Origin: Microbispora hainanensis
Lineage (GTDB): Bacteria > Actinomycetota > Actinomycetes > Streptosporangiales > Streptosporangiaceae
Assembly (NCBI RefSeq): GCF_036186745.1
Contig: NZ_CP108086.1
Location: 7,688,001 to 7,752,000, forward strand
DNA length: 64,000 nucleotides
Direction of reading: 5' to 3'
Made by a program: the position numbers and the translations under genes. Within the stretch, counting starts at the first letter, position 1. The number at the start of each line of letters is the position of its first letter. The notes under the pieces were generated by a model that saw only the letters and a list, made by a program, of their open reading frames with translations, searched no databases and was not told where the DNA came from. Below are positions 1-64,000 of the stretch, piece by piece.

Positions 1-1
1 G

Positions 2-47
2 CCCATGTGGGCCGAGGGCCCGTGCCCATGTGGGCCGAGGGCCCGTG
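2..47. repeat. Two tandem copies of a 23-bp unit
   Basis: A 23-bp unit containing CCCATGTGGGCC occurs twice head to tail at 2-24 and 25-47, directly downstream of the yebC stop codon. The unit is partly self-complementary (GGGCC and GGCCC blocks). The window edge cuts the region, so the copy number could be higher. Confidence 0.8.
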
Positions 48-60
48 CCCGCCTCCGGCG

Positions 61-813
61 TCAGGCGCCGACCTTCTCCATGACCTCGTCGCTCACGTCG
101 AAGTTCGCCCAGACGTTCTGCACGTCGTCGCTGTCCTCGAGCGCGTCGATGAGCTTGAAGACCTTGCGGGCGCCCTCCTCGTCGAGGGGGACGTTGAGCG
201 TGGGGACGAAGCTCATCTCGGCCGACTCGTAGTCGATGCCGGCGTCCTGCAGCGCCTTGCGCACGGGGATCAGGTCGGAGGCCTCGGAGACCACCTCGAA
301 GCTCTCGCCGAGGTCGTTGACCTCCTCGGCGCCCGCGTCGAGGACGGCCATGAGCACGTCGTCCTCGGTCAGCGACCCCTTGGGGACGATCACGACGCCC
401 TTGCGGTTGAACATGTACGACACCGAGCCGGGGTCGGCGAGCGAGCCGCCGTTGCGGGTCAGCGCCACGCGCACCTCGGACGCCGCACGGTTGCGGTTGT
501 CGGTGAGGCACTCGATGAGAACCGCGACACCGCCGGGGGCGTAGCCCTCGTACATGATCGTCTGCCAGTCGGCGCCGCCGGCCTCGAGGCCGCCGCCGCG
601 CTTGCGGGCCCGCTCGATGTTGTCGATCGGGACCGAGTTCTTCCTGGCCTTGGTGATGGCGTCGAACAGCGTGGGGTTGCCGTCCGGGTCGGGCCCGCCG
701 GTCCTGGCCGCGACCTCGATGTTCTTGATGAGCTTGGCGAAAAGCTTGCCGCGCTTGGAGTCCAGCGCCGCCTTCTTGTGCTTCGTCGTCGCCCATTTGG
801 AGTGGCCGGACAT
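61..813 (-). CDS. yebC: YebC/PmpR-family DNA-binding or translation-associated regulator
   Basis: A 250-residue protein, the normal length for the family. It opens with [15 protein letters not shown], the conserved basic N-terminus of YebC proteins, and keeps the central conserved segment around the MYEGY motif. Family members act as transcription regulators or, as shown for some, relieve ribosome stalling; which applies here cannot be told. It lies 3 nt downstream of pdxT on the same strand, matching the actinobacterial order pdxS-pdxT-yebC-ruvC, so ruvCAB probably lies beyond the left edge. Confidence 0.96.
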
Positions 814-816
814 CGC

Positions 817-1407
817 CTAGAGCTCCCTCACCATTTCGACAAAATACGAGTGCACCCGCGCGTCGCCCGTCAGCTCCGGATGGAAGGACGTCGCGAGCAG
901 CGGTCCCTGTCGGACCGCGACGATCCTATCCCCAGCTTCGGTGCGGCCCAGCACTTCCACGTCGGGCCCCACGGACTCGACCCAGGGCGCGCGGATGAAC
1001 ACGGCCCTGATCGTCCCCCGTCCGGCGAAGTCGAGATCGGCCTCGAACGAGTCGACCTGGCGGCCGAAGGCGTTGCGGCGGACCACCATGTCGATGCCGC
1101 CCAGCGTCTCCTGGCCCTCGATGCCGCCCTCGATCCGGTCGGCCAGCATGATCATCCCGGCGCACGAGCCGTAGGCGGGCATGCCCTCCTTGATCCGCAG
1201 CCGCAGCGGTTCGAGCAGCTCGAAGGTGACGGCGAGCTTCCACATCGTGGTCGACTCCCCGCCCGGGACGACCAGCGCGTCCACCGCGGCGAGCTCCTCC
1301 TGCCTGCGCACCGGCGTGGCGGTGGCGCCCGACTCCTCCAGAGCGCGGATGTGCTCGCGCACGTCGCCCTGCAGGGCGAGCACGCCGATCTTGGGTGCGG
1401 ACGTCAC
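817..1407 (-). CDS. pdxT: Pyridoxal 5'-phosphate synthase glutaminase subunit PdxT
   Basis: Class I glutamine amidotransferase that hydrolyses glutamine and channels ammonia to PdxS for de novo vitamin B6 synthesis. The nucleophile elbow AYGSCAGM (Cys about 82), the N-terminal [10 protein letters not shown] and the catalytic His in SFHPEL are visible. I start it at the GTG at 1405-1407 because an AGGAAGGG ribosome site lies just upstream and the protein then begins at the conserved KIGVLALQG strand. The longer reading frame to 1503 only adds Arg/Pro-rich sequence. It runs into yebC with 3 nt between them; a MarR gene separates it from pdxS. Confidence 0.95.
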
Positions 1408-1495
1408 GGTTTCCCTTCCTGTGCTGACGTGTTCAGGGTATGGCCGCGGTCTTGCGGGCCCAAAACGACGGATCGGACGAGGCCGGCGTGTTCCG

Positions 1496-1921
1496 TCAGG
1501 CACGGCCCAGCTTCGCGAGGGCGGGCAGGGCGTGGGCTATGGCCGTGCGCTCCTCGACGGTCAGCGCGTCCAGCCGGTCGGACAGGTAGGCGATCCTGGC
1601 CCGCCGTACGGCCCGGAGGCGGTCGCGTCCCTCGCCGGTCAGCTCGACGGTGCGCACCCGCGCGTCGGAGGCGTCGGTGCCCCGCGCGACGAGACCGGCC
1701 TCCTCCAGGCGGCTGACCTGCACGCTCATCGTCGGGAGCTGCACGCCGTGCTCCTCGGCCAGCTCGGTCATCCGGCGCGCGCCCTCCTCCAGGGAGCCGA
1801 GCACGGAGTATTGCTGGGCGGTGACCGGCTGCCCCGCCGTCGTACGGCGCAGCAGCATCACGATGTGGCGCAGCTCACGCGACAGGTTCTCGGCGAGCCG
1901 TGCCGTGTCGTCGGTCGTCAT
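1496..1921 (-). CDS. MarR-family transcriptional regulator between pdxS and pdxT
   Basis: A winged-helix MarR protein of about 141 residues with a recognition region ([19 protein letters not shown]) and a wing ([17 protein letters not shown]). I chose the ATG at 1919-1921 over the upstream in-frame ATG at 1951 because it gives the usual MarR N-terminus. The gene lies between pdxS and pdxT with gaps of about 82 and 88 nt and on the same strand, so it either joins that transcript or has its own promoter. The ligand is unknown. Actinobacterial B6 genes are more often controlled by MocR-type PdxR, so a role in B6 control is only a guess from position. Confidence 0.9.
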
Positions 1922-2003
1922 AGCAGGCCACGATAACGGGGCGGACAGCACGAACGCCCGGCCGGGATGTCCGGCCGGGCGTCTTCGCTCCGGCTTCCGG
2001 CGC

Positions 2004-2918
2004 CTACCAGCCGCGCTCGGCGAGGCGGTGCGGCACGGGGATGTCGTCGACGTTGATGCCGACCATCGCCTCGCCCAGGCCGCGCGAGACCTTGGCGATC
2101 ACGTCGGGGTCGTCGTAGAACGTGGTGGCCTTGACGATGGCGGCGGCGCGCCTGGCGGGGTCGCCGGACTTGAAGATGCCCGAGCCGACGAACACGCCCT
2201 CGGCGCCGAGCTGCATCATCATCGCGGCGTCGGCCGGGGTGGCGATGCCGCCCGCGGTGAACAGCACCACCGGCAGCTTGCCGGTCTTGGCGATCTCGGC
2301 CACCAGCTCGTACGGCGCCTGCAGTTCCTTGGCCGCGACGTACAGCTCGTCCTCGGGCAGCGAGGTGAGGCGCTTGATCTCGCCGCGGATCTTGCGCATG
2401 TGGGTGGTGGCGTTGGAGACGTCGCCGGTGCCGGCCTCGCCCTTGGAGCGGATCATCGCGGCGCCCTCGGTGATGCGGCGCAGCGCCTCGCCGAGGTTGG
2501 TGGCCCCGCACACGAAGGGCACGGTGAACTGCCACTTGTCGATGTGGTTGGCGTAGTCGGCCGGGGTGAGGACCTCGGACTCGTCGATGTAGTCGACCCC
2601 GAGCGCCTGGAGCACCTGGGCCTCGACGAAGTGGCCGATCCTGGCCTTGGCCATCACCGGGATGGAGACGGCGTTGATGATGCCCTCGATCATGTCGGGG
2701 TCGCTCATCCGGGACACGCCGCCCTGGGCGCGGATGTCGGCCGGGACACGCTCCAGCGCCATGACGGCGACGGCTCCCGCGTCCTCTGCGATCTTGGCCT
2801 GCTCCGGGGTGACGACGTCCATGATGACACCGCCCTTGAGCATCTCGGCCATGCCGCGCTTCACGCGGGCGGTGCCGACGGCGGTGGTCTCGTTGACTTC
2901 GGGGGTGCTGCTGGACAC
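2004..2918 (-). CDS. pdxS: Pyridoxal 5'-phosphate synthase lyase subunit PdxS
   Basis: A 304-residue TIM-barrel enzyme that condenses ribose 5-phosphate, glyceraldehyde 3-phosphate and PdxT-derived ammonia to PLP. The catalytic-lysine segment [14 protein letters not shown], the phosphate loop GEAGTGDV and the start of the conserved core ([17 protein letters not shown]) are intact. Length and end points are normal. It is the first gene of the B6 set on the minus strand, followed by the MarR gene and pdxT. Confidence 0.98.
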
Positions 2919-3025
2919 GGTGCTACCTCACGACGGCGGGCCTACGGAATCCTCTCCATGGTAGGCCGTGACCGATCCCGCACCTCACGCACCCATATGT
3001 CGGAGTCGATCAGCCTCTTTGTCCA

Positions 3026-4030
3026 TCACGGCGCGACAGGCTTGCGCGAGGCGAGCACGACCCAGACCTGGCCGCGGGCGAACGGCATGGGCGTGCCGTC
3101 GGCCATGGTGTAGGTGGTGCCCTTCTTCTCCGAGGAGCGCGACCACTTGATCCGGAATGCCTGGCCGTCCCTGAGCACGACGCCGGTGCCCTTGCCCACC
3201 GTGTGCACGAGCGGGGTGTAGCTGCCGGTGAAGTCGTGGAACTCCGAGCGGTCGGTCTTCACCCACTGGATGACGATCGTGGGGGCGCCCTGCTGGCCGC
3301 CCTCGGCCGCCATGTCCTTCTCGCCGTCCTGCGTCACCAGCCACCGCTTCTGCGACGCCGACCACGTGAACGTGAAGCGGGCCGCGGGATAGCGGACGGT
3401 GACGCTCTTCTGCGGCGTGCCTCCGGCCGGCGGCTCGTCGGAGAAGACGAAGCCGATGTCGTGCGCCCTGGTCGCCTGCGGCGCCTTGGCGAGCAGCTTC
3501 CTGGGGCTGCCGACCAGGTTGTACGGCGCGACCCGGCCGGCCGCGCGGGTGTACGCCGCGGGGACCCGGCTGTCGGACACGTCGAACAGCGAGGCCTTCT
3601 GGACATAGGGGATCATCTTCGTCTGCACGCCGGAGTAGGCAAGGGCGGGCTTGCCGAACATCGGGAGGATGTGCAGGTCGGAGATGCGGGCGCTGCGGAC
3701 CGGCCCCACCTGGGCGGGCAGCTTCGAGGAGAAGATCGCCATGAGCCGGGTGAGCCCGCCTTCGACCTGCTCGACGAAGACGATGTCGGCGCTGCGCAGG
3801 CCCATCTGCGGCTTGCCCGCGTGGGTGTTCTCGATCTTCACGGCGAGCACCGGCTTGCGCGCGGCGATGGGGCGGCCGGTGAACGGATGCTCGGGAGGCG
3901 GCGGAGGCGGAGTCGGCGACTCCACGACACTGGCCCCCTGGGACTGGGCGACGGGCTTGTCGCCCCCCGAGCACGCGGCTCCGGTCAGGACGACCGCCAT
4001 GGCCAGCGTGAAGCCGATCCCTGCCCGCAC
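3026..4030 (-). CDS. DUF3048 (YerB-like) putative lipoprotein
   Basis: About 334 residues. The N-terminus has a short basic start, a hydrophobic stretch and a lipobox-like TGAAC with Cys at about 20, so it is probably exported and lipid-anchored. A Pro-rich spacer follows, then a DUF3048 domain marked by PVLAVKIENTHAGKPQMGL and VGPVRSARISD. The GTG at 4028-4030 is used because GGGAGGAG precedes it and the signal peptide then starts correctly; the 26 residues further upstream are not signal-like. The family function is unknown. It stands alone between pdxS and the PIM block. Confidence 0.85.
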   Translation of the reverse strand: MRAGIGFTLAMAVVLTGAACSGGDKPVAQSQGASVVESPTPPPPPPEHPFTGRPIAARKPVLAVKIENTHAGKPQMGLRSADIVFVEQVEGGLTRLMAIFSSKLPAQVGPVRSARISDLHILPMFGKPALAYSGVQTKMIPYVQKASLFDVSDSRVPAAYTRAAGRVAPYNLVGSPRKLLAKAPQATRAHDIGFVFSDEPPAGGTPQKSVTVRYPAARFTFTWSASQKRWLVTQDGEKDMAAEGGQQGAPTIVIQWVKTDRSEFHDFTGSYTPLVHTVGKGTGVVLRDGQAFRIKWSRSSEKKGTTYTMADGTPMPFARGQVWVVLASRKPVAP

Positions 4031-4165
4031 CGTATCCGCTCCTCCCGATGGAAAGCCCTCGCCACCAGGCACGACGGACCTGGCCCACGCGGACCCGTTG
4101 ACCAGCATGGCAATGAATCGGCATGAGCTTACCGGGATCAGCCCGAAATGCCCGACAAAAAGTGA

Positions 4166-4705
4166 CTATCCACTAGCGAGCGATTCGGGCGGTTCGTCAT
4201 CGATGTCGAAGAAGCGGGGCGGGTCGGTGTGCCCGGCGAGGTGCAGCGTGCGGGCCAGCCAGCGCCGCTGCGCCGCACGGGTGACGGCGGCGGCGTTGTT
4301 GTAGAACCGGCGCGAGTAGACGACCTTGGCGACCGCGGTGTCCAGTTCCTCCAGCAGGGCGGCCCCCGCGGGGTGCTCGGCCAGCTTCTCCCGGAACCGC
4401 TCCTGGTCGACCACCGCCCGCAGCGTCCTCGACAGGTCGCTCTCGGCGTGCTCGCGCTCGTCCGGCCCCGCCGTACGGGCCTCGTGGGCGGCCGCGGCGA
4501 GCACCAGCGAGGTGGCGGGGTCGAGGATGCGCGAACCGGCGAGCTCCAGGCAGACCGCGGCGCGGCGCAGCAGCGCGGCGTCGAGCGCGGCCTGGGCGGT
4601 CTCCAGGCGGATGTGGAGACGGTCGAGCCGCCCCGCCCGCCAGGAGACGTAGACGGCGAACAGCACGACGACCACGGCCGCCACGAGGATCAGGGTCGTG
4701 GTCAC
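4166..4705 (-). CDS. Membrane-anchored conserved protein next to pimA
   Basis: About 179 residues with one N-terminal membrane helix (LILVAAVVVVLFAVYVSW) and a long helical remainder. The segment VVYSRRFYNNA recalls the C-terminal helix of LemA-family proteins (R-x-Y-N-x-A), so it may be a distant LemA-like protein. The GTG at 4703-4705, preceded by GGGGAGGTG, gives a clean start with the membrane helix at residues 4-21. It is the last gene of the run pgsA-patA-pimA, which suggests a role at the envelope, but no activity can be assigned. Confidence 0.75.
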   Translation of the reverse strand: MTTTLILVAAVVVVLFAVYVSWRAGRLDRLHIRLETAQAALDAALLRRAAVCLELAGSRILDPATSLVLAAAAHEARTAGPDEREHAESDLSRTLRAVVDQERFREKLAEHPAGAALLEELDTAVAKVVYSRRFYNNAAAVTRAAQRRWLARTLHLAGHTDPPRFFDIDDEPPESLASG

Positions 4706-4745
4706 GCCGGCACCTCCCCGTATGCGACCTGACCGCCACGGATCG

Positions 4746-5879
4746 TCATGGCAGCGCGTCCTCGACCACGCCCGCGCTGGCGTGGGTGACCGTCTCGTAG
4801 ACGCGCACGACCTCCCGCGCGACCGTCGACCAGTCGTACTTCCACACCGCCTGGCGGGCCTCGTCGGAGAGCTTGGCGCGGCGCTCGGGGTCGTCGAGCA
4901 GCCGGGCGGCCTCCCTGGCCAGGGCCGCGGGGTCCCCGGTCGTGAACAGCGCACCGGCCTGGCCGTCGTCCAGCACGCGCCGGAAGGCGGGGATGTCGCT
5001 GGCGAGGATCGGCGCCCCGGCCGACATCGCCTCGGTGAGCACGATGCCGAAGCTCTCCCCGCCCAGGTTGGGCGCGCAGAAGACGTCGACGGAGTGATAG
5101 GCGCGCACCTTGTCGGCCTCGCTGACCATGCCGAGCAGCCCGACCCTGTCGCGATACTCCCGCGGCACCCGCCCGAGCACGTCGTCGGGGTCGCCCGGGC
5201 CGGCGATCAGCAGGCGCAGCCTCGGCCGCTCCGGAGCCAGCAGGGCGAACGCCTCCAGCAGCACGGCCAGGCCCTTGCGCGGCTCGTCCATCCGTCCGAG
5301 GAAGCCGATCACGTCGCCGTCGGGACCCCAGCCGGGCAGCGGCTCGCCCTCGGCGTACCTGCGCACGGTGACGCCGTTGGGGATCAGCACCGCGTCACCG
5401 CCGAGGTGCTCCACCAGCGTCTTGCGGGCGGCCTCGGAGACCGCGATCCTGCCCGTGATCTTCTCCAGCGCGCTCTGCAGCATCGGCGCGGCCACCGACA
5501 TGGCCCGCGACCGCTCGTACGAGGCGTGGAACGTCGCCACGATGGGGCCGCGAGCGACCCAGCAGGCGAGCACGCCGAGGGACGGCACGGCGGGCTCGTG
5601 CACGTGCAGCACGTCGAACCCGCCCTCCCTGATCCACTTGCGCACCCGGTTGGCCGACAGGAACCCGAACGCCAGGCGGGCGACCGACCCGTTGTACGGC
5701 ACGGGCACGGCGCGGCCCGCCGGGGTCACGTACGACGGCAGGCCGGCGTCGTCGGCCGCGGGGGCGATGACCGACACCTTGTGCCCGTCCTCGATGAGCG
5801 CCTCGGCGAGGTCCCTGATGTGCGCCTGCACGCCCCCGGGGACCTCCCAGGTGTACGGGCAGACGATGCCGACGTTCAC
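4746..5879 (-). CDS. pimA: Phosphatidylinositol alpha-mannosyltransferase PimA
   Basis: A 377-residue GT4 glycosyltransferase that transfers mannose from GDP-mannose to phosphatidylinositol at the inner leaflet, the first step to PIMs. It starts with NVGIVCPYTWEVPGGVQAHI, the donor-domain glycine-rich loop of PimA, and carries the GT4 E-x7-E motif in ESFGIVLTE. The GTG start at 5877-5879 overlaps the stop of the acyltransferase gene by 4 nt (GTGA), indicating translational coupling. The open frame continues upstream but those residues are acyltransferase codons read in another frame. Confidence 0.95.
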   Translation of the reverse strand: MNVGIVCPYTWEVPGGVQAHIRDLAEALIEDGHKVSVIAPAADDAGLPSYVTPAGRAVPVPYNGSVARLAFGFLSANRVRKWIREGGFDVLHVHEPAVPSLGVLACWVARGPIVATFHASYERSRAMSVAAPMLQSALEKITGRIAVSEAARKTLVEHLGGDAVLIPNGVTVRRYAEGEPLPGWGPDGDVIGFLGRMDEPRKGLAVLLEAFALLAPERPRLRLLIAGPGDPDDVLGRVPREYRDRVGLLGMVSEADKVRAYHSVDVFCAPNLGGESFGIVLTEAMSAGAPILASDIPAFRRVLDDGQAGALFTTGDPAALAREAARLLDDPERRAKLSDEARQAVWKYDWSTVAREVVRVYETVTHASAGVVEDALP

Positions 5880-6850
5880 GACTGCGCCCCGCCCCGGGGC
5901 TCCAGGTCGTCGAGCCAGAGGCGCTGGAGCATGTGCCAGTCCTCCGGATGCTCGGCGATGCCCTTCTCGAACACCGCCGCCACGGCCTGGGTCATCACCC
6001 CGACCTTCTCCTCGCGCGTCCCCTCGGCCGGGACGGGGATCTCCTCGTGGATGCGGATGCCCCAGCCGTCCCCCTCGAACCACAGCACGGCGGCCAGCAG
6101 CGCGGCGCCCGTCTGGACCGCCAGCGCCGCGGGCCCGGCGGCCATGCGGGTCCTCGCGCCGAAGAAGTCGACCTCGACGCCGGAGGCGGTCAGGTCGCGC
6201 TCGGCGGGCAGGCAGACCGTCTTGCCCTCGCGCAGCCGCTTGGCGAGCGTGCCGAACGCCATCGCGCTGCCGCCGCCCTTGGCGGTCAGCGGCAGCACCT
6301 CCATGCCGAGCCGCTCGCGGTAGTCGACGAAGCGCTCGAACAGCGACTCGGGCTTCAGCCGCTCGGCGACCGTGGTGAAGCGGTGGCCCATGTGCACCAG
6401 CCAGGCCCCGGCGAGGTCGTAGTTGCCCATGTGGGGCAGTGCGACCACCACTCCCCTGCCCCGGGCGAGGTTGTCGAAGATGTGCTCGCCCCCGGTGGCC
6501 CGGGTGCCATCGAGGATGCGCTCGCGGGTGTAGGCGGCGAAGCGGAACGACTCCATCCAGTAGCGGAAGTAGGAGCGCATGCCCGCCCGGCTCAGCTCGC
6601 GTACGGCGCGGTCGCCGGCGTCGCCGCCGACGACGCGGGCCAGGTTGGACTCCAGGCGGCGCACGGACTTGCCGCGCCTGAGCCACAGCCAGTCGGCGAG
6701 CACCTGGAAGAACCACGCGGCCAGCCGTTCCGGCACGTATCGGACCACGGCCCAGCCGACGGAGTACGCCGCCGCGACCAGCCGGTCGGCGAGGGGCACC
6801 GCACCGGGTCGCGCGGACCGCCCGGGGGGTGGGCCGTCCGAGCCCTTCAT
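5876..6850 (-). CDS. PIM acyltransferase (PatA-type, LpxL/HtrB family)
   Basis: A 324-residue member of the lysophospholipid/lipid A acyltransferase family. The catalytic H-x4-D motif is in LPHMGNYD and the substrate region is in LPAERDLT. In this order (pgsA-acyltransferase-pimA) the family acylates mannose of PIM1/PIM2. The ATG at 6848-6850 overlaps the pgsA stop (ATGA) and the gene's end overlaps the pimA start (GTGA), so all three are translated as a coupled unit. Confidence 0.93.
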   Translation of the reverse strand: MKGSDGPPPGRSARPGAVPLADRLVAAAYSVGWAVVRYVPERLAAWFFQVLADWLWLRRGKSVRRLESNLARVVGGDAGDRAVRELSRAGMRSYFRYWMESFRFAAYTRERILDGTRATGGEHIFDNLARGRGVVVALPHMGNYDLAGAWLVHMGHRFTTVAERLKPESLFERFVDYRERLGMEVLPLTAKGGGSAMAFGTLAKRLREGKTVCLPAERDLTASGVEVDFFGARTRMAAGPAALAVQTGAALLAAVLWFEGDGWGIRIHEEIPVPAEGTREEKVGVMTQAVAAVFEKGIAEHPEDWHMLQRLWLDDLEPRGGAQS

Positions 6851-7452
6851 CTGACCACCGCCTGTCTGTAGACGTGCACCATCCGCTGCACCACCGTGAC
6901 GGCGCTGGCGGCGGCGAGCAGCCAGAGCCCGGCCGCCAGGACGTACGGCACGCCGAGGCCGGACAGCCCGGCCGCCACGAGCACGACCACGAGACGCTCC
7001 CCCCGTTCGGCGATGCCGACGTTCGCGGACATGCCGAGGCCCTCGGCCCTGGCCTTGGCGTAGGAGACCAATGCTCCCGCGACGAGGCAGAAGAGCGCGA
7101 CGACCGCGAGGACGATCTCCTGCTCGTCCTTGAGGACGAAGTAGAGGATCAGTCCCGAGAAGATCGAGGCGTCGCCGAGACGGTCGAGCGTGGAGTCCAG
7201 GAAGGCGCCCCACGTGCTCCCCTTGCCCGTCATCCGGGCCAGCACGCCGTCCAGGAGGTCGGCGAGCACGAAGAACGTGATGACGAGCGTTCCCGCGAAC
7301 AGATGCCCGAGCGGGTAGAAGACGAGAGCGGAGGCCACCACTCCGAGCGTGCCGATCGTGGTGATCACATCGGGCGAGATCCCCCAGCGGGCGAGGGCTC
7401 GCCCCAGAGGGGTCATGACTCGGGTGACGGCGGGGCGCAGGATGTTCAACAT
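6847..7452 (-). CDS. pgsA: CDP-alcohol phosphatidyltransferase PgsA (phosphatidylinositol phosphate synthase type)
   Basis: About 201 residues, integral membrane. The CDP-OH-P signature D-x2-DG-x2-AR-x8-G-x3-D-x3-D is complete (DLLDGVLAR followed by GAFLDSTLD). In actinobacteria this enzyme joins CDP-diacylglycerol and inositol 1-phosphate, feeding pimA. I use the ATG at 7450-7452, which lines up with the N-terminus of mycobacterial PgsA; an ATG seven codons upstream (7471-7473) is also possible. First gene of the coupled PIM unit. Confidence 0.92.
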   Translation of the reverse strand: MLNILRPAVTRVMTPLGRALARWGISPDVITTIGTLGVVASALVFYPLGHLFAGTLVITFFVLADLLDGVLARMTGKGSTWGAFLDSTLDRLGDASIFSGLILYFVLKDEQEIVLAVVALFCLVAGALVSYAKARAEGLGMSANVGIAERGERLVVVLVAAGLSGLGVPYVLAAGLWLLAAASAVTVVQRMVHVYRQAVVR

Positions 7453-7719
7453 CGCCGTCCGATCGTAGGCCATCCAGCGCCGCCGCACCTCGCAAGCACA
7501 TTCCGCCGAAAAGTCTTGTGATATGCGCCACATGGGTAAAGGGTGAAGAGCACGCGCCCGCGGGGCCGCGCGGAGACGACACGGAGGTGAACCGCCGTGC
7601 CGGCCGCCGCACGGTCCTGAGAGGGCGAGGCCCCCGGGCGCGGACAGCGACGGCAGAGCGGCCGGCGCGGGGTGCGTGCCACGTGCCCATCCCGACCGCT
7701 CAGAGATTCGGGAGGCGAT

Positions 7720-9849
7720 GTGGCCGAAAGATCAACCGGCGCGACAACAGGGGCCGCGGGCAGGGCACCCGCGGCCGATCGGCCGGACATGGTGCGCAAT
7801 GTCGTGCTGGTCGGCCATTCCGGGGCCGGGAAGACCACGCTGGTCGAGGCGCTGCTCGCGGAGACGGGCACCATCCAGCGCCCCGGCCGGGTCGAGGACG
7901 GCACCACGGTCAGCGACTTCGACGAGGTGGAGGTGCGCCAGCAGCGTTCCGTCAACCTGTCGGTCGCTCCCGTCGTCCACAACGGCATCAAAATCAACTT
8001 CTTGGACACCCCCGGGTACGCCGACTTCGTCGGCGACCTGCGGGCCGGCCTGCGCGCGGCCGACGCGGCGCTGTTCGTCGTCTCCGCCGCCGAGGGTGTG
8101 GACGGGCTCACGCGCATGCTCTGGGAGGAGTGCGCGCTCGTGGGGATGCCCCGCGCCGTGGTCATCACCAAGATCGACCACCAGCGCGCCAACTTCGACG
8201 AGGTGCTCGCCACCTGCCAGGACGTGTTCGGCGACGGGGTGGCGCCGCTCTACCTGCCGGTGAACGGCACCGGGCTGCTCGGCCTGCTGTCGCAGCGGCT
8301 GTTCGACTACACCGGCGGGCGCAGGACCGAGCGGGAGCCCGACGCCGGCCAGCTCGCGCTCATCGAGCAGTATCGCGGCGACCTCATCGAGGGGATCATC
8401 CAGGAGAGCGAGGACGAGTCCCTCATGGACCGTTACCTCTCCGGCGAGACGATCGACACCAAGGTGCTCATCGACGACCTGGAGAAGGCGGTCGCCCGGG
8501 CCGGCTTCTATCCGGTGCTCGCCACGGCGCCCGGCGTCGGCATGCTTGAGCTGCTGGAGATCGTCACGCAGGGCTTCCCCTCACCCCTGGAGCACCCGCT
8601 GCCCAAGATCACCTCGATCGACGGCAAGCCGTGCAGGGAGTGCACCGCCGACCCGGACGGCCCGCTCGTGGCCGAGGTCGTGAAGACCACGAGCGATCCG
8701 TACGTCGGGCGGATCAGCCTGGTCCGGGTCTTCTCGGGCACGCTGCGGCCGGACATGACGGTGCACGTGTCGGGTCACGGCCTGGCCGAACGGGGGCACG
8801 AGGACCACGACGTCGACGAGCGGGTGGGCGCCCTGTCGTCGCCGCTCGGCAAGATGCAACGGACCGTGGGCAAGTGCGTCGCCGGGGACATCTGCGCGGT
8901 CGCCAAGCTGTCGCACACCGAGACGGGCGACACGCTCTCGGACAAGGGCGACCCGCTGCTGGTCGAGGCGTGGACCATGCCGGAGCCGCTGCTGCCGGTC
9001 GCCATCAGGGCGAAGTCGAAGGCCGACGAGGACAAGCTCAGCCAGGCCCTGAGCCGCCTGGTGGCGGAGGACCCGACGCTGCGGCTGGAGAACAACGCCG
9101 AGACCCGCCAGCTCGTGCTGTGGTGCATGGGCGAGGCGCACTCCGACGTCCTGCTCGACCGCCTGGCCAAGCGGCACGGGGTCGAGGTCGAGAAGATCGA
9201 CCTGCGGGTGCCGCTGCGGGAGACGTTCGCCGGAAAGGCGCAGGGCATGGGGCGCAACGTCAAGCAGACCGGCGGCCACGGACAGTACGCGATCTGCCAC
9301 ATAGAGGTCGAGCCGCTGCCGTCGGGCGGCGGGTTCGAGTTCGTCGACAAGATCGTGGGCGGCGTGGTGCCGAGGCAGTTCATCCCGTCGGTGGAGAAGG
9401 GCGTGCGGGCCCAGATGGAGCGCGGGGTCGTCGCCGGCTACCCGATGGTCGACGTCCGCGTGACGCTCTACGACGGCAAGGCCCACTCGGTCGACTCCTC
9501 CGACATGGCCTTCCAGATCGCCGGGCAGCTCGCGCTCAAGGACGCCGCGTCCAAGGTGGCGACGCACCTGCTCGAACCGGTGGACGAGGTGTCGGTGCTC
9601 GTGTCCGACGACTACGTCGGAGCCGTGATGTCCGATCTGTCCTCCCGGCGCGGCAGGGTGCTCGGCACCGAGCCGGTGGGCACGGGCCGCACGCTGGTGC
9701 GCGCCGAGGTGCCGCAGCTGGAGATCACGCGGTACGCGATCGACCTGCGCTCGCTGTCCCACGGGACGGGCACGTTCAGCCGCTCCTTCCTGCGGTACGA
9801 GCCGCTGCCCGCCCACCTCGCCGACAAGGTCGCCGCCGCGAGCGAGTAG
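7720..9849 (+). CDS. Elongation factor G-like GTPase (EF-G2/FusA2 type)
   Basis: About 709 residues with the translational GTPase layout: G1 GHSGAGKTT, G3 DTPGYADF, G4 TKID (canonical EF-G has NKxD), then domains II-V. The last shows GGVVPRQFIPSVEKGV and RGRVLGTEPVG, typical of EF-G domains IV and V. It resembles the second EF-G-like protein of actinobacteria, whose role is unclear; it is not the main fusA, which sits in the str operon. The GTG at 7720 follows GGAGG by 4 nt. It is divergent from pgsA across about 270 bp. Confidence 0.9.
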   Translation: MAERSTGATTGAAGRAPAADRPDMVRNVVLVGHSGAGKTTLVEALLAETGTIQRPGRVEDGTTVSDFDEVEVRQQRSVNLSVAPVVHNGIKINFLDTPGYADFVGDLRAGLRAADAALFVVSAAEGVDGLTRMLWEECALVGMPRAVVITKIDHQRANFDEVLATCQDVFGDGVAPLYLPVNGTGLLGLLSQRLFDYTGGRRTEREPDAGQLALIEQYRGDLIEGIIQESEDESLMDRYLSGETIDTKVLIDDLEKAVARAGFYPVLATAPGVGMLELLEIVTQGFPSPLEHPLPKITSIDGKPCRECTADPDGPLVAEVVKTTSDPYVGRISLVRVFSGTLRPDMTVHVSGHGLAERGHEDHDVDERVGALSSPLGKMQRTVGKCVAGDICAVAKLSHTETGDTLSDKGDPLLVEAWTMPEPLLPVAIRAKSKADEDKLSQALSRLVAEDPTLRLENNAETRQLVLWCMGEAHSDVLLDRLAKRHGVEVEKIDLRVPLRETFAGKAQGMGRNVKQTGGHGQYAICHIEVEPLPSGGGFEFVDKIVGGVVPRQFIPSVEKGVRAQMERGVVAGYPMVDVRVTLYDGKAHSVDSSDMAFQIAGQLALKDAASKVATHLLEPVDEVSVLVSDDYVGAVMSDLSSRRGRVLGTEPVGTGRTLVRAEVPQLEITRYAIDLRSLSHGTGTFSRSFLRYEPLPAHLADKVAAASE

Positions 9850-9865
9850 CGGCCGGAACGGTTCG

Positions 9866-9903
9866 CGGACTCCGGCGGCCCGCCTCCCGCCCGCCGGGGT
9901 CCG
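9866..9903 (+). terminator. Hairpin after the EF-G-like gene
   Basis: Two 13-nt arms (9866-9878 and 9891-9903) pair with one mismatch, 16 nt after the stop codon. There is no T-run, as is usual in GC-rich actinomycetes. Confidence 0.55.
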
Positions 9904-10083
9904 CCCAGCTCAACGGCACTGTCTCCTCGGGCGGGGTTTCGCGTGCCCGGGGCCCGGGGAGCCCCACGAGGTGCCCCGCGTCACTTCCGCATCACAAATT
10001 CATTTCGTTTTTCTGGCTAAACCGCTCTTTTGCCGATGTAAGACTTATGGCCTGACTTACTGGCAAATCATGGGGGAAGCCAC

Positions 10084-11700
10084 GTGACCGAGCGGAGACA
10101 GGTCGTCCGCCCGTTGATCGCGACCACCGTCATCGCCGCCGTCGCCGTCGGAGCCGCCTACACGTTCGGCCCCGGCGCTCAGGCCGAGCAGGTCGGCGCG
10201 GACAAGGCCGCCGCGAAGGCCGGAAGTACGGCGGCGCCGGCGAAGGCGGCACGGGAGCAGGTCGAGGCGCAGACGCTCACCGCGGCGGGCTCCTGCGCCA
10301 CCAGCGTGAAATACCCCAAGCGCCAGCTTCGCGGCGTCTGGATCGCCACCGTGCACAATCTCGACTGGCCGTCGAAGCCGGGACTGCCGCCCGAGCGGCA
10401 GAAGGCCGAATATCTGAAAATCCTCGACAACGCGGTCAAGCGGCGCCTGAACGCGGTGTTCTTCCAGGTGCGGCCCGCCTCGGACGCGGTCTACCGCTCG
10501 TCGCTCGAGCCGTGGTCGCAGTGGCTCACCGGCACGGCGGGCAGGGACCCGGGCTGGGACCCGCTGCCGTTCCTGGTGGACGAGGCCCACAAGCGCGGCC
10601 TGCAGTTCCACGCGTGGTTCAACCCCTACCGGGCGGCCGACTCGGCCACCTCGAAGCTGCCCGCCGGGCACCCGGCGCGCCTGCACCCGGACTGGACCGT
10701 CAAGCACGAGGGCAAGCTCTACTACAACCCCGGCCTGCCGCAGGTGCGCGACTGGGTGACCAAGGTCGTGACGGACGTCGTCACGCGCTACGACGTCGAC
10801 GGCGTCCACTTCGACGACTACTTCTACCCCTACCCCGGCCAGGGGACGCGGTTCGCCGACCAGGCGGCGTACAAGAAGTACGGCAAGGGCCTGACGCTGG
10901 CCGACTGGCGGCGGCGCAACGTGAACCAGCTCGTCGCCCAGGTCTCGCAGGCGGTGCACGCGGCCAGGCCGTACGCGGTCTTCGGGATCAGCCCGTTCGG
11001 CATCTGGCGCAACAAGGCCGAGGACCCGGCGGGCTCGGCCACCAAGGGCATGTCGGCCTACGACTCGATCTACGCGGACGCCAGGGCGTGGATCAAGGCG
11101 GGCTCGGTCGACTACGTGATGCCCCAGCTCTACTGGCCCCGGGGCTTCGCCGCGGCCGACTACACCGTGCTCGCCAAGTGGTGGGCCGACGCGGTGAAGG
11201 GCACCGACGTGGACCTCTTCATCGGGCAGGCCCTCTATCGGGTGGGCACCGCCGACACCCCGGCCTGGACCAGGGCGGGCGAGCTGCCCGCTCATCTCAC
11301 GCTGAACCGCAAATATCCCGAGATCTCGGGCGACGTCTACTTCAGTGCCGCGCAACTGGTGAAGAACCCGCTGGGCGTGCTCGACCGGATCGTGAAGAGC
11401 CACTACGCCCGCCCGGCGCTGCCGCCGGTGCTCCGCCAGGGGTCCGCGCCCGCCGCTCCGCGCGGGGTGAAGGCGGCCGGCGGGACGCTGACGTGGCAGG
11501 CCCAGCCGGGCGCCCAGTCGTACGGGATCTACCGGGTGACGGGCAAGGACGCCTCCTGCGCCACCGCGGACGCGCGCAACCTGGTGGCCGTCGTCCCGGC
11601 GTCCCAGGCCCCGTCGTACGCCGCCGGAGCCCCCGGCACCTACTACGTCACCGCCGTCGACCGCCTCGGCAACGAGAGCCCTGCCACCCGGGCGGCCTGA
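10084..11700 (+). CDS. Secreted family 10-like glycosyl hydrolase (GHL10/DUF187) with C-terminal Fn3-like tail
   Basis: 538 residues. An N-terminal hydrophobic segment (about 9-27) predicts export. The catalytic-like domain spans about 75-420 and begins RQLRGVWIATVHNLDWPSK, with FFQVRPASDAVY and DGVHFDDYFYPYP, all hallmarks of the DUF187/GHL10 TIM barrel. The last 90 residues (about 455-538) form an Fn3-like beta domain. Homologues are thought to act on cell-surface polysaccharide or peptidoglycan; the substrate is not known. The GTG start at 10084 follows GGGGGAAG. An Ala/Lys-rich spacer separates the leader from the domain. Confidence 0.9.
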   Translation: MTERRQVVRPLIATTVIAAVAVGAAYTFGPGAQAEQVGADKAAAKAGSTAAPAKAAREQVEAQTLTAAGSCATSVKYPKRQLRGVWIATVHNLDWPSKPGLPPERQKAEYLKILDNAVKRRLNAVFFQVRPASDAVYRSSLEPWSQWLTGTAGRDPGWDPLPFLVDEAHKRGLQFHAWFNPYRAADSATSKLPAGHPARLHPDWTVKHEGKLYYNPGLPQVRDWVTKVVTDVVTRYDVDGVHFDDYFYPYPGQGTRFADQAAYKKYGKGLTLADWRRRNVNQLVAQVSQAVHAARPYAVFGISPFGIWRNKAEDPAGSATKGMSAYDSIYADARAWIKAGSVDYVMPQLYWPRGFAAADYTVLAKWWADAVKGTDVDLFIGQALYRVGTADTPAWTRAGELPAHLTLNRKYPEISGDVYFSAAQLVKNPLGVLDRIVKSHYARPALPPVLRQGSAPAAPRGVKAAGGTLTWQAQPGAQSYGIYRVTGKDASCATADARNLVAVVPASQAPSYAAGAPGTYYVTAVDRLGNESPATRAA

Positions 11701-11869
11701 CCTCGGCAGTGCCCCTTGGGGGCCTGCGGGAACGGGCCGGTCGCGGATTGCTGCGCGGCCGTCAGCGGGTCCGGTAGCGTGGTCGCGAGATTTTTCAAGA
11801 TCACGTACGGGGACTGCGCGTACAGGATTGCGCGACTGGGCTGCGCGTACGAGGACATGGGGGTCGCCG

Positions 11870-14092
11870 GTGAGTGGCACGTGGGTGAGGCGCGCGCTCG
11901 TCGCCGTCGTGTTCGGCGTGTCGGTGCTGGCCGCCGCTCCCGCCGCGGCCTCCGGGCTCGCGTCCGGGGCGGCGACCACGGCCGGTGTACGGGCGGCCGA
12001 ACGGGTGGCCGAACGGGTCCCGACGGCGGCCGGTGAACGCGTCGTGCTCGTCGGCATCCCCGGCCTGATGTGGAGCGACGTGACCCCGGCCGGCACCCCG
12101 AACCTCTGGCGGCTCGCCGGCGAGTCCGCCCTCGGGTCCCTGTCGGTGCGGGCCGTACGCAAGGACACCTGCCCGTACGACGCCTGGCTCACGGTCTCGG
12201 CCGGGGTGCGGTCGGCGGTGGGGGGAGCGTGCGGCATGGCCCCCACTCCCAAGGCCGACGGCGAGGGCGCGGTCGTCCCCGAGTTCTCCTGGCTGTGGGA
12301 GGTGCGCGAGCAGGACGCCGCGGGCACGCTGGGGCAGGCCCTGCACGCGGCCGGGCGGACGACGATGGCCGTCGGCCCGGGAGCGGCGCTCGCGCTCGCC
12401 GACCGCGAGGGCCGGGTGGACCTCTACGCCCCCTCCCCCGCCGAGGTCACGCAGTGGTCGCGCGGCGACGTGGTCGCCGTGGAGATCCCCGACCTCATCT
12501 CCCCGTACGTCTCCGGCGACCGGATGAGCGAGGTGCCCGAGAGCCTGTCCGACGACGCGCGCCGGGCCGCGGCCCGGGCGGCCGACGCGAAGCTCGGGTC
12601 GTTCCTGCCGCAGCTCGGACCGGCGACGGTGCTGGTCGCCGGGCTCTCCGACCACGGCTCGGTCCCCCACCTCAGGACCGCCATGCTGCGCGGCCCGGAC
12701 AGCGGCACCTCCAGCGGCACCTCCAGCCGCGCTTCCAGCGGCGCCGCGTGGGCGCTCGGCGCCCGGTCCACCCATCGGGACGACATGGTCATCGTCCCGG
12801 ATCTCACCGCCACGATCCTGGCCAGGACCGGGGTGGCCGCTCCTCCCGTCGTCGTCGGCGTGCCGGTCGAGACCCATGCGGCGGACGGGACCCTGGACGA
12901 GCGCGTCGAGGCCCTGCGCGCCGCCGACGTCGCGGGGCAGACGATCCGCGACGCGACCGGCGTCTTCTTCACCTCGCTCGCCATGCTCCAGGTGGTCTTC
13001 TACGTCACCGCGTTCCTGCTGCTGCGCCGCCGCGACGGGCTGCCCGCCGTACGGGCCGCCGCCGTGGCGCTCGCCTCGATTCCCGTCTCGACCTACCTGG
13101 TCAACCTCACCCCGTGGGCCCGTACGGCACAGCCCGCGGTCACGCTCTTCGCCTCGATCGCGGCGATCGCCGCGGCGCTGACCGTGGTGGCCCTCGCCGG
13201 ACCGTGGCGGCGGGGCGTGCTCGGCCCGCTGACCGTGATCGCGGCGGCGACCGCGGCCGTGCTGCTCGGCGACCTGCTGACCGGCACGCCCCTGCAGCTC
13301 AACAGCCTGATGGGCTACACCGGCGTGGTCGGGGCCCGCTACTACGGCCTGGGCAACATCCCCTTCGCGCTGCTCGCCACGGCAGTGCTGCTCGTCACCA
13401 CGGCCGCCGCCGACCGGCTGGTCCGAGTGGGCCGCAAGGCCCTCGCGGTGGCCCTGGTCACGGCCCTCGGGGCGTTCGCCATGCTGCTCGACGGCTGGCC
13501 CGGGGTGGGCAGCGACTTCGGCGGCGTCATCGCCTTCGTCCCGGGCATCGCGGTCACCGCGCTGATCGTGGCGGGCAAGCGGGTGTCGATCGTCAAGCTG
13601 GGCGCCTTCTGCGCCGGAGGCGGCGCCCTGGTGATGGCCATCGCCTACCTCGACTACCTGCGGCCCCCGGCCAGCCAGACGCACCTGGGCCGCTTCGTGG
13701 GACAGGTGGCCGACGGCACGTTCCTGCCGGTGATCTCCCGCAAGCTCGGCGCGATGCTCTCCACGCTGCTCAGCCCGAACCTGATGCCCGTGGTGCTCGC
13801 CGCGTTCGCGTTCCTCGTCTTCGCGCTGCTGCGGCCGGGGGCGGCGAGCGCCGGCGTGCTGCCGATCGCGTTCGAACGGGCGCCCATGCTCAAGGCGGGC
13901 CTGCTCGGCGCGCTCGTGAGCGGCCTGGTCGGCATGCTCGTCAACGACTCGGGGGCCGCGGTGCTGTCCATGGCGCTGGCCCTGGCCGTGCCGCTCGTGC
14001 TCAGCGCCGGCATCCGCGCCCTGCAGCACGGCGAGCCCGTCCCGGCCGCCGCCGGATCACCGGGCACGCCGCCGAGCCCCGCGACGGCCTGA
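11870..14092 (+). CDS. Large polytopic membrane protein with N-terminal phosphatase/sulfatase-like extracytoplasmic domain
   Basis: About 740 residues. A signal/anchor (about 7-27) leads into an extracytoplasmic domain of roughly 320 residues that resembles alkaline-phosphatase-superfamily folds (VVLVGIPGLMWSDV, later DHGSVPHLR and RDDMVIVPDLTATIL). About ten membrane helices follow (about 375-720), with the conserved-looking stretches TGVVGARYYGLGNIPF and GWPGVGSDFGGVIAF. Start chosen at GTG 11870 so that the signal segment is intact. Substrate unknown; I recall this only as a conserved actinobacterial membrane protein. It converges on the HIT gene. Confidence 0.8.
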   Translation: MSGTWVRRALVAVVFGVSVLAAAPAAASGLASGAATTAGVRAAERVAERVPTAAGERVVLVGIPGLMWSDVTPAGTPNLWRLAGESALGSLSVRAVRKDTCPYDAWLTVSAGVRSAVGGACGMAPTPKADGEGAVVPEFSWLWEVREQDAAGTLGQALHAAGRTTMAVGPGAALALADREGRVDLYAPSPAEVTQWSRGDVVAVEIPDLISPYVSGDRMSEVPESLSDDARRAAARAADAKLGSFLPQLGPATVLVAGLSDHGSVPHLRTAMLRGPDSGTSSGTSSRASSGAAWALGARSTHRDDMVIVPDLTATILARTGVAAPPVVVGVPVETHAADGTLDERVEALRAADVAGQTIRDATGVFFTSLAMLQVVFYVTAFLLLRRRDGLPAVRAAAVALASIPVSTYLVNLTPWARTAQPAVTLFASIAAIAAALTVVALAGPWRRGVLGPLTVIAAATAAVLLGDLLTGTPLQLNSLMGYTGVVGARYYGLGNIPFALLATAVLLVTTAAADRLVRVGRKALAVALVTALGAFAMLLDGWPGVGSDFGGVIAFVPGIAVTALIVAGKRVSIVKLGAFCAGGGALVMAIAYLDYLRPPASQTHLGRFVGQVADGTFLPVISRKLGAMLSTLLSPNLMPVVLAAFAFLVFALLRPGAASAGVLPIAFERAPMLKAGLLGALVSGLVGMLVNDSGAAVLSMALALAVPLVLSAGIRALQHGEPVPAAAGSPGTPPSPATA

Positions 14093-14109
14093 CGCCGTCC
14101 GGGCCCTGG

Positions 14110-14139
14110 CTCCCGGCCGGTTCCGGCCGGTGCCGGGGA
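14110..14139. terminator. Hairpin between convergent genes
   Basis: A GC-rich inverted repeat (CTCCCGGC with GCCGGGGAG, and nested CCGGCCGG arms) lies between the ends of the membrane protein gene and the HIT gene, suitable for terminating both. Confidence 0.45.
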
Positions 14140-14143
14140 GTCG

Positions 14144-14695
14144 TCAGGAGGCGGCGGGCCAGGCCTCCGCGAGCAGGTCGCGCGTGTCGCGCAGCAGCTG
14201 CGGCAGCACCTTGGTGCGTCCCACCACCGGCATGAAGTTGGTGTCGCCGCCCCACCTCGGCACGACGTGCTGATGGAGGTGGGCGGCGATGCCCGCGCCC
14301 GCCACACTGCCCAGGTTCATGCCGACGTTGAAGCCCTGCGCCCCGCTCGCCTTGCGCAGCGCCTGCGTCGCGCGCTTGGTGAACTCGGCCAGCTCCGCCG
14401 TCTCGGGCCCGTCGAGGTCGGCGTAGTCGGACACGTGCCGGTAGGGGCAGACCATCAGGTGCCCCGAGTTGTACGGATAGAGGTTGAGCACGGCGAACAC
14501 GGCCGAGCCCCGGGCCACGATCAGGCCGTCCTCGTCGGAGAGCTTGGGAATCTCACAGAACGGGCAGCCGTCATCCGCGCCGGAGCCGCTGGGCTTGTTC
14601 TCGCCCTTGATGTAGGCCATCCGGTGCGGGGTCCACAGGCGCTGGAAGCTGTCGGGAATCCCGGCGCCCGCCTGCTCGATCGGCTCTGAGTCCAC
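14144..14695 (-). CDS. HIT-family nucleotide hydrolase/AP4A phosphorylase-like
   Basis: 183 residues. The histidine triad HLHQHVV, followed by PRWGGDTNFMPV, is characteristic of the actinobacterial HIT protein encoded next to pgsA and thrS (Rv2613c-type, a diadenosine tetraphosphate phosphorylase). A CPFC pair near residue 45 probably binds zinc. It normally adjoins pgsA; here three plus-strand genes separate them. Confidence 0.93.
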   Translation of the reverse strand: MDSEPIEQAGAGIPDSFQRLWTPHRMAYIKGENKPSGSGADDGCPFCEIPKLSDEDGLIVARGSAVFAVLNLYPYNSGHLMVCPYRHVSDYADLDGPETAELAEFTKRATQALRKASGAQGFNVGMNLGSVAGAGIAAHLHQHVVPRWGGDTNFMPVVGRTKVLPQLLRDTRDLLAEAWPAAS

Positions 14696-14735
14696 GTCCG
14701 CGATCTCCTCCGCTCCCGTTGTCCCCGGTGCTGCT

Positions 14736-14771
14736 GTTGTTCACGGCGCCGCCGTTGTTCACGGCGCCGCC
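14736..14771. repeat. Two tandem 18-bp units upstream of the HIT gene
   Basis: The 18-bp unit GTTGTTCACGGCGCCGCC is repeated exactly at 14736-14753 and 14754-14771, in the 287-bp divergent spacer between the HIT gene and the Asp23 gene. It could be a binding site or simple slippage; no other structure is evident in the spacer. Confidence 0.6.
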
Positions 14772-14982
14772 GCCTCCGCGCCGGCGGCACGTGCACCGGC
14801 ACCGATCTGCACGGTGCTGTGCGCGAAAAACGACACCGGCAGCAGCATATGACCTCGCGGATCTCCTCTCACCGGCCGGGTTGCGCCAGGGCCGCGACCG
14901 ATATCCGCGGAGGCCGGACGACCTGCTCGATCATGGGGCAGAATGCACCTGCCGGACGCCCAGACCCCCGAGGAGCCGTCAC

Positions 14983-15543
14983 ATGAGCGAGGCCGCAGTC
15001 GTCGAGGAGCGAGTGGAAGAGCCGACCGGCGCGTACGCCGGGGAGAGCCTCGGCGACCCGGCCGACGTGCCGGCGGAAGCGGCGGCCGATCGGGCGGAGC
15101 CGAGGCCGGAGCCTGAGCCGTCCGCGCCGACGCCGAGGCCCGAGGCGCCGACCGCCAACGTGCTCAAGGGCCGGATCAAGGTCGCCGACGAGGTCGTGGA
15201 GAAGGTCGCCGCGCTGGCCGCCCTGGAGATCCCCGGCGTCGCCGACCTGGGCGGCGACCTCGAACGCGCCTTTGAATCCGTACGCGACCGCATCGGCGTG
15301 GGCTCCAAGCGGGCGACGCAGGGCGTGGCAGCCAAGATCCAGGATCAGCAGGTCTCCATCGACGTGACCATCGTCATCGTGTACGGCCACGTGGTGATGG
15401 ACGTCGCCACCGAGGTCAAGGTCAACGTCGCCCGCTCGGTGAGCCGGATGCTCGGCATGCACGTGGTCGAGGTCAACGTGACCGTCGACGACGTCCGTCT
15501 CCCTGGTGAGGACTCCCCCGCCGAGGCCGCCCAGGCGTCCTGA
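14983..15543 (+). CDS. Asp23/Gls24-family envelope stress protein
   Basis: 186 residues. The first 55 are acidic, Pro/Glu/Ala-rich and low in complexity; the remainder is an Asp23 domain (GRIKVADEVVEKVAALAALEIPGV; later VEVNVTVDDV). Family members coat or associate with the membrane and are linked to cell-envelope stress. The ATG at 14983 follows GAGGAG. The gene stands alone and converges on thrS. Confidence 0.9.
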   Translation: MSEAAVVEERVEEPTGAYAGESLGDPADVPAEAAADRAEPRPEPEPSAPTPRPEAPTANVLKGRIKVADEVVEKVAALAALEIPGVADLGGDLERAFESVRDRIGVGSKRATQGVAAKIQDQQVSIDVTIVIVYGHVVMDVATEVKVNVARSVSRMLGMHVVEVNVTVDDVRLPGEDSPAEAAQAS

Positions 15544-15653
15544 GCCGGCCGCCCCTGAGACGCCCCGGGCCATGACCGCCCCCGGCCCCGGGGACGCCTC
15601 TGGCGCGCGCCGGGAGACCCCTTGGCCGTACTGGCCGTCCCTGCCGGCAACGC

Positions 15654-15687
15654 GAACGCGGGAGCCCCGGGTGGGGCCCCCGCGTTC
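15654..15687. terminator. Strong bidirectional hairpin between the Asp23 gene and thrS
   Basis: A 15-nt stem (15654-15668 with 15673-15687, one mismatch, 4-nt loop) lies between convergent genes. Its position and stability suit transcription termination from both sides. Confidence 0.75.
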
Positions 15688-15700
15688 TCCGTGTGAGCGG

Positions 15701-17677
15701 TCAGACCTGGACGCGGCGGCGGACGGCGTCCACGATCTCCTCGATCGCCTGGTCGATCGGCACGGCGTTCTTCTGCTCGCCGCTGCGGTAGCGGAACGAG
15801 ACCGCGCCCGCGGCGATGTCGTCGTCGCCCGCGAGGAGCATGTAGGGCACCTTCGCCTTCTGGGCGTTGCGGATCTTCTTCTGCATGCGGTCGTCGCTCT
15901 CGTCGACCTCGACCCGGATGCCGTGCTCACGCAGCCGCTTGGCGACGTCCTGCAGGTAGGGCACGTGGGCGTCGGCGATCGGGATGCCGACGACCTGCAC
16001 CGGGGCGAGCCACGCGGGGAACGCGCCCGCGTAGTGCTCGACCAGCACGCCGAAGAAACGCTCGATCGAGCCGAACAGCGCCCGGTGGATCATGACGGGC
16101 CGCTGCCGGGTGCCGTCGGGGGCCTGGTATTCCAGCCCGAAGCGCTCCGGCAGGTTGAAGTCGAGCTGGATGGTCGACATCTGCCACGACCGGCCGATCG
16201 CGTCCCGGGCCTGCACCGAGATCTTGGGGCCGTAGAAGGCCGCGCCGCCCGGGTCGAGGACCAGCTCCAGCTTCTCGGACTCGGCCACCTCCCGCAGGGT
16301 CTGGGTGGCCTCCTCCCAGGTCTCGTCGGAGCCGACGAACTTCTCCGGGTCCTTGGTGGACAGCTCCAGGTAGAAGTCCTCCAGGCCGTAGTCGCGCAGC
16401 AGGTCGAGCACGAAGCGCAGCAGCGAGGTGAGCTCATCGCGCATCTGCTCGCGGGTGCAGTAGATGTGCGCGTCGTCCTGGGTCAGGCCGCGTACGCGGG
16501 TGAGGCCGTGCACGACGCCCGACTTCTCGTAGCGGTAGACCGTGCCGAACTCGAACAGCCGCAGCGGCAGCTCACGGTAGGACCGCCCGCGCGCCCTGAA
16601 GATCAGGTTGTGCATCGGGCAGTTCATCGGCTTGAGGTAGTAGCGCGCGCCCTCCAGCTCCATGGGAGGGAACATGCCGTCGGCGTACCAGTCGAGGTGG
16701 CCGGAGATCTTGTACAGGTTGTCCTTCGTGATGTGCGGGGTGTTGACGAAGGAGTAGCCCGCCTCCTCGTGCCGGCGGCGGGAGTAGTCCTCCATCACCC
16801 GGCGGATCACGCCGCCCTTGGGGTGGAACACCGGCAGGCCGGAGCCCAGCTCGTCGGGGAACGAGAACAGGTCGAGCTCGGCGCCCAGCTTGCGGTGGTC
16901 GCGCTTCTCGGCCTCCTCCAGGAGGTGGAGGTATTCGTCCTGCTTCTCCCGCGACTCCCAGGCGGTGCCGTAGATGCGCTGGAGCTGCGGGTTCTTCTCG
17001 CTGCCCCGCCAGTAGGCGCCGCCGGACCGCATGAGCTTGAAGGCCGGGATGACCCGGGTGCTGGGCAGGTGGGGCCCGCGGCACAGGTCCTTCCAGCACA
17101 GCTCGCCCGTCTTGGGGTCGAGGTTGTCGTAGATGGTGAGCTGGCCGCCGCCGACCTCGACGTTCGCGCCCTCGGTGGACTCGGCCGCGCCGCCCTTGAG
17201 CCCGATCAGCTCCAGCTTGTACGGCTCGGCGGCGAGCTCCTCGCGGGCCTCGTCGTCGCCCACCGGGCGGCGGCGGAAGGTCTGCCCCTGCTTGACGATC
17301 TCGCGCATGCGCTTCTCGATGCGCTTGAGGTCGTCGGGGGTGAACGGCTCCCGGACGTCGAAGTCGTAGTAGAAGCCGTTCTCGACCGGCGGGCCGATGC
17401 CGAGCTTCGCCTCGGGGAAGATCTCCTGGACGGCCTGGGCCATGACGTGCGCGGTGGAGTGGCGCAGGATGGCGCGGCCGTCGGGGCTGTCGATCGCGAC
17501 CGGCTCGACCGCGTCGCCCTCGGCGACCTCGGTGGCCAGGTCGCGCAGCTCGCCGTTGATCCGGGCGGCGATCACCGACCTGCCGTCGGCGCCGAGCGCC
17601 TCCCCGGCCGTCGTACCCGCCGCCACCACGCGCTCGGCTCCGGCGAGGGTGATGCGTATCTCAAGGGCGGCGGACAC
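15701..17677 (-). CDS. thrS: Threonyl-tRNA synthetase
   Basis: 658 residues with an N-terminal TGS domain (1-65), an editing domain ([11 protein letters not shown]; about 75-240), a class II catalytic core (about 260-540, with the zinc Cys in MNCPMHN and motif-2-like [11 protein letters not shown]) and a C-terminal anticodon-binding domain. It charges tRNA-Thr and hydrolyses mischarged Ser-tRNA. The reading frame is complete with an ATG start. No T-box-like leader is obvious in the 180 bp upstream. Confidence 0.98.
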
Positions 17678-17861
17678 GGTGGCTCCTTAGGACAGGTTCG
17701 GCGCATGGATCTCGGGGGCCGCGCGCACGCGAGGCGACGGCTCCGGTCGCATCCGATGCTACCGGTGACGCCGCCCAATAATGGCGCGCATCCGCCGCCC
17801 CCGCGTGATCTTCCGTGCCGGGCCGGCGGCCGGAGACGGGTCGTCCCTCCGTGAACACGAT

Positions 17862-20162
17862 CTAACAGGGCCAGGTCCAGTCGCGGATCTCGGCGGGGTC
17901 CTCGCCGAACTCGCGGGTGTGGGCGCGGGCGCGCAGGCGGGCGTCGGCCATGCGCTGGCGCAGGTGGGCCGCACGGCTGCCCAGGCCGGGCACCCGGTCG
18001 ATCACGTCCATCACCAGATGGAAGCGGTCGATGTCGTTGAGCATCGCCATGTCGAACGGCGTGGTCGTGGTGCCCTCCTCCTTGTAGCCGCGCACGTGCA
18101 GGTTGTCGTGCCCCGTACGGCGGTAGGTCAGGCGGTGGATCAGCCACGGATAGCCGTGGAAGTCGAAGATGATCGGCTTGTCCGTGGTGAACAGCGCGTC
18201 GAACTCGGCGTCGGGCAGGCCGTGCGGGTGCTCGGAGGCGGGCTGCAGCCGCATGAGGTCGACCACGTTGACCACGCGGATCCGCAGCTCGGGCAGGTGC
18301 TCGCGGAGCAGCGCGGCGGCGGCGAGGGTCTCCAGCGTGGGCACGTCGCCGGCGCAGGCGAGCACGACGTCGGGGTCGGTGCCCTCGTCGGTGGACGCCC
18401 AGGGCAGGATGCCCAGCCCGCGGGTGCAGTGGACGACGGCCTCGTCCATGCTCATCAGGTCGAGCACGGGCTGCTTGCCGGCGACGACGACGTTGACGTA
18501 GTCGCGCGAGCGCAGGCAGTGGTCGGCGACCGACAGCAGGGTGTTGGCGTCCGGCGGCAGGTAGACGCGGACGACCTCGGCCTTCTTGTTGGCGACGACG
18601 TCGAGGAAGCCGGGGTCCTGGTGGCTGAAGCCGTTGTGGTCCTGGCGCCAGACGTGCGACGACAGCAGGTAGTTGAGCGAGGCGACCGGCCGGCGCCAGG
18701 GGATCTTGCGGGAGGACTCCAGCCACTTGGCGTGCTGGTTGAACATCGCGTCCACGATGTGGATGAACGCCTCGTAGCAGTTGAACAGCCCGTGCCGGCC
18801 GGTGAGCAGGTAGCCCTCCAGCCAGCCCTGGCACTGGTGCTCGCTGAGCACCTCCATGACCCTGCCGCCCGGGCCGAGGTTCTCGTCGGTCGGCAGCAGT
18901 GCGGCCTCCCACTCCTTGCCCGTCGCCTCGTAGACGGCGGACAGGCGGTTGGAGGCGGTCTCGTCGGGGCCGAGCAGCCGGAAGTTCTCCGGGTTGGCCG
19001 CGATGACGTCGCGCAGGAACGTCCCGAGGACGCGGGTCGGCTCGCTGGAGGCCGCCGCCGGGGCCTTGACCTCGACCGCGTAGTCGCGGAAGTCGGGCAG
19101 CACGAGCGGGCGCAGCAGCTCACCGCCGTTGGCGTGCGGGCTGGCGCTCATCCGCAGCGGCCCGTCCGGCACCGTCCGCGTGATCGCCTCGACCGGCCGC
19201 CCGGCGGCGTCGAACAGCTCCTCCGGCCGGTAGGAGCGCATCCACTCCTCCAGCATCGCCAGGTGCGCCGGGTTGTCGCGCACACCGGCGAGCGGCACCT
19301 GGTGGGCCCGCCAGGTGCCCTCGACCGGGAGCCCGTCGACCTCGCGTGGCCCGGTCCAGCCCTTCGGCGTACGCAGGATGATCATCGGCAGCGGGCCGCG
19401 GTCGGCCAGCTCGTCGAAGACGGTGTCGAGGGTCGCGGCCATGAGCCCGTGCATCTCGGCCGGTTCATGCCCGGAGACGATGTGGGGGCGGTAGCCGTAC
19501 CCCTCGAAGAGCTTGACCAGCTCGTCCTCGGGGATCCTGGCCAGCACGGTGGGGTTGGCGATCTTGTAGCCGTTCAGGTGGAGGATCGGCAGGACCACCC
19601 CGTCGGTGTCCCGGTTGAGGAACTTGTTGGAGTGCCAGCCGGTGGCGAGCGGGCCGGTCTCGGCCTCGCCGTCGCCGACGATGCAGGCCACCGCCAGGCC
19701 GGGGTTGTCGAAGGCCGCGCCGTACGCGTGGGAGAGGGCGTAGCCGAGCTCGCCGCCCTCGTGGATGGAGCCCGGAGTCTCGGGGGCGACGTGGCTGGGA
19801 ATGCCACCGGGGAAGGAGAACTGGCGGAAGAGCCTGCGCATGCCCTCGGCGTCCTGGGTGATGTGGGGGTAGCGCTCGGTGTAGGTGCCTTCGAGCCACG
19901 CGTGGGCGACCGCCGCCGGTCCGCCGTGACCGGGGCCGGCGATGTAGATCATGTCCTGGCCGCGCTCCCGGATGATCCGGTTGAGGTGGGCGAAGCAGAA
20001 GTTGAGCCCGGGCGTGGTGCCCCAGTGGCCGAGGAGCCGCGGTTTGATGTGCTCGGGACTGAGCGGCTCGGTCAGCAGCGGGTTGTCCATCAGGTAGATC
20101 TGGCCGACGGACAGATAGTTCGCGGCCCGCCAGTAGGCGTCGATGTTCCCGTATGCGTCCAT
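17862..20162 (-). CDS. xfp: Phosphoketolase (xylulose 5-phosphate/fructose 6-phosphate)
   Basis: 766 residues. A thiamine-diphosphate enzyme splitting xylulose 5-phosphate (and often fructose 6-phosphate) with phosphate to acetyl phosphate. The N-terminal [25 protein letters not shown] and the ThDP motif [14 protein letters not shown] are all present. It is slightly shorter than typical members at the extreme N-terminus but the core is intact. No acetate kinase gene is adjacent. A MarR gene starts 87 bp away in the opposite direction. Confidence 0.97.
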
Positions 20163-20249
20163 GCCCCTGACACTTTCCCAGCGGGAGCGGCCGAACCAGG
20201 GTCTTTCGCCCGCAAATCAGCGTGCCGACCGACCGGTAGTCTTGGCCGC

Positions 20250-20756
20250 ATGTCCGGCACCCGTTGGCTCGACGAGGACGAGCAGCGCATCTGGCGTGCC
20301 TATCTGCGGACGAGCCAGCTCCTGCAGGAGGCCCTCGAACGGCAGTTGCAGCGCGACTCGGGCATGCCGCACGCCTACTACATGATCCTCGTGGTGCTCT
20401 CGGAGTCGCCCGGGCGGACCATGACGATGACGGAGCTGTCCGCCATGCTCCAGTATTCGGTCAGCCGCCTGTCGCACGCCGTCTCCCGGCTGGAGGAGAA
20501 GGGCTGGGTGCGGCGGGTCAAGCGGCCGGAGGACCGGCGCACGACCGTCGCCGAGCTCACCGACGAAGGCTTCGCCGCGCTCGCGGAGGCGGCGCCGGGC
20601 CACGTCGAGGAGGTCCGCCAGGTGCTGTTCGATCCCCTCACCCCCGGCCAGGTGCGGCAGTTCGGCGAGATCCTCGACACGATCCTGTCCGCCTTCGAGT
20701 GCCGGCGGGCCGAGGAGGCCGAGCGCTTCCGCGCGCTCGACGTCACCGCTCAGTAG
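20250..20756 (+). CDS. MarR-family regulator divergent from the phosphoketolase gene
   Basis: 168 residues, a winged-helix domain with the helix-turn-helix SAMLQYSVSRLSHAVSRLEEKG and the wing VKRPEDRRTTVAELT. The ATG at 20250 starts the conserved domain; the much longer frame upstream lies antisense to xfp and is not coding. The divergent layout with an 87-bp shared spacer makes it a candidate regulator of xfp and of itself. Confidence 0.92.
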   Translation: MSGTRWLDEDEQRIWRAYLRTSQLLQEALERQLQRDSGMPHAYYMILVVLSESPGRTMTMTELSAMLQYSVSRLSHAVSRLEEKGWVRRVKRPEDRRTTVAELTDEGFAALAEAAPGHVEEVRQVLFDPLTPGQVRQFGEILDTILSAFECRRAEEAERFRALDVTAQ

Positions 20757-20865
20757 TGGTCCCCCCAGTGACCACGGCCCGAGGCCACCTCTCCGGCCCG
20801 GGGAGGCCGGTAGGAGGTGGTCGGCGGGGGGTGGTCGGCCGGGCGCGGTGCGGGGGGTGGCCGGT

Positions 20866-21345
20866 TCAGTTCTTCGGGTTGCGCCGCGCGATGGCGGCGT
20901 TGAGCGCGGTGGCGAAGACCGTCCACCCGGCGTACGGCAGCAGCAGGAGCCCGGCCGTGCGGTCCTCGCGCAGAAGGCGGCGGGTCAGCAGCGCGTTCGA
21001 CACGTTGAGCACGAGGATCTCGGCGAGCGCGAGGCGGGGGTTGCGCGCCCTGAAGAACAGTGGCGTCCAGGCCGTGTTGAGCATGAGGTTCGCCGCGAGC
21101 GCCCGCCGCAGGGCCGGCCGGGAGCCGTCGTCCGCCCGCGACAGCGCGCGGGCGGAGGCGTAGGCGATCGAGGCGTACAACGGCGTCCAGACCAGGCCGA
21201 ACGCCTGTGGCGGCGGCTGCCAGGAGGGCTTGCGCAGGCGGGCGTACCAGCCGGAGCGGGCGTCGGTGGACAGGCCGCCTACAGTGGCGGCGGCGGTCAC
21301 GGCGAGGGCCGTGCCCAGCAGCGTCTTCTTCGATGTGCGTCTCAT
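20866..21345 (-). CDS. tspO: TspO/MBR-family tryptophan-rich sensory membrane protein
   Basis: 159 residues, five predicted membrane helices. TspO signatures are WYARLRKPSWQPPPQAFGLVWTPLY and NLMLNTAWTPLFF. Homologues bind porphyrins and other ligands and in purple bacteria tune pigment gene expression in response to oxygen and light. Start set at ATG 21343-21345, preceded by GAGGGAA. It lies 42 nt downstream of the ECF sigma factor gene, so the two are probably co-transcribed as part of the light/carotenoid control region. Confidence 0.92.
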   Translation of the reverse strand: MRRTSKKTLLGTALAVTAAATVGGLSTDARSGWYARLRKPSWQPPPQAFGLVWTPLYASIAYASARALSRADDGSRPALRRALAANLMLNTAWTPLFFRARNPRLALAEILVLNVSNALLTRRLLREDRTAGLLLLPYAGWTVFATALNAAIARRNPKN

Positions 21346-21387
21346 GGGTCTTCCCTCTGCCCCCGCGACCGCGTTCAAGACGCGTGA

Positions 21388-21909
21388 TCAGGCCGCCGGT
21401 CGCAGCAGGGTGGACAGGCGGTGCAGGCCGCGTGCCGTACGCGCCTTGACCGTGCCGAGCGGGACGTGCAGGTGCTCGGCGATCTCCCGCTGGGTCAGGT
21501 CTGCGTAGTAGGCCAGCTCGATCGCCTGGCGCTGCACCTGGGGCAGCGCTGCCAGCGCGCGGCGGATCCGGTCGCGGTCGGCGAGCTCGTCGCCGACCAT
21601 CCGCCCGTCATGCCCCGTGGGGTCGGGGACCGCCTCCAGCGGCACCGTGGCGGGCGTACGCGCCCGCAGGTGGTCCACCGCCCGGTTGCGGGCGATGCCG
21701 AACAGCCAGGCGGGGAGGCTCCGGGCCGGGTCGAATCGGTGGCGGAAGCGCCACACCTCGGTGAAGACGACCTGGAGCACGTCCTCCACGTCCTGGGGTG
21801 GCACGAGTCTGTGCAGGTAGGAGCGCACGGCCGGGGAATGCACCCGGTAGCACTCCCCAAGCGCTCCGATGTCCCCCGCGGCTAGGCGGAACTCCAGGGT
21901 CTCCTCCAT
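21388..21909 (-). CDS. litS: ECF sigma factor, LitS-type
   Basis: 173 residues with sigma region 2 (YLHRLVPPQDVEDVLQVVF; WLFGIARNRAVDHLR) and region 4 (LTQREIAEHLHVPLGTVKAR). In Streptomyces coelicolor an ECF factor, LitS, sits beside LitR and drives light-induced carotenoid genes; the same arrangement (litR, then this gene, then crt genes on the other side) is seen here. The name rests on that context. No anti-sigma factor gene is adjacent. Start taken at ATG 21907-21909 with GAAGGGGG upstream. Confidence 0.8.
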   Translation of the reverse strand: MEETLEFRLAAGDIGALGECYRVHSPAVRSYLHRLVPPQDVEDVLQVVFTEVWRFRHRFDPARSLPAWLFGIARNRAVDHLRARTPATVPLEAVPDPTGHDGRMVGDELADRDRIRRALAALPQVQRQAIELAYYADLTQREIAEHLHVPLGTVKARTARGLHRLSTLLRPAA

Positions 21910-21927
21910 CGGGCCCCCTTCGGCCAC

Positions 21928-21949
21928 AAACCTATTCAAAACCTATTCA
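21928..21949 (-). promoter_or_regulatory. Tandem 11-bp direct repeat upstream of litS (candidate LitR operator)
   Basis: Read on the minus strand, TGAATAGGTTT occurs twice with no gap, ending 18 nt before the litS start codon. CarH/LitR proteins are known to bind head-to-tail 11-bp repeats as tetramers, which is the exact period seen. The tract is AT-rich in a GC-rich background. Only two copies are clear. Confidence 0.6.
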
Positions 21950-22021
21950 TAGCTGCCCACGTTCGAAGCGGACAACCATGGGGGCCGAAGGCTGGTTCAA
22001 AAACGCATCAAAGGCGCAGAA

Positions 22022-23104
22022 TCACCGCAGAGTGGTCATTACCGCCGAGATGGCGTCACGAAACGTGTTCACCCGGATGACATGCGTAGGCAGGCCGTCC
22101 CACCATCCGGGACCGCCGGCCACGACGCGGCAGGCGGGACGCAGCCCCGGCAGACCCGCCAGCGGGGCCGGATCGCCCGTCTCCCGGATCTGCGACCACA
22201 CGAACACCGCCGCGGGACCGAGACGGCGCATCGCGTCCGCCAGCGCGGCGTACGGCGTGCGCGCCCCGAGCACGCGGGTCTCCACCCCGAGCGCGCCGAG
22301 CGCGGCGGCCAGCGCGTGGATCGGCAGCGCGTGCTGCTCCTCCTCCGCACCGGCCAGCAGGACAGGACGGGGATGCACGGGCGAGGGCGCACGCGCCGCG
22401 AACCGCGCCAGCGCGGCCTGGAGCCGGTCGGAGAACAGGTGCTCGACGTCGATCCCGGCGCCCGTGTCGCGCTGCCTGCGGGTGACGGCCGCGAACACCG
22501 GCAGCACGAGCCGCTCCCAGGTCCACACCACGCCGTGCGCGGCCAGCGCCGTGTCCAGCGCCGCGCTCACGGTCGCGACGTCCAGCGCCGCCGCCGCCCG
22601 GGCCAGCATGACCGCCGACGGCAGTCCGGGCTCCCCGCCCGCGCGTGCGGCGGAGGCGGGCGGCGCCGCGCTCTCCGGCGGCCTGGAGAGCCCGGACGGC
22701 CTGGAGAACTCGGACGACCTGGAGAACTCGGACGACCTCGGGGAGTGCGCCTGCGCCGGGGAGTCCGACGGCCCGGGCGGCGTGGCCGTGGTGGGAGCCC
22801 TCTCCCGCGACGGCCGCTCCCCGGAGGCGGGCCGCGTCCGCAGCGCCTGCCTGGCGGCGTCGGCCGGCGGCATGCCGGTCCGGATCAGCCGGTTCATCTC
22901 CTGCAGACGGCGCAGGTCCGCGTCGTCGTAGCGGCGGTGCCCGCCGGGGCTGCGCCTGCTCGGGCCGATGCCATATCGGAGGTTCCACGTGCGCAGCGTG
23001 GACGCGGGCACGCCGAGCCGCCGGGAGACGGCCCCGATGCCGTAGCCCGGTTCCTCGCCGGCACCCGGGTTCTCACCGGCCGCCGGCCCGCCCTCGCGCG
23101 TCAC
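22022..23104 (-). CDS. litR: LitR/CarH-type MerR regulator with B12-binding domain
   Basis: About 360 residues: N-terminal MerR helix-turn-helix (about 21-62; GYGIGAVSRRLGVPASTLR, then GGHRRY), a low-complexity linker with repeated SSEFSR, and a C-terminal cobalamin-binding region. The latter keeps an Glu-His pair (about 221-222, DVEHLFS) and the cobalamin-ligand-like His in EEEQHALP (about 258). CarH/LitR use adenosylcobalamin to sense light and repress carotenoid genes in the dark. The Trp expected ten residues before the EH pair seems to be Gln (about 211). The GTG at 23102-23104 follows GGGGTGAG. Confidence 0.85.
   Translation of the reverse strand: MTREGGPAAGENPGAGEEPGYGIGAVSRRLGVPASTLRTWNLRYGIGPSRRSPGGHRRYDDADLRRLQEMNRLIRTGMPPADAARQALRTRPASGERPSRERAPTTATPPGPSDSPAQAHSPRSSEFSRSSEFSRPSGLSRPPESAAPPASAARAGGEPGLPSAVMLARAAAALDVATVSAALDTALAAHGVVWTWERLVLPVFAAVTRRQRDTGAGIDVEHLFSDRLQAALARFAARAPSPVHPRPVLLAGAEEEQHALPIHALAAALGALGVETRVLGARTPYAALADAMRRLGPAAVFVWSQIRETGDPAPLAGLPGLRPACRVVAGGPGWWDGLPTHVIRVNTFRDAISAVMTTLR
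22680..22733. repeat. Three 18-bp tandem units inside litR
   Basis: Units at 22680-22697, 22698-22715 and 22716-22733 differ at a few bases and encode the SSEFSR-type repeats of the LitR linker. Expansion is in frame. Confidence 0.75.
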
Positions 23105-23274
23105 GTGCTCACCCCGTCCGGTCGTCGCCGCGGCCCCGCGCGCGGCGCCTGTGCCCGCCCCTGACCTTGTTTCGGCCCGGGCGCCCGGCACGGATGCAAC
23201 CGCCGGAGCGGGCGGGCGCGAAAACTCTACTGACGGCGCCGCCGATCACCGTAACGATCCGAGGAGCAGTGCGC

Positions 23275-23460
23275 ATGCCGACGTTGACCCAGCCCGCCGG
23301 GGCCGACCTGCTCCCGGGCAAGCGATCCTGCCTCCTGGCGCCGGCGCCCGAGCGGGCGGACCACCCGGGAGCGGCGCCGCCGGACCCGCTTCCGGGGACC
23401 GGCGAGGCGCCGGCTTCGGGTGGCTCCGCCGATCCCGCTCCCGATGGGGCGCGCCGATGA
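23275..23460 (+). CDS. Small ORF coupled to crtI
   Basis: 61 codons starting at an ATG 8 nt after GAGGAG, one of the better ribosome sites in the window. Its TGA overlaps the crtI ATG (ATGA at 23457-23460). The product (MPTLTQPAGADLLPGKRS, then Pro/Ala/Gly-rich) has no domain I recognise and no membrane helix. It could be a real small protein or a leader peptide that sets crtI translation. It is the first ORF of the plus-strand carotenoid operon. Confidence 0.5.
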   Translation: MPTLTQPAGADLLPGKRSCLLAPAPERADHPGAAPPDPLPGTGEAPASGGSADPAPDGARR

Positions 23461-24965
23461 GCGCGGGCGGGCCGGTCGTGGTGATCGGCGCCGGGCTGGG
23501 CGGCCTGTCCGCCGCGATGCGCCTGGCCGGGGCGGGCCGCGAGGTGACGGTCGTGGAGGCCGCCGACGTGCCGGGCGGCTGCTGCGGCACGGCGGCCCTG
23601 GGCCCGCACCGCGTCGACACCGGCCCATCGGTGCTGACCATGCCGGGGGTGCTGGCCGACACCTTCGCGTCCGCCGGGCAGGATCTGGAGCGCTGGCTCC
23701 CGCTGCGGCGGCTCGACCCGTACTACCGGCTGACCTTCCACGACGGATCGCGGCTCGACGTGGTGGCGGGGGCCGACGCGATGGCCGAGCGGGTGCGGGC
23801 GCTGTGCGGGCCCGAGGAGGCCCGGCGCTACCTGCGGTTCCGGCATCTGCTGGGAGAGCTGTTCGAGGCCGAGTGGAGCACGTTCATCGACCGGGACATG
23901 ACCCGGCTGGGCGCGCTGGCCCGGCCGTACGCGCTGGCGCGGCTGGCCGCGCTCGGCGGCTTCCGCCGGCTCGACGGGCTCGTGCGGCGTCACCTCACCG
24001 ACGAACGGCTGATCAGGGCGCACACGTTCCAGGCGCTGTACGTCGGCCTGTCGCCGCGCCGCGCCCTCGGCGTGTACGCGGTGATCGCCCACATGGACAC
24101 GGTCGGCGGGGTCTACTTCCCCCGGGAGGGCGGCATGCACGCCGTCCCCCGGGCCATGGCCGCCGCCGCGGAGAAGGCCGGGGCGGTCTTCCGCTACGGC
24201 GTGCGGGCCACGCGGATCGAGACCGACGGCGCGGGGGTCGTCGCGGTGCGCCTCGACACCGGCGAACGGCTCGCCGCCCGGCACGCCGTGGTGGCCTGCG
24301 ACCTGGTCCGGGCGCACGGCCGGAAGGGCGGCGACGGCCTGCTGCCGGAGGAGGCGGCCGACTGGCGGCTGCGCCGGCCCCGTTTCTCCCCTTCGTGCCT
24401 GGTGGCGCACTTCGCGCTCGACCGGCGCCCGGACGGCCAGGCCCATCACACGCTGCACTTCGGGCGGGAGTGGGAGCCGACGTTCGCGGCGCTCGATGCG
24501 GGCAGGCCACAGCCGGACCCGAGCCTGCTGGTGACCTGCGCGGACGACCACGCCCCCGACCCCGGGCCTGATACTCACGGGCGGCACGACCATCGCCCGG
24601 CCGTGCTCAGCGTGCTGGAACCCACCCCGAACACCCGCAGCGGCGCCGACTGGGCCTCACTCACCCCCCGTCTCGTGGACCGCATGACGAGCCGGCTCGC
24701 CGACCTCGGATATGGCGATCTGTCCGGCGCGCCCCGGCTGGTGTTCGATCCCCCCGGATGGCGGCGGCGCGGCCACTCGGCCGGCACGCCCTTCGCGCTC
24801 GACGCCCGGTTCACCCAGACCGCGTGGTTCCGCCCGTCCGGCGCGGCCCGGCGGGTCCCCGGCCTCCACTTCGCCGGTATGTACACGGCTCCCGGTGTCG
24901 GAGTGCCCCCCGTCCTGATCTCCGGCCGCCTGGCCGCCGAACGCATCCTGGAGAGCACCCCATGA
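23457..24965 (+). CDS. crtI: Phytoene desaturase-type carotenoid oxidoreductase
   Basis: 502 residues. The N-terminal FAD-binding motif is VVVIGAGLGGLSAAM; the CrtI family C-terminus GVGVPPVLISGRLAAERI is complete, and TGPSVLTMPGVL matches the conserved region after the dinucleotide fold. It should introduce double bonds into phytoene or a later acyclic carotene. Usual family length. It is coupled by ATGA overlaps to the small ORF before it and to crtB after it. Confidence 0.93.
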   Translation: MSAGGPVVVIGAGLGGLSAAMRLAGAGREVTVVEAADVPGGCCGTAALGPHRVDTGPSVLTMPGVLADTFASAGQDLERWLPLRRLDPYYRLTFHDGSRLDVVAGADAMAERVRALCGPEEARRYLRFRHLLGELFEAEWSTFIDRDMTRLGALARPYALARLAALGGFRRLDGLVRRHLTDERLIRAHTFQALYVGLSPRRALGVYAVIAHMDTVGGVYFPREGGMHAVPRAMAAAAEKAGAVFRYGVRATRIETDGAGVVAVRLDTGERLAARHAVVACDLVRAHGRKGGDGLLPEEAADWRLRRPRFSPSCLVAHFALDRRPDGQAHHTLHFGREWEPTFAALDAGRPQPDPSLLVTCADDHAPDPGPDTHGRHDHRPAVLSVLEPTPNTRSGADWASLTPRLVDRMTSRLADLGYGDLSGAPRLVFDPPGWRRRGHSAGTPFALDARFTQTAWFRPSGAARRVPGLHFAGMYTAPGVGVPPVLISGRLAAERILESTP

Positions 24966-25891
24966 GCACGCTGAGCACGCCGTCCCTGGCGTCGGCCGCG
25001 ACGCTGACGGCCGGCTACGAGCGGTGCCGCAGGCTGCACGCGAGCTACGGCCGCTCGTACTACCTGGCCACCCGCCTGCTGCCCGCCTGGAAACGGCCGC
25101 ACGTCCACGCGTTGTACGGCTTCGCCCGCTACGCCGACGAGATCGTCGACTCGCTCGCGATGACCGGCGACCGGGCCGCGGCGCTGGAGCGCCTGTCCTC
25201 CCGGCTCGCCGCCGCGCTGGACGGCGACCGCGTCCACGATCCCGTGCTCCCCGCGTTCACGCACACGGTGCGGGCGTTCGGGATCGACCAGGCCGACGTG
25301 CGGGCGTTCCTCGCGTCGATGCGCGCCGACCTCACCGTGGACCGGTACGCGACGTACGACGACCTGCTGGGCTACATGGAGGGATCGGCCGCGGTCATCG
25401 GGACGATGATGCTGCCGGTGCTGGAGGCCCTGCCGGGCGAGGAGGCACGGGCCCGCGAGCCCGCCCGCCAGCTCGGGCTGGCCTTCCAGCTCACGAACTT
25501 CATCCGCGACGTCCGCGAGGACCTGGCGCGGGGCCGCGTCTACCTGCCGCTGTCGGATCTGGACAAGTTCGGCGTGACCGAGGCCGACCTGGCCGCGCCG
25601 TACGCCACTCCCGCGGTGCGGGAGCTGGTGGCCTACGAGTGCGACCGCGCCCGCGACCACTACAGGCGGGCCCGTGAGGGGATCGAGCTGCTCGCGCCGT
25701 CGTCGCGGCCGTGCATCAGGGCGGCGTACGAGCTGTACGGCGGCATCCTGGACGAGGTCGAGGCGGCCGGGCACGACGTGCTGGCGAGGCGGGCCAGGGT
25801 CGGACGGCGGCGCAGGCTCGCGATCTTCGGCAGGCACCTGCTGGCCGCGCGCGCCGCCGCGCAGGCCGAGCTCCGCGTGGGGGTGGCCTGA
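24962..25891 (+). CDS. crtB: Phytoene/squalene synthase-family protein CrtB
   Basis: 309 residues. Both Asp-rich substrate motifs are present (DEIVDS around residue 60 and RDVREDLARGR around 180), with RVYLP after the second. Condenses two prenyl diphosphates; C40 phytoene is the default, but since no GGPP synthase gene is in the locus a C30 product from FPP cannot be excluded. ATGA overlap with crtI; plsX begins 1 nt after its stop. Confidence 0.92.
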   Translation: MSTLSTPSLASAATLTAGYERCRRLHASYGRSYYLATRLLPAWKRPHVHALYGFARYADEIVDSLAMTGDRAAALERLSSRLAAALDGDRVHDPVLPAFTHTVRAFGIDQADVRAFLASMRADLTVDRYATYDDLLGYMEGSAAVIGTMMLPVLEALPGEEARAREPARQLGLAFQLTNFIRDVREDLARGRVYLPLSDLDKFGVTEADLAAPYATPAVRELVAYECDRARDHYRRAREGIELLAPSSRPCIRAAYELYGGILDEVEAAGHDVLARRARVGRRRRLAIFGRHLLAARAAAQAELRVGVA

Positions 25892-25892
25892 C

Positions 25893-26990
25893 GTGGCTCC
25901 CGGGCAGGAGGCCACACCGGGCGCCACACCGGGCGCCACACCGGGCGCCCCTGCGAGCGCCACGGCGGGCCCCGGTCCGGTGCCGGGGCCGAGGATCCCC
26001 GCCCGCGAGCCGGACGCGGCCTCCCGGCCGGTCGTCGTGGACGCCATGGGCGGAGACCACGGGCCCGCGGAGATCGTGCGGGGCGCGGTCGCGGCGTGGC
26101 GGGAGCACGGCGTGCCGGTCGTCCTCGTCGGCCAGGCCGGGGTCGTGCACGCGGAGCTGGCCCGGCTCGGGGCGGCGGGCGAGATCGACGTCGCGCACGC
26201 CGCCGACGTCGTCCCGATGACCGAGCGGGGCGCGGGCGCGGTCCGCATGGGAAGCTCCAGCCTGGCCGTCGGCTTCGATCTCGTACGGGAGGGGGCCGGC
26301 GCGGCCTTCGTGTCGGCGGGGTCCACGGGCGCCGTGGTCGCCTGCGCGGTCGACCGGCTGGGCACCGCGCCCGCCGTGCTGCGTCCCGCGCTGGCCGTGG
26401 CGCTGCCGACGACGGCGGGCGGCGCCACCGTGCTGATCGACGCCGGCGCGACGGTGGACCCGACGCCCGAGATGATCGCCCAGTTCGCGCTGCTCGGGGC
26501 GTCGTACGCGCAACTCGTGCTGGGCGTGGCCGACCCGCGCGTCGGGCTGCTGTCGATCGGCGCGGAGCCCGGCAAGGGTAACCGGCTGACCCGCCGGGCC
26601 GAGACCCTGCTGCGGGGCCTGCCGCTGCGTTTCCACGGCACCGTCGAGGGCGGCGACGTGCTCACCGGGGCCGTCGACGTGATCGTCACCGACGGCTTCA
26701 CCGGCAACATCGTGCTGAAGAACGTGGAGGGGACCGTGCGCGCCACGCTCGCCCTCGTGGCGGCGCAGGACGTGGGCGCGACCGACTGCCTCGGGCGGGT
26801 GGCGCGGCGCTACGCCCCAGAGACGCACGGCGGCGCGGCCCTGCTCGGGCTCACCCGCACCGTCGTCGTGGCGCACGGCTCCTCCCGCGCCGCGACCATC
26901 GCCAGGGCCTGCGTGGTGGCGCGCGACCTGGCCGTGGGCGAGATCGTGGCCCGGCTCGGCGACCGGCTCGCCATCCACCCCGGGCGGTGA
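25893..26990 (+). CDS. plsX: PlsX-like acyl-ACP:phosphate acyltransferase in the carotenoid operon
   Basis: 365 residues. The PlsX core starts at about residue 48 with VVVDAMGGDHGP and continues with GFDLVREG, VSAGSTGAVVA and VDVIVTDGFTGNIVLK, all typical. PlsX makes acyl phosphate from acyl-ACP. The first 45 residues are an added Pro/Gly/Ala tail encoded partly by three perfect 12-bp repeats (25911-25946). It begins at GTG 25893, 1 nt after crtB stops. Being in a carotenoid operon rather than a fatty-acid operon is unusual. Confidence 0.9.
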   Translation: MAPGQEATPGATPGATPGAPASATAGPGPVPGPRIPAREPDAASRPVVVDAMGGDHGPAEIVRGAVAAWREHGVPVVLVGQAGVVHAELARLGAAGEIDVAHAADVVPMTERGAGAVRMGSSSLAVGFDLVREGAGAAFVSAGSTGAVVACAVDRLGTAPAVLRPALAVALPTTAGGATVLIDAGATVDPTPEMIAQFALLGASYAQLVLGVADPRVGLLSIGAEPGKGNRLTRRAETLLRGLPLRFHGTVEGGDVLTGAVDVIVTDGFTGNIVLKNVEGTVRATLALVAAQDVGATDCLGRVARRYAPETHGGAALLGLTRTVVVAHGSSRAATIARACVVARDLAVGEIVARLGDRLAIHPGR

Positions 26991-27030
26991 CCTCCTGCGC
27001 TCACGAGCTTGTCCCGGCCTGCGGGATCGC

Positions 27031-27771
27031 TCAGCGATCGGCAGGCGAATCGCGGAGGGGGTCGCGCCCGTCCCAGGTGCCCTCGCTCGCGTAGGGGACG
27101 AACCGGGCGAACAGCTCCTCGGAGTACCAGTCGTGGGCACGGACCCGCGCGACGACCTCGCGGTGCGCCCGCCCGGCGTAGGCGAACGCGCGTACGGCGG
27201 CGGCGTCGCGCCACAGCGAGAAGGTGGCCTGCCTGGCGACCGGCCACTCCCCCAGCCCGACGGAGGCGAGGCAGCCCCCCTGTGCCCGCAGCGACCGGTC
27301 GACGGCGGGTGCGGACCGGTAGAACGCCGGCAGCCGCGACGGCCGGATCGACGCCCGGGTCAGCACCGCCACCGGGCCGCGGTGCGGCTCGTCGCCGGGG
27401 CCGCCCGTCACTGGCACGAACGGCTCGACGCCGTTCCAGCGTCCGCGCGATGCCATCGGCGCGAGCCGTACGTGCCAGGTCTCGACCGCCTCGCGCCGCC
27501 ACCTGCCGGGGATCGGCGAGCGGGCCAGGAACTCCTCCGCCGCCTGCTCGTCCCGCCAGACGGCGAGCAGCGCCCAGCGGCGCAGGTCGGCGCCGAGGGT
27601 CGTCGACGGCCCCCGGCCCGTGCCGAGCAGCCGCCAGAACAGCAGCCCCCCGGTGCGGCGCAGCACCGGACGGTCGAAGGCCATGTGACGCATCGCCCCC
27701 CGGCCGGCGTATCTGTGGAGGTGGAACGTGACGACGCTCCCGCCGCTCGTCCCCATGCTGGTGGCGCTCAT
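27031..27771 (-). CDS. crtA: CrtA (spheroidene monooxygenase)-family carotenoid oxygenase
   Basis: About 246 residues. It matches CrtA in several places: FHLHRYAGRGAMRHMAF at the N-terminus, LRRWALLAVWRDEQAA, SRGRWNGVEPF and a C-terminal HDWYSEELFARF. CrtA adds keto oxygen at C-2 of acyclic carotenoids in purple bacteria. The homologous N-terminal strand needs a start upstream of residue 14; ATG 27769-27771 (AGAAGG upstream) or ATG 27754-27756 fit. Either way the 5' end overlaps the divergent plsY gene by 29-44 bp. It converges on plsX. Confidence 0.85.
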   Translation of the reverse strand: MSATSMGTSGGSVVTFHLHRYAGRGAMRHMAFDRPVLRRTGGLLFWRLLGTGRGPSTTLGADLRRWALLAVWRDEQAAEEFLARSPIPGRWRREAVETWHVRLAPMASRGRWNGVEPFVPVTGGPGDEPHRGPVAVLTRASIRPSRLPAFYRSAPAVDRSLRAQGGCLASVGLGEWPVARQATFSLWRDAAAVRAFAYAGRAHREVVARVRAHDWYSEELFARFVPYASEGTWDGRDPLRDSPADR

Positions 27772-28342
27772 CGGCGGCTACCTTCTCGGCTCGATTCCGG
27801 TGGCGGTGCTGGTCGCGGGACGGCGAGGAGTCGATCCCCGGGAGGTGGGCGACCGCAACCCCGGCTTCTGGAACGTGCGCGAACGGCTCGGCCGCCGGGC
27901 GTCCGTGCCGGTCTTCGCCGGTGACATGGCCAAAGGCGTGCTCGCCGGGCTGCTCGGCCTGCTGGCGGCGGGCGGGCACACGACCGGGCCGGGAGTGGTC
28001 GCCGGGCCGAGCGCCCCGGCGGCGTACCTGGCCGTGGGGGCCGCGATGATCGGGCACGCCTGGCCGGTCTTCGCCGGGTTCCGCGGCGGGCGGTCGGTGC
28101 TGACCTTCACCGGTGGCATCGCGGTGATCTGCCCGCCCGCGTTCCTGCTCGCGCTCGCCGTAATGGGGGTGACGTTCCTGCTCACCCGGTCGTTCGCGAT
28201 CGGGGCCAGGGCAGGGGTCTTCGCGATCCCGCTGCTGCAACTGCCGTTCGCGCCGATCGGCCACGTCGCCGCGACCGGCGCGCTGATGTGCCTCATCGGG
28301 CTGCGGTTCGGTCAGGCGGCCCTGGCCGCGCGCCGCACGTGA
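27728..28342 (+). CDS. PlsY-like acyl-phosphate acyltransferase in the carotenoid locus
   Basis: 204 residues, polytopic membrane protein. PlsY motif 1 is recognisable (LGSIPVAV, then VDPREVGDRNPGFWN where PlsY has GSGNxGxTN) and motif 2 is GHAWPVFAGFRGGRSV. The third PlsY motif (NIxRLxxGxE) is absent at the C-terminus. PlsY moves an acyl group from acyl phosphate to glycerol 3-phosphate; the altered motifs suggest a different acceptor. The GTG at 27728 has GGAGG six nt upstream. Its 3' end overlaps the convergent glycosyltransferase gene by 50 bp. Confidence 0.8.
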   Translation: MTTLPPLVPMLVALIGGYLLGSIPVAVLVAGRRGVDPREVGDRNPGFWNVRERLGRRASVPVFAGDMAKGVLAGLLGLLAAGGHTTGPGVVAGPSAPAAYLAVGAAMIGHAWPVFAGFRGGRSVLTFTGGIAVICPPAFLLALAVMGVTFLLTRSFAIGARAGVFAIPLLQLPFAPIGHVAATGALMCLIGLRFGQAALAARRT

Positions 28343-29585
28343 CGGCGTCGGCGCGGCCCAGGCCGTACGCGCGGCTCCGCCAGGTCCTGACCGGCCGCAG
28401 CGTCGCCTGCGTGAGCCGTACGGCGGTGGCCGGATCGAGCAGGAACGACAGCAGCACGCCCGCGCCGGGCCGGGCGTAGCTGCGCCGCAGCGCGGTGGCG
28501 AGCAGCAACCGTACGGCGAGCAGCGCCAGGTCGAGCCGGGTCGGCCGCCCGGCGGCCAGGCGGAGCGCGGGCAGCGCGGCGGCGAGCCAGACGACGGCGA
28601 GATCGGCCGCCTGCCAGGCGGGGCGGGTGACGTCGCGCAGCGGCAGCGAGCGCCCCCACTCCCGCCACGCCTCGGCCGCCGACTCGTGCATGTCCACCTC
28701 CAGCAAGCCGCCCGCGTCGAGGAAGCCGACCCTCCAGCCGTCGGCGGCCAGGGCCCGTGCGAGGGCGACGTCGTCGGTCATGTGGCCGCGCACGCGGGCG
28801 AAGCCGTCGGCCCGCCGCATCGCCTCACGCCGGAAGGCCAGGCACTGGCCGTTCGCGACCACCCGGTGGGGCGGCGGCGGGACCGGCGGCCCGATCGGGC
28901 CGAACCGGTAGACCAGCGTGGCGAGGAACGACGCGTGCAACGCCTGCTCGGCGAGGCCGTCGCAGACGAAGCGCGGGCCCGCGCTGACCAGGTCGTGCTC
29001 CGCGAGTGCGGCGGCGAGCGCGCCGAACAGGCCGGGCCGGGGCCGGGTGTCGGCGTCCAGGGTGACCACGATCTCGCCGTGTGCCTCCTCCAGCCCCTGG
29101 TGCAGCGCCCACTGCTTGCCCACCCAGCCCTCCGGCAGCGGGCGTCCGCGCACCACCGTCGCCCCGTACGCGGCGGCGAGCCGGGCGGTGCCGTCCGAGG
29201 ACTCGTCGTCCACCACGATCACCTCGGTGACGGCGGGATCGGCCAGGACCGCCCGCAGGCAGGGGCCGAGCCGCCGCTCCTCGTCCCTGGCCGGGATGAC
29301 CACCGAGATCCCCGGACTTCCGGCACCCGGTTTTCCGCCGCCTGATGTCGTGCCCCCGCCGATCCACGCCGCCCGGCCGGCGACACCGCCCGGGGGCGCG
29401 TCACCGGGGAATTCCCCGGGCGCGGGCGCGGTGAGCGGAGGGAGGCGCCGGCGACCACGCGCGAGCCGCGCCAGCACGACGACGGCCGCGACGGCCTGGG
29501 CCACGGCGAGCACGCGCGCGGCGGCCCCGGCCCGTGGCCGCCGCGGAGCGGGTTTTCCGGTCGTCGTGGTCGCCTCGGCCTTCAC
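28293..29585 (-). CDS. Family 2 glycosyltransferase, CrtQ/CruC-like
   Basis: 430 residues. An N-terminal helix is followed by a GT2 domain from about residue 92 (ISVVIPARDEERRLGPCL; DDESSDGT; DXD-like TLDADTRP; LPEGWVGKQWALHQG, seen in carotenoid glycosyltransferases) and C-terminal membrane helices. Expected to glycosylate a hydroxylated or carboxylated carotenoid at the membrane. The GTG start overlaps the stop of the upstream desaturase gene (GTGA), so the two are coupled; last gene of the cruF-crtI2-GT operon. Confidence 0.85.
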   Translation of the reverse strand: MKAEATTTTGKPAPRRPRAGAAARVLAVAQAVAAVVVLARLARGRRRLPPLTAPAPGEFPGDAPPGGVAGRAAWIGGGTTSGGGKPGAGSPGISVVIPARDEERRLGPCLRAVLADPAVTEVIVVDDESSDGTARLAAAYGATVVRGRPLPEGWVGKQWALHQGLEEAHGEIVVTLDADTRPRPGLFGALAAALAEHDLVSAGPRFVCDGLAEQALHASFLATLVYRFGPIGPPVPPPPHRVVANGQCLAFRREAMRRADGFARVRGHMTDDVALARALAADGWRVGFLDAGGLLEVDMHESAAEAWREWGRSLPLRDVTRPAWQAADLAVVWLAAALPALRLAAGRPTRLDLALLAVRLLLATALRRSYARPGAGVLLSFLLDPATAVRLTQATLRPVRTWRSRAYGLGRADAVTCGARPGPPDRTAAR

Positions 29586-31126
29586 CGGGCTGCCTTACCC
29601 GGGTGCCGGGCGGAACGGGGGAAGTCGCCGCGCACCAAGGCGGCCACGATCCGCCCGCCCATGGCCACCAGGGGCAGCCCGCCTCCCGGATGCACGGACC
29701 CGCCGACGAGGTAGAGCCCGCGCCGTGGCCCCCGGTTGCCGGGGCGGCGGAACGGGGCGAACGGCCCGCCGTACGCGCCCCCGTAGATCGCCCCGCCCCA
29801 CGCGCCGTACCGGTCCCGCAGGTCGGCCGGGGTCAGCAGGTCGAGGAAGCGCAGCCGTCCGGACAGGTCGTGCCCCCGGCTCGCCAGCCGTTCGAGCACC
29901 AGCTCCGCGTACGCCTCGGGCGGCCTAGGCCAGCGCGCGGGGTCGCCGGCCGGGACGTTCACCAGCATGCTCCAGCTCTCCGCGCCGGGGGGAGCCTGGG
30001 TGTCGTCCGTCACCGCTGGGCAGCCGATGTAGACCGTGGGATCCTCCGGCGGACGCCGCCGCTCGAAGATGTCGCCGAACTCGCGCCGATAGTCGGCGGA
30101 GAACACCACCGAATGATGCGGCAGGCCCTCGGTCCGCCCCTCCACGGCGGCGAGCATCAGGAAGGCGGACGACGACAGGCCCAGCCGGGCGATGCGGCGC
30201 AGCCGGGTGCGGTCGGGCAGGAGCCGCCCGTACAGGGCGGCCGCGTCGGCGTTGACGATCACGATGTCGGCCCTGACCACCTCGCCGGGAGCCGTACGGA
30301 CGCCGACGACCCGCTCCGCGTCGGCGAGGATCTCGGTGATCTCGGTCTCCAGCCGGACCTCGACGCCCGCCTTGTCGAGCGAGGCGGCCAGCGCCTCGGC
30401 GAGGCGGGGCAGCCCGCCCCGCACGTACCATCCGCCGTCACCGTGCTCGATGGCGGGGACGCAGCCCAGGGCGGCGGGCGCACGGTAGGGGTTCGAGCCG
30501 GCGTAGGTGGCGTAGCGGCCGGCGTACTGGCGCAGACGGGGGTCCCGGAAGAAGCGGCACGCGAGACCGTGCAGGGTGCGGCCCGGCGCGACCGCGAGCA
30601 GGTCGCCCGGCCGGGGGCGTGGGAGGGGTCTGCCCGGCCGCCCACCGGCAGGGCCGCCCGACGGGCCGCCCGACGGGCGACCGCCCGGCCGGAACGGCGG
30701 CTCTACGACGGGCCCGGACAGCGGGCCCGCGAAGAAGGTGCGCGTGGAGGCGTCCAGGCAGCGCTCGGCCCAGCGGTGGAAGGCCCGCCAGCCCCGGCCC
30801 TCGCCGGGCGCGAGCCGGTCCACCGCCTCCGCCGTACGCCCCGGGTCGCGGTAGGTGGACAGGGTCGAGCCGTCCGCGAAGCGATACCGGCACAGCTCGT
30901 CGAGTTCGAGCAGGTCGAGCGGCACGCCGAGGTCGAGGAAGAGGCCGGGCAGCGTGAGGAGCGAGGGGCCGATCGAGAACGTGAAGCCGTCTCGCCTGTG
31001 CTCGGCCAGCTTGCCGCCGAGCCGGGGCAGCCGCTCGTGGATCCGCACGTCGTGCCCGTCCCGCGCGAGCAGCAGAGCGGCCACCATGCCGCCGACGCCG
31101 CCCCCGACCACGATCACCTCCGCCAT
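29582..31126 (-). CDS. Second CrtI-type carotenoid desaturase/oxidoreductase (CrtD-like candidate)
   Basis: 514 residues. FAD motif VVGGGVGGMVAALLLA, conserved GPSLLTLPGLFLDLG, and the C-terminal LYLVGGSVHPGGGLPLVAMGG, which is the CrtI/CrtD signature. A Gly/Pro/Arg-rich insert lies at about 145-175. With a CruF hydratase next to it, a CrtD-like 3,4-desaturase role is likely but not proven. Start ATG at 31124-31126, inside the 3' end of cruF (13-nt overlap). Confidence 0.87.
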   Translation of the reverse strand: MAEVIVVGGGVGGMVAALLLARDGHDVRIHERLPRLGGKLAEHRRDGFTFSIGPSLLTLPGLFLDLGVPLDLLELDELCRYRFADGSTLSTYRDPGRTAEAVDRLAPGEGRGWRAFHRWAERCLDASTRTFFAGPLSGPVVEPPFRPGGRPSGGPSGGPAGGRPGRPLPRPRPGDLLAVAPGRTLHGLACRFFRDPRLRQYAGRYATYAGSNPYRAPAALGCVPAIEHGDGGWYVRGGLPRLAEALAASLDKAGVEVRLETEITEILADAERVVGVRTAPGEVVRADIVIVNADAAALYGRLLPDRTRLRRIARLGLSSSAFLMLAAVEGRTEGLPHHSVVFSADYRREFGDIFERRRPPEDPTVYIGCPAVTDDTQAPPGAESWSMLVNVPAGDPARWPRPPEAYAELVLERLASRGHDLSGRLRFLDLLTPADLRDRYGAWGGAIYGGAYGGPFAPFRRPGNRGPRRGLYLVGGSVHPGGGLPLVAMGGRIVAALVRGDFPRSARHPGKAAR

Positions 31127-32142
31127 GCGCACCCCCAGGCGAGCAGGGCGAAGGCGCCCATCGCGAGCCCTCCGGCGGCGGCCACGAACGGATCGGGCGG
31201 CCGGAAGACCACGGCGAAGCCGACGGTCTCCATCAGCGCCATGACCGTGTAGAGCGCGACGAGCCCGGTCGTCCCCGCCGCCTCGGCGCCGGTCACGGGC
31301 CGGTCGGCGGCGGGACGGCCGGTGATGCGGTCGAGCAGCGCCATGACCAGGAAGGAGACCAGCAGCCAGCCGGCGAAGTTGGTGAGCGGGACCCCGCGGT
31401 AGGGTCCCGGCTCCGCCCAGACCCACAGCCCGAGCCCGAGCATCTGCGGGTCGAGGAACAGGTCCCACGCGGTGAGCGCCAGGGCTCCGGCGAGGATCGG
31501 CGCCATCCGGCCGCGCGGCGCCACGCGGCGGGCGACGGCGTGTGCGGCCAGACCCATGCCGCCCCAGGCGATGGCGACGATCAGCGGGACGCCGCCCGGC
31601 CGCGGCCACAGAACGTCGGTGTAGCGGTAGTCGCCGAAGGGCAGGCCCGTCCTGGTGCCGATCCATTCGGCGGCATAACCGGCCGCCACCGCCGCCGTGA
31701 ACGCGCCCGCCGCCCTGCGCGGGGTGTACGCCGCCGCCGCGAAGGCGAGCGCGCCCACCGCGAGCAGCACCACGACCGCGGTGGTGAGGCGCGGGTCCTG
31801 GGGCCGCAGTCCCGTCGCGATCTGGGCGGCCACCATCGCGGCCAGCGCGACCACGCCGGCCGCGTTCGGCCACGCGCCCGCCGGGCGGGGCGTCCGCGGC
31901 GCTTCCGGCTCGGACGACATCCCGGAGGACGCTCCGGACGACGGCCCTGGTGATGGGCCGGGTGACGGGCCGGGTGACGGGCCGGGTGATGGGCCGGGTG
32001 ACGGGCCGGAGGGCGCTCCGGGGAGTTCCGGCCCGCTCGACGAACGCCGGGGCGGCCGGGCTCCGCGCCGTTCGGGTGGCGTGCCATCAGCCTTGGCCGC
32101 GCTCTTCGCCGCGTTCTTCCGTGCGGCCTCCCACGTCTCCAC
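31114..32142 (-). CDS. cruF: CruF-type carotenoid hydratase (DUF422)
   Basis: 342 residues. The first 85 are hydrophilic with five PSPG repeats; the rest is a polytopic DUF422 domain, with GTRTGLPFGDYRYTD, AWDLFLDPQMLGLGLWVW and GVPLTNFAGWLLVSF. CruF proteins add water across the psi-end 1,2 double bond, giving the tertiary OH used for glycosylation. First gene of the minus-strand carotenoid operon. The repeat DNA (31949-32008) consists of five 12-bp units. Confidence 0.88.
   Translation of the reverse strand: METWEAARKNAAKSAAKADGTPPERRGARPPRRSSSGPELPGAPSGPSPGPSPGPSPGPSPGPSPGPSSGASSGMSSEPEAPRTPRPAGAWPNAAGVVALAAMVAAQIATGLRPQDPRLTTAVVVLLAVGALAFAAAAYTPRRAAGAFTAAVAAGYAAEWIGTRTGLPFGDYRYTDVLWPRPGGVPLIVAIAWGGMGLAAHAVARRVAPRGRMAPILAGALALTAWDLFLDPQMLGLGLWVWAEPGPYRGVPLTNFAGWLLVSFLVMALLDRITGRPAADRPVTGAEAAGTTGLVALYTVMALMETVGFAVVFRPPDPFVAAAGGLAMGAFALLAWGCAWRR
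31949..32008. repeat. Five 12-bp tandem units in cruF
   Basis: Unit GGTGAYGGGCCG repeats five times with only C/T differences and encodes PSPG repeats in the N-terminal extension of CruF. Confidence 0.9.
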
Positions 32143-32230
32143 GTAGGGTCATTCGAGCGCGTCCCCCTGATCGGATGCGCTCCGGCCCCACTTGGGCGCC
32201 CGGTGGAACCCGGCTACACCGGCCGGGCCG

Positions 32231-33208
32231 TCACCAGCGGTGGTGGACCTGCGGGCGGATCAGGTCGTCGTAGACCTGGCGGACCGCGTCGTGGGTCTCG
32301 GCCGGCAGCGGCGGGAACTGCGCCGCCGCGGCGTTGGCCTCGGCCTGTCCGGGGTTGCGGGCACCGGGGATCACGACGCTGACCCCGGGCTGGTCGATGA
32401 TCCAGCGCAGGGCGAACTGCGCCATCGTCATGCCCTCGGGCACGAGACCACGCAGCCGCTCGACCGCCTGGAGGCCCACGCCGTACTCGACGCCGGAGAA
32501 GGTCTCGCCGACGTCGAACGCCTCGCCCTGACGGTTGAAGTTGCGGTGGTCGTCCTCGCCGAAGACCGTCTGCGGGCCGTACTTGCCCGACAGCAGGCCG
32601 CTCGCCAGCGGCACCCGGGCGATGATGCCGACTCCGGCCTTCTCCGCGGCGGGCAGGACCTCGTCCAGCGGCTTGAGCCGGAAGGCGTTGAGGATGATCT
32701 GCACGGTCGCCACGCCGGGGCGCGCGATCGCGGTCAGCGCCTCGGCCACCGTCTCGACGCTCACGCCGTACGCGGCGATGCGGCCCTCGGCGACCAGCGT
32801 GTCGAGCGCGTCGAAGACCTCGTCGGTCTCGAAGACGGCGCTCGGCGGGCAGTGGAGCTGCACCAGGTCGAGCGTGTCGACGCCCAGGTTGGCCCGGGAG
32901 CGGTCGGTCCAGGCGCGGAAGTTGTCCAGCGTGTAGACGTCGGGCGTCTGCTGCACCCTGCGGCCCATCTTGGTGGCCACGGTCAGGCCGGGCCGCTCCT
33001 TGATGAGCTTCCCGATGATCTTCTCGCTGCGGCCGTCGCCGTACACGTCGGCCGTGTCGATGAGGGTGGTCCCCGCGTCGACCGCGGCGTTGAGAGTGGC
33101 CAACGCGTCGGCCTCGCTCACCTCGCCCCAGTCGGCCCCGAGCTGCCACGCTCCCAGCCCGACCACGCCGACCTGCCTGCCCGTCCTGCCCAACACGCGC
33201 TGTTCCAT
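32231..33208 (-). CDS. Aldo/keto reductase
   Basis: 325 residues, an NADPH-dependent (beta/alpha)8 oxidoreductase. The catalytic Asp-Tyr are in DTADVYG, the Lys in VATKMG and the His in VQLHCPP; the cofactor region SVVIPGARN is conserved. Physiological substrate unknown. It lies 24 nt downstream of the alpha/beta hydrolase gene, so the two may form an operon. Confidence 0.93.
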   Translation of the reverse strand: MEQRVLGRTGRQVGVVGLGAWQLGADWGEVSEADALATLNAAVDAGTTLIDTADVYGDGRSEKIIGKLIKERPGLTVATKMGRRVQQTPDVYTLDNFRAWTDRSRANLGVDTLDLVQLHCPPSAVFETDEVFDALDTLVAEGRIAAYGVSVETVAEALTAIARPGVATVQIILNAFRLKPLDEVLPAAEKAGVGIIARVPLASGLLSGKYGPQTVFGEDDHRNFNRQGEAFDVGETFSGVEYGVGLQAVERLRGLVPEGMTMAQFALRWIIDQPGVSVVIPGARNPGQAEANAAAAQFPPLPAETHDAVRQVYDDLIRPQVHHRW

Positions 33209-33232
33209 GGGGTCTGATCGTAGCGGGGCACT

Positions 33233-33901
33233 TCAGGCGGAGGCCGATCCACCCGCCAGATGGTGCACGAACCAGTCGCGGGCGAGCCTTGCGACCGTCT
33301 CCAGCGCGCCCGGCTCCTCGAACAGGTGCGTGGCGCCCGGCACGATCTCCAGCCGGACCGGCGCTGTCATCGCCCGCATCGCCTCCCTGTTGAGGTCGAG
33401 GACGACGGAGTCACGCCCCCCTACGATCAACAGCGTCGGCTGGCGCACCGAGCGGAGCGCGCCTCCCGCGAGGTCGGGCCTGCCGCCCCGGGACACCACC
33501 GCCCTGACCAGGCCGGGCCGCGTCGCCGCGGCGACGAGCGCGGCGGCGGCGCCCGTGCTCGCGCCGAACAGGCCGACGGGCAGGCCGCCGACGACCTCGT
33601 CCTCGGGCAGCCGGTCGGCCAGCGCGCCCACCCGGTCGGCGAGCAGGCCGATGTCGAAGCGCAGGTGGCCGGTGAACGCGTCGACGCGTTCCTCCTCCAC
33701 GGTGAGCAGGTCGGCCAGGACGGTGGCCAGCCCGGCCCGCTGCAACTCCCTGGCGACGTATCGGTTGCGCGGGCTGTGCCGGCCGCTTCCGCTGCCGTGG
33801 GCGAACAGCACCGCTCCCCTGGCATCCCTGGGGACCGCCACGTCGGCGTCGAGCACGACGTCGCCGACCGGCATCCGTACGCTGAGTTCCACATCGCTCA
33901 T
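33233..33901 (-). CDS. Alpha/beta hydrolase (dienelactone hydrolase-like)
   Basis: 222 residues with the nucleophile elbow GASTGA (Ser), acid in GGRDSVV and His in GATHLFEEP, giving a complete triad. The oxyanion region is LFAHGSGSGRHSPRN. A small carbohydrate- or lipid-type ester could be the substrate; it cannot be named. Start ATG at 33899-33901 with GAGGGGGGCGGG upstream. Confidence 0.88.
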   Translation of the reverse strand: MSDVELSVRMPVGDVVLDADVAVPRDARGAVLFAHGSGSGRHSPRNRYVARELQRAGLATVLADLLTVEEERVDAFTGHLRFDIGLLADRVGALADRLPEDEVVGGLPVGLFGASTGAAAALVAAATRPGLVRAVVSRGGRPDLAGGALRSVRQPTLLIVGGRDSVVLDLNREAMRAMTAPVRLEIVPGATHLFEEPGALETVARLARDWFVHHLAGGSASA

Positions 33902-34054
33902 GACGCCCGCCCCCCTCGGCCGTGCCCGGCTCGGCGGCGCCGTACGACATCAGGATGACGCCGCACAACCAGGACAGCGCTGGACAATCGGGGGCCGTAC
34001 CCCGGGCCGGCCCAGACAAACCGGGACAACTCTCGGCAAACCAGGAACGACGCG

Positions 34055-34498
34055 TCAGGCGCGGCGTGAGCGCAGCGCCTTGAGCACCCGCACGCCGCCG
34101 TCCTCCCCGGCGCGCGCGCCGTCCACCAGGCGCCGGTATTCCTCCGACTCCATGGGACACAGCGCGATGCGTCCGTCCCGGTCGAACAGCAGGCCCCAGC
34201 CGTGTCTCTTCGCCAGCGGCGACGACCTCAGGCACGCCTGGGGACGGGAGAAGAACTCCTTCCTGAGCTCCGCGCGCCGCTCGGCGGGCAGGTCCGCCGA
34301 CAGGTCCTGACGGCGCAGCCAGGTCTCGAACAGCACGTCCTCCTGCGTCAGGCCGTACGGCGCGCCGGAGATCAGCTCGTACTGGAGGACGGCGACGGTG
34401 GGTTTGCCGCCTCGGCCCCGGGGCACCTCCGCGGCGGTCACCGGGCAGTCGTCGGCGACCGCGATGAGCGTCGAGTAGTAGTTCAGATCCTCGGGCAT
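34055..34498 (-). CDS. DUF6157-type conserved protein
   Basis: 147 residues. The N-terminal MPEDLNYYSTLIAVADDCPV and GGKPTVAVLQYEL, with TQEDVLFETWLRRQ, look like a small conserved family I recall as DUF6157; function unknown. Soluble, no signal. The ATG at 34496-34498 is preferred to one 13 codons upstream since it starts the conserved block. It begins 7 nt after the debranching enzyme gene stops, so they are co-transcribed. Confidence 0.75.
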   Translation of the reverse strand: MPEDLNYYSTLIAVADDCPVTAAEVPRGRGGKPTVAVLQYELISGAPYGLTQEDVLFETWLRRQDLSADLPAERRAELRKEFFSRPQACLRSSPLAKRHGWGLLFDRDGRIALCPMESEEYRRLVDGARAGEDGGVRVLKALRSRRA

Positions 34499-34505
34499 GG
34501 CTCCA

Positions 34506-36701
34506 CTATGCCCGAGGAGATCGCCGGCTTTCCTCACTCCGGTCGCACATGGAAGACCTGCGGAGGGCCGCGGGCGGGCGGGGCTCCTCGATGAGACGCA
34601 CCTCTTCCGGCAGCCCGTCCACGTGCACCTCGCCGCTGTCCTCCCGGGCCTCCAGGTCGACCCGGGTGCCGGCGATCGGGAAGCCGGAGATGCGCAGCTC
34701 CCCGAATCCCTTGGGCAGCACCGGCGCGATCCACACCCTGCGGCTCGGCACCCACGGGTCGACGCGGAGCAGGAGCCGCAGAAGCTGGATCGGCGTGGCC
34801 GAGGCCCAGGCTTGCGGCGAGCACGAGGTCGGGTAGGGCACCGGCAGGTCGAACTCCGCCCTGTCGAACCCGCAGAAGAGCTCGGGCAACCGGTCGCCGA
34901 AGGCGCGGGCGGCGTCGAGCAGGCCGGTGGCGATGCGCTGGGCCTCCTCCACGAACCCGTAGCGCATGAGCCCGGACGCCACGAGCGCGCTGTCGTGCGG
35001 CCAGACGGACCCGTTGTGATAGCTCATCGGGTTGTACGCGCCCATGTCGGAGGCGAGGGTGCGGATGCCGAAGCCGGAGAACATCCGGGGCGACAGCAGG
35101 TGCCCGGCCACGGCCGGGGCCTTGTCGCGGTCGACGATCCCGGACCACAGGCAGTGGCCCATGTTGGAGGCGAGCGCGTCGATCGGGCGGCCCTCGTGAT
35201 CGAGCCCGACGGCGAAGTAGCCGCGGTCGGGCAGCCAGAACCGTTCGTTGAACCGGGCGCGCAGCTCCGCGGCCCGTTGCCGGTAGAGCTGCTCGGTCTC
35301 GGTGTCGCGCGCCTCCTTGGCGAAGTAGTGGCGGGCGATGTAGGCGGCGTAGACGTATCCCTGCACCTCGGCGAGGGCGATGGGCGGCCGCGCGATCGTG
35401 CCGTCGGCGAAGTTGATGCCGTCGAAGGAGTCCTTCCAGCCCTGGTTGAGCAGGCCCTGGTCGGTCTTGCGCTGGTACCACAGGAACCCGTCGCGCATGC
35501 CGTACCGCTCGATCCACTCCAGCGCGGCGTCGGCGTGCGGGATCAGCCGCTCCACCGCCGCCCGGTGCAGGCCCCAGCGGCGCAGCTCGCCGAGAAGGAT
35601 GACGAACAGCGGGCTGGCGTCGACCGAGCCGTAGTAGGCGTGCCCGGCGGCCGACCTGTCGTCCTTCCTGGCGCCGTAGCGCAGCTCGTGCATGATCTTG
35701 CCGGGCTCCTCCTCGGTCAACGGGTCGACCTTGGTGCCCTGCAGGGCGGCCAGCCGTCCCAGCGTGCCGTGCGCCAGCTCGGGATCGAGCGGCAGGGCCA
35801 TCCACGAGCTGAGCAGCGAGTCGCGGCCGAACAGCGTCATGAACCAGGGCGCCCCGGCGGCGACGGTGGGCGGCAGCTCCGGTTGCCCGGGATCGAACAG
35901 CCGCAGTGCGCCGAGGTCCTTCTGCGACTGACGCAGGATTCCCGCCAGCGCGGTGTTGGTCGTCGTCACCTTGGGCAGGCGCTTGTCCCACTCGAAGAGC
36001 TGACCGGCCCGCTGGACCAGCGCGGGCGACAACTGCTTCTCGGTGTACCACGGCTCGGTCTCGATCCCGTCGATGATCGGGTTGGCCTGCACGCAGCCCG
36101 CCCACTCGCCGCGCGCCGGCACCACCACGCGGAAGACGAGCAGGCGCGGGTTGATCATCGGCAGCACGGGGGTGCCGTCGGCCTTGGCGATCACCCGCAC
36201 TCCCCTGGCCTTGCTGCCCGAGAACATGCGCAGCGACCGCTCGTCCGCGACGGTGGTCACGTCGGCCACCCAGTGCACCCGGTGGGTCTTCACCTCGAAC
36301 AGGTCGCACACGTCGGAGCCGATGTGCAGGGTCACCATGCAGCCGGCCGGCTCGTGGGACATGTTGCGGATGGTGATGTCCTCCGACAGCCCGCCGCCGA
36401 CGTACCGGTCGCGCACGATCAGCAGCGTGCTCTCGGCCTGCCCCGGCCGCGGCGATGTCCGGCCGACGAAGGTCGCGTGGTACGGCTCGCCCGCGAGGAC
36501 CTGGAGCTCCTCGATCGGGCTGTCGTCGACGCGCAGCTCCCAGTGGGACAGCAGCCGGGTGTCGGCGTAGTAGATCCCCTGCGCCGACCCGGGCAGGATG
36601 TCGCCGTTGCGGGCCGACACGCAGAACGATCCCCCGGCCACGAGTGTCATGGCCCCGCCGATGGCGCTGGGCTGTCCCTCGAACGTCCATCCGCTCGTCA
36701 T
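34506..36701 (-). CDS. Glycogen-debranching-type protein (amylo-alpha-1,6-glucosidase family)
   Basis: 731 residues. N-terminal beta domain of the glycogen debranching N-terminal family (about 1-210, FCVSARNGDILPGSAQGIYYADTRLLS) and a C-terminal (alpha/alpha)6 barrel (about 270-700; GAPWFMTLFGRDSLLSSWM, DGFLWYQRK, PHDSALVASGLMRYG). Acts on alpha-glucan branches or related glycosides; no maltodextrin genes are adjacent. Start ATG at 36699-36701; an in-frame ATG 15 codons upstream is possible. Confidence 0.88.
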   Translation of the reverse strand: MTSGWTFEGQPSAIGGAMTLVAGGSFCVSARNGDILPGSAQGIYYADTRLLSHWELRVDDSPIEELQVLAGEPYHATFVGRTSPRPGQAESTLLIVRDRYVGGGLSEDITIRNMSHEPAGCMVTLHIGSDVCDLFEVKTHRVHWVADVTTVADERSLRMFSGSKARGVRVIAKADGTPVLPMINPRLLVFRVVVPARGEWAGCVQANPIIDGIETEPWYTEKQLSPALVQRAGQLFEWDKRLPKVTTTNTALAGILRQSQKDLGALRLFDPGQPELPPTVAAGAPWFMTLFGRDSLLSSWMALPLDPELAHGTLGRLAALQGTKVDPLTEEEPGKIMHELRYGARKDDRSAAGHAYYGSVDASPLFVILLGELRRWGLHRAAVERLIPHADAALEWIERYGMRDGFLWYQRKTDQGLLNQGWKDSFDGINFADGTIARPPIALAEVQGYVYAAYIARHYFAKEARDTETEQLYRQRAAELRARFNERFWLPDRGYFAVGLDHEGRPIDALASNMGHCLWSGIVDRDKAPAVAGHLLSPRMFSGFGIRTLASDMGAYNPMSYHNGSVWPHDSALVASGLMRYGFVEEAQRIATGLLDAARAFGDRLPELFCGFDRAEFDLPVPYPTSCSPQAWASATPIQLLRLLLRVDPWVPSRRVWIAPVLPKGFGELRISGFPIAGTRVDLEAREDSGEVHVDGLPEEVRLIEEPRPPAALRRSSMCDRSEESRRSPRA

Positions 36702-36852
36702 GCCGATCACCCCGGCCCCCGGTGGCTGTTCCGACGGTGCCCTCATACCCGGAGGTGGCGCGAATTTTCGCCTGATATGCGGCCTTGTTTCCGTATCCAG
36801 TGATCCAGAGGGGTTTACTCGGCCATGACCCGGCGTTTCCTACCCTTCCGCC

Positions 36853-37053
36853 ATGCACAGGTGGATGAGCTCGGAGGGACATGAGGTAGACGTGGTCGTC
36901 ATCGAGGGCCGCGCCCTGCTGCGCGTGCGACACCTGGGCTACCACATCGGCTACTGCGCCTCCGTCGCGGAGGTGGCGGCCCACCTCGATCTCGCCGACC
37001 TGGTGGAGGTCGTCGACCTGCCTCACGCCGCCAGGGGCCGTGGACACGGATGA
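36853..37053 (+). CDS. Small conserved-looking hypothetical protein
   Basis: 66 residues, acidic, with EVDVVVIEGRALLRVRHLGYHIGYC then AEVAAHLDLADLVEVVDLP, a compact alpha/beta pattern. No Shine-Dalgarno is visible; TACCCT lies 6 nt before the ATG like a -10 box, so the mRNA may be leaderless. It is followed by a perfect hairpin. Not assigned to a family. Confidence 0.5.
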   Translation: MHRWMSSEGHEVDVVVIEGRALLRVRHLGYHIGYCASVAEVAAHLDLADLVEVVDLPHAARGRGHG

Positions 37054-37068
37054 CCCGTGGACAAGGAT

Positions 37069-37097
37069 GAGGGGTGAGCCGGACAGGCTCACCCCTC
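37069..37097. terminator. Perfect 12-bp hairpin between convergent genes
   Basis: GAGGGGTGAGCC (37069-37080) and GGCTCACCCCTC (37086-37097) pair perfectly around a 5-nt loop, between the small plus-strand ORF and the minus-strand secreted-protein gene. Confidence 0.8.
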
Positions 37098-37135
37098 CCT
37101 CTGATCACCGCGTCGCCTCACCGCGGCGCGGACGC

Positions 37136-37855
37136 TCAGTCCTCCCAGCCCGGCATGTTCCAGAAGCTGTCGGCGGCGGCCGGCTTGGGCTGTGCCTTGG
37201 CCTGGGCCTTGGCCGGGGCCTTGGCCGGGGCCTTGGGCTTGGCCTTCGCGGTGGTCTTCGCCTTGCCGGCCTGCGGCATGCCCCAGCCCGGCATCATCCC
37301 GCGCACCCAGGCGTCGGCGGCCTCGTCGTCGTCGGCCTTCGACGGCTTACCCGCGAGGTCGTTGCCGGACATCTTGGTAATCGTCGGCTGGTTGGACGTG
37401 GGGCGAAGGAAGACGTCCTGCGGCGAGCCCTGGCCGCTGTTCCCCTTGGCGGGCATCGTGAACATGGAGCCCGGCTGCGATCCGCTCACCTGGTTCCCGT
37501 TCGCGCCGGCCAGCGGGCCGCCTCCGGCGGGATTTCCGACCGGCTGCGTGCCGGCCTGCCGGCCCTGGGCCGTGTCGCCGCCCGGCGCCTGCCTGCTCTG
37601 GTCGTTCGCCGCCGGTCCGCTCGCCCGATCCTCGGCCTCGTCGTCCGCCGGGAAGAACGGGCCGACCTTCGCGCCCTTGTCCAGGATGTCCAGGCTCTTG
37701 GACGCGACGACGTCGGGCTCCTCCGGGTGGTTCATCGCCATGGCGGCGATCTGCTTGCCGGGCGACATCGGCTCCTTGGCGGACAGCGGAGCCGGGTCCG
37801 CGGGAGCGGGGCCGGAAAGCAGGGCCGCAGCGAGTACGGCAGTACAAAGAGGCAT
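37136..37855 (-). CDS. Secreted low-complexity protein, paralogue 1
   Basis: 239 residues. Signal peptide MPLCTAVLAAALLSGPA is identical to that of the gene at 39141-39680. The mature part is Ala/Pro/Gly/Lys-rich and mostly disordered, with DVFLRP near residue 150 (DVFIRP in the paralogue) and a run of AKA/PAKA repeats near the C-terminus before WNMPGWED. No enzyme domain is visible. It is preceded by a promoter region shared with the paralogue and flanks the fasciclin lipoprotein. Confidence 0.7.
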   Translation of the reverse strand: MPLCTAVLAAALLSGPAPADPAPLSAKEPMSPGKQIAAMAMNHPEEPDVVASKSLDILDKGAKVGPFFPADDEAEDRASGPAANDQSRQAPGGDTAQGRQAGTQPVGNPAGGGPLAGANGNQVSGSQPGSMFTMPAKGNSGQGSPQDVFLRPTSNQPTITKMSGNDLAGKPSKADDDEAADAWVRGMMPGWGMPQAGKAKTTAKAKPKAPAKAPAKAQAKAQPKPAAADSFWNMPGWED

Positions 37856-37909
37856 GAGAATTTCCCCCGAAATCTCGTGGACGGTACAAGAACGAAGGTA
37901 AGCGCACGA

Positions 37910-37970
37910 TGCCGGGCCATCACGGACCCGATGCTCAGTGTCCGGTCAAATAAGAGGATCAGCCGCTTCA
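37910..37970 (-). promoter_or_regulatory. Conserved upstream block of secreted protein 1
   Basis: On the minus strand, TTGACCGGACA (37939-37949) with TGAAGCG further upstream recurs in front of paralogue 2 (39741-39792) at the same spacing. TTGACC is a plausible -35 box; a CGTGAT follows 19 nt later in both. It lies in a 358-bp gap (37856-38213) that holds this block, an AT-richer stretch and the fasciclin terminator, but no gene. Confidence 0.55.
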
Positions 37971-38157
37971 GGACATAGACTCCCAGCTCACCCCCTGCTT
38001 CGCTCATTACGGAAATGACCGCGCCATGCTCCAAGTGCCCGTACGGCAATGCATGCGGTGAAATCGCGCGGCGAGAGACCGGGGAAGAGGCGGGAGAAGG
38101 CGGGGAAGCGGCCCGGGGACGGCGTGAAGGACACAGGGAAACCGCGAAAAACGGAAC

Positions 38158-38185
38158 GGGGGCGAGCCGTGAGCGGCTCACCCCC
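38158..38185 (-). terminator. Hairpin after the fasciclin gene
   Basis: Arms 38158-38169 and 38174-38185 pair with one mismatch around a 4-nt loop, 29 nt after the fasciclin gene's stop on the minus strand. Confidence 0.7.
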
Positions 38186-38213
38186 GTGAAGGCTGTTTCC
38201 GTACGACGGCCGA

Positions 38214-38876
38214 TCACCTCGGCATGAGAACCTTGTCGACCGCGTAGATGGTGGCGTTGCTCGTCGCGATGTTTCCGCAGGTCACAGTGGCGTCGTTGAC
38301 CTTGAGCGTGGAGTCGGACCCCGTGACGGTGAGCTTGCGCCCCTCGAGAGTGGTGAGCTCGCCGTGCATGTCCGCGGGCGCCTTGCGCCCCTTGACCACG
38401 TGGTAGGCCAGCAGCCCCCGGAGCGACTTGCGGTTCTTCATCAGCTGGTCGAGCTGGCTCTTCGGGATCTTGTTGAACGCGTCGTTCGTCGGCGCGAACA
38501 CCGTGATGTCCTGGGCGGAGTTGAGCGTCTCCACCAGGCCGGCCTTCTTCACCACGCGCGCCAGCGTGGAAAGCAGCGGGACGTCGGAGATCGCGGTGCC
38601 GACGGGCACCTTGGCCAGCTCTGCGGGGCTGCCCTTGCCCGAGGCCGGCAGCGAGGAGCAGCCCGCGCCGACGGGCGTTCCGGAGACGGACGGAGACGCG
38701 GACCCCGACGCGGTGGGGCTCTCGCTCGCCTCCGCGCTGGGAGTCTCGCTGGTCATGTCCGTCGCGGTCTCGTTGGCCGCGACCGGAGCGGGATTGCCGC
38801 CGCCCTGGCCGCCGCACGCCGCGGACATGGAAAGCGCCGCGGTCAGGGCGGCAAGGGCGAGCAGACGGGTATTCAT
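38214..38876 (-). CDS. Fasciclin (FAS1) domain putative lipoprotein
   Basis: 220 residues. Export signal with lipobox-like SAAC (Cys about 21), an acidic Ser/Thr/Glu spacer (about 30-75), then one FAS1 domain (about 85-220): ITVFAPTNDAFNKIP and LLAYHVVKG are the H1 and H2 signatures. Likely a surface adhesion or envelope protein of the MPT70/MPT83 type. It sits between the two paralogous secreted-protein genes, all on the minus strand. Confidence 0.88.
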   Translation of the reverse strand: MNTRLLALAALTAALSMSAACGGQGGGNPAPVAANETATDMTSETPSAEASESPTASGSASPSVSGTPVGAGCSSLPASGKGSPAELAKVPVGTAISDVPLLSTLARVVKKAGLVETLNSAQDITVFAPTNDAFNKIPKSQLDQLMKNRKSLRGLLAYHVVKGRKAPADMHGELTTLEGRKLTVTGSDSTLKVNDATVTCGNIATSNATIYAVDKVLMPR

Positions 38877-39048
38877 GATCGTGTTTCCTTAGTCGTGGAA
38901 AGGTCGTTGCTGGGTGGTTGGTCGGGTGCGTGATGAGACACGGGACGGGCGCACCGATCGGTCCCGGGGACCGGACGCGGTGCCCGGCGTGCCACCCGCA
39001 CGACCGTCCGCGCCGTCGGCGACCCCTGTGGACGGCGACACCGGAAGA

Positions 39049-39083
39049 GCCCGCCACACGGGCTCAGGACCGGTGTGGCGGGC
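39049..39083. terminator. Perfect 11-bp inverted repeat between the paralogue 2 and fasciclin genes
   Basis: GCCCGCCACAC (39049-39059) and GTGTGGCGGGC (39073-39083) pair across a 13-nt loop, in the spacer after paralogue 2 and before the fasciclin gene. It could end the upstream transcript or act as a regulatory structure. Confidence 0.5.
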
Positions 39084-39140
39084 CGTTCTGACGGGCCGGT
39101 CACACGGGCCTCTTCCGTCAGGCCGTCTGGGGTTGGCTCA

Positions 39141-39680
39141 CTAGCGCGGCCGCTGATGCTGGCGGGGCCTGGTGACCGGCTTCTTGCGCGCCGTCTTCGG
39201 CTGGGCCGCCTTCTGCTCCGCCTGCGGCAGCGGATAGATCCTGGTCGACTGGACGCCCTGCACCGGGCCGAAGGTGAACGGCTGCGGCGCCTGTGCGTTC
39301 GAGCCGGAAGCGACGACTGGCCGGATGAAGACGTCGCGTGTCTTGGGATCGATCACCGGGACGTACTTGGTCGTGGTCTCTCCATCGGCCTCCGTGCCCT
39401 CGATCGTGACCGGCGAGCGGGGAGCCGTGGCGCTGTCGTCGCGCTCGCCCTCCGTCCCGCTGGGGGTCATCCATGGCGGCGCCTGGGGAATGGTGGACGA
39501 GGGTCCCCCGGCCTGCGGCACCATGGCGGGCAGGGTCGCGAATTGCGGCCGGCCCGTGGACGGCGACGCGGCGTTGGTGTTGTCCGTGGTTGCCCTCGTA
39601 CCGGGCGGTGCCGGGTCCGGCGGCACGGCGGCCGGCCCGGAAAGCAGGGCGGCGGCCAGTACGGCTGTGCAGAGAGGCAT
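39141..39680 (-). CDS. Secreted low-complexity protein, paralogue 2
   Basis: 179 residues, with the same signal peptide as the gene at 37136-37855. The mature chain is Pro/Thr/Ala-rich, contains DVFIRPVV near residue 115 and ends in a basic Lys/Arg-rich tail (KKPVTRPRQHQRPR). Function unknown; probably a cell-wall-associated protein. Gene and upstream region appear duplicated together with paralogue 1. Confidence 0.7.
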   Translation of the reverse strand: MPLCTAVLAAALLSGPAAVPPDPAPPGTRATTDNTNAASPSTGRPQFATLPAMVPQAGGPSSTIPQAPPWMTPSGTEGERDDSATAPRSPVTIEGTEADGETTTKYVPVIDPKTRDVFIRPVVASGSNAQAPQPFTFGPVQGVQSTRIYPLPQAEQKAAQPKTARKKPVTRPRQHQRPR

Positions 39681-39740
39681 GAGACTCCCCCGAGGTCATG
39701 GATGGTACGAGCACGACGGTAAGCGCCGCACCGGGGAGTG

Positions 39741-39792
39741 ATCACGCATCCGACGACCAATGTCCGGTCAAGCATGATGATCGGGCGCTTCA
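39741..39792 (-). promoter_or_regulatory. Conserved upstream block of secreted protein 2
   Basis: TGTCCGGTCAA (39761-39771, plus-strand reading) with GCGCTTCA at its outer end repeats the block before paralogue 1 at the same distance from the start codon. Confidence 0.55.
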
Positions 39793-39953
39793 CCCGTAAA
39801 GATCCCATCAGTCCCGCGAGCGGCCTCGGCACGGCCGTGGAGAGGGCCGGAGCGGGACGGGCAGCGGGGCCCGTAGGGTGCCGTTTCCTCACGGGACCCG
39901 CGGGTGAGGGGGCCGGACGGGCTCGCCGGCGCACCGCCGCTTCGCCCGCGGTC

Positions 39954-40178
39954 TCACTCGGGCAGCCTGACCTCGATCGGCACCACGATCGGCGGACACT
40001 GGGGCGGGTGCGGCACGGGCCGCCGCTCGAAGTAGTGCTCCAGGGCCTGCCGCAGCCGGTCGAGCGCCTCGTCGACCGAATGCCCCTCGCAGGCGACCTC
40101 GACCTGAACGCACCGCGCACAGTACAGGCCGTCGTCCTCGGGGGTGACGGTCGCGGTCAGCCGCACGGTCCGTCCCAT
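39954..40178 (-). CDS. HicB-like small protein
   Basis: 74 residues. The pattern LTATVTPEDDGLYCARCVQVEVACEGHSVDEALDRL followed by an amphipathic helix is the partial RNase H-like fold of HicB-type antitoxins (UPF0150). No HicA gene is adjacent, and no separate DNA-binding domain follows, so it may be a solitary member. Start ATG at 40176-40178 (GTG at 40199 is an alternative). Confidence 0.65.
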   Translation of the reverse strand: MGRTVRLTATVTPEDDGLYCARCVQVEVACEGHSVDEALDRLRQALEHYFERRPVPHPPQCPPIVVPIEVRLPE

Positions 40179-40354
40179 GCTCCCACCGTGCGCGGTGACG
40201 GGCCGAGGTAATCCCGGCACCCGGGCAACAGTACGGAGATCCCCCGCCCGATCGGCTCGGCGACCTATGCGCTTCGCGCCGATTTTGCCTGATAGAGAGG
40301 CATTTCGGTGGCCAGTCGCGAGGCGGGCGGGCTTCCTCGGGTAGGGCCGGGCCC

Positions 40355-40582
40355 ATGGGCAAGAAGGACAAGAAGGAAGAGCCGTCGGCGGGCGACGAGG
40401 TCACCTGGAAGAGCCACGGCGGCGAGGCGGCCGGCAAGGTCGAGAAGAAGATCACCGAGCGTACGGAGGAGGCGGGCCGCACCGTGGCCGCCTCGCCCGA
40501 GGACCCGCAGTTCCTCGTACGTAGCGACAAGAGCGGTGGGACGGCGGTGCACAAGCCGTCGGCCCTGCATCCGAAGGAGTGA
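40355..40582 (+). CDS. DUF2945 (HVA1/TUDOR-like) small protein
   Basis: 75 residues, highly charged, with the family core GDEVTWKSHGGEAAGKVEKKI and a C-terminal PQFLVRSDKSGGTAVHKPSAL. Often found next to DUF3140 genes, as here. Function unknown. Start ATG at 40355. Confidence 0.85.
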   Translation: MGKKDKKEEPSAGDEVTWKSHGGEAAGKVEKKITERTEEAGRTVAASPEDPQFLVRSDKSGGTAVHKPSALHPKE

Positions 40583-40583
40583 C

Positions 40584-40913
40584 GTGACCGCCGACAGGAA
40601 GCAGACCGCCGCCGAGTTCGGTGAGGCGGTCAACATGTCCGCGGACGAACTGGAGCGATGGCTGCGCGAGGAGCCGTCGAAGGCGGTCGGCGACAAGCCG
40701 GACGGCGGCGAGTCGACGGGCCGCGAGTCCGGCCGGCACATCGTCGCCATCCTCCGCAAGAAGACGAGCGAGCTGGACGACGAGGACTACGCCCACATGC
40801 GCAAGGTCGTCGGATATGTCCGCCGGCACCTGGCCCAGCGCCCCTCGGGCGACGTGCGGGACACCCGCTGGCGATACTCCCTCATGAACTGGGGCCACGA
40901 CCCGCTGAAATAG
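40584..40913 (+). CDS. DUF3140 protein
   Basis: 109 residues starting at GTG 40584, 1 nt after the DUF2945 stop. Core motifs EFGEAVNMSADELERWL and RKVVGYVRRHLAQRP with WRYSLMNWGHDPLK at the end are typical. It forms an operon with the DUF2945 gene; biological role unknown. Confidence 0.88.
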   Translation: MTADRKQTAAEFGEAVNMSADELERWLREEPSKAVGDKPDGGESTGRESGRHIVAILRKKTSELDDEDYAHMRKVVGYVRRHLAQRPSGDVRDTRWRYSLMNWGHDPLK

Positions 40914-40969
40914 CGCCTTCGAACGGCCAGGTCCGCCGCCCCGGGGGTACGCAGGCACCTCACCTCGTG

Positions 40970-41115
40970 CCGCCAGGTGCACGACGGGCGGTCCGCGACG
41001 CCGGGTCCCCCGCGTGCCGACGCGAGGTGCCCTGCGGCAGGTCCGCGACCGGGTTCGCGAACGTGCCGCCGCGCGTTACCGCCAGGTGCACCACAGCCGG
41101 TCCGTGACGCCCGGT
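40970..41115. repeat. Degenerate direct repeats in a gene-free 319-bp gap
   Basis: CCGCCAGGTGCAC occurs at 40970-40982 and 41079-41091 and each is followed by a similar run (CGGTCCGYGACGCC). A third, weaker copy (GGTCCGCGACC) lies at about 41040. The gap 40914-41232 has no convincing gene. Confidence 0.55.
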
Positions 41116-41232
41116 TCGCGGGCGCGGGGACGCGCCCGCCGTGCCGGTCGTCTTGCCGCCGCTATGTCGTCTCCGACGAGTCACGCCCCGCTGCGCGTGG
41201 CCGAGGTCGGGGGGTATGGCGACGGAGACTCG

Positions 41233-41412
41233 CTAATCAAGCGTCTTCTTCCAGTGGAAGCCGCCGGGCAGGTTCACGGTGAGGGTGCGGCGTCCGTCCG
41301 CCGTCTTCGTGACGCGGAAGGCGCGTCCGCCGAAGCTGTGCCCGACGCCGCCGCGCGAGAGGTTGAGCCTGAACGGTCCCATCTTGATCGCTTTTCGGTA
41401 GCTCCAGCCCAT
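41233..41412 (-). CDS. DUF4236 small protein
   Basis: 59 residues, starting MGWSYRKAIKMGPFRLN and continuing LSRGGVGHSFGGRAFRV, a DUF4236 signature, with a C-terminal LPGGFHWKKTLD. The ATG at 41410-41412 is preceded by a near-perfect AAGGAGG. It was found by reading the strand directly because it is short. It is divergent from the Cys-rich protein gene. Confidence 0.85.
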   Translation of the reverse strand: MGWSYRKAIKMGPFRLNLSRGGVGHSFGGRAFRVTKTADGRRTLTVNLPGGFHWKKTLD

Positions 41413-41649
41413 GAGTTCCTCCTTGTTCTGCCGTGGCCTCGCGACTACCCCGGAGGACGATCAGCACACCGGCCGACGGATCATCTCCGTTTACGACCGT
41501 GCTGCCGGGTATGGCCACCAAAGAGCAATCCGGCCGTCAGGAACGCGATCGGATCGCCGAGCGGGCGCCGGAGGCGACGGACCCGACCTCGTCGGCGGGT
41601 CTCCGCCTCCTCGCGGGGACGCCTGCCCGAGAGCGGAAGGAGCTGTGCG

Positions 41650-42057
41650 ATGGGACACGCCGGAGTGATGCTGGAGACCTATCCCGCCGACCTCGGCGGC
41701 GTGGACAGGCAGGTGCTCGCCAAGTGCATCGAGGCCTGCTTCGACTGCGCGCAGACCTGTACGGCCTGCGCCGACGCCTGCCTGAGCGAGCACGCGGTGG
41801 CGGGGCTCGTCCGCTGCATCCGCACCAACCTCGACTGCGCCGACATCTGCGCGACGACGGGCCGGGTGCTGTCGAGGCACACCGGCTACGACGCGAACCT
41901 GACGCGCGCCCAGCTTGAGGCGTGCGCGCAGGCGTGCCGCAGTTGCGGCGACGAGTGCGGCCTGCACGCCCACATGCACGAGCACTGCCGGGTCTGCGCC
42001 GAGGCGTGCCGTCGCTGCGCCCAGGCCTGCAACGAGTTGCTGGCCGCGCTCGGCTGA
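41650..42057 (+). CDS. Cys-rich four-helix-bundle copper-binding protein (DUF326/Csp-like)
   Basis: 135 residues with 17 Cys spaced along helices (CIEACFDCAQTCTACADAC; CAQACRSCGDECG; CRVCAEACRRCAQAC). This is the Csp/DUF326 pattern, in which Cys lining a four-helix bundle store or sequester Cu(I). No signal peptide, so it would act in the cytosol. ATG at 41650 with AAGGAG upstream. A MarR gene follows about 150 nt later. Confidence 0.87.
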   Translation: MGHAGVMLETYPADLGGVDRQVLAKCIEACFDCAQTCTACADACLSEHAVAGLVRCIRTNLDCADICATTGRVLSRHTGYDANLTRAQLEACAQACRSCGDECGLHAHMHEHCRVCAEACRRCAQACNELLAALG

Positions 42058-42209
42058 GCACCCGCACTCTGACCTTCTCCCCGAGGCCGGTTCATCAGGG
42101 CGGTTCATCAGGGCGGCTCTCTTGGCGGCTTCCACGGCGCGGCCTCGCCCGCCGTACGTCGCCGGGGCGTTGGCATGGCCGCGGCAGGGACCGTGTAAAA
42201 ACTGTTCCT

Positions 42210-42713
42210 ATGGCAAAGGAAGCGGACGAGGAGCCGATCGGCGACGACCTGGAGGCCGTCACCGCAGCCGTGCTCACCGCCTCGCGTGTGCTCGTCGCGA
42301 TATCGGCACGGTCGCTGGCCGCGGCGGAGGACCGGGTCACCCTGCCGCAGTTCCGCATGTTGATGGTGGTCGGACAGGGCGAGACCAAGCTGGTGACGCT
42401 GGCGGACAAGCTCGGCGTCAATCCGTCGACGGCCATGCGCATGGCGGGCCGCCTCGCCGTCGCCGGCCTGCTGAAGCGCGAGGTGAATCCGCAGAACCGC
42501 CGGGAGACCCTGCTGCGGCTGACCGACAACGGGCGGCGGATCGTGGAGGAGGTCACCGCCCGGCGCAAGGAGGAGATCGCCGCGATCCTCACGCGAATGC
42601 CGGCGTCCCAGCGGCAGGCCCTCATCACCGCCATGCGGGAGTTCAACGACGCGGCGGGCGAGCCGCCCGCCCGCATCGCCTTCCCGCTCGGCTGGCCCGG
42701 CCCGTCCGCCTGA
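42210..42713 (+). CDS. MarR-family regulator
   Basis: 167 residues, winged-helix core ADKLGVNPSTAMRMAGRLAVAG and wing EVNPQNRRETLLRLT. The ATG at 42210 lies in an AT-rich stretch (TGTAAAAACTGTTCCT) with no clear Shine-Dalgarno. Its position after the copper-type protein gene suggests, but does not show, a link to metal or redox stress. Confidence 0.9.
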   Translation: MAKEADEEPIGDDLEAVTAAVLTASRVLVAISARSLAAAEDRVTLPQFRMLMVVGQGETKLVTLADKLGVNPSTAMRMAGRLAVAGLLKREVNPQNRRETLLRLTDNGRRIVEEVTARRKEEIAAILTRMPASQRQALITAMREFNDAAGEPPARIAFPLGWPGPSA

Positions 42714-42782
42714 CCACCGCCTGAGCGGCTTCCACGCCGTCGCCCCGGGCACAGGCCGAAATCCAGGCGCAGGGTCGTCGGA

Positions 42783-42917
42783 GATTCAGCGCCCGGAGGC
42801 GGCGCAGGCCCCGGCGATTCAGCGCCGGACGCGGCTTCCGCGGGGTCGGCTCAGGGCGAGCGCCCTGGGATCCAGCGCCTTGAAGGGGATCCAGTGCTCT
42901 GAAGCGCGACCCCGGAA
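42783..42917. repeat. Degenerate copies of the 3' end of the adjacent membrane-protein gene
   Basis: GATTCAGCGCC plus GGCGGCGCAGGC recur downstream of the stop codon at 42918 and resemble the last codons of the gene (GCC TGC GCC GCC on the minus strand). The tail seems to have been duplicated and to have decayed. The gap 42714-42917 has no gene. Confidence 0.5.
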
Positions 42918-43565
42918 TCAGCAGCCGTCGGCGGCGCAGGCTCCGGGGATGAGCCCGGGGGCTCCATCGGCGCCGGACGGCACCTCACCCTGGTCCTGGC
43001 TGCTGCCGCCCTTCGAACCGCCGCCCTTCGAGGCGCCGCTCGTCTTGCCAGACGAGCCGGTCCCGGTGTGGCCCGTGCTCTTCCCTCCGGAGGCGGAGCC
43101 GCCGCCCGAGGAGGCGGAGGCGGTGTCCGCGCCGCCACCACCGGACGCCTGCGATCCGCCGGCGCCCTGGTCCCCTGCGCCCTGATCGTTCGCGCCCTGA
43201 TCCGCTGAGCCCTGGTCGGCCGGGCCCTCCGCGTCCTGTCCGCCCTCGCCGCCCAGTCCGTCGCCCTGTCCGTCGCCCCGTCCGTCGCCCCGTCCGTCGC
43301 TCTGTCCGTCGTCCGCGGCGGAACCGGTGTCCTGGGCGGGGGCCGACTGGCCGGTCCCGGCCCCGGCGGGCGGGTCCGCGGGACCGAACCCGCCGCGCAG
43401 CGCGAAGCCCGCTCCCCCGGCCGCGAGCACGGCCACCAGGGCCACGGCGGCGATGACGACGGGCTTCATGTTCCTGGTCCTGGGGGGCGGCTCCTGCCGG
43501 CTGGAGAGGATCTCCTGCCGGAGCCGGTCATCGTGGCTCGTCTGTGACGGGACGCGCCCTTGCAT
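42918..43565 (-). CDS. Membrane-anchored Gly/Asp/Gln-rich low-complexity protein
   Basis: About 215 residues. A short basic cytoplasmic segment with Arg-Gln-rich sequence, a single membrane helix (VVIAAVALVAVLAAGGAGFAL, about 34-54) and a repetitive extracytoplasmic part: a four-fold GRGDGxGDG block, then DQGA pentapeptides, then Ser/Gly/Thr/Lys. It ends GACAADGC with two Cys. DNA repeats of 12 bp (43258-43305) and 15 bp encode the tail. Start taken at ATG 43563-43565 (GGGAG upstream); GTG 43607 is possible. Function unknown. Confidence 0.65.
   Translation of the reverse strand: MQGRVPSQTSHDDRLRQEILSSRQEPPPRTRNMKPVVIAAVALVAVLAAGGAGFALRGGFGPADPPAGAGTGQSAPAQDTGSAADDGQSDGRGDGRGDGQGDGLGGEGGQDAEGPADQGSADQGANDQGAGDQGAGGSQASGGGGADTASASSGGGSASGGKSTGHTGTGSSGKTSGASKGGGSKGGSSQDQGEVPSGADGAPGLIPGACAADGC
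43258..43305. repeat. Four 12-bp tandem units in the low-complexity membrane protein gene
   Basis: CCGTCGCCCYGT units at 43258-43269, 43270-43281, 43282-43293 and 43294-43305 with small differences. They encode the GDGRGDGQ-type block. Confidence 0.8.
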
Positions 43566-43878
43566 GCGAGACAACTCCCAGCGGTCGTGTTCGGGGGAAA
43601 CCTCCACGGCTTCCGCGGGTGGCTGCCCACCCTAACTCCACCCGTGACCAAATTTCACATAGACGGCTAAACAATCATGAATCTCCATAGGCCGCCGGAC
43701 CTGCGGTGTCACGACAAGTCCCCCGAGCATGCTCATTCTTGAGCAAACAAGGAGTAAAGGCCCTCGGTAGCATCCCAGTGCCACTCCGGCTTCCCGCCCA
43801 GATCAGCGCGTGGGAGACCGAGACCCCGCCCGGCCGGTCACCCGTCAAGCTGAGCGCCGTACAGCGAAGGAAGAATCG

Positions 43879-45075
43879 ATGACGGACGCCCGCCTTGCCT
43901 TTCCCGTGACGGAACGGGCCTGCCCGTTGGATCCGCCGCGGGAGTACGCCAGGCTCCGGCTCGAACGGCCGGTCAGCCAGGTCGACCTGCCCAGCGGCCA
44001 GTGGGCGTGGCTGCTCACCCGGCACCAGGACGTGCGGGCAGTGCTCGACGATCCTCGGTTCAGCTCCGACATGAGCCGGCCCGGGTTTCCCAACCTCTAC
44101 GCCAAGCCCGTCGAGCCCGTGCTCAAGGGCACGTTCATCCGCATGGACGGCGAGGAGCACGCCCACTATCGGCGCATGCTGACCGGGGAGTTCTCGGTGA
44201 AGCGTGTGGAGGCCATGCGCCCGGCGGTCGAAGCGGTCGTGGACGGCTGTCTCGACCGCATCGAGACGTCCGGCTCCCCGGCCGAGCTGGTGCGCGATCT
44301 GGCACTGCCGGTGCCCTCCCGGGTCATCTGCGGGATGCTCGGCGTCCCCCACGAAGACCACGGCACCTTCGGCGGCTATCTGCAGACGCTGTTCGACGCC
44401 AAGAGCGACCGCGAGCAGATCGGCGCCGCGAAGACCGGCCTCGCGGCCTACCTCGACCGGCTCGTGGCCGACAAGGAGCGCGAGCCCGGCGATGACCTGA
44501 TCAGCCGTCTCGTGACCGAGCAGGTGCTCCCCGGACGGCTGAGCAGGCAGGAGCTGATCACGATCTCCTGGATGCTGCTCGCCGCGGGTCACGAGACGAC
44601 CGCCCACATGATCGGCCTGGGGGTGCTGACCCTCCTGGAGCACCCCGATCAGCTCGCGGCGGCCAAGGCCGATCCGAAGCTGATGGCGTGCGCTGTGGAG
44701 GAGCTCCTGCGGCACCAGACCGTCATGCAGCTCGGCATGACGCGGGTGGCCGTGGCGGACGCCGTGGTCGGCGGGCAGCTCATCCGGGCCGGCGAGGGCG
44801 TCATCGCCCTCCTCGCGATGGCCAACCGCGACGGTGAGGTCTTCCCCGACGCCGACAGGTTCGACATCCGCCGCGGCGCGCGCAACCACGTCGCCTTCGG
44901 GTACGGCCCGCATCAGTGCCTCGGGCACACGCTCGCCCGGCTGGAACTGCAGGTCGCGTTCACCCGGCTGTTCGAGCGGTTCCCGGGCCTGCGCCTGGCA
45001 ACCCCCGTCGAGCGGATCCCCTTCCGCTACGACGCGATCGTGTACGGCGTGCAGGAACTTCCCGTCACCTGGTGA
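43879..45075 (+). CDS. Cytochrome P450
   Basis: 398 residues. I-helix AAGHETT, K-helix EELLRH (ExxR) and the heme loop FGYGPHQCLGH with the ligand Cys at 347 are all intact. Length and class are those of bacterial secondary-metabolism P450s. Start ATG at 43879 with GAAGGAAG upstream. A 3Fe-4S ferredoxin gene follows 72 nt later, which would deliver electrons. It may oxidise the polyketide product; leinamycin-type clusters are known to encode P450 and ferredoxin tailoring proteins. Confidence 0.95.
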   Translation: MTDARLAFPVTERACPLDPPREYARLRLERPVSQVDLPSGQWAWLLTRHQDVRAVLDDPRFSSDMSRPGFPNLYAKPVEPVLKGTFIRMDGEEHAHYRRMLTGEFSVKRVEAMRPAVEAVVDGCLDRIETSGSPAELVRDLALPVPSRVICGMLGVPHEDHGTFGGYLQTLFDAKSDREQIGAAKTGLAAYLDRLVADKEREPGDDLISRLVTEQVLPGRLSRQELITISWMLLAAGHETTAHMIGLGVLTLLEHPDQLAAAKADPKLMACAVEELLRHQTVMQLGMTRVAVADAVVGGQLIRAGEGVIALLAMANRDGEVFPDADRFDIRRGARNHVAFGYGPHQCLGHTLARLELQVAFTRLFERFPGLRLATPVERIPFRYDAIVYGVQELPVTW

Positions 45076-45147
45076 CAGGGGCCGCGCGCCCGCAGGACGA
45101 GATCGGACGAGCCGGTCCCCGTACGCCGGGGCGGCCGAGGAGGAAGT

Positions 45148-45345
45148 ATGCGTGTCAGCGTCGACACCAGCCGATGTTGCGGAGCGGGGACGTGTGTCCT
45201 CATCGCGCCCGGCGTCTTCGACCAGACCGACGACGAGGGCACGGTCGTCCTGATGGACCCGTGCCCTCCGCGGAAGTTGTGGAACGACGTGCGGGAGGCG
45301 GCGGTCGCGTGTCCCCGCAGCGCCATCGACGTCGACGACGAATGA
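45148..45345 (+). CDS. 3Fe-4S ferredoxin
   Basis: 65 residues with the 3Fe-4S ligand set C-x5-C...CP (Cys10, Cys16, Cys55) typical of P450-partner ferredoxins in actinomycetes. ATG at 45148 after GAGGAAG. It follows the P450 gene and is ended by a hairpin that overlaps its stop codon, so the two form a bicistronic unit. Confidence 0.93.
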   Translation: MRVSVDTSRCCGAGTCVLIAPGVFDQTDDEGTVVLMDPCPPRKLWNDVREAAVACPRSAIDVDDE

Positions 45346-45371
45346 GGGGCAGGGCCTTCCCTGCCCCTCAT
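45342..45371 (+). terminator. Perfect 13-bp terminator hairpin after the ferredoxin gene
   Basis: ATGAGGGGCAGGG (45342-45354) and CCCTGCCCCTCAT (45359-45371) pair perfectly with a 4-nt loop. It begins inside the ferredoxin stop codon region and separates the P450 pair from the Crp/Fnr gene. Confidence 0.85.
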
Positions 45372-45453
45372 CGCGTCCGGGATGCGCCGGCGCGGCGCCT
45401 GTGACCACCTCTCGAACTCCGACCAGCCCAAATAGGCACGACAATGCGCACGA

Positions 45454-45500
45454 TAAGCGCACTTTTCACATTAAGCATGCTTCGCTTAAACTCTAAGCGG
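45454..45500. promoter_or_regulatory. AT-rich region with repeated TAAGC motifs before the Crp/Fnr gene
   Basis: TAAGCGC (45454), TTAAGC (45471), GCTTAA (45484) and TAAGCGG (45494) form inverted repeats, centred on the palindrome AAGCATGCTT (45473-45482). They lie 32-80 nt upstream of the regulator start codon, suitable for an autoregulatory operator of a Crp/Fnr dimer. Confidence 0.55.
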
Positions 45501-45531
45501 ATCATGAGGCGTTGACATCATTGGGGGGTGT

Positions 45532-46206
45532 ATGCGTCGGGCATCCGGCTCTTTACAGGTTGGCGAGCGGCTTCGCGCCCTCTGTTGTACCGCTTCCGAT
45601 CACACATCTGTCGTCAGACTCAACCGCAACGAGCATTTATACGTATGCGGTGAACAGGCGAGTCATCTCTACATCATCATCAGCGGCCGGCTGAAGACGG
45701 TCAGCGTCTCGCGCTCGGGCAAGGAGTGCCTACTGGGCATCCACACCTACGGCGACCTGCTGGGCGAGTCCTGCCTGCTGGGCGGCAGGCGGGGCGAGAC
45801 GGTGACCGCGATGACCCCGGCCACCCTGCGCAAGATCCCCCGGGCGAACTTCCTGTCCGCGCTGGCGGACGACGGTCTACTCGAGGACTTCCTGTGCTAC
45901 CTGGCCCATCGCCTGACCGAGCAGCAGCAGGTGATCACGAGCCTGGTCACGGCGGACAGCGAGGAGCGCCTCGCGCACACCCTGCTGCGCCTGGCCCGCA
46001 AACTGGGCACGCCCAAGGCCGGGAAGCTCTGCATCCACGACAAGATCACGCAGGAGGAGCTGTCCGGCATGGTCGGCACCACCCGCTCCCGGGTGGGCTA
46101 TTTCCTCAAGCGCTTCCGCGACAGCGGGCTGATCGAGAGCCGGCCGGACGCCTTCCTGGCGGTGGACGAGGAACGGCTGGGCGACTACATGGAAGCGATT
46201 TCCTGA
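45532..46206 (+). CDS. Crp/Fnr-family regulator (LnmO-like position)
   Basis: 224 residues: N-terminal cyclic-nucleotide-binding-type beta roll (about 20-125; VCGEQASHLYIIISGRLKTVS, GDLLGESCLLGGRRGET) and a C-terminal winged helix (about 150-220; ITQEELSGMVGTTRSRVGYFLKRF). No Cys cluster for an FNR iron-sulfur centre is evident. Leinamycin's cluster is activated by a Crp-family protein, LnmO, and this gene is in the comparable position next to the beta-branching cassette. ATG 45532 follows GGGGGG. Confidence 0.88.
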   Translation: MRRASGSLQVGERLRALCCTASDHTSVVRLNRNEHLYVCGEQASHLYIIISGRLKTVSVSRSGKECLLGIHTYGDLLGESCLLGGRRGETVTAMTPATLRKIPRANFLSALADDGLLEDFLCYLAHRLTEQQQVITSLVTADSEERLAHTLLRLARKLGTPKAGKLCIHDKITQEELSGMVGTTRSRVGYFLKRFRDSGLIESRPDAFLAVDEERLGDYMEAIS

Positions 46207-46236
46207 AATTCGGACGAACGTCGTCCGGCGGAACAG

Positions 46237-46269
46237 GACGGCCGGGGCGGTTTTCCGCGCCCGGCCGTC
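46237..46269. terminator. Hairpin between the convergent Crp/Fnr and ketosynthase genes
   Basis: GACGGCCGGG and CCCGGCCGTC pair perfectly with an inner CGG/CCG stem and TTTT loop. It is placed between two converging genes. Confidence 0.7.
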
Positions 46270-46361
46270 GGCCTTTCATCCGAACGATTTCGAATCCTCA
46301 GGAATACAACCGATCATCGGGGGTAGGAAAATGCTTTTTGGACCGCCGGGGCCGCCCGTGA

Positions 46362-47594
46362 TCATGCGGGCGCGCGGAATACCACGCTGCCGTTGAATCC
46401 GCCGAAGCCGAAGCCGTTCGAGAGGGCGACCCCGATATCGGCGCGGACCCCGCCGGTGGCCGGCGCGAACCGGAGACCCGGGTCGGCGGGGTGCGCGAGC
46501 CCCGGGTTGGGGTGAACGAACCCGCCCCGCATCTGCACGACGGTCGCCACCGCCTCGACCACCCCCGCCGCCGCCAGGCAGTGGCCGGTAAGGGCCTTGG
46601 TGGAGTTCACCCAGGCCCCGCCCACCGCCTCGCCGAGCACCCACCGCAGCGCCTCCGCCTCCGCCGCGTCCCCCAGCGGGGCTCCGGTGCCGTGCGCGTT
46701 CACGTACGACACGTCGCCGGGCGAGACGCCGGCCCGGCTCATCGCCCGGGTCATCGTGGCCGCCTCGGCCTCGCCGTCGGGCTCGGTGAGGCTGTTCGCG
46801 GCCAGGCGCAGGTCCCATCCGGCCAGCTCGGCGAGCACCTCGGCGCCCCGCGCCCGCGCGGACCGCCGCGACTCCAGCACCACGCACGCGGCGCCCTGGC
46901 CGTAGGCGAAGCCGCCGTGCGTCTCGTCGAAGGGCGGTCCCACCGGACCCGGGGCCATCGCGCCGACGTTGAGCAGGGCCCGCTCCTCGATGGCGGACAG
47001 GTCGGCGAGGGCGCCGACGACGAGGCACACGTCGGCCTCTCCTGTGGCGACGAGGCGGGCGCCGTGCACGAGGCCGGCGTTGCCGCTCGCCGAGGCCGCG
47101 CCCACGGTGCAGCCCTCCCCCCTGATCTGGAGCAGCTGGCTGATCGTGCCGACGTGATCGGTGTCGAGGAGCCGCAGGGCCGCACGCGGGGGCAGGTGGG
47201 CGGGCCGGTTCGCGTACCGGTCGTGCAGGTCCGTCAGGTGCCGACCGGTCAGGTTACTCCCGGCGACCACGAGCCCCACGCGGTCGCCCGGCACGGCCGC
47301 GATGTGCAGGCCCGCCCCGATCCAGGCCTCGGCGGCCACGCCGACGGCGGCGCGCAGCGGCAGCGGGGCCCGCCGGGTGAGCCGTTCGGCGGAGCGCCGC
47401 AGGGCGTCGGGCGCGCCCGCGGGCAGGACGGGCAACGCCTCGCGGACCTCCTCGTCCAGCAGGGCGGCCGGAGGGCCTCCGTCAGGGCACGAGCACACGC
47501 CCCGCCGTCCCTCCCGCAGCGCCCGCTCGAACGCGCCGGCGTCGCCCGCGATCGCACAGACCACGCCGACGCCCGTGACGGTCACCGTGTGCAT
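46362..47594 (-). CDS. Ser-type ketosynthase, predicted malonyl-ACP decarboxylase of a beta-branching cassette
   Basis: 410 residues with a full ketosynthase fold, but the active-site Cys is replaced by Ser (GAASASGN, Ser168), while both catalytic His remain (NAHGTG; TGHCLAAAG). KS homologues of this type in trans-AT beta-branching cassettes decarboxylate malonyl-ACP to acetyl-ACP. ATG 47592-47594 with GGAGG upstream. It follows the donor ACP gene by 27 nt and is the last gene of the minus-strand PKS operon seen here. It is not a type II chain-length factor: no KS-alpha partner is present. Confidence 0.85.
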   Translation of the reverse strand: MHTVTVTGVGVVCAIAGDAGAFERALREGRRGVCSCPDGGPPAALLDEEVREALPVLPAGAPDALRRSAERLTRRAPLPLRAAVGVAAEAWIGAGLHIAAVPGDRVGLVVAGSNLTGRHLTDLHDRYANRPAHLPPRAALRLLDTDHVGTISQLLQIRGEGCTVGAASASGNAGLVHGARLVATGEADVCLVVGALADLSAIEERALLNVGAMAPGPVGPPFDETHGGFAYGQGAACVVLESRRSARARGAEVLAELAGWDLRLAANSLTEPDGEAEAATMTRAMSRAGVSPGDVSYVNAHGTGAPLGDAAEAEALRWVLGEAVGGAWVNSTKALTGHCLAAAGVVEAVATVVQMRGGFVHPNPGLAHPADPGLRFAPATGGVRADIGVALSNGFGFGGFNGSVVFRAPA

Positions 47595-47621
47595 CGCAGC
47601 GCCTCCATCGGAACGTGCCGC

Positions 47622-47861
47622 TCAGGCATGCGTGCGCAGCAGTTCGACGAGCTCCCCGACCGGCGCGCCCTGACGGAACTCCGACAGCGGCACCTCGATC
47701 GCGAGCTCCTCCATCACCGCGGTGACGATGTCGGCCCGGTCCACGCTGTTGCAGCCGAGGTCGGCCAGGCTGCGGTCGGGCGTGATCTCAGCCGGGTCGA
47801 TCTCCGGGACCACCGCCACCGTCTGCCGCCGGATCGATTCGAGGATCGCGACATCGTCCAT
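47622..47861 (-). CDS. Donor acyl carrier protein of the beta-branching cassette
   Basis: 79 residues with phosphopantetheine Ser39 in LGCNSVDRADI; the N-S-V-D-R pattern is characteristic of ACPs that present the acetyl or propionyl donor to HMG-CoA-synthase-like enzymes. Start ATG at 47859-47861 with GAGGGG upstream, 17 nt after the HCS stop. It is the counterpart of LnmL in leinamycin biosynthesis. Confidence 0.9.
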   Translation of the reverse strand: MDDVAILESIRRQTVAVVPEIDPAEITPDRSLADLGCNSVDRADIVTAVMEELAIEVPLSEFRQGAPVGELVELLRTHA

Positions 47862-47878
47862 GCACCCCTCAACTCCCT

Positions 47879-49120
47879 TCAGATCCACTCGTACCGGCGG
47901 TGGTGGTCCTCCACCGCGCGCAGGGCCAGCATCGGGCGCCGGTCGGCGCACCGGTCCAGAAGGTGCTCGTAGGCGGCCACGTCCACCTTCCGGTCGCGCT
48001 CCGGCACCAGGCAGCGCATGTTCTCCGGCAGCACCTCCAGATATTCGGCGAAGGTCAGCTCGGCCCTGGCCGACAGCCGGCCGGCGATGTCCATGGCCGC
48101 GACCTCCTCGGCCGACCTCTGGTCGGCCACACCGCTGAAGAACTCCGACGAGCAGCCCGAGCCGTAGGAGAACAGGCCGACACGCAGCGGCGCGGCGGGC
48201 CGTGCGGTGTCGAGCGCGGCGGCCAGGGCGAGGTAGAGCGAGCCGGAGAAGAGGTTGCCGACCTCTCCGGGATAGGTCAGCGACGGGCCCACCCGCCGCT
48301 CGAAGTCCGCCTCGATCTCGGCCGGGGTCGCCGCGGTGAACTCGCGCAGCAGCTTGCGATGCCCGGCCTTGACCATCCCCGCGAACGGCGTGTGCAGCGC
48401 CAGCAGGTCGAACGTCGTCATCAGGTCGACGTCCTCGACCCGCGCGCGGTAGTCGGCGAAGCTCTCCCGCAGGCACTCCAGGTAGGCAAGCAGCGACCGG
48501 TCCACGTCCGCGATGTCGTACGCCGGGGAGGGCCGGGCGGTGTCGAGCGTCTCGAAGCTGTAGAGGCCGAAGGCCCCGGGGTCGAGGGCGAGCACCCGCG
48601 GGTCGTCGCCGACCAGCATGGCGACCGCGCCGCTGCCGGTGGCCGGCTCGGCGTACTCCGCCCGTTCGTCGGCCAGCGCGACGTCGGTGGCGATCACCAG
48701 CGCGCGGGCGCCCGGCGAGACGTCCGACGCGACATAGGAGGCGGCCAGGCGCAGCGCTGCCGTCGCCGAGTAACACGCCTGCTTGACTTCCAGCAGCCGG
48801 CAGTGCCGGCCGAGGCCGAGGTGCTCGTGCACGTACGACGCGACCGACTTGCTGTAGTCGACCCCTGACTCGGTGGCCGTGATGAGGAACTCGACGCTGT
48901 CGCGTTCCTCCTCGCCGAGCCGCTCCAGCAGGGGTGCGGCGGCGTTGACCGCGTTGGTCACCGGGTCCTCGAACGGCAGCGCCACCGCGCGGCGCGCCAT
49001 CATGAGGTTGCCGAACCTGCCGGTGTCGAGCCCCCGCCCGGCGAACAGCTCGGCGACCGGCACGCACGCCACGCCGCCGTACACGTTGAGGGACTCGATG
49101 CCGGTGAGCCGGTCTGTCAT
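47879..49120 (-). CDS. HMG-CoA synthase-like enzyme of the beta-branching cassette
   Basis: 413 residues. Catalytic Glu84 (ATESGVDYS), Cys116 (EVKQACYSAT) and His243 (LALHTPF) are present. It condenses acetyl-ACP (or propionyl-ACP) with a beta-keto group on the PKS, starting beta-methyl/alkyl branching. Counterpart of LnmM. The ATG overlaps the PKS stop codon (ATGA at 49117-49120), so it is translationally coupled to the PKS. Enoyl-CoA hydratase genes needed to finish the branch are not in the window. Confidence 0.93.
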   Translation of the reverse strand: MTDRLTGIESLNVYGGVACVPVAELFAGRGLDTGRFGNLMMARRAVALPFEDPVTNAVNAAAPLLERLGEEERDSVEFLITATESGVDYSKSVASYVHEHLGLGRHCRLLEVKQACYSATAALRLAASYVASDVSPGARALVIATDVALADERAEYAEPATGSGAVAMLVGDDPRVLALDPGAFGLYSFETLDTARPSPAYDIADVDRSLLAYLECLRESFADYRARVEDVDLMTTFDLLALHTPFAGMVKAGHRKLLREFTAATPAEIEADFERRVGPSLTYPGEVGNLFSGSLYLALAAALDTARPAAPLRVGLFSYGSGCSSEFFSGVADQRSAEEVAAMDIAGRLSARAELTFAEYLEVLPENMRCLVPERDRKVDVAAYEHLLDRCADRRPMLALRAVEDHHRRYEWI

Positions 49121-50067
49121 CGTCGGCCCTGCCCTTCCTTGATCGACGCGGTCCGCCCGGCGGCGCCGGGGCGCTCGTCACCGGCTCCGAGGCGGAGGAA
49201 GCCGGCCAGTGCGTGGTTCACCTCTTCCGGGTGTGTGACGCAGGGGAAGTGGCCCGCGTCGGGGATCTCGACGTACCGCGCGTCGGGGATGAGGCCGTGC
49301 AGCAGATGCGCGGTCTTGAGCGGGATGACCGAGTCGTGGCGGCCCTGGACGATCAGCGTGGGCACCGAGATACCCGGCAGCCGGCCGAGCAGGTCGGGCT
49401 CGGCCGCGAAGACGTCGAGGTAGCGCAGGCCGATCCGCGGGTCCATGCTCTCGCAGCGCAGCAGCGCCGCCTCCAGGTCGTCCCGCTGCTCGCGGATCCG
49501 GGCCGACCCCGATCCGGCGACGATGTGGTCGAGGTCCTCGGCCACCACGCGTTCCAGCCGGTTCACGGCGCCGGCACGGTTGGCGTACTTGTACGACCCG
49601 CAGATGATCGACAGGGACGCGGTGGCCTCGGGATGCCGCAACGCGAAGTTCTGCGCCAGCAGGCTGCCGAACGACGCGCCGGCGACGTGGACCGGGAACT
49701 CCACCCCGAGGCGGCGCAGGACGTCGAAGTGCAGGGCGGTGATGCCGTCGAGGCTGATGTCGCCGTCCGCGGTGGTCGCGCCGACCCCGGGGTGGTGGAT
49801 CACCACGACCCGGCACCGCCCGGCCAGGTCGCGGAACTGCCGGGCGAACACCCCCGCGCCCATGTTGAACGGATGCATCAGCAGCAGCGTCGGGCCCTCG
49901 CCCGCGCTGAGCACCTCGACCTGCCCCCCAACGTACGCCACGAGCGTGCGCCGGACACCGGGAGCGGCCTCCCGCACCGCCGCCCAGTTCTGGTCGGCCG
50001 GGCGGTAGCCCTCGCGCAGCACGTCCTGGATGTCGGACGGCACCTCCCCGGCGGGACGGTAGGCGGC
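49117..50067 (-). other. Thioesterase domain of the PKS
   Basis: Alpha/beta-hydrolase domain (about 4640-4935) with nucleophile GASFGS (Ser4771), Asp4884 in GRHDSVIP and His4912 in DAGHFPCV. It releases the finished chain, probably by macrolactamisation or hydrolysis, and follows the lyase domain directly. Confidence 0.9.
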
Positions 50068-53000
50068 GCGGGCGGCGTCGAGGGCCGTGACCGGCTCCTC
50101 GGCCGTCACCAGGCACGGCACCTCGGCGGCGGAGCCGAACAGCCCGGTCAGCCGCTCGGCGACGAGATCGATCTCGGCCTTGCCGTAGCCCAGGGGGACG
50201 GCGAGCCGGACCAGCCGGTCGCCCGCGAGGTGCGGCCCGCCGCGCACACCGGTCTCGCGGAACATCCAGGCGAGGAACGACGGCACCGGATGGGGCAGAC
50301 CGGCGAGGTGGTCCATGCGGGACAGGTCGAGCAGCAGGCAGTGCCCGCCGGGGGGCCCACCGGTGGGGCCGGCGAGCGGCACGCCCGCGGCGTCGAGACT
50401 CCGCCACAGGGTCCGCACGCCGCGCATCCGCTGACGCACCAGCTTCAGCACGCCCTCGCAGTCGGCGAGGGCCAGCGACAGCGCGCGGCGGTCGAGCAGG
50501 TTGAGACCGGGCCCGCGCAGCTCGGCCTCCTCCCGCAGCCGCGCCGCCACCTCGGGCAGGCGGGTCGCCACCAGGCCGCCCGCGTGGACCCCGAAGTCCT
50601 TGGTGGCGCTCATCGTCACGACGTCCGCCAGGGAGAGCAGGTCGCGTACCACGTCCCACACTCCGCGGCCCTGGTGTCCCGGCTCATGCTCGGCCACGAA
50701 GACGGCGTTCTCCACCACGCGGGTCGCGTCGACGACCACCGGCACACCCTGCGCCGCGGCACGCTCCCGCACCTGACGGAGATTGGCGGCCGACACCGGT
50801 GCGCCGCCCCCGGCGTTGCCGGTCAGCTCGACGGCGACGAAGGCGATCTCCCCGGCCTCCAGCGCCCTGTCCAGGGCGGCGAGGTCCAGGTCGCCGCCGA
50901 AATGACCGCTGGAGACGGACGGCAACGGGACGGGGTCGAAGCCGTTGTCGGCCAGGTTGAACAGCAGGGTCGGGAAGAGCCCGTTGTGCGGCACGGCGCC
51001 GCGCCGTCCCGGCCACGACCGGCACAGCAGCGCCTCGGCGGCCCGGCCGGACGGCGCCGCGACGACCGTTTCGAACGGCAGCCAGGGCGGGGTGAGCTCG
51101 TCGCCCGCGCCCGGCTCGGCGGCCCGGCGGATCAGCTCCTCGGCTCGCCGCGCCACCACCTCGTCCGTACGCTCGGCCCACGAGTCGGTGACCAGGTCGA
51201 ACTCGACGGCCTCCGGCGGCAGCCGCAGCGGGTTGTGCCCGTGAGCCGCCAGCAGCGCCTCCCGCTCCTCAGCCGTGACCGCCGGACCGGCGTCGCCTCT
51301 TCTGGAGGGGCCGGACGAGACGGCGACAGCGGCGGGCGCGCTCACGGCGGCGCGACCGTCGGAAGCGGGGCCGTCGTCGGAGGCGGTGGGGCGGTCGGGG
51401 GCGGCGGGTGCCGTGATGCCGGTGGGCGCGGACGGGTCCGCGATCATCAAGATGACGTCGGCGACCGGGGTCCGCGGCCCGTCGGCGGGCTGGCAGAGGT
51501 AGAGGGGCACGTTCACGGGCCGGAACTTGTTCTTGAACTGGAAGTTGCCGGCGCCGAAGATGCCCGCGCCGCGCAGCTCCTCCAGGCCCTGTTCGACCTC
51601 GGGCGCGGCGTTCGGCGAGTCGCACACCTTGGCCCCGAAACTCGCGCCGAAGCTGAACAGCGTGCACCCCTCCGCCACGAGGACGCCGATGATCTGCACG
51701 ATCGCGTACTCCAGACCGCCCAGCGGGCCGTCGGCGGGATAGAACTCCACGTCGAGCAGGTAGCCGTTCTCAGACGGGATGCGGGTCACGACCACCGCGT
51801 TCGCGAGAGCGTCGTCCAGGTAGGTCAGGAAGACCCGGTGCCGCTCGTCCAGCAGGCCCTCGCGGATCTCCTCCCGGACCCTGCGGACGTACGGGTTGGT
51901 CATCTGCTTGCCGCCGGCCCAGCGGTCCACCAGCTCGGCCAGCCGGCGGTCCGTCGCCGGGTCGGAACCCGAGCGATACTCCACGGTGCGGCAGGAGCCG
52001 CTGCGTTCGAACCGCTGGACCATGTAGCGCAACCGGCTCATCCGGCCGCCCTTCAGCGTGAACCGAGACAGGTCCTCCAGGCGCTGCACCGCACCGAACG
52101 GCGTGGCGGTCAGGCGGTGGCCTCCCGCCTCCTCCAGCCGCCGCAGCGACAGGAAGCTGGCCCTGAGGCCGCGGCCTCGCGCGTAGTCCAGGTATTCGGC
52201 CGCGAGCTCGGTGAAGTGCTCCTCCGAGCCGACGTAGCTCCAGGAGAAGAGGTCGTCGTCCCGCTGCGAGAACGTGAAGAACCCCTGGCGGGACGAGCCC
52301 AGGAACAGCAACGGCGCGATGTCCCGGCCCGCGAGCCCGGTCTCCTTGGCGTAGCGCCGCTCCAGGTCGGCCACCACCTCCCGCAGGCCGGGCCGCCCGG
52401 CGACGGCGGCCCGCGGGACGATCAGCGGCGCGCCCTTCTCCTCGGCCGATGATTCGACGGCTCGTGACGCGCTGCTTCCGGTGGCGCCGTCGGGGATGCC
52501 GGGGCCGACGCGGCTGGGGGCGCCGTCACCGGACGCGCCCAGCGAGGCGACGGCGGCGGCCCCGAAGGTGTCCCGCAGCCAGCGGGTCAGCTCGGCGAGC
52601 GTTGGCCGGTCGAACAGCAGCGACTTGCGCAGGCCACCGAGCCGCTTCTCCAGCGCGCTGATCACGCGCAGCATGTCGAACGACGTGAGCGCGTTGTGCT
52701 CGAAGCTCCGCGTCGGGTCCAGCGGCCGCCGGATGACGCTCTCGACCAGGTCGCGCACCGCCCGCTCGGCGGCCTCCCGGCCGTCGCCGTGCTCCGCGTC
52801 GTCCCCGCGCATCGCAAACGCGTGGTTCCCGTTCATCTCAGAGGTGCGGTTCCCGCTCAAGGCACCGCCCGCCGGGGCACCGGCCGCCGGAGCATGGCCG
52901 TTCGGCGTGTGGCTGCCGCGGGCGTCGCCGTCGTGAGTGGGCCGACCGCCGGACGGCGCGGTCAGCGACGTGATGTGCGCGGCGAGCGCGTCGACGCTGT

Positions 53001-56000
53001 CGTGCTCGTACATGTCTTCGGCCTTGAGTTCCAGGCCGTACGCCGCGCCGAGCTTGCGGGCGAGGTCCATCCGGAAGATCGAGTCTAGACCCAGCTCCGC
53101 GAAGGGCCGGTCGCCCTCGATCTCCTCGGCCGGCATGGCGAGGATGCGCGCCAGGTGTTCTCTGATGCTCCGCGTCACCGGCGCCGCCGCCTCGGCCGTC
53201 ACCCGCACGAAGGCCGGGGCGGCCACCGGCCGCGGAGTGAGCTCCGGGGGGGCATGCAGGGCGGCGGGCTCGCTCGACGCGGTCCGGCCGCCGTCCGCGG
53301 GTGCCGCCACGCCTCGTGCCGCGGGCTCGGGACGTTCCCTGGGCTCGCCGGGCCAGGCGGGGTCCTCCTGTCCTCGCGCGGCGTCCGGCGGGGCGAGCCG
53401 CACCCGGGCCCGGCGGGCCGGCCGGGGTCCCATGCTGTGCCGCACGTGCTGGTTCGGCTTCTGCACCGTAACCTCCGTGATGACCTCCGGGACGGGACGG
53501 GACTCCTCTCGGGTGAACCAGAACCTCGTCCGGCTGAACGGGAAGCTCGGCATCGGCAGCCTGCGGGGCGGCCGGGCACCGCGGCCCGCCCGCCGGGCCC
53601 TGTGCGCGGCCCAGTCGACGCGCGCCCCGGCGACCCAGGCACGGGCCAGCGCGTGCAGGTCCTCCTCGTCACAGGGGCCGGCGTTCCGCGCGGCGGTGCC
53701 GAGGTGGATGACGCCGTGGTGGCCGGGCGTCGTGTCACCCGTCGCCCTGTCACCTCTCGCCGCCGTGTCGCCCTCCGCAGCGGCGCGCAGCGCCGACACG
53801 AGCTCCTCGTGGCTCGCCGCCACCACGGCGAGCCGTTCGCGCAGCTCCTCCCGGCCGGCCTGCAGCGTGTACGCGACGCGCGACAGCTCCAGGCCGGGCC
53901 GCTCGGCGAGGAAGCCCGCGAGCCGGGTCGCGTACGCGCGGAGCGCCCCGCGGGTCGGCGCGGACAGCACGAACAGCTCGGGTCCGGCGTGCGAAGACTC
54001 CACCGTCTCCTCCTCGCGGGTCACCGCCCGCTCCAGCACCACGTGGGCGTTCGATCCGCCGAAGCCGAACGAGCTCACGCCCGCGCGCCGGATCGGCCGC
54101 CCGTCGGGCCCGGGGGTCACGGGCCACGACAGGGCGGCGTCGACCAGGTGGAACGGCGTTCCGTCGAGCCGCAGGTAGGGGTTGACCTCTCGCCGGTGGA
54201 GGGTCGCGGGCAGTTCCCCGTGCTCCATCGCCAGCAGGACCTTGAGGACCCCGGCGATGCCGGCCGCCGCCTCCAGGTGGCCGATGTTCGTCTTGACCGA
54301 GCCGATGCCGATGTGGGGGGTCCGCGGCATCGGGCGGCCCCACTCCTCGTACAAGCGGCTGAACGCCTTCTTCAGGCCCTCGATCTCGATGGGATCGCCC
54401 AGGCGGGTTCCCGTCCCGTGCGCCTCGATGTAGGTGACCGTGGCCGGGTCGGCGCCCGCCTCGCGGTGCGCCCGGACGAGCACGTCGGCCTGCGCCTCCG
54501 GGTTGGGCGCGGTGAGCGACGCCGACCTGCCGCAGTGGTTGACGGCGGTGCCCCGCACCACCGCGTACACGTGGTCGCCCTCGGCGAGCGCCCGGTCGAG
54601 CGGCTTGAGCATCACGACGCCGACGCCCTCGCCGCGGACGTAGCCGTCGGCCGCCGCGTCGAACGTCTTGCATCGTCCGTCCGGGCTGAGCATGCCCGAC
54701 TGGGTGAAGGCGACGAACACGTCCGGGTTGAGCAGCACGTTCACGCCTCCGGCGAGGGCCGTCTCGCACTCCCCCGCCTGGATCGCGCGGACCGCGCGGT
54801 GGATGGCCACCAGGGCGCTGGAGCAGGCGGTGTCCACCGCCTCGCTCGGGCCGCGCAGGTCCAGCAGGTGCGAGACCCGGTTGGCCAGCACCGCGTGCGC
54901 GACACCGGTCGCCATGTGAGCCTGGACCGGCACGCCGTGCCGGGTGAGCAGGGCGTCGTAGTCGGAGGTCGCGACCCCGGCGAACAGCCCGGTCGCGGTG
55001 CCGGCCAACTCCGAGGGCCGGTGCCCGGCGTCCTCGATCGCCCGCCACGCCGCCTGCAGGAACAGCCGCTGCTGGGGGTCCATCAGCGCCGCCTCCGCGG
55101 GTGAGATGCCGAACAGCCCGGCGTCGAACGCCGCGACGTCGTCCAGGAAGCCGCCCTGCAGGTGCCGCGTCCGATCGTCCGCACGAAGGTCGGCACGGTC
55201 GTCGGGCACCGGGCCCACGAGGTCGTCGCCGCGCATCAGGTGGCGCCAGAACTCGGTCAGGTCGGACGACCCGGGAAGCATCCCGGCCATGCCGACCACC
55301 GCCACCTCGACCGGCCCGCGCGCACCATGCGGTTCTCGTACGCCGCCGTCCCCGTCGCCCGCGTCGCCGCCCCTGGCCGCACCCGGTTCCGCGGCTACGG
55401 TGACCGGCTCGTCTGCGGCCGGCCTGTCCGTCCCCTCGTCGGCGGGCCGCTCCCGGTTTCCGTGCCGGGCGGCGAGCTCGGCCCGGTGGTGGGCGTCGAG
55501 GTAGGCGGCGAAGCCGGTCAGCGTGGGGCACTCGAACAGAACGGTGGGCAGGAGTTCGAGCGAGTAGCGCTCGTTGACCTCGTTGATCAGTTCGGTGAGC
55601 GAGACCGAGTCGAAGCCCAGCTCCATCAGGTCGGCGTCCGGGTCGACCTCCGACTGGTCCACCAGCAGGAAGCGGGCGGCCACCGCGCGCAGGTCGCGCT
55701 CCACGTGCGCCGCATACCCCTCGGCGTGCTGCCCGCCGCCTTCCTCCGAGGCGTGCGCGGGCGCCCCGCCGGAGGCCGCGCCGGAAGCCTCGTACGCCAC
55801 GCGTGACGGCATGGCCGCGTCCCGAGCGCCGGGACCGCCGGTGGACTCGGCGACCGCCGGCTGGAAGACGACGAAGCTCGGCTCGTCCCCCGCGAGCGCC
55901 CGGCGGAACGCCTCCAGGCCCGCGGGGGTGCTCAGCGGCGCGATGCCCCAGTGACGGGCCATCAGGCGTTCCGTGGCCTCGTCCACGGCCATGCCGCCCT

Positions 56001-59000
56001 CTCGCCACAGCGGGTAGCCGATCGCGACCGTACGGCCCGCGCGCCGCCCGGCCTGCCGCTCCTGCTCCCGCTCGCGGGCGAACGCGTCGAGGAAGCCGTT
56101 CGCGTATGCGTAGTCCGCCTGGCCGAGGTTGCCCATCTCGGCCGTGGCCGAGGAGAACAGCACGAAGAAGTCGAGCGGGTCGTCCCTCGTCAGCGCGTCG
56201 AGGTGGAGCGCCCCGTCGATCTTGGGAGCCAGCACTTCGGCCACCTCGCCGGGCGTCTTGAGCACGGCCCGGGCATCGCGTGTGACGCCCGCCGCGTGGA
56301 CGACGCCGTGGAGCGCGCCGAACTCCTCACGCACCCGCTGGAGCAGGCGCTCGGCGTCGGACCGTACGGCGATGTCGGCGGCCAGGTAGCGCACCCGCAC
56401 GCCCTCGCGATCGAGGGCCTCGACACGGGCACGGCGCGTCTCGTCGAGCGGGGAGCGCCCGGTCAGGACCAGGTTGACCGGACCGTGCCCGGCCAGGAAC
56501 TCGGCGACGAGCAGCCCGAGGGCACCGGCTCCCCCGGTGATCAGGTAGGTGCCGCCGGGGCGCAGCGGGAGACCGGCGACGTCGGCGGGCGTGAAGTCGT
56601 CGAGTCCGCGGACGTGGCGTCCCGCACTGTCGTACCGCACTTCGGTGACGCCGCCGGACTCGGCGCAGAGCTCCTCCGCCAGGAGGGCGGCGAGCCGCTC
56701 GCCGGATGTGCCGGGATCGACCTCCACCCGGGCGGCCGTGAAGCGGCTGTGCTCCAGGGCGAGAGTCCGCAAGGTCCCGGCCACGGCGGCGTACGCCGGG
56801 CGGATCAGCCCTGTGCCGTCCCCGTGCGCCACAACGGCGCGCAGCGGTGCCCCGCCGTTACGCCCGAGGATCGAGACGGCGGTCCAGAACGGCGCGTGGA
56901 ACCCCTCCCGCACGTCGGCCGACGCGTCGCGAGCCCCGGCGGCCGGTACGCGCAGGAACGCGTCCGGCAGCAGGCCGCGACCGGCGAGGTCGTCCATCAC
57001 CCGCCGGCAGTGGTCCGGGTGGCCGGGGATCAGCGTGTAAGTCCCGTCGTCGCGTCGTCCGTAGTCCGCTCCGGCGACCACGGACACACAGGTCACGCCG
57101 CGTCCCGCAAGCTCGCTCCCGACGGCCAGGCGCAGCGGCTCGTCCGCGAGGTCGAGCAGGGCCACGCGGGGCGGGCGGCCCTGGCGCGGCGGACCGGCCG
57201 GACGCCAGACCGGACGCAGATAACGGCACTCACCGGCCCCTGCATCGCCTTGGGTGGCCGTCGCGACAGCGGTGGCGGCGGCGACACTCGCCCGGGCGGC
57301 GTCGATGGAGCCGGCGCTCTGCCACCCGCCGCCGTCGGAGCCGCCGATCGGGGCGCTGGTCGAGGCGCCGATCGGGGCGCTGGTCGGGGCGCTGGTCGAG
57401 GCGCTGGTCGAGGCGCTGGTCGGGGCGCTGATCCGGCCGGTGCCCGCGGGGGCGGGCTGCGTGACCGGGGCGACGGTCAGGCCGTCCACAGCGAGCAGGA
57501 CGGCGCCGTCGTCGTCGACGAGCCGCAGGTCGAACCGGCGGCGTCCCCGAACGTCCCGGGCCTTCTCCACGACGTGGACCCAGCACGCGGACGGCAGGGG
57601 GACCAGGAACAGGGCCTGGTCGAGCCCGACGGGGACGTAACCCGCCGATCCTTCGACCAGCGCGGCGGCCGCCTGGAAGGCGCCGTCCAGGAGGGCGGCC
57701 TGGCGCGCGAGGCCGCCGTCGTCCCCGTCCCCGCCCGTCTCCTCCGCCGAAGGCTCCCCTGCAGAGGAGCCATACGCGGCTTGCGCGGCCTGAACGCCGC
57801 GGGCCGCCACCGGGTCCGGCTCGGCGGACAGAGCGGACACCGCCGACATGGCGAGCGCAGTGGGTGCTACAGAAAGGGCGGGCACGATCGGCACTGTGGG
57901 TGCGGTGGACGTAGTGGATACGGCGAGCGCGGTGAGGCGGGCCAGGCACTCGCCGTCGCCTACACGCAGGGCGGAGACGACGCGGAGCCCGGGCCCGTAG
58001 TCGAGACCCGCCCGGCCGAGCTCGCGGTAGAAGCCCGCGACGTCGATCTCCCGGCCGCACCGGGACCTGATCGCGTCGAGTTCGAGCACCTGCGCGCGGT
58101 CGCGACGAGCCGCCTGCGGTCCGGTCACGCCGTCAGCCGCCGGGGCCGCGGCAGCGAGCCGGGCCAGCAGGCCCTCGGTGTACGCGGCGCCGTCCCGGCC
58201 GGGTCCGAGCACCCGGAACCGCCGGGCGTCTTCCTCCTGGATGAAATGGACCGAGACCTCGCGGATGCCGGATTCGAGGTTGATTGGGTGGTGCCAGCGC
58301 ACGTCGCGCAGGGCCACGGCGGCGCCGGACAGGCCGGAGGCCGAGCGGACCAGTCCGAGGACCGCCGCACCCGGCAGCCAGCGCACCCCGCCAACGCGGT
58401 GATCCGTCAGGTGCGGCTCACCGCCGTCCAGCCGCAGAAGCGCCGTCTCCCCGGAGCCGGGCCAGCCCGCGTCCGGCGGCACGGACGTCATCGAGCCGCC
58501 GAGGGACGCGGCGCGCGCGTCCCCGGCACCCGCACGGGTGGGACCTGTCGCAGGTGTCGCGCCGGTCGTGTCGGGCGCGCCGGTCGTGTCGGGCGCACCG
58601 GTGTTGACGGGCAGCACCGGGCCGTCCAGGTCCAGCCAATAGCGGCGGCGCTGGAAGGGATAGGTGGGGAACGACGCCCGCAGAGGCACGGGAGCGGACC
58701 ACAGCACGGGCCAGTCCACCGGCGCCCCGGCCACCCACACGCGGGCGAGCTTGGGAAGGCTGCGCCTGGCCAGGAGCGTGGCCACGAACTCTGCGCCCTC
58801 GTCGTCGTCCAGCAGGAGCAGGGTGCCGGCCCCCTCCGCCCTGCCGGTGACGACGTCGGGATGCGGCTCGCCCGAGACGTACGCGCGCAGGCGCTCCGCG
58901 AGGCCCCGCCGGTCGGTCGCCAGCACCGCGAGGCGCTCCGTCATCTCCTGGCGGCCGACCTGGCTGGTGTAGGCCAGCTCGCGCAGTGTGGCGTCGCATG

Positions 59001-62000
59001 CCGCGTCGTCGTCCACGAAGTCCGCGACCCGCGCCGCGTACGCGCGCAGCCGCTCGGCGTTGCGGGCCGACAGCAGGAAGAGCTGCCGATCTCCGTCGTC
59101 GGCCAGCCGAGGCCGGCTCTCTGTATGTTCCTCCACGATGACGTGCGCGTTCGCGCCGCCCGCGCCGAACGAGCTCACCCCGGCCCGTCGGGGAACGGCC
59201 CGCGGCCCGCCGCCGAGGTCGACCACCGGCCGCGCCCACTCCCTCGCCCCGGACGACGGAAGGAACGGCGACCCCGCGAAATCGATCTTCGGGCTGAGGG
59301 TCTCGAGGTGGACGCAGGGCGCGATCGTGCCGTGGCGCATCTGGAGCAGCACCTTCGTCAGCCCGGCCACGCCCGCCGCGGCCTCCAGATGACCGATGTT
59401 CGCCTTGACCGAGCCGATCGCGCACCGGCCCGTGCCGTGGTCCCCCGCCGCGCCGAACGCCCGGGTGAGGCCGGAGACCTCGATGGGGTCGCCCAGCTCG
59501 GTGCCGGTGCCGTGGGCCTCGACGTAGCTGATCGTCCGGGGATCGACCCTGGCGCGGCGCAGCGCCTCCGACACCAGCTCCGCCTGCGCGTTGGGGTTGG
59601 GGACGGTGAATCCCGCGGTCTTTCCCCCCGCGTTGACGGCGCTGCCGCGGATCACGCCCCAGATCCGGTCGCCGTCGGCCAGGGCTCGGTCGAGCGGCTT
59701 CAGCAGTACGGCGCCGACGCCCTCGCCGGGCACGTATCCATCGGCGCGGGCGTCGAAGACCTTGCACGCGCCGTCGGCCGACAGCATGTTCATCGCGCAC
59801 AGGGACACGTGGTGGTTGGGGTGCAGGATGAGGTTCACGCCGCCCGCGATCGCCATGCGGCACTCGCCCCGCCGGATGCTCTCCACCGCCAGGTGCACGG
59901 CGGTCAGCGAGGAGGAGCAGGCCGAGTCGACCGCGAAGCTGGGCCCGGACAGGTCGAAGAAGTACGAGACCCGATTGGCCACCGACCAGTAGGCGGAGTG
60001 CGCCCCTGACAGGCGCCCCCGCGGCCACTGGGTGGCCCCCAACTCGCCGTACGTGCCGTACATGATGCCGACGAACACGCCGGTGCGCGGTTCGCGGGTG
60101 TGCTCGCCCAGGTAGCCCGCGTCTTCGAGCAGGTTCCAGGTCGTTTCGAGGAACAGCCGTTCCTGCGGGTCGATGTTCACCGCGTCGCGCGGCAGTATGC
60201 CGAAGAACCCGGCGTCGAACTTGTCGACGCCCTCGATGAACCCGCCCCACCGGCTGTAGGTGCGCTGCGGCCGGCCGCGGCGCGGGTCGAAGTGCGGGCG
60301 CCAGTCCCAGCGGTCCGCGGGCACCTCGGTGACGCAGTCGTTGCCCTCGGCCAGGTTGCGCCAGAAGGCCGCGAGGTCGGGCGAGCCCGGGTAGCGTCCG
60401 CTCACCCCGATGATCGCCACATCGACCGGCCGTGCCCCGTCCGCGCCGCCGTCAGCATCGCCGTCACGGACAGCCGAGGGCGCGCGGGACGTGGCCGCGG
60501 AGAGCACGGACGCTCCGGAGGCCGCGGGCGCCCCGAAGGCATCCGGGAGGTCGGAGGAGCCGGGAGCCTCGGCGGACGTGGAGAGTGCGGGCCGATCGGA
60601 CTGCTCCGGCTGCTCCGGCTGCCCGGGCCACTCAGGATGCTCGAGAGCGATCACGCCGCTCAGCCGCTCCGCGTGCTCCCTGGCGAGGTATCGGGCCAGC
60701 TGCTCGATCGTGAGCTGCTCGAACAGCAGGGTCGACGGCAGCGGGCCGAGGTCGCGCTCGAACCGGTTGATGATGTTCAGGCTGATCAGCGAGTCGATGC
60801 CGAAGTTCTCGAACGTGGTGCGCTCGCCCAGGTCCGCCTCTCGGAACTTGAGCACCTCGGCGAAGACGCGCTTGACGTAGTCGCGGGCCTGCCGGTCGAG
60901 TCGCACGCCCACCGGCACCGGGACCTCACCCGTGCCACCGGTCACGGTCGCCGGGGCCGCCTCCGTGCCACCTGCCGCAGGCGCCACCCGGCCGTCGTCG
61001 GCGGCCGGCGACGGTGCTGCACCGTCGCCCTGCCGAGCGCCCGCGACCACCCGAGCCCCTGAGGTCTGCCGGTCTCCCCCGGAGCCAGGCGCGACACCCT
61101 CGATCCCGAACCCGGCCAGACCGGCGGGCCCGGCCTTCACGACGAGGGCCTGCGGCACCCCGGCGGCGACGATCCGCGTGAGCGCGGCCATGCCCTCTGC
61201 GGGCTCGATGGAGCCCACGTCGAGGTCGGCGAAGCGCCGACTGTGCCGATCGTCGGCACCCATGCCGACGGCCCCCCAGTAGCCCCAGTTCACGATCACG
61301 GCCGGGGCCGCCCCCGCCTCCCGCAGGTGCAGGCCGTACGCGTCCTCGAAGGTCCCCGCCGCCGCATAGGCCGCCTGCCCGGGGGTGTCCACGAACGTCG
61401 CGGCCGAGGAGAAGAGCACCAGGAAGCGGAGCGGCTCACCGCGCAGCGCCTCGTGCAGGGTGACCAGTCCCGTGGTCTTCGGCGCCAGCGCCGCGAGGAA
61501 GGTCTCCTCGTCGAGGTTGGCCAGGGTGCGGTCCCCCGGCACGGCGGCCGAGTGCACCGCGCCGTCGACGGGCCCGAACCGCTGCCGGACCCGCGCGACC
61601 GCGTCGCGCAGGGCGGCGGGATCGCAGACGTCCGCCCTCTCGTACACCGCCTCGCCGCCCAGGCTGGCGATCTCCGCCATGCGGCGCTCGATCTCCGCGT
61701 CGCGCTCGCGGCGGCCGATCCACGCCAGGCGGGCGCCGTGGGCACGGGCGAGGTGGCGGCTCAGCTCATAGCCGATGCCGCTCGCCCCGCCCACGACGAG
61801 GCACACCCCGCCCTCCGGGAACGGCAGGCCGGCGGCGGGAAGCCGGGCCGGTACGAGCGTGCGCGTCCAGCGGCGGTCTCCCCGGCGCACCACGATCGGC
61901 GTGCCCTCCGTTTCCGCCCGCACGGCACGCGCGGCCGCGCCGGGATCGGGCACGTCGCCCAGGTCGACGCAGGTGACGGTCCACCGCGGATACTCCGCGC

Positions 62001-64000
62001 CGAACGCGCGGGCCAGGCCGAGCAGCCCCGCCGCCTCCGCGCGTGCCGCCGCGTCGGCCGGTCCCCCCTCCATGCCGTCGAACGGCACCGCGCCCGAGGT
62101 GACCACCGTCAGCGTCCCCCGCCCGGGACGCTCCCCCGCGATGAGGGCCTTCATCAGCCGGAACAGGCCGAGCATGACGGGATGCCCGGAGGCGTCGCCG
62201 GGACGCGTACCAGCCAGGTAGTAGACCCGGTCGTATGGCGGGTCGAGCCGCGCCGGATCGAGTTCGGCCAGCGGGAGTGCCCGGGTGTGGCCACCGTTGT
62301 GGAGCGCGAGCAGCGCGCGGGCGAGCGCGGCCGACTCCTCCGTGTGGACGACCAGCACCCGCCGCCCGCCGTCGGCGTCCGCACCGGCAGGGACGCGCTC
62401 CCGCGGCCCGGCCTCCCGCCATTGCGGCACGTACAGCATGCCGTCCAGGGCATCCGGCACCGGTCGTACGACGAGACCGGACAGCCGCACCAGGACGCGT
62501 CCGTCGCGATCGGCCACCTCGATCGTGAAGTGGTGCTCGCCGTCCCGGGTGACGTGCGCGTACGCGGGGCCGGTGAGCGGCGCGAGGACGTCGACCAGGT
62601 CGGCGGAGAACGGCACGGCGGGGCCGGTCGCGCCGTCGGCGACGAGGGCGGCCGCCGTCTGCAGCGCGCCGTCGAGCAGCGCCGGGTGCACGGTGAAGCG
62701 GTCCTCGCCCGGCCGGGACCCGACCGGCGTGCCGTCCGGGGCGTTGGTGAGCGTGCCCAGCGCCTCCTCCGGGCCCAGGAGGACCTCGGTGAGGGTGCGG
62801 AAGGCCGGGCCGTACTCGATTCCCGCCGCGGTGAAGGTCCTGTACAGCTCGTCCGCGGTCCGCCGCTCACGGCAGCGGGCCCGGATGGCGGCCAGGTCCA
62901 GGGTGTCGACCTGGCCGTGCGCCGGGGACACCCGGCCGGTGACGTACGGGGTGGCCGGGTCGCCGGCCGTCAGCGCGAACGTGCCGTCGGCGGCCAGCTC
63001 GACATGGACGGGCCCGTGGTCCGCTCCGAGCGGACGCAGCCAGCGCACCGACGACAGCGTGAACGGTGGCGTGGAGCCCCTCCGCGTGGCGGCGCCGGCC
63101 ACGGCCTCCACTGCCGCGGCGGCGGGCAGGATCGGCTCGCCGTTCACCTGGTGGTCGCGCAGGAGCCAGGGTACGGCGAGCCCGAACGCGTCCTCCCGTG
63201 CCCGCCCTTCCGGCATGGCCTGCGCGGTCCGCGGGGTGGGCCGGTCGGAGCGGGGGCCGCCGATCCAGTGCCGGTCGCGGGCGAACGGGTAGGCCGGCAG
63301 CGGCACACGGCGGGGCCGCCTGCCGCGGTGACGGTGCGCCCAGTCGACGGCCTCCCCCCTTACGTAGGCCGCGGCCAGCCGCTCCGCCTCGCCCGCTGCC
63401 TTGTCCGCCGTTTCGTCTGCCGGTGCCCCTGCCGCTTCCCCGGCGGGCTCGGCGCCGACCGGCGTGGCGATCAGGAAGGAGCCCGGCGCCCGGCCCGTAC
63501 GCAGCAGGGCGCGCAGCCGCTCCTCCAGCTCGGGCAGGTCGCGAGCGACGACGGCGGCCCGTACGGGAAGGTGACGGCGGCCCACGGCGAGCGTGTACGC
63601 GACGTCCTCCAGCGTGCACGACGCGGGCAGCGCGGCGACCGCGCCGGCCAGGTCGGCCAGCCGGCGGCGCAGCGCCTCGTCGGTCCGTGCGGAGACGGGC
63701 ACGACGTGAGCCTCGTCCGAGGAGTGACCGTCACGTGGCACCGGCCGTGGCGGCTCGGCGACCACGATGTGACAGTTCGTGCCGCTGAAACCGAAACTGC
63801 TCACCGTCGCGACCCGGCCGCCGGACGGGCCCGGCCGCCAGTCGGTCAGCTCCCGTACGACGTAGAACGGGCTGCCGTCGAAGTCGATGTGGGGATTGGG
63901 CCCGTCGAAGTGGACGGCGGGCGGCAGCTTGCCGTGCCGCATCGCCAGGAGCACCTTGATGAGCCCGGCCACCCCGGCCGCCATCGTCGTGTGGCCGACG
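49117..64000 (-). CDS. Giant trans-AT polyketide synthase with DUF-PLP lyase-TE ending, 5' end outside the window
   Basis: At least 4,960 residues; the reading frame is open to the right edge. It begins in the middle of a KS (VGHTTMAAG carries a catalytic His). Order from the edge, residues counted from the Met at 63984: KS(partial)-DH-KR-ACP; KS-DH-KR-ACP; KS-ACP-ACP-DUF-PLP lyase-TE. No acyltransferase domains occur, so malonyl units come from a free-standing AT. The PLP lyase resembles the SH domain of LnmJ, the leinamycin PKS that ends a chain with C-S cleavage. Its stop overlaps the HCS start. The matching AT and other PKS genes should lie beyond 64,000. Confidence 0.95.
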   Translation of the reverse strand, partial: VGHTTMAAGVAGLIKVLLAMRHGKLPPAVHFDGPNPHIDFDGSPFYVVRELTDWRPGPSGGRVATVSSFGFSGTNCHIVVAEPPRPVPRDGHSSDEAHVVPVSARTDEALRRRLADLAGAVAALPASCTLEDVAYTLAVGRRHLPVRAAVVARDLPELEERLRALLRTGRAPGSFLIATPVGAEPAGEAAGAPADETADKAAGEAERLAAAYVRGEAVDWAHRHRGRRPRRVPLPAYPFARDRHWIGGPRSDRPTPRTAQAMPEGRAREDAFGLAVPWLLRDHQVNGEPILPAAAAVEAVAGAATRRGSTPPFTLSSVRWLRPLGADHGPVHVELAADGTFALTAGDPATPYVTGRVSPAHGQVDTLDLAAIRARCRERRTADELYRTFTAAGIEYGPAFRTLTEVLLGPEEALGTLTNAPDGTPVGSRPGEDRFTVHPALLDGALQTAAALVADGATGPAVPFSADLVDVLAPLTGPAYAHVTRDGEHHFTIEVADRDGRVLVRLSGLVVRPVPDALDGMLYVPQWREAGPRERVPAGADADGGRRVLVVHTEESAALARALLALHNGGHTRALPLAELDPARLDPPYDRVYYLAGTRPGDASGHPVMLGLFRLMKALIAGERPGRGTLTVVTSGAVPFDGMEGGPADAAARAEAAGLLGLARAFGAEYPRWTVTCVDLGDVPDPGAAARAVRAETEGTPIVVRRGDRRWTRTLVPARLPAAGLPFPEGGVCLVVGGASGIGYELSRHLARAHGARLAWIGRRERDAEIERRMAEIASLGGEAVYERADVCDPAALRDAVARVRQRFGPVDGAVHSAAVPGDRTLANLDEETFLAALAPKTTGLVTLHEALRGEPLRFLVLFSSAATFVDTPGQAAYAAAGTFEDAYGLHLREAGAAPAVIVNWGYWGAVGMGADDRHSRRFADLDVGSIEPAEGMAALTRIVAAGVPQALVVKAGPAGLAGFGIEGVAPGSGGDRQTSGARVVAGARQGDGAAPSPAADDGRVAPAAGGTEAAPATVTGGTGEVPVPVGVRLDRQARDYVKRVFAEVLKFREADLGERTTFENFGIDSLISLNIINRFERDLGPLPSTLLFEQLTIEQLARYLAREHAERLSGVIALEHPEWPGQPEQPEQSDRPALSTSAEAPGSSDLPDAFGAPAASGASVLSAATSRAPSAVRDGDADGGADGARPVDVAIIGVSGRYPGSPDLAAFWRNLAEGNDCVTEVPADRWDWRPHFDPRRGRPQRTYSRWGGFIEGVDKFDAGFFGILPRDAVNIDPQERLFLETTWNLLEDAGYLGEHTREPRTGVFVGIMYGTYGELGATQWPRGRLSGAHSAYWSVANRVSYFFDLSGPSFAVDSACSSSLTAVHLAVESIRRGECRMAIAGGVNLILHPNHHVSLCAMNMLSADGACKVFDARADGYVPGEGVGAVLLKPLDRALADGDRIWGVIRGSAVNAGGKTAGFTVPNPNAQAELVSEALRRARVDPRTISYVEAHGTGTELGDPIEVSGLTRAFGAAGDHGTGRCAIGSVKANIGHLEAAAGVAGLTKVLLQMRHGTIAPCVHLETLSPKIDFAGSPFLPSSGAREWARPVVDLGGGPRAVPRRAGVSSFGAGGANAHVIVEEHTESRPRLADDGDRQLFLLSARNAERLRAYAARVADFVDDDAACDATLRELAYTSQVGRQEMTERLAVLATDRRGLAERLRAYVSGEPHPDVVTGRAEGAGTLLLLDDDEGAEFVATLLARRSLPKLARVWVAGAPVDWPVLWSAPVPLRASFPTYPFQRRRYWLDLDGPVLPVNTGAPDTTGAPDTTGATPATGPTRAGAGDARAASLGGSMTSVPPDAGWPGSGETALLRLDGGEPHLTDHRVGGVRWLPGAAVLGLVRSASGLSGAAVALRDVRWHHPINLESGIREVSVHFIQEEDARRFRVLGPGRDGAAYTEGLLARLAAAAPAADGVTGPQAARRDRAQVLELDAIRSRCGREIDVAGFYRELGRAGLDYGPGLRVVSALRVGDGECLARLTALAVSTTSTAPTVPIVPALSVAPTALAMSAVSALSAEPDPVAARGVQAAQAAYGSSAGEPSAEETGGDGDDGGLARQAALLDGAFQAAAALVEGSAGYVPVGLDQALFLVPLPSACWVHVVEKARDVRGRRRFDLRLVDDDGAVLLAVDGLTVAPVTQPAPAGTGRISAPTSASTSASTSAPTSAPIGASTSAPIGGSDGGGWQSAGSIDAARASVAAATAVATATQGDAGAGECRYLRPVWRPAGPPRQGRPPRVALLDLADEPLRLAVGSELAGRGVTCVSVVAGADYGRRDDGTYTLIPGHPDHCRRVMDDLAGRGLLPDAFLRVPAAGARDASADVREGFHAPFWTAVSILGRNGGAPLRAVVAHGDGTGLIRPAYAAVAGTLRTLALEHSRFTAARVEVDPGTSGERLAALLAEELCAESGGVTEVRYDSAGRHVRGLDDFTPADVAGLPLRPGGTYLITGGAGALGLLVAEFLAGHGPVNLVLTGRSPLDETRRARVEALDREGVRVRYLAADIAVRSDAERLLQRVREEFGALHGVVHAAGVTRDARAVLKTPGEVAEVLAPKIDGALHLDALTRDDPLDFFVLFSSATAEMGNLGQADYAYANGFLDAFAREREQERQAGRRAGRTVAIGYPLWREGGMAVDEATERLMARHWGIAPLSTPAGLEAFRRALAGDEPSFVVFQPAVAESTGGPGARDAAMPSRVAYEASGAASGGAPAHASEEGGGQHAEGYAAHVERDLRAVAARFLLVDQSEVDPDADLMELGFDSVSLTELINEVNERYSLELLPTVLFECPTLTGFAAYLDAHHRAELAARHGNRERPADEGTDRPAADEPVTVAAEPGAARGGDAGDGDGGVREPHGARGPVEVAVVGMAGMLPGSSDLTEFWRHLMRGDDLVGPVPDDRADLRADDRTRHLQGGFLDDVAAFDAGLFGISPAEAALMDPQQRLFLQAAWRAIEDAGHRPSELAGTATGLFAGVATSDYDALLTRHGVPVQAHMATGVAHAVLANRVSHLLDLRGPSEAVDTACSSALVAIHRAVRAIQAGECETALAGGVNVLLNPDVFVAFTQSGMLSPDGRCKTFDAAADGYVRGEGVGVVMLKPLDRALAEGDHVYAVVRGTAVNHCGRSASLTAPNPEAQADVLVRAHREAGADPATVTYIEAHGTGTRLGDPIEIEGLKKAFSRLYEEWGRPMPRTPHIGIGSVKTNIGHLEAAAGIAGVLKVLLAMEHGELPATLHRREVNPYLRLDGTPFHLVDAALSWPVTPGPDGRPIRRAGVSSFGFGGSNAHVVLERAVTREEETVESSHAGPELFVLSAPTRGALRAYATRLAGFLAERPGLELSRVAYTLQAGREELRERLAVVAASHEELVSALRAAAEGDTAARGDRATGDTTPGHHGVIHLGTAARNAGPCDEEDLHALARAWVAGARVDWAAHRARRAGRGARPPRRLPMPSFPFSRTRFWFTREESRPVPEVITEVTVQKPNQHVRHSMGPRPARRARVRLAPPDAARGQEDPAWPGEPRERPEPAARGVAAPADGGRTASSEPAALHAPPELTPRPVAAPAFVRVTAEAAAPVTRSIREHLARILAMPAEEIEGDRPFAELGLDSIFRMDLARKLGAAYGLELKAEDMYEHDSVDALAAHITSLTAPSGGRPTHDGDARGSHTPNGHAPAAGAPAGGALSGNRTSEMNGNHAFAMRGDDAEHGDGREAAERAVRDLVESVIRRPLDPTRSFEHNALTSFDMLRVISALEKRLGGLRKSLLFDRPTLAELTRWLRDTFGAAAVASLGASGDGAPSRVGPGIPDGATGSSASRAVESSAEEKGAPLIVPRAAVAGRPGLREVVADLERRYAKETGLAGRDIAPLLFLGSSRQGFFTFSQRDDDLFSWSYVGSEEHFTELAAEYLDYARGRGLRASFLSLRRLEEAGGHRLTATPFGAVQRLEDLSRFTLKGGRMSRLRYMVQRFERSGSCRTVEYRSGSDPATDRRLAELVDRWAGGKQMTNPYVRRVREEIREGLLDERHRVFLTYLDDALANAVVVTRIPSENGYLLDVEFYPADGPLGGLEYAIVQIIGVLVAEGCTLFSFGASFGAKVCDSPNAAPEVEQGLEELRGAGIFGAGNFQFKNKFRPVNVPLYLCQPADGPRTPVADVILMIADPSAPTGITAPAAPDRPTASDDGPASDGRAAVSAPAAVAVSSGPSRRGDAGPAVTAEEREALLAAHGHNPLRLPPEAVEFDLVTDSWAERTDEVVARRAEELIRRAAEPGAGDELTPPWLPFETVVAAPSGRAAEALLCRSWPGRRGAVPHNGLFPTLLFNLADNGFDPVPLPSVSSGHFGGDLDLAALDRALEAGEIAFVAVELTGNAGGGAPVSAANLRQVRERAAAQGVPVVVDATRVVENAVFVAEHEPGHQGRGVWDVVRDLLSLADVVTMSATKDFGVHAGGLVATRLPEVAARLREEAELRGPGLNLLDRRALSLALADCEGVLKLVRQRMRGVRTLWRSLDAAGVPLAGPTGGPPGGHCLLLDLSRMDHLAGLPHPVPSFLAWMFRETGVRGGPHLAGDRLVRLAVPLGYGKAEIDLVAERLTGLFGSAAEVPCLVTAEEPVTALDAARAAYRPAGEVPSDIQDVLREGYRPADQNWAAVREAAPGVRRTLVAYVGGQVEVLSAGEGPTLLLMHPFNMGAGVFARQFRDLAGRCRVVVIHHPGVGATTADGDISLDGITALHFDVLRRLGVEFPVHVAGASFGSLLAQNFALRHPEATASLSIICGSYKYANRAGAVNRLERVVAEDLDHIVAGSGSARIREQRDDLEAALLRCESMDPRIGLRYLDVFAAEPDLLGRLPGISVPTLIVQGRHDSVIPLKTAHLLHGLIPDARYVEIPDAGHFPCVTHPEEVNHALAGFLRLGAGDERPGAAGRTASIKEGQGRR
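50110..51279 (-). other. PLP-dependent beta-eliminating lyase domain (SH/cysteine lyase type)
   Basis: About 390 residues (4236-4625) with tryptophanase/tyrosine phenol-lyase signatures: VELTGNAGGGAPVSAANLRQV, VPVVVDATRVVENAVFVAEH (Asp4419 contacts the PLP ring), VVTMSATKDFGVHAGGLVAT with Schiff-base Lys4462 (codon 50599-50601) and RLAVPLGYG near the end. In LnmJ the equivalent SH domain cleaves a C-S bond of a cysteine adduct on the nascent polyketide, leaving a thiol or persulfide. Confidence 0.88.
51430..52422 (-). other. DUF domain of the DUF-PLP lyase pair, DUF2156/MprF-like fold
   Basis: About 330 residues (3855-4185). The run LFSWSYVGSEEHFTELAAEYLDYA, FTLKGGRMSRLRYMVQRF (compare the F-x-L-x-G-x-K/R-x-x-x-LR pattern of lysyl-phosphatidylglycerol synthase C-terminal domains), the spaced W-x-G-G-K and the end ILVAEGCTLFSFGASFGAK point to a GNAT-related, DUF2156-like aminoacyl-transfer fold. 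Its biochemical job in leinamycin-type PKSs is not known to me. Confidence 0.6.
52555..55317 (-). other. PKS module 3, condensation part: KS-ACP-ACP
   Basis: KS (54025-55317) with Cys3054 (DTACSSA), His3189 and His3236. A long Arg/Pro/Ala linker leads to ACP-a (52960-53187) with Ser3635 in LGLDSIF. ACP-b (52555-52782) has Ser3768 in NALTSFDML, so the Asp normally before Ser is Thr. Tandem ACPs are common where a beta-branching cassette acts. No KR, DH or methyltransferase is seen in this module. Confidence 0.82.
55480..60432 (-). other. PKS module 2: KS-DH-KR-ACP
   Basis: KS (about 1185-1620) with Cys1356 (DSACSSS), His1491 (HGTGT) and His1532 (GHLEAAAG). DH (about 1845-2175) with His1862 (DHRVGGVRWLP) and Asp2100 (LLDGAFQ), interrupted by Ala/Ser/Thr/Val/Pro-rich stretches at 2020-2060. 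A Ser/Thr/Pro linker at 2180-2240 is encoded by seven 12-bp repeats (57346-57429). KR (about 2262-2710) with GGAGALG, Ser2611/2612, Tyr2625 and Asn2629. ACP (55480-55722) with Ser2793 (GFDSVSL). All active sites look intact. Confidence 0.9.
57346..57429. repeat. Seven 12-bp tandem units in the PKS gene
   Basis: Units of the form GRTCGRGGCGCY repeat seven times and encode the Ser/Thr/Ala/Pro linker after the second DH. Confidence 0.85.
60670..64000 (-). other. PKS module 1 visible: KS(partial)-DH-KR-ACP
   Basis: KS remnant through about residue 75, then linker. DH (about 265-515, 62440-63192) with catalytic His278 in DHQVNGEPILP and Asp438 in LLDGALQ. KR (about 540-960) with NADPH loop GGASGIG (732-738), Ser859/860 and Tyr873 (GQAAYAAAG); the usual Asn four residues after Tyr is Gly. 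ACP (60670-60912) with Ser1065 in FGIDSLIS. Predicted product of this module is an enoyl or hydroxyacyl thioester. Confidence 0.88.

Follow-up and report, generated by a model that had tools for sequence, protein, structure and literature searches.

A probable leinamycin-family trans-AT polyketide synthase in Microbispora hainanensis with a terminal DUF-SH module predicted to install a hydropersulfide

The leinamycin family of NRPS/trans-AT PKS pathways is best recognized by module 8, which has a common KS-ACP-ACP-DUF-SH-TE layout in LnmJ, GnmT, WsmR, and LrgJ and is accompanied by an HMGS cassette, acyltransferases (ATs) acting in trans, and an NRPS start with an Ox-type module. This order has been described for LNM module 8 itself (PMC7618002). 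Work from 2021 assigned thiocysteine lyase activity to the SH domains of LnmJ, GnmT, and WsmR, and also counted 109 DUF-SH clusters known by April 2021 (PMC8479088). That work leaves the sulfur-donor step of the DUF open, and reports that deacetylated mycothiol persulfide is excluded as a donor for SH by assays, on which basis we rejected it as well. A family that has been surveyed to this extent no longer fits the term "unexplored", which the original prediction had applied to the type of sulfur-containing polyketide encoded by the locus discussed below.

The window, a 64,000-nucleotide stretch of M. hainanensis DNA, carries a trans-AT PKS gene on its minus strand (49117..63999), of which 4960 codons lie within the window. 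The frame from 49117 overruns the window edge and continues to an ATG at extended coordinate 70431 (genome position minus 7688000), for a protein of 7104 aa. The terminal module, also on the minus strand, is made up of the last ketosynthase (54022..55311, active Cys codon 54823-54825), ACP1 (52963..53217, Ser codon 53080-53082 in a GLDS motif), and ACP2 (52561..52794, Ser codon 52681-52683, with ALTS in place of GxDS). This is followed by a DUF with a tandem-GNAT, MprF-type LPG_synthase_C fold (51445..52410; invariant Asn 51544-51546, Lys 51532-51534, and Asp 51751-51753), the PLP-dependent (thio)cysteine lyase domain SH (50008..51270; Lys 50599-50601, Asp 50728-50730, and Arg 50206-50208), and a thioesterase (49183..49944, GASFG, Ser codon 49672-49674). 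By homology, ACP1 is the putative β-branching acceptor, a role taken from PMC7618002. The TS for DS in ACP2 was considered as a special mark and dropped, as TS is also found in other carrier proteins of the cluster. Within the last 1427 aa of the protein, Pfam recovers two PP-binding stretches, LPG_synthase_C (PF09924, 58.0 bits against a cut-off of 27.5), Beta_elim_lyase (PF01212, 90.5 against 27), and Abhydrolase_1 (65.5 against 25.8). Because these scores far exceed the curated cut-offs and the order is repeated in 18 relatives, the arrangement is not a product of chance, and the KS-ACP-ACP-DUF-PLP lyase-TE order that had been predicted is borne out.

All 18 relatives contain matches to the KS, ACP1, ACP2, DUF, and SH, the SH match being cut short by the contig end in L030 and only partial in L032. 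TE and HMGS matches are present in 17. A protein search gave three further matches at E 1e-40, over the lyase part. Within the genus, the cluster was found in 1 of 15 genomes. In the phylum sample, the 395 other genomes searched at E 1e-15 yielded no free-standing relatives of the DUF, with no more than five candidates per genome scored in the rows shown.

The genes next to the PKS are those of a β-branch cassette and of tailoring. On the minus strand are an HMG-CoA-synthase-like protein (HMGS, 47879..49120), a free-standing donor ACP (47622..47861), and a free-standing ketosynthase lacking its active Cys (46362..47594, GAASASG), which is read as a putative decarboxylating KS0. The plus strand encodes a Crp-type helix-turn-helix regulator (45802..46206), assumed from its position to be part of the cluster, a ferredoxin (45148..45345), and a cytochrome P450 (43879..45075) that is likely a tailoring enzyme; 12 of the 18 relatives have a P450 match of over 200 bits downstream of the TE. 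The extended chromosome holds everything for which the original prediction proposed to look there, namely additional PKS and NRPS genes, two AT genes, and tailoring genes (the P450/ferredoxin pair), together with the HMGS cassette. As in the leinamycin family, the ATs are separate genes, and Pfam found no Acyl_transf_1 match in the PKS parts. The cassette is of the kind that keeps the carboxylate, with HMGS, donor ACP, a KS0 that lacks Cys, and one ECH; ECH2 is absent among the cluster genes scanned with Pfam, and the PKS parts are without an ECH domain. Upstream, the NRPS start is made up of a free A and PCP followed by condensation-A-PCP-Ox, with A-domain motifs FDLSVF and FWNS that we take to be Cys-like. 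Across its three PKS genes the cluster has seven KS domains, one of which has AAAGA for HGTGT and is perhaps non-elongating, so that agreement with the family's eight-module rule is not clear.

The most probable explanation by a wide measure is that the cluster, whose 43879..63999 region includes the terminal module, belongs to the leinamycin family and that this module would install -SSH on the product. The cluster would then be a further, apparently intact, member of that family, and the leinamycin-type assignment gains support from the SH clade, the two AT genes, the HMGS cassette, and the NRPS genes. All chemical steps are taken from characterized relatives and placed on the domains, domain order, catalytic residues, and gene set observed here. 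The last KS would extend the chain on ACP1, and HMGS, donor ACP, KS0, and ECH would build a carboxylated β-branch, turning C-3 into a Michael acceptor. According to the published proposal, the DUF would add L-thiocysteine at C-3, after which the PLP-dependent SH would cleave the cysteinyl C-S bond, leaving -SSH on the chain. The chain would then move to ACP2 and be released by the TE, probably by cyclization, and the P450/ferredoxin pair and a methyltransferase may tailor the released product. By analogy, the product is expected to carry sulfur at C-3.

The assignment of the SH depends on both its residues and its nearest relatives. Its Lys 50599-50601 and Asp 50728-50730, correctly predicted as Lys4462 and Asp4419 when numbered from the ATG at 63984, align with Lys257 and Asp214 of tyrosine phenol-lyase (TPL). 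A profile alignment, counted by hand along the 7tcs row, retains equivalents of TPL Asp214, Arg217, Lys257, and Arg404, so that the PLP lysine, the aspartate, and the carboxylate arginine of an SH thiocysteine lyase are all present. Against the PKS entry 9CEN the domain scores 297 bits, with 48% identity across the SH, versus 126 bits against TPL. The 9CEN entry is named only "Polyketide Synthase Protein" and is read here as an SH domain; we guess that it may come from a JACS 2024 paper on thiocysteine-lyase structure. In a tree of 21 rows, with L030 and L032 left out of both alignment and tree, the PKS SH domains form their own clade with 100/100 support, apart from free-standing lyases represented by only three actinobacterial sequences. 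The relatives in this tree are known by strain, with no row named LnmJ, GnmT, or WsmR, and, of its SH rows, only 9CEN has a solved structure. The comparison by which the original prediction could have failed thus places the domain with PKS SH domains, and an ordinary tryptophanase joined to a PKS is rejected on bit scores and tree. Of the earlier description as tryptophanase-like, the PLP lyase stands, while among ordinary enzymes TPL is the closest in sequence. It is very improbable that an ordinary tryptophanase or TPL was fused by accident, or that the cluster has decayed and makes no product. These two enzymes are indeed the best NCBIfam names for the region, but both matches fall under their curated cut-offs (145.1/285 and 113.4/720.7 bits), the tree sets the SH apart from free lyases, and the 7104-codon frame is open with its catalytic residues retained. 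A plain cysteine lyase giving a product with only -SH is improbable, though less so: LnmJ-SH does cleave cysteine adducts in vitro, if inefficiently, but in published assays the catalytic efficiency of the three SH domains tested was 50- to 106-fold higher with a thiocysteine mimic (PMC8479088), and the tree places the window SH within the PKS SH clade, which is without named LnmJ, GnmT, or WsmR rows. The predicted sulfur role by C-S cleavage is supported, with the published role now that of a thiocysteine lyase giving -SSH (PMC8479088).

How the DUF obtains its sulfur donor is a second point on which readings differ. The domain has the tandem GNAT fold of the MprF/FemABX superfamily, and in an alignment of 19 rows, L030 and L032 included, its FK lysine is present in every row and aligns with the active-site lysine of MprF/FemABX, while its Asp aligns with Asp765 of the aligned MprF entries. 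The shared fold alone does not settle the cofactor. Use of the domain's own cysteine persulfide is disfavoured, with no invariant Cys in the 19 rows, as is an acetyl-CoA GNAT, since the listed acetyl-CoA tandem GNATs rank below MprF, Sba18/Sbb17, and FemX in the structural ranking. We favour a site for free L-thiocysteine on an MprF-type aminoacyl-transferase fold that works without tRNA. Alternatively, though this is rather unlikely, the DUF might take Cys or CysSSH from charged tRNA-Cys, with the FK lysine holding the ester carbonyl while the (per)sulfide sulfur attacks C-3 of the ACP-bound chain, the tRNA leaving before the SH acts. CysSSH-tRNA-Cys is reportedly made by E. coli CysRS, and its acceptance by a tRNA-reading domain in the PKS that passes the persulfide to the ACP-bound chain, a specific form that we judge unlikely, would explain both the source of thiocysteine and the MprF/Fem fold with an invariant N-x-x-F-K in the DUF. 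If true, the assembly line would take sulfur from the translation machinery. Against any charged tRNA, a shared fold shows no function, and, as the SH retains a carboxylate arginine, its substrate should bear a free carboxylate, so that an ester-linked adduct would need an extra hydrolysis. The position of MprF Arg768, which we take to be essential, is Phe in 19/19 DUFs. At the aligned position, the MprF-like protein encoded by this genome has FN instead of FK, which shows that the lysine is not universal in the family; the residue is kept in the DUF though the family does not force it, and the wider tRNA argument weakens a little. If anything, charge leans against tRNA, with a GNAT2 net charge of -4 to -10 in the 19 DUFs versus +6, +2, -2, and -6 in four MprFs, and a whole-DUF charge of -2 to -12 versus +6 for the C-terminal 330 aa of the MprF-like protein of this genome. 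A dedicated CysRS was sought and rejected: none of the six PF01406 matches in the genome is near the cluster, the nearest lying ~275 kb from its P450 end, and because all 15 genus-sample genomes have 5 or 6 matches, the presence of extra copies is unrelated to the cluster. Such matches are present in the records of 14 of 17 relatives (L030 left out of the 18); the S. xanthii plasmid cysS, the only one placed exactly, lies ~31 kb beyond the last cluster P450, separated from it by a type II PKS and other genes, and is not taken as linkage. Among the literature matches listed, no title or abstract opening linked a leinamycin DUF to MprF, DUF2156, or tRNA.

With this cluster, a further, apparently intact, source of a leinamycin-type hydropersulfide product is predicted. 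The DUF result is of more importance to the field than one more cluster, because the fold and motif evidence makes the function of the domain a question that can be tested, with free thiocysteine and charged tRNA as the two candidate sulfur donors.

Compared with described systems, likeness to the leinamycin family is judged from layout and from published descriptions of LnmJ, GnmT, WsmR, and LrgJ; the relatives found have SH and DUF domains 45-54% and 55-66% identical to those of the window, and the cassette is of the KS0 type described for weishanmycin, as opposed to LnmK. The solved domain 9CEN has the same PLP residues as the window SH but branches elsewhere in the tree, together with SH rows from Streptomyces. 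With the MprF/LPG_synthase_C (PF09924) aminoacyl-tRNA transferases, the DUF shares the fold over its whole length, the FK lysine, and the Asp765 equivalent. However, it is not an MprF, since Arg768 is replaced, the flippase is absent, and the domain lies within a PKS; the structural alignment gives ~18-24% identity for its MprF rows. The tandem GNAT fold is likewise shared with the Fem-type tRNA-dependent ligases VlmA, DhpH-C, PacB, and Sbb17/Sba18, and the N-x-x-F-K spacing of the DUF is the same as that reported for DhpH-C (PMC12945691). In the reactions described for these ligases, the aminoacyl group goes to N or O, whereas the DUF would act at a carbon of the ACP-bound chain.

The minus-strand frame ending at 49117 crosses the window edge (window G000:C1:7688001-7752000) and, on the single contig of this 8.8-Mb genome, opens at an ATG at extended coordinate 70431 (genome position minus 7688000) to encode a protein of 7104 aa. 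Pfam and motif scans order its domains from the N-terminus as DH-ACP-KR / KS-ACP / KS-DH-KR-ACP / KS-DH-KR-ACP / KS-ACP-ACP-DUF-SH-TE, SH being the PLP-dependent (thio)cysteine lyase domain. The span 49117-52422 covers the DUF, SH, and TE, with both ACPs immediately upstream, and the lyase residues named in the original prediction, Lys4462 and Asp4419, are exact when numbered from the ATG at 63984. A phmmer search with the SH domain placed 9CEN, a solved PKS domain taken as an SH domain, at the top with 297 bits and 48% identity, and the best tyrosine phenol-lyase (TPL) at 126 bits. Equivalents of TPL Asp214, Arg217, Lys257, and Arg404 are kept in a profile alignment counted along the 7tcs row. 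PMC3870968 describes the presumed carboxylate-binding residues as conserved in PKS-embedded members, Tyr53 of TPL as replaced in the modelled PKS domain, and Arg381 as absent, including from the leinamycin protein. In a tree of 21 rows, a 100/100 branch divides SH domains from a small contrast set of three free-standing lyases; the nearest partner of the window SH is locus L021, with weak support (85/86).

Relatives were sought in genome contigs by aligning 9CEN with the window SH and scanning with that alignment, which yielded 14 named loci from Streptomyces, Nonomuraea soli, Actinokineospora bangkokensis, and two metagenome-assembled genomes. Searching a plasmid collection with tblastn added four leinamycin-type DUF-SH clusters (L034, L035, L036, and L037), all on linear plasmids, three from Streptomyces strains and one from a Kitasatospora; L035 and L037 have nearly identical SH rows though the strains differ. 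The last KS, ACP1, ACP2, DUF, and SH were matched in 18 of 18 loci, with SH incomplete in L030 and L032, and the TE and HMGS in 17, as L030 stops within SH. The partial SH match in L032 (10013-10339, Streptomyces sp. SPB074) may reflect a frameshift, assembly error, or broken copy. A match above 150 bits to KS0, a ketosynthase without the active cysteine, lies close to HMGS in 12 of the 18, and an LnmK gene is present in all three annotated plasmid loci. Among 396 genomes of the phylum sample, DUF-SH occurs in this genome only (four matched, three by the lyase part) and the DUF profile matches one; one of 15 genomes in the genus sample carries DUF-SH.

A simple script based on codon usage called genes across 163 kb, and the Pfam scan covered 21 protein entries, two of them from the large PKS, for the cluster genes other than those at extended 76649-77582, 82129-83802, and 93727-94572. 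The gene set is that of the leinamycin family. Downstream of the TE are an HMGS, a donor ACP, and a KS with no cysteine in its active-site segment (GAASASG), then a Crp-type regulator, a ferredoxin, and a P450. Upstream, a free A domain and a free PCP are accompanied by an alpha/beta-hydrolase protein, a methyltransferase, and a PIG-L deacetylase. The same side also holds an AT-PfaD gene between two DUF6039 proteins, a second PKS, a second AT, an ECH, a thioesterase gene, and an NRPS-KS protein whose domains are condensation, A, PCP, and nitroreductase-type Ox. FDLSVF and FWNS, both A-domain motifs, are, we presume, cysteine-like. Seven ketosynthases are spread over the three PKS genes; the one ending the NRPS-KS protein (L012:12451-19680) has AAAGA in place of HGTGT and is perhaps non-elongating. 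The DUF6039 (PF19505) proteins lie at L011:14648-15571 and L011:17990-18889, and the S. xanthii cluster likewise has two. The PIG-L/BshB1-like deacetylase (L011:12730-13392, extended 75729-76391) has homologues in three of four plasmid stretches (L034, 56% identity; L036, 71%; L037, 55%), and an mca gene also lies near the S. xanthii cluster. This deacetylase may act on conjugates of the product with mycothiol; PMC13200230 proposes mycothiol attack for the largimycins. Elsewhere, window 23457-31920 (GC up to 0.776) holds carotenoid-type genes: amine-oxidase/desaturase-like genes (23457-24965 and 29582-31126), a squalene/phytoene synthase (24962-25891), a glycosyltransferase (28293-29303), and a Caroten_synth protein (31114-31920).

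By analogy, with enzyme roles drawn from PMC8479088 and PMC7618002, the best supported order for the terminal module is extension, branching, thiocysteine addition, cleavage, and release. The chain would be extended on ACP1 and undergo HMGS-type branching with the carboxylate retained; the DUF would then add thiocysteine, SH would cleave the C-S bond to leave -SSH on the chain, and the chain would move to ACP2 for release by the TE.

The predicted DUF fold would fit either an aminoacyl-transferase-derived thiocysteine-binding site or the use of charged tRNA. True use of charged tRNA is unlikely, even though the fold itself, the FK lysine with its N-x-x-F-K motif, the VlmA precedent (PMC2922099), and tRNA-bound CysSSH reported for E. 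coli CysRS (PMC5660078) all speak for it. However, the substrate of SH should apparently bear a free carboxylate, and no CysRS is linked to the cluster in this genome. The DUF is also acidic, with a whole-domain net charge of -2 to -12 and a GNAT2 charge of -4 to -10, against +6 to -6 in four MprFs, a comparison that at most leans against tRNA binding. Nor is the FK lysine universal: the genome's own MprF-like protein L044 (G000:C1:3493641-3494567, a 662-aa frame) reads RFNAKF where MprF entries have FK-x-K-F, which suggests either that its chemistry differs or that it can do without the lysine. L039 (G000:C1:330613-331482), a second gene with a strong CysRS-like match (372 bits), has a counterpart in 15 of 15 genus genomes. 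The linear plasmid NZ_CP061282.1, which carries a leinamycin-type cluster, encodes cysS (L047:27200-28597), about 31 kb past the last P450 of the cluster, and another class I tRNA ligase (L047:34236-35771).

The branching cassette here is of the KS0 type, as in weishanmycin according to PMC7618002, and not of the LnmK type. DUF-SH clusters numbered 109 by April 2021, with three non-leinamycin groups, according to PMC8479088. In PMC7618002, the non-leinamycin DUF-SH modules that are annotated contain a single ACP and lack a TE, whereas this locus has two ACPs and a TE, features that place it with the leinamycin type. As DUF-SH clusters are an already described class, the locus is counted as a further member.
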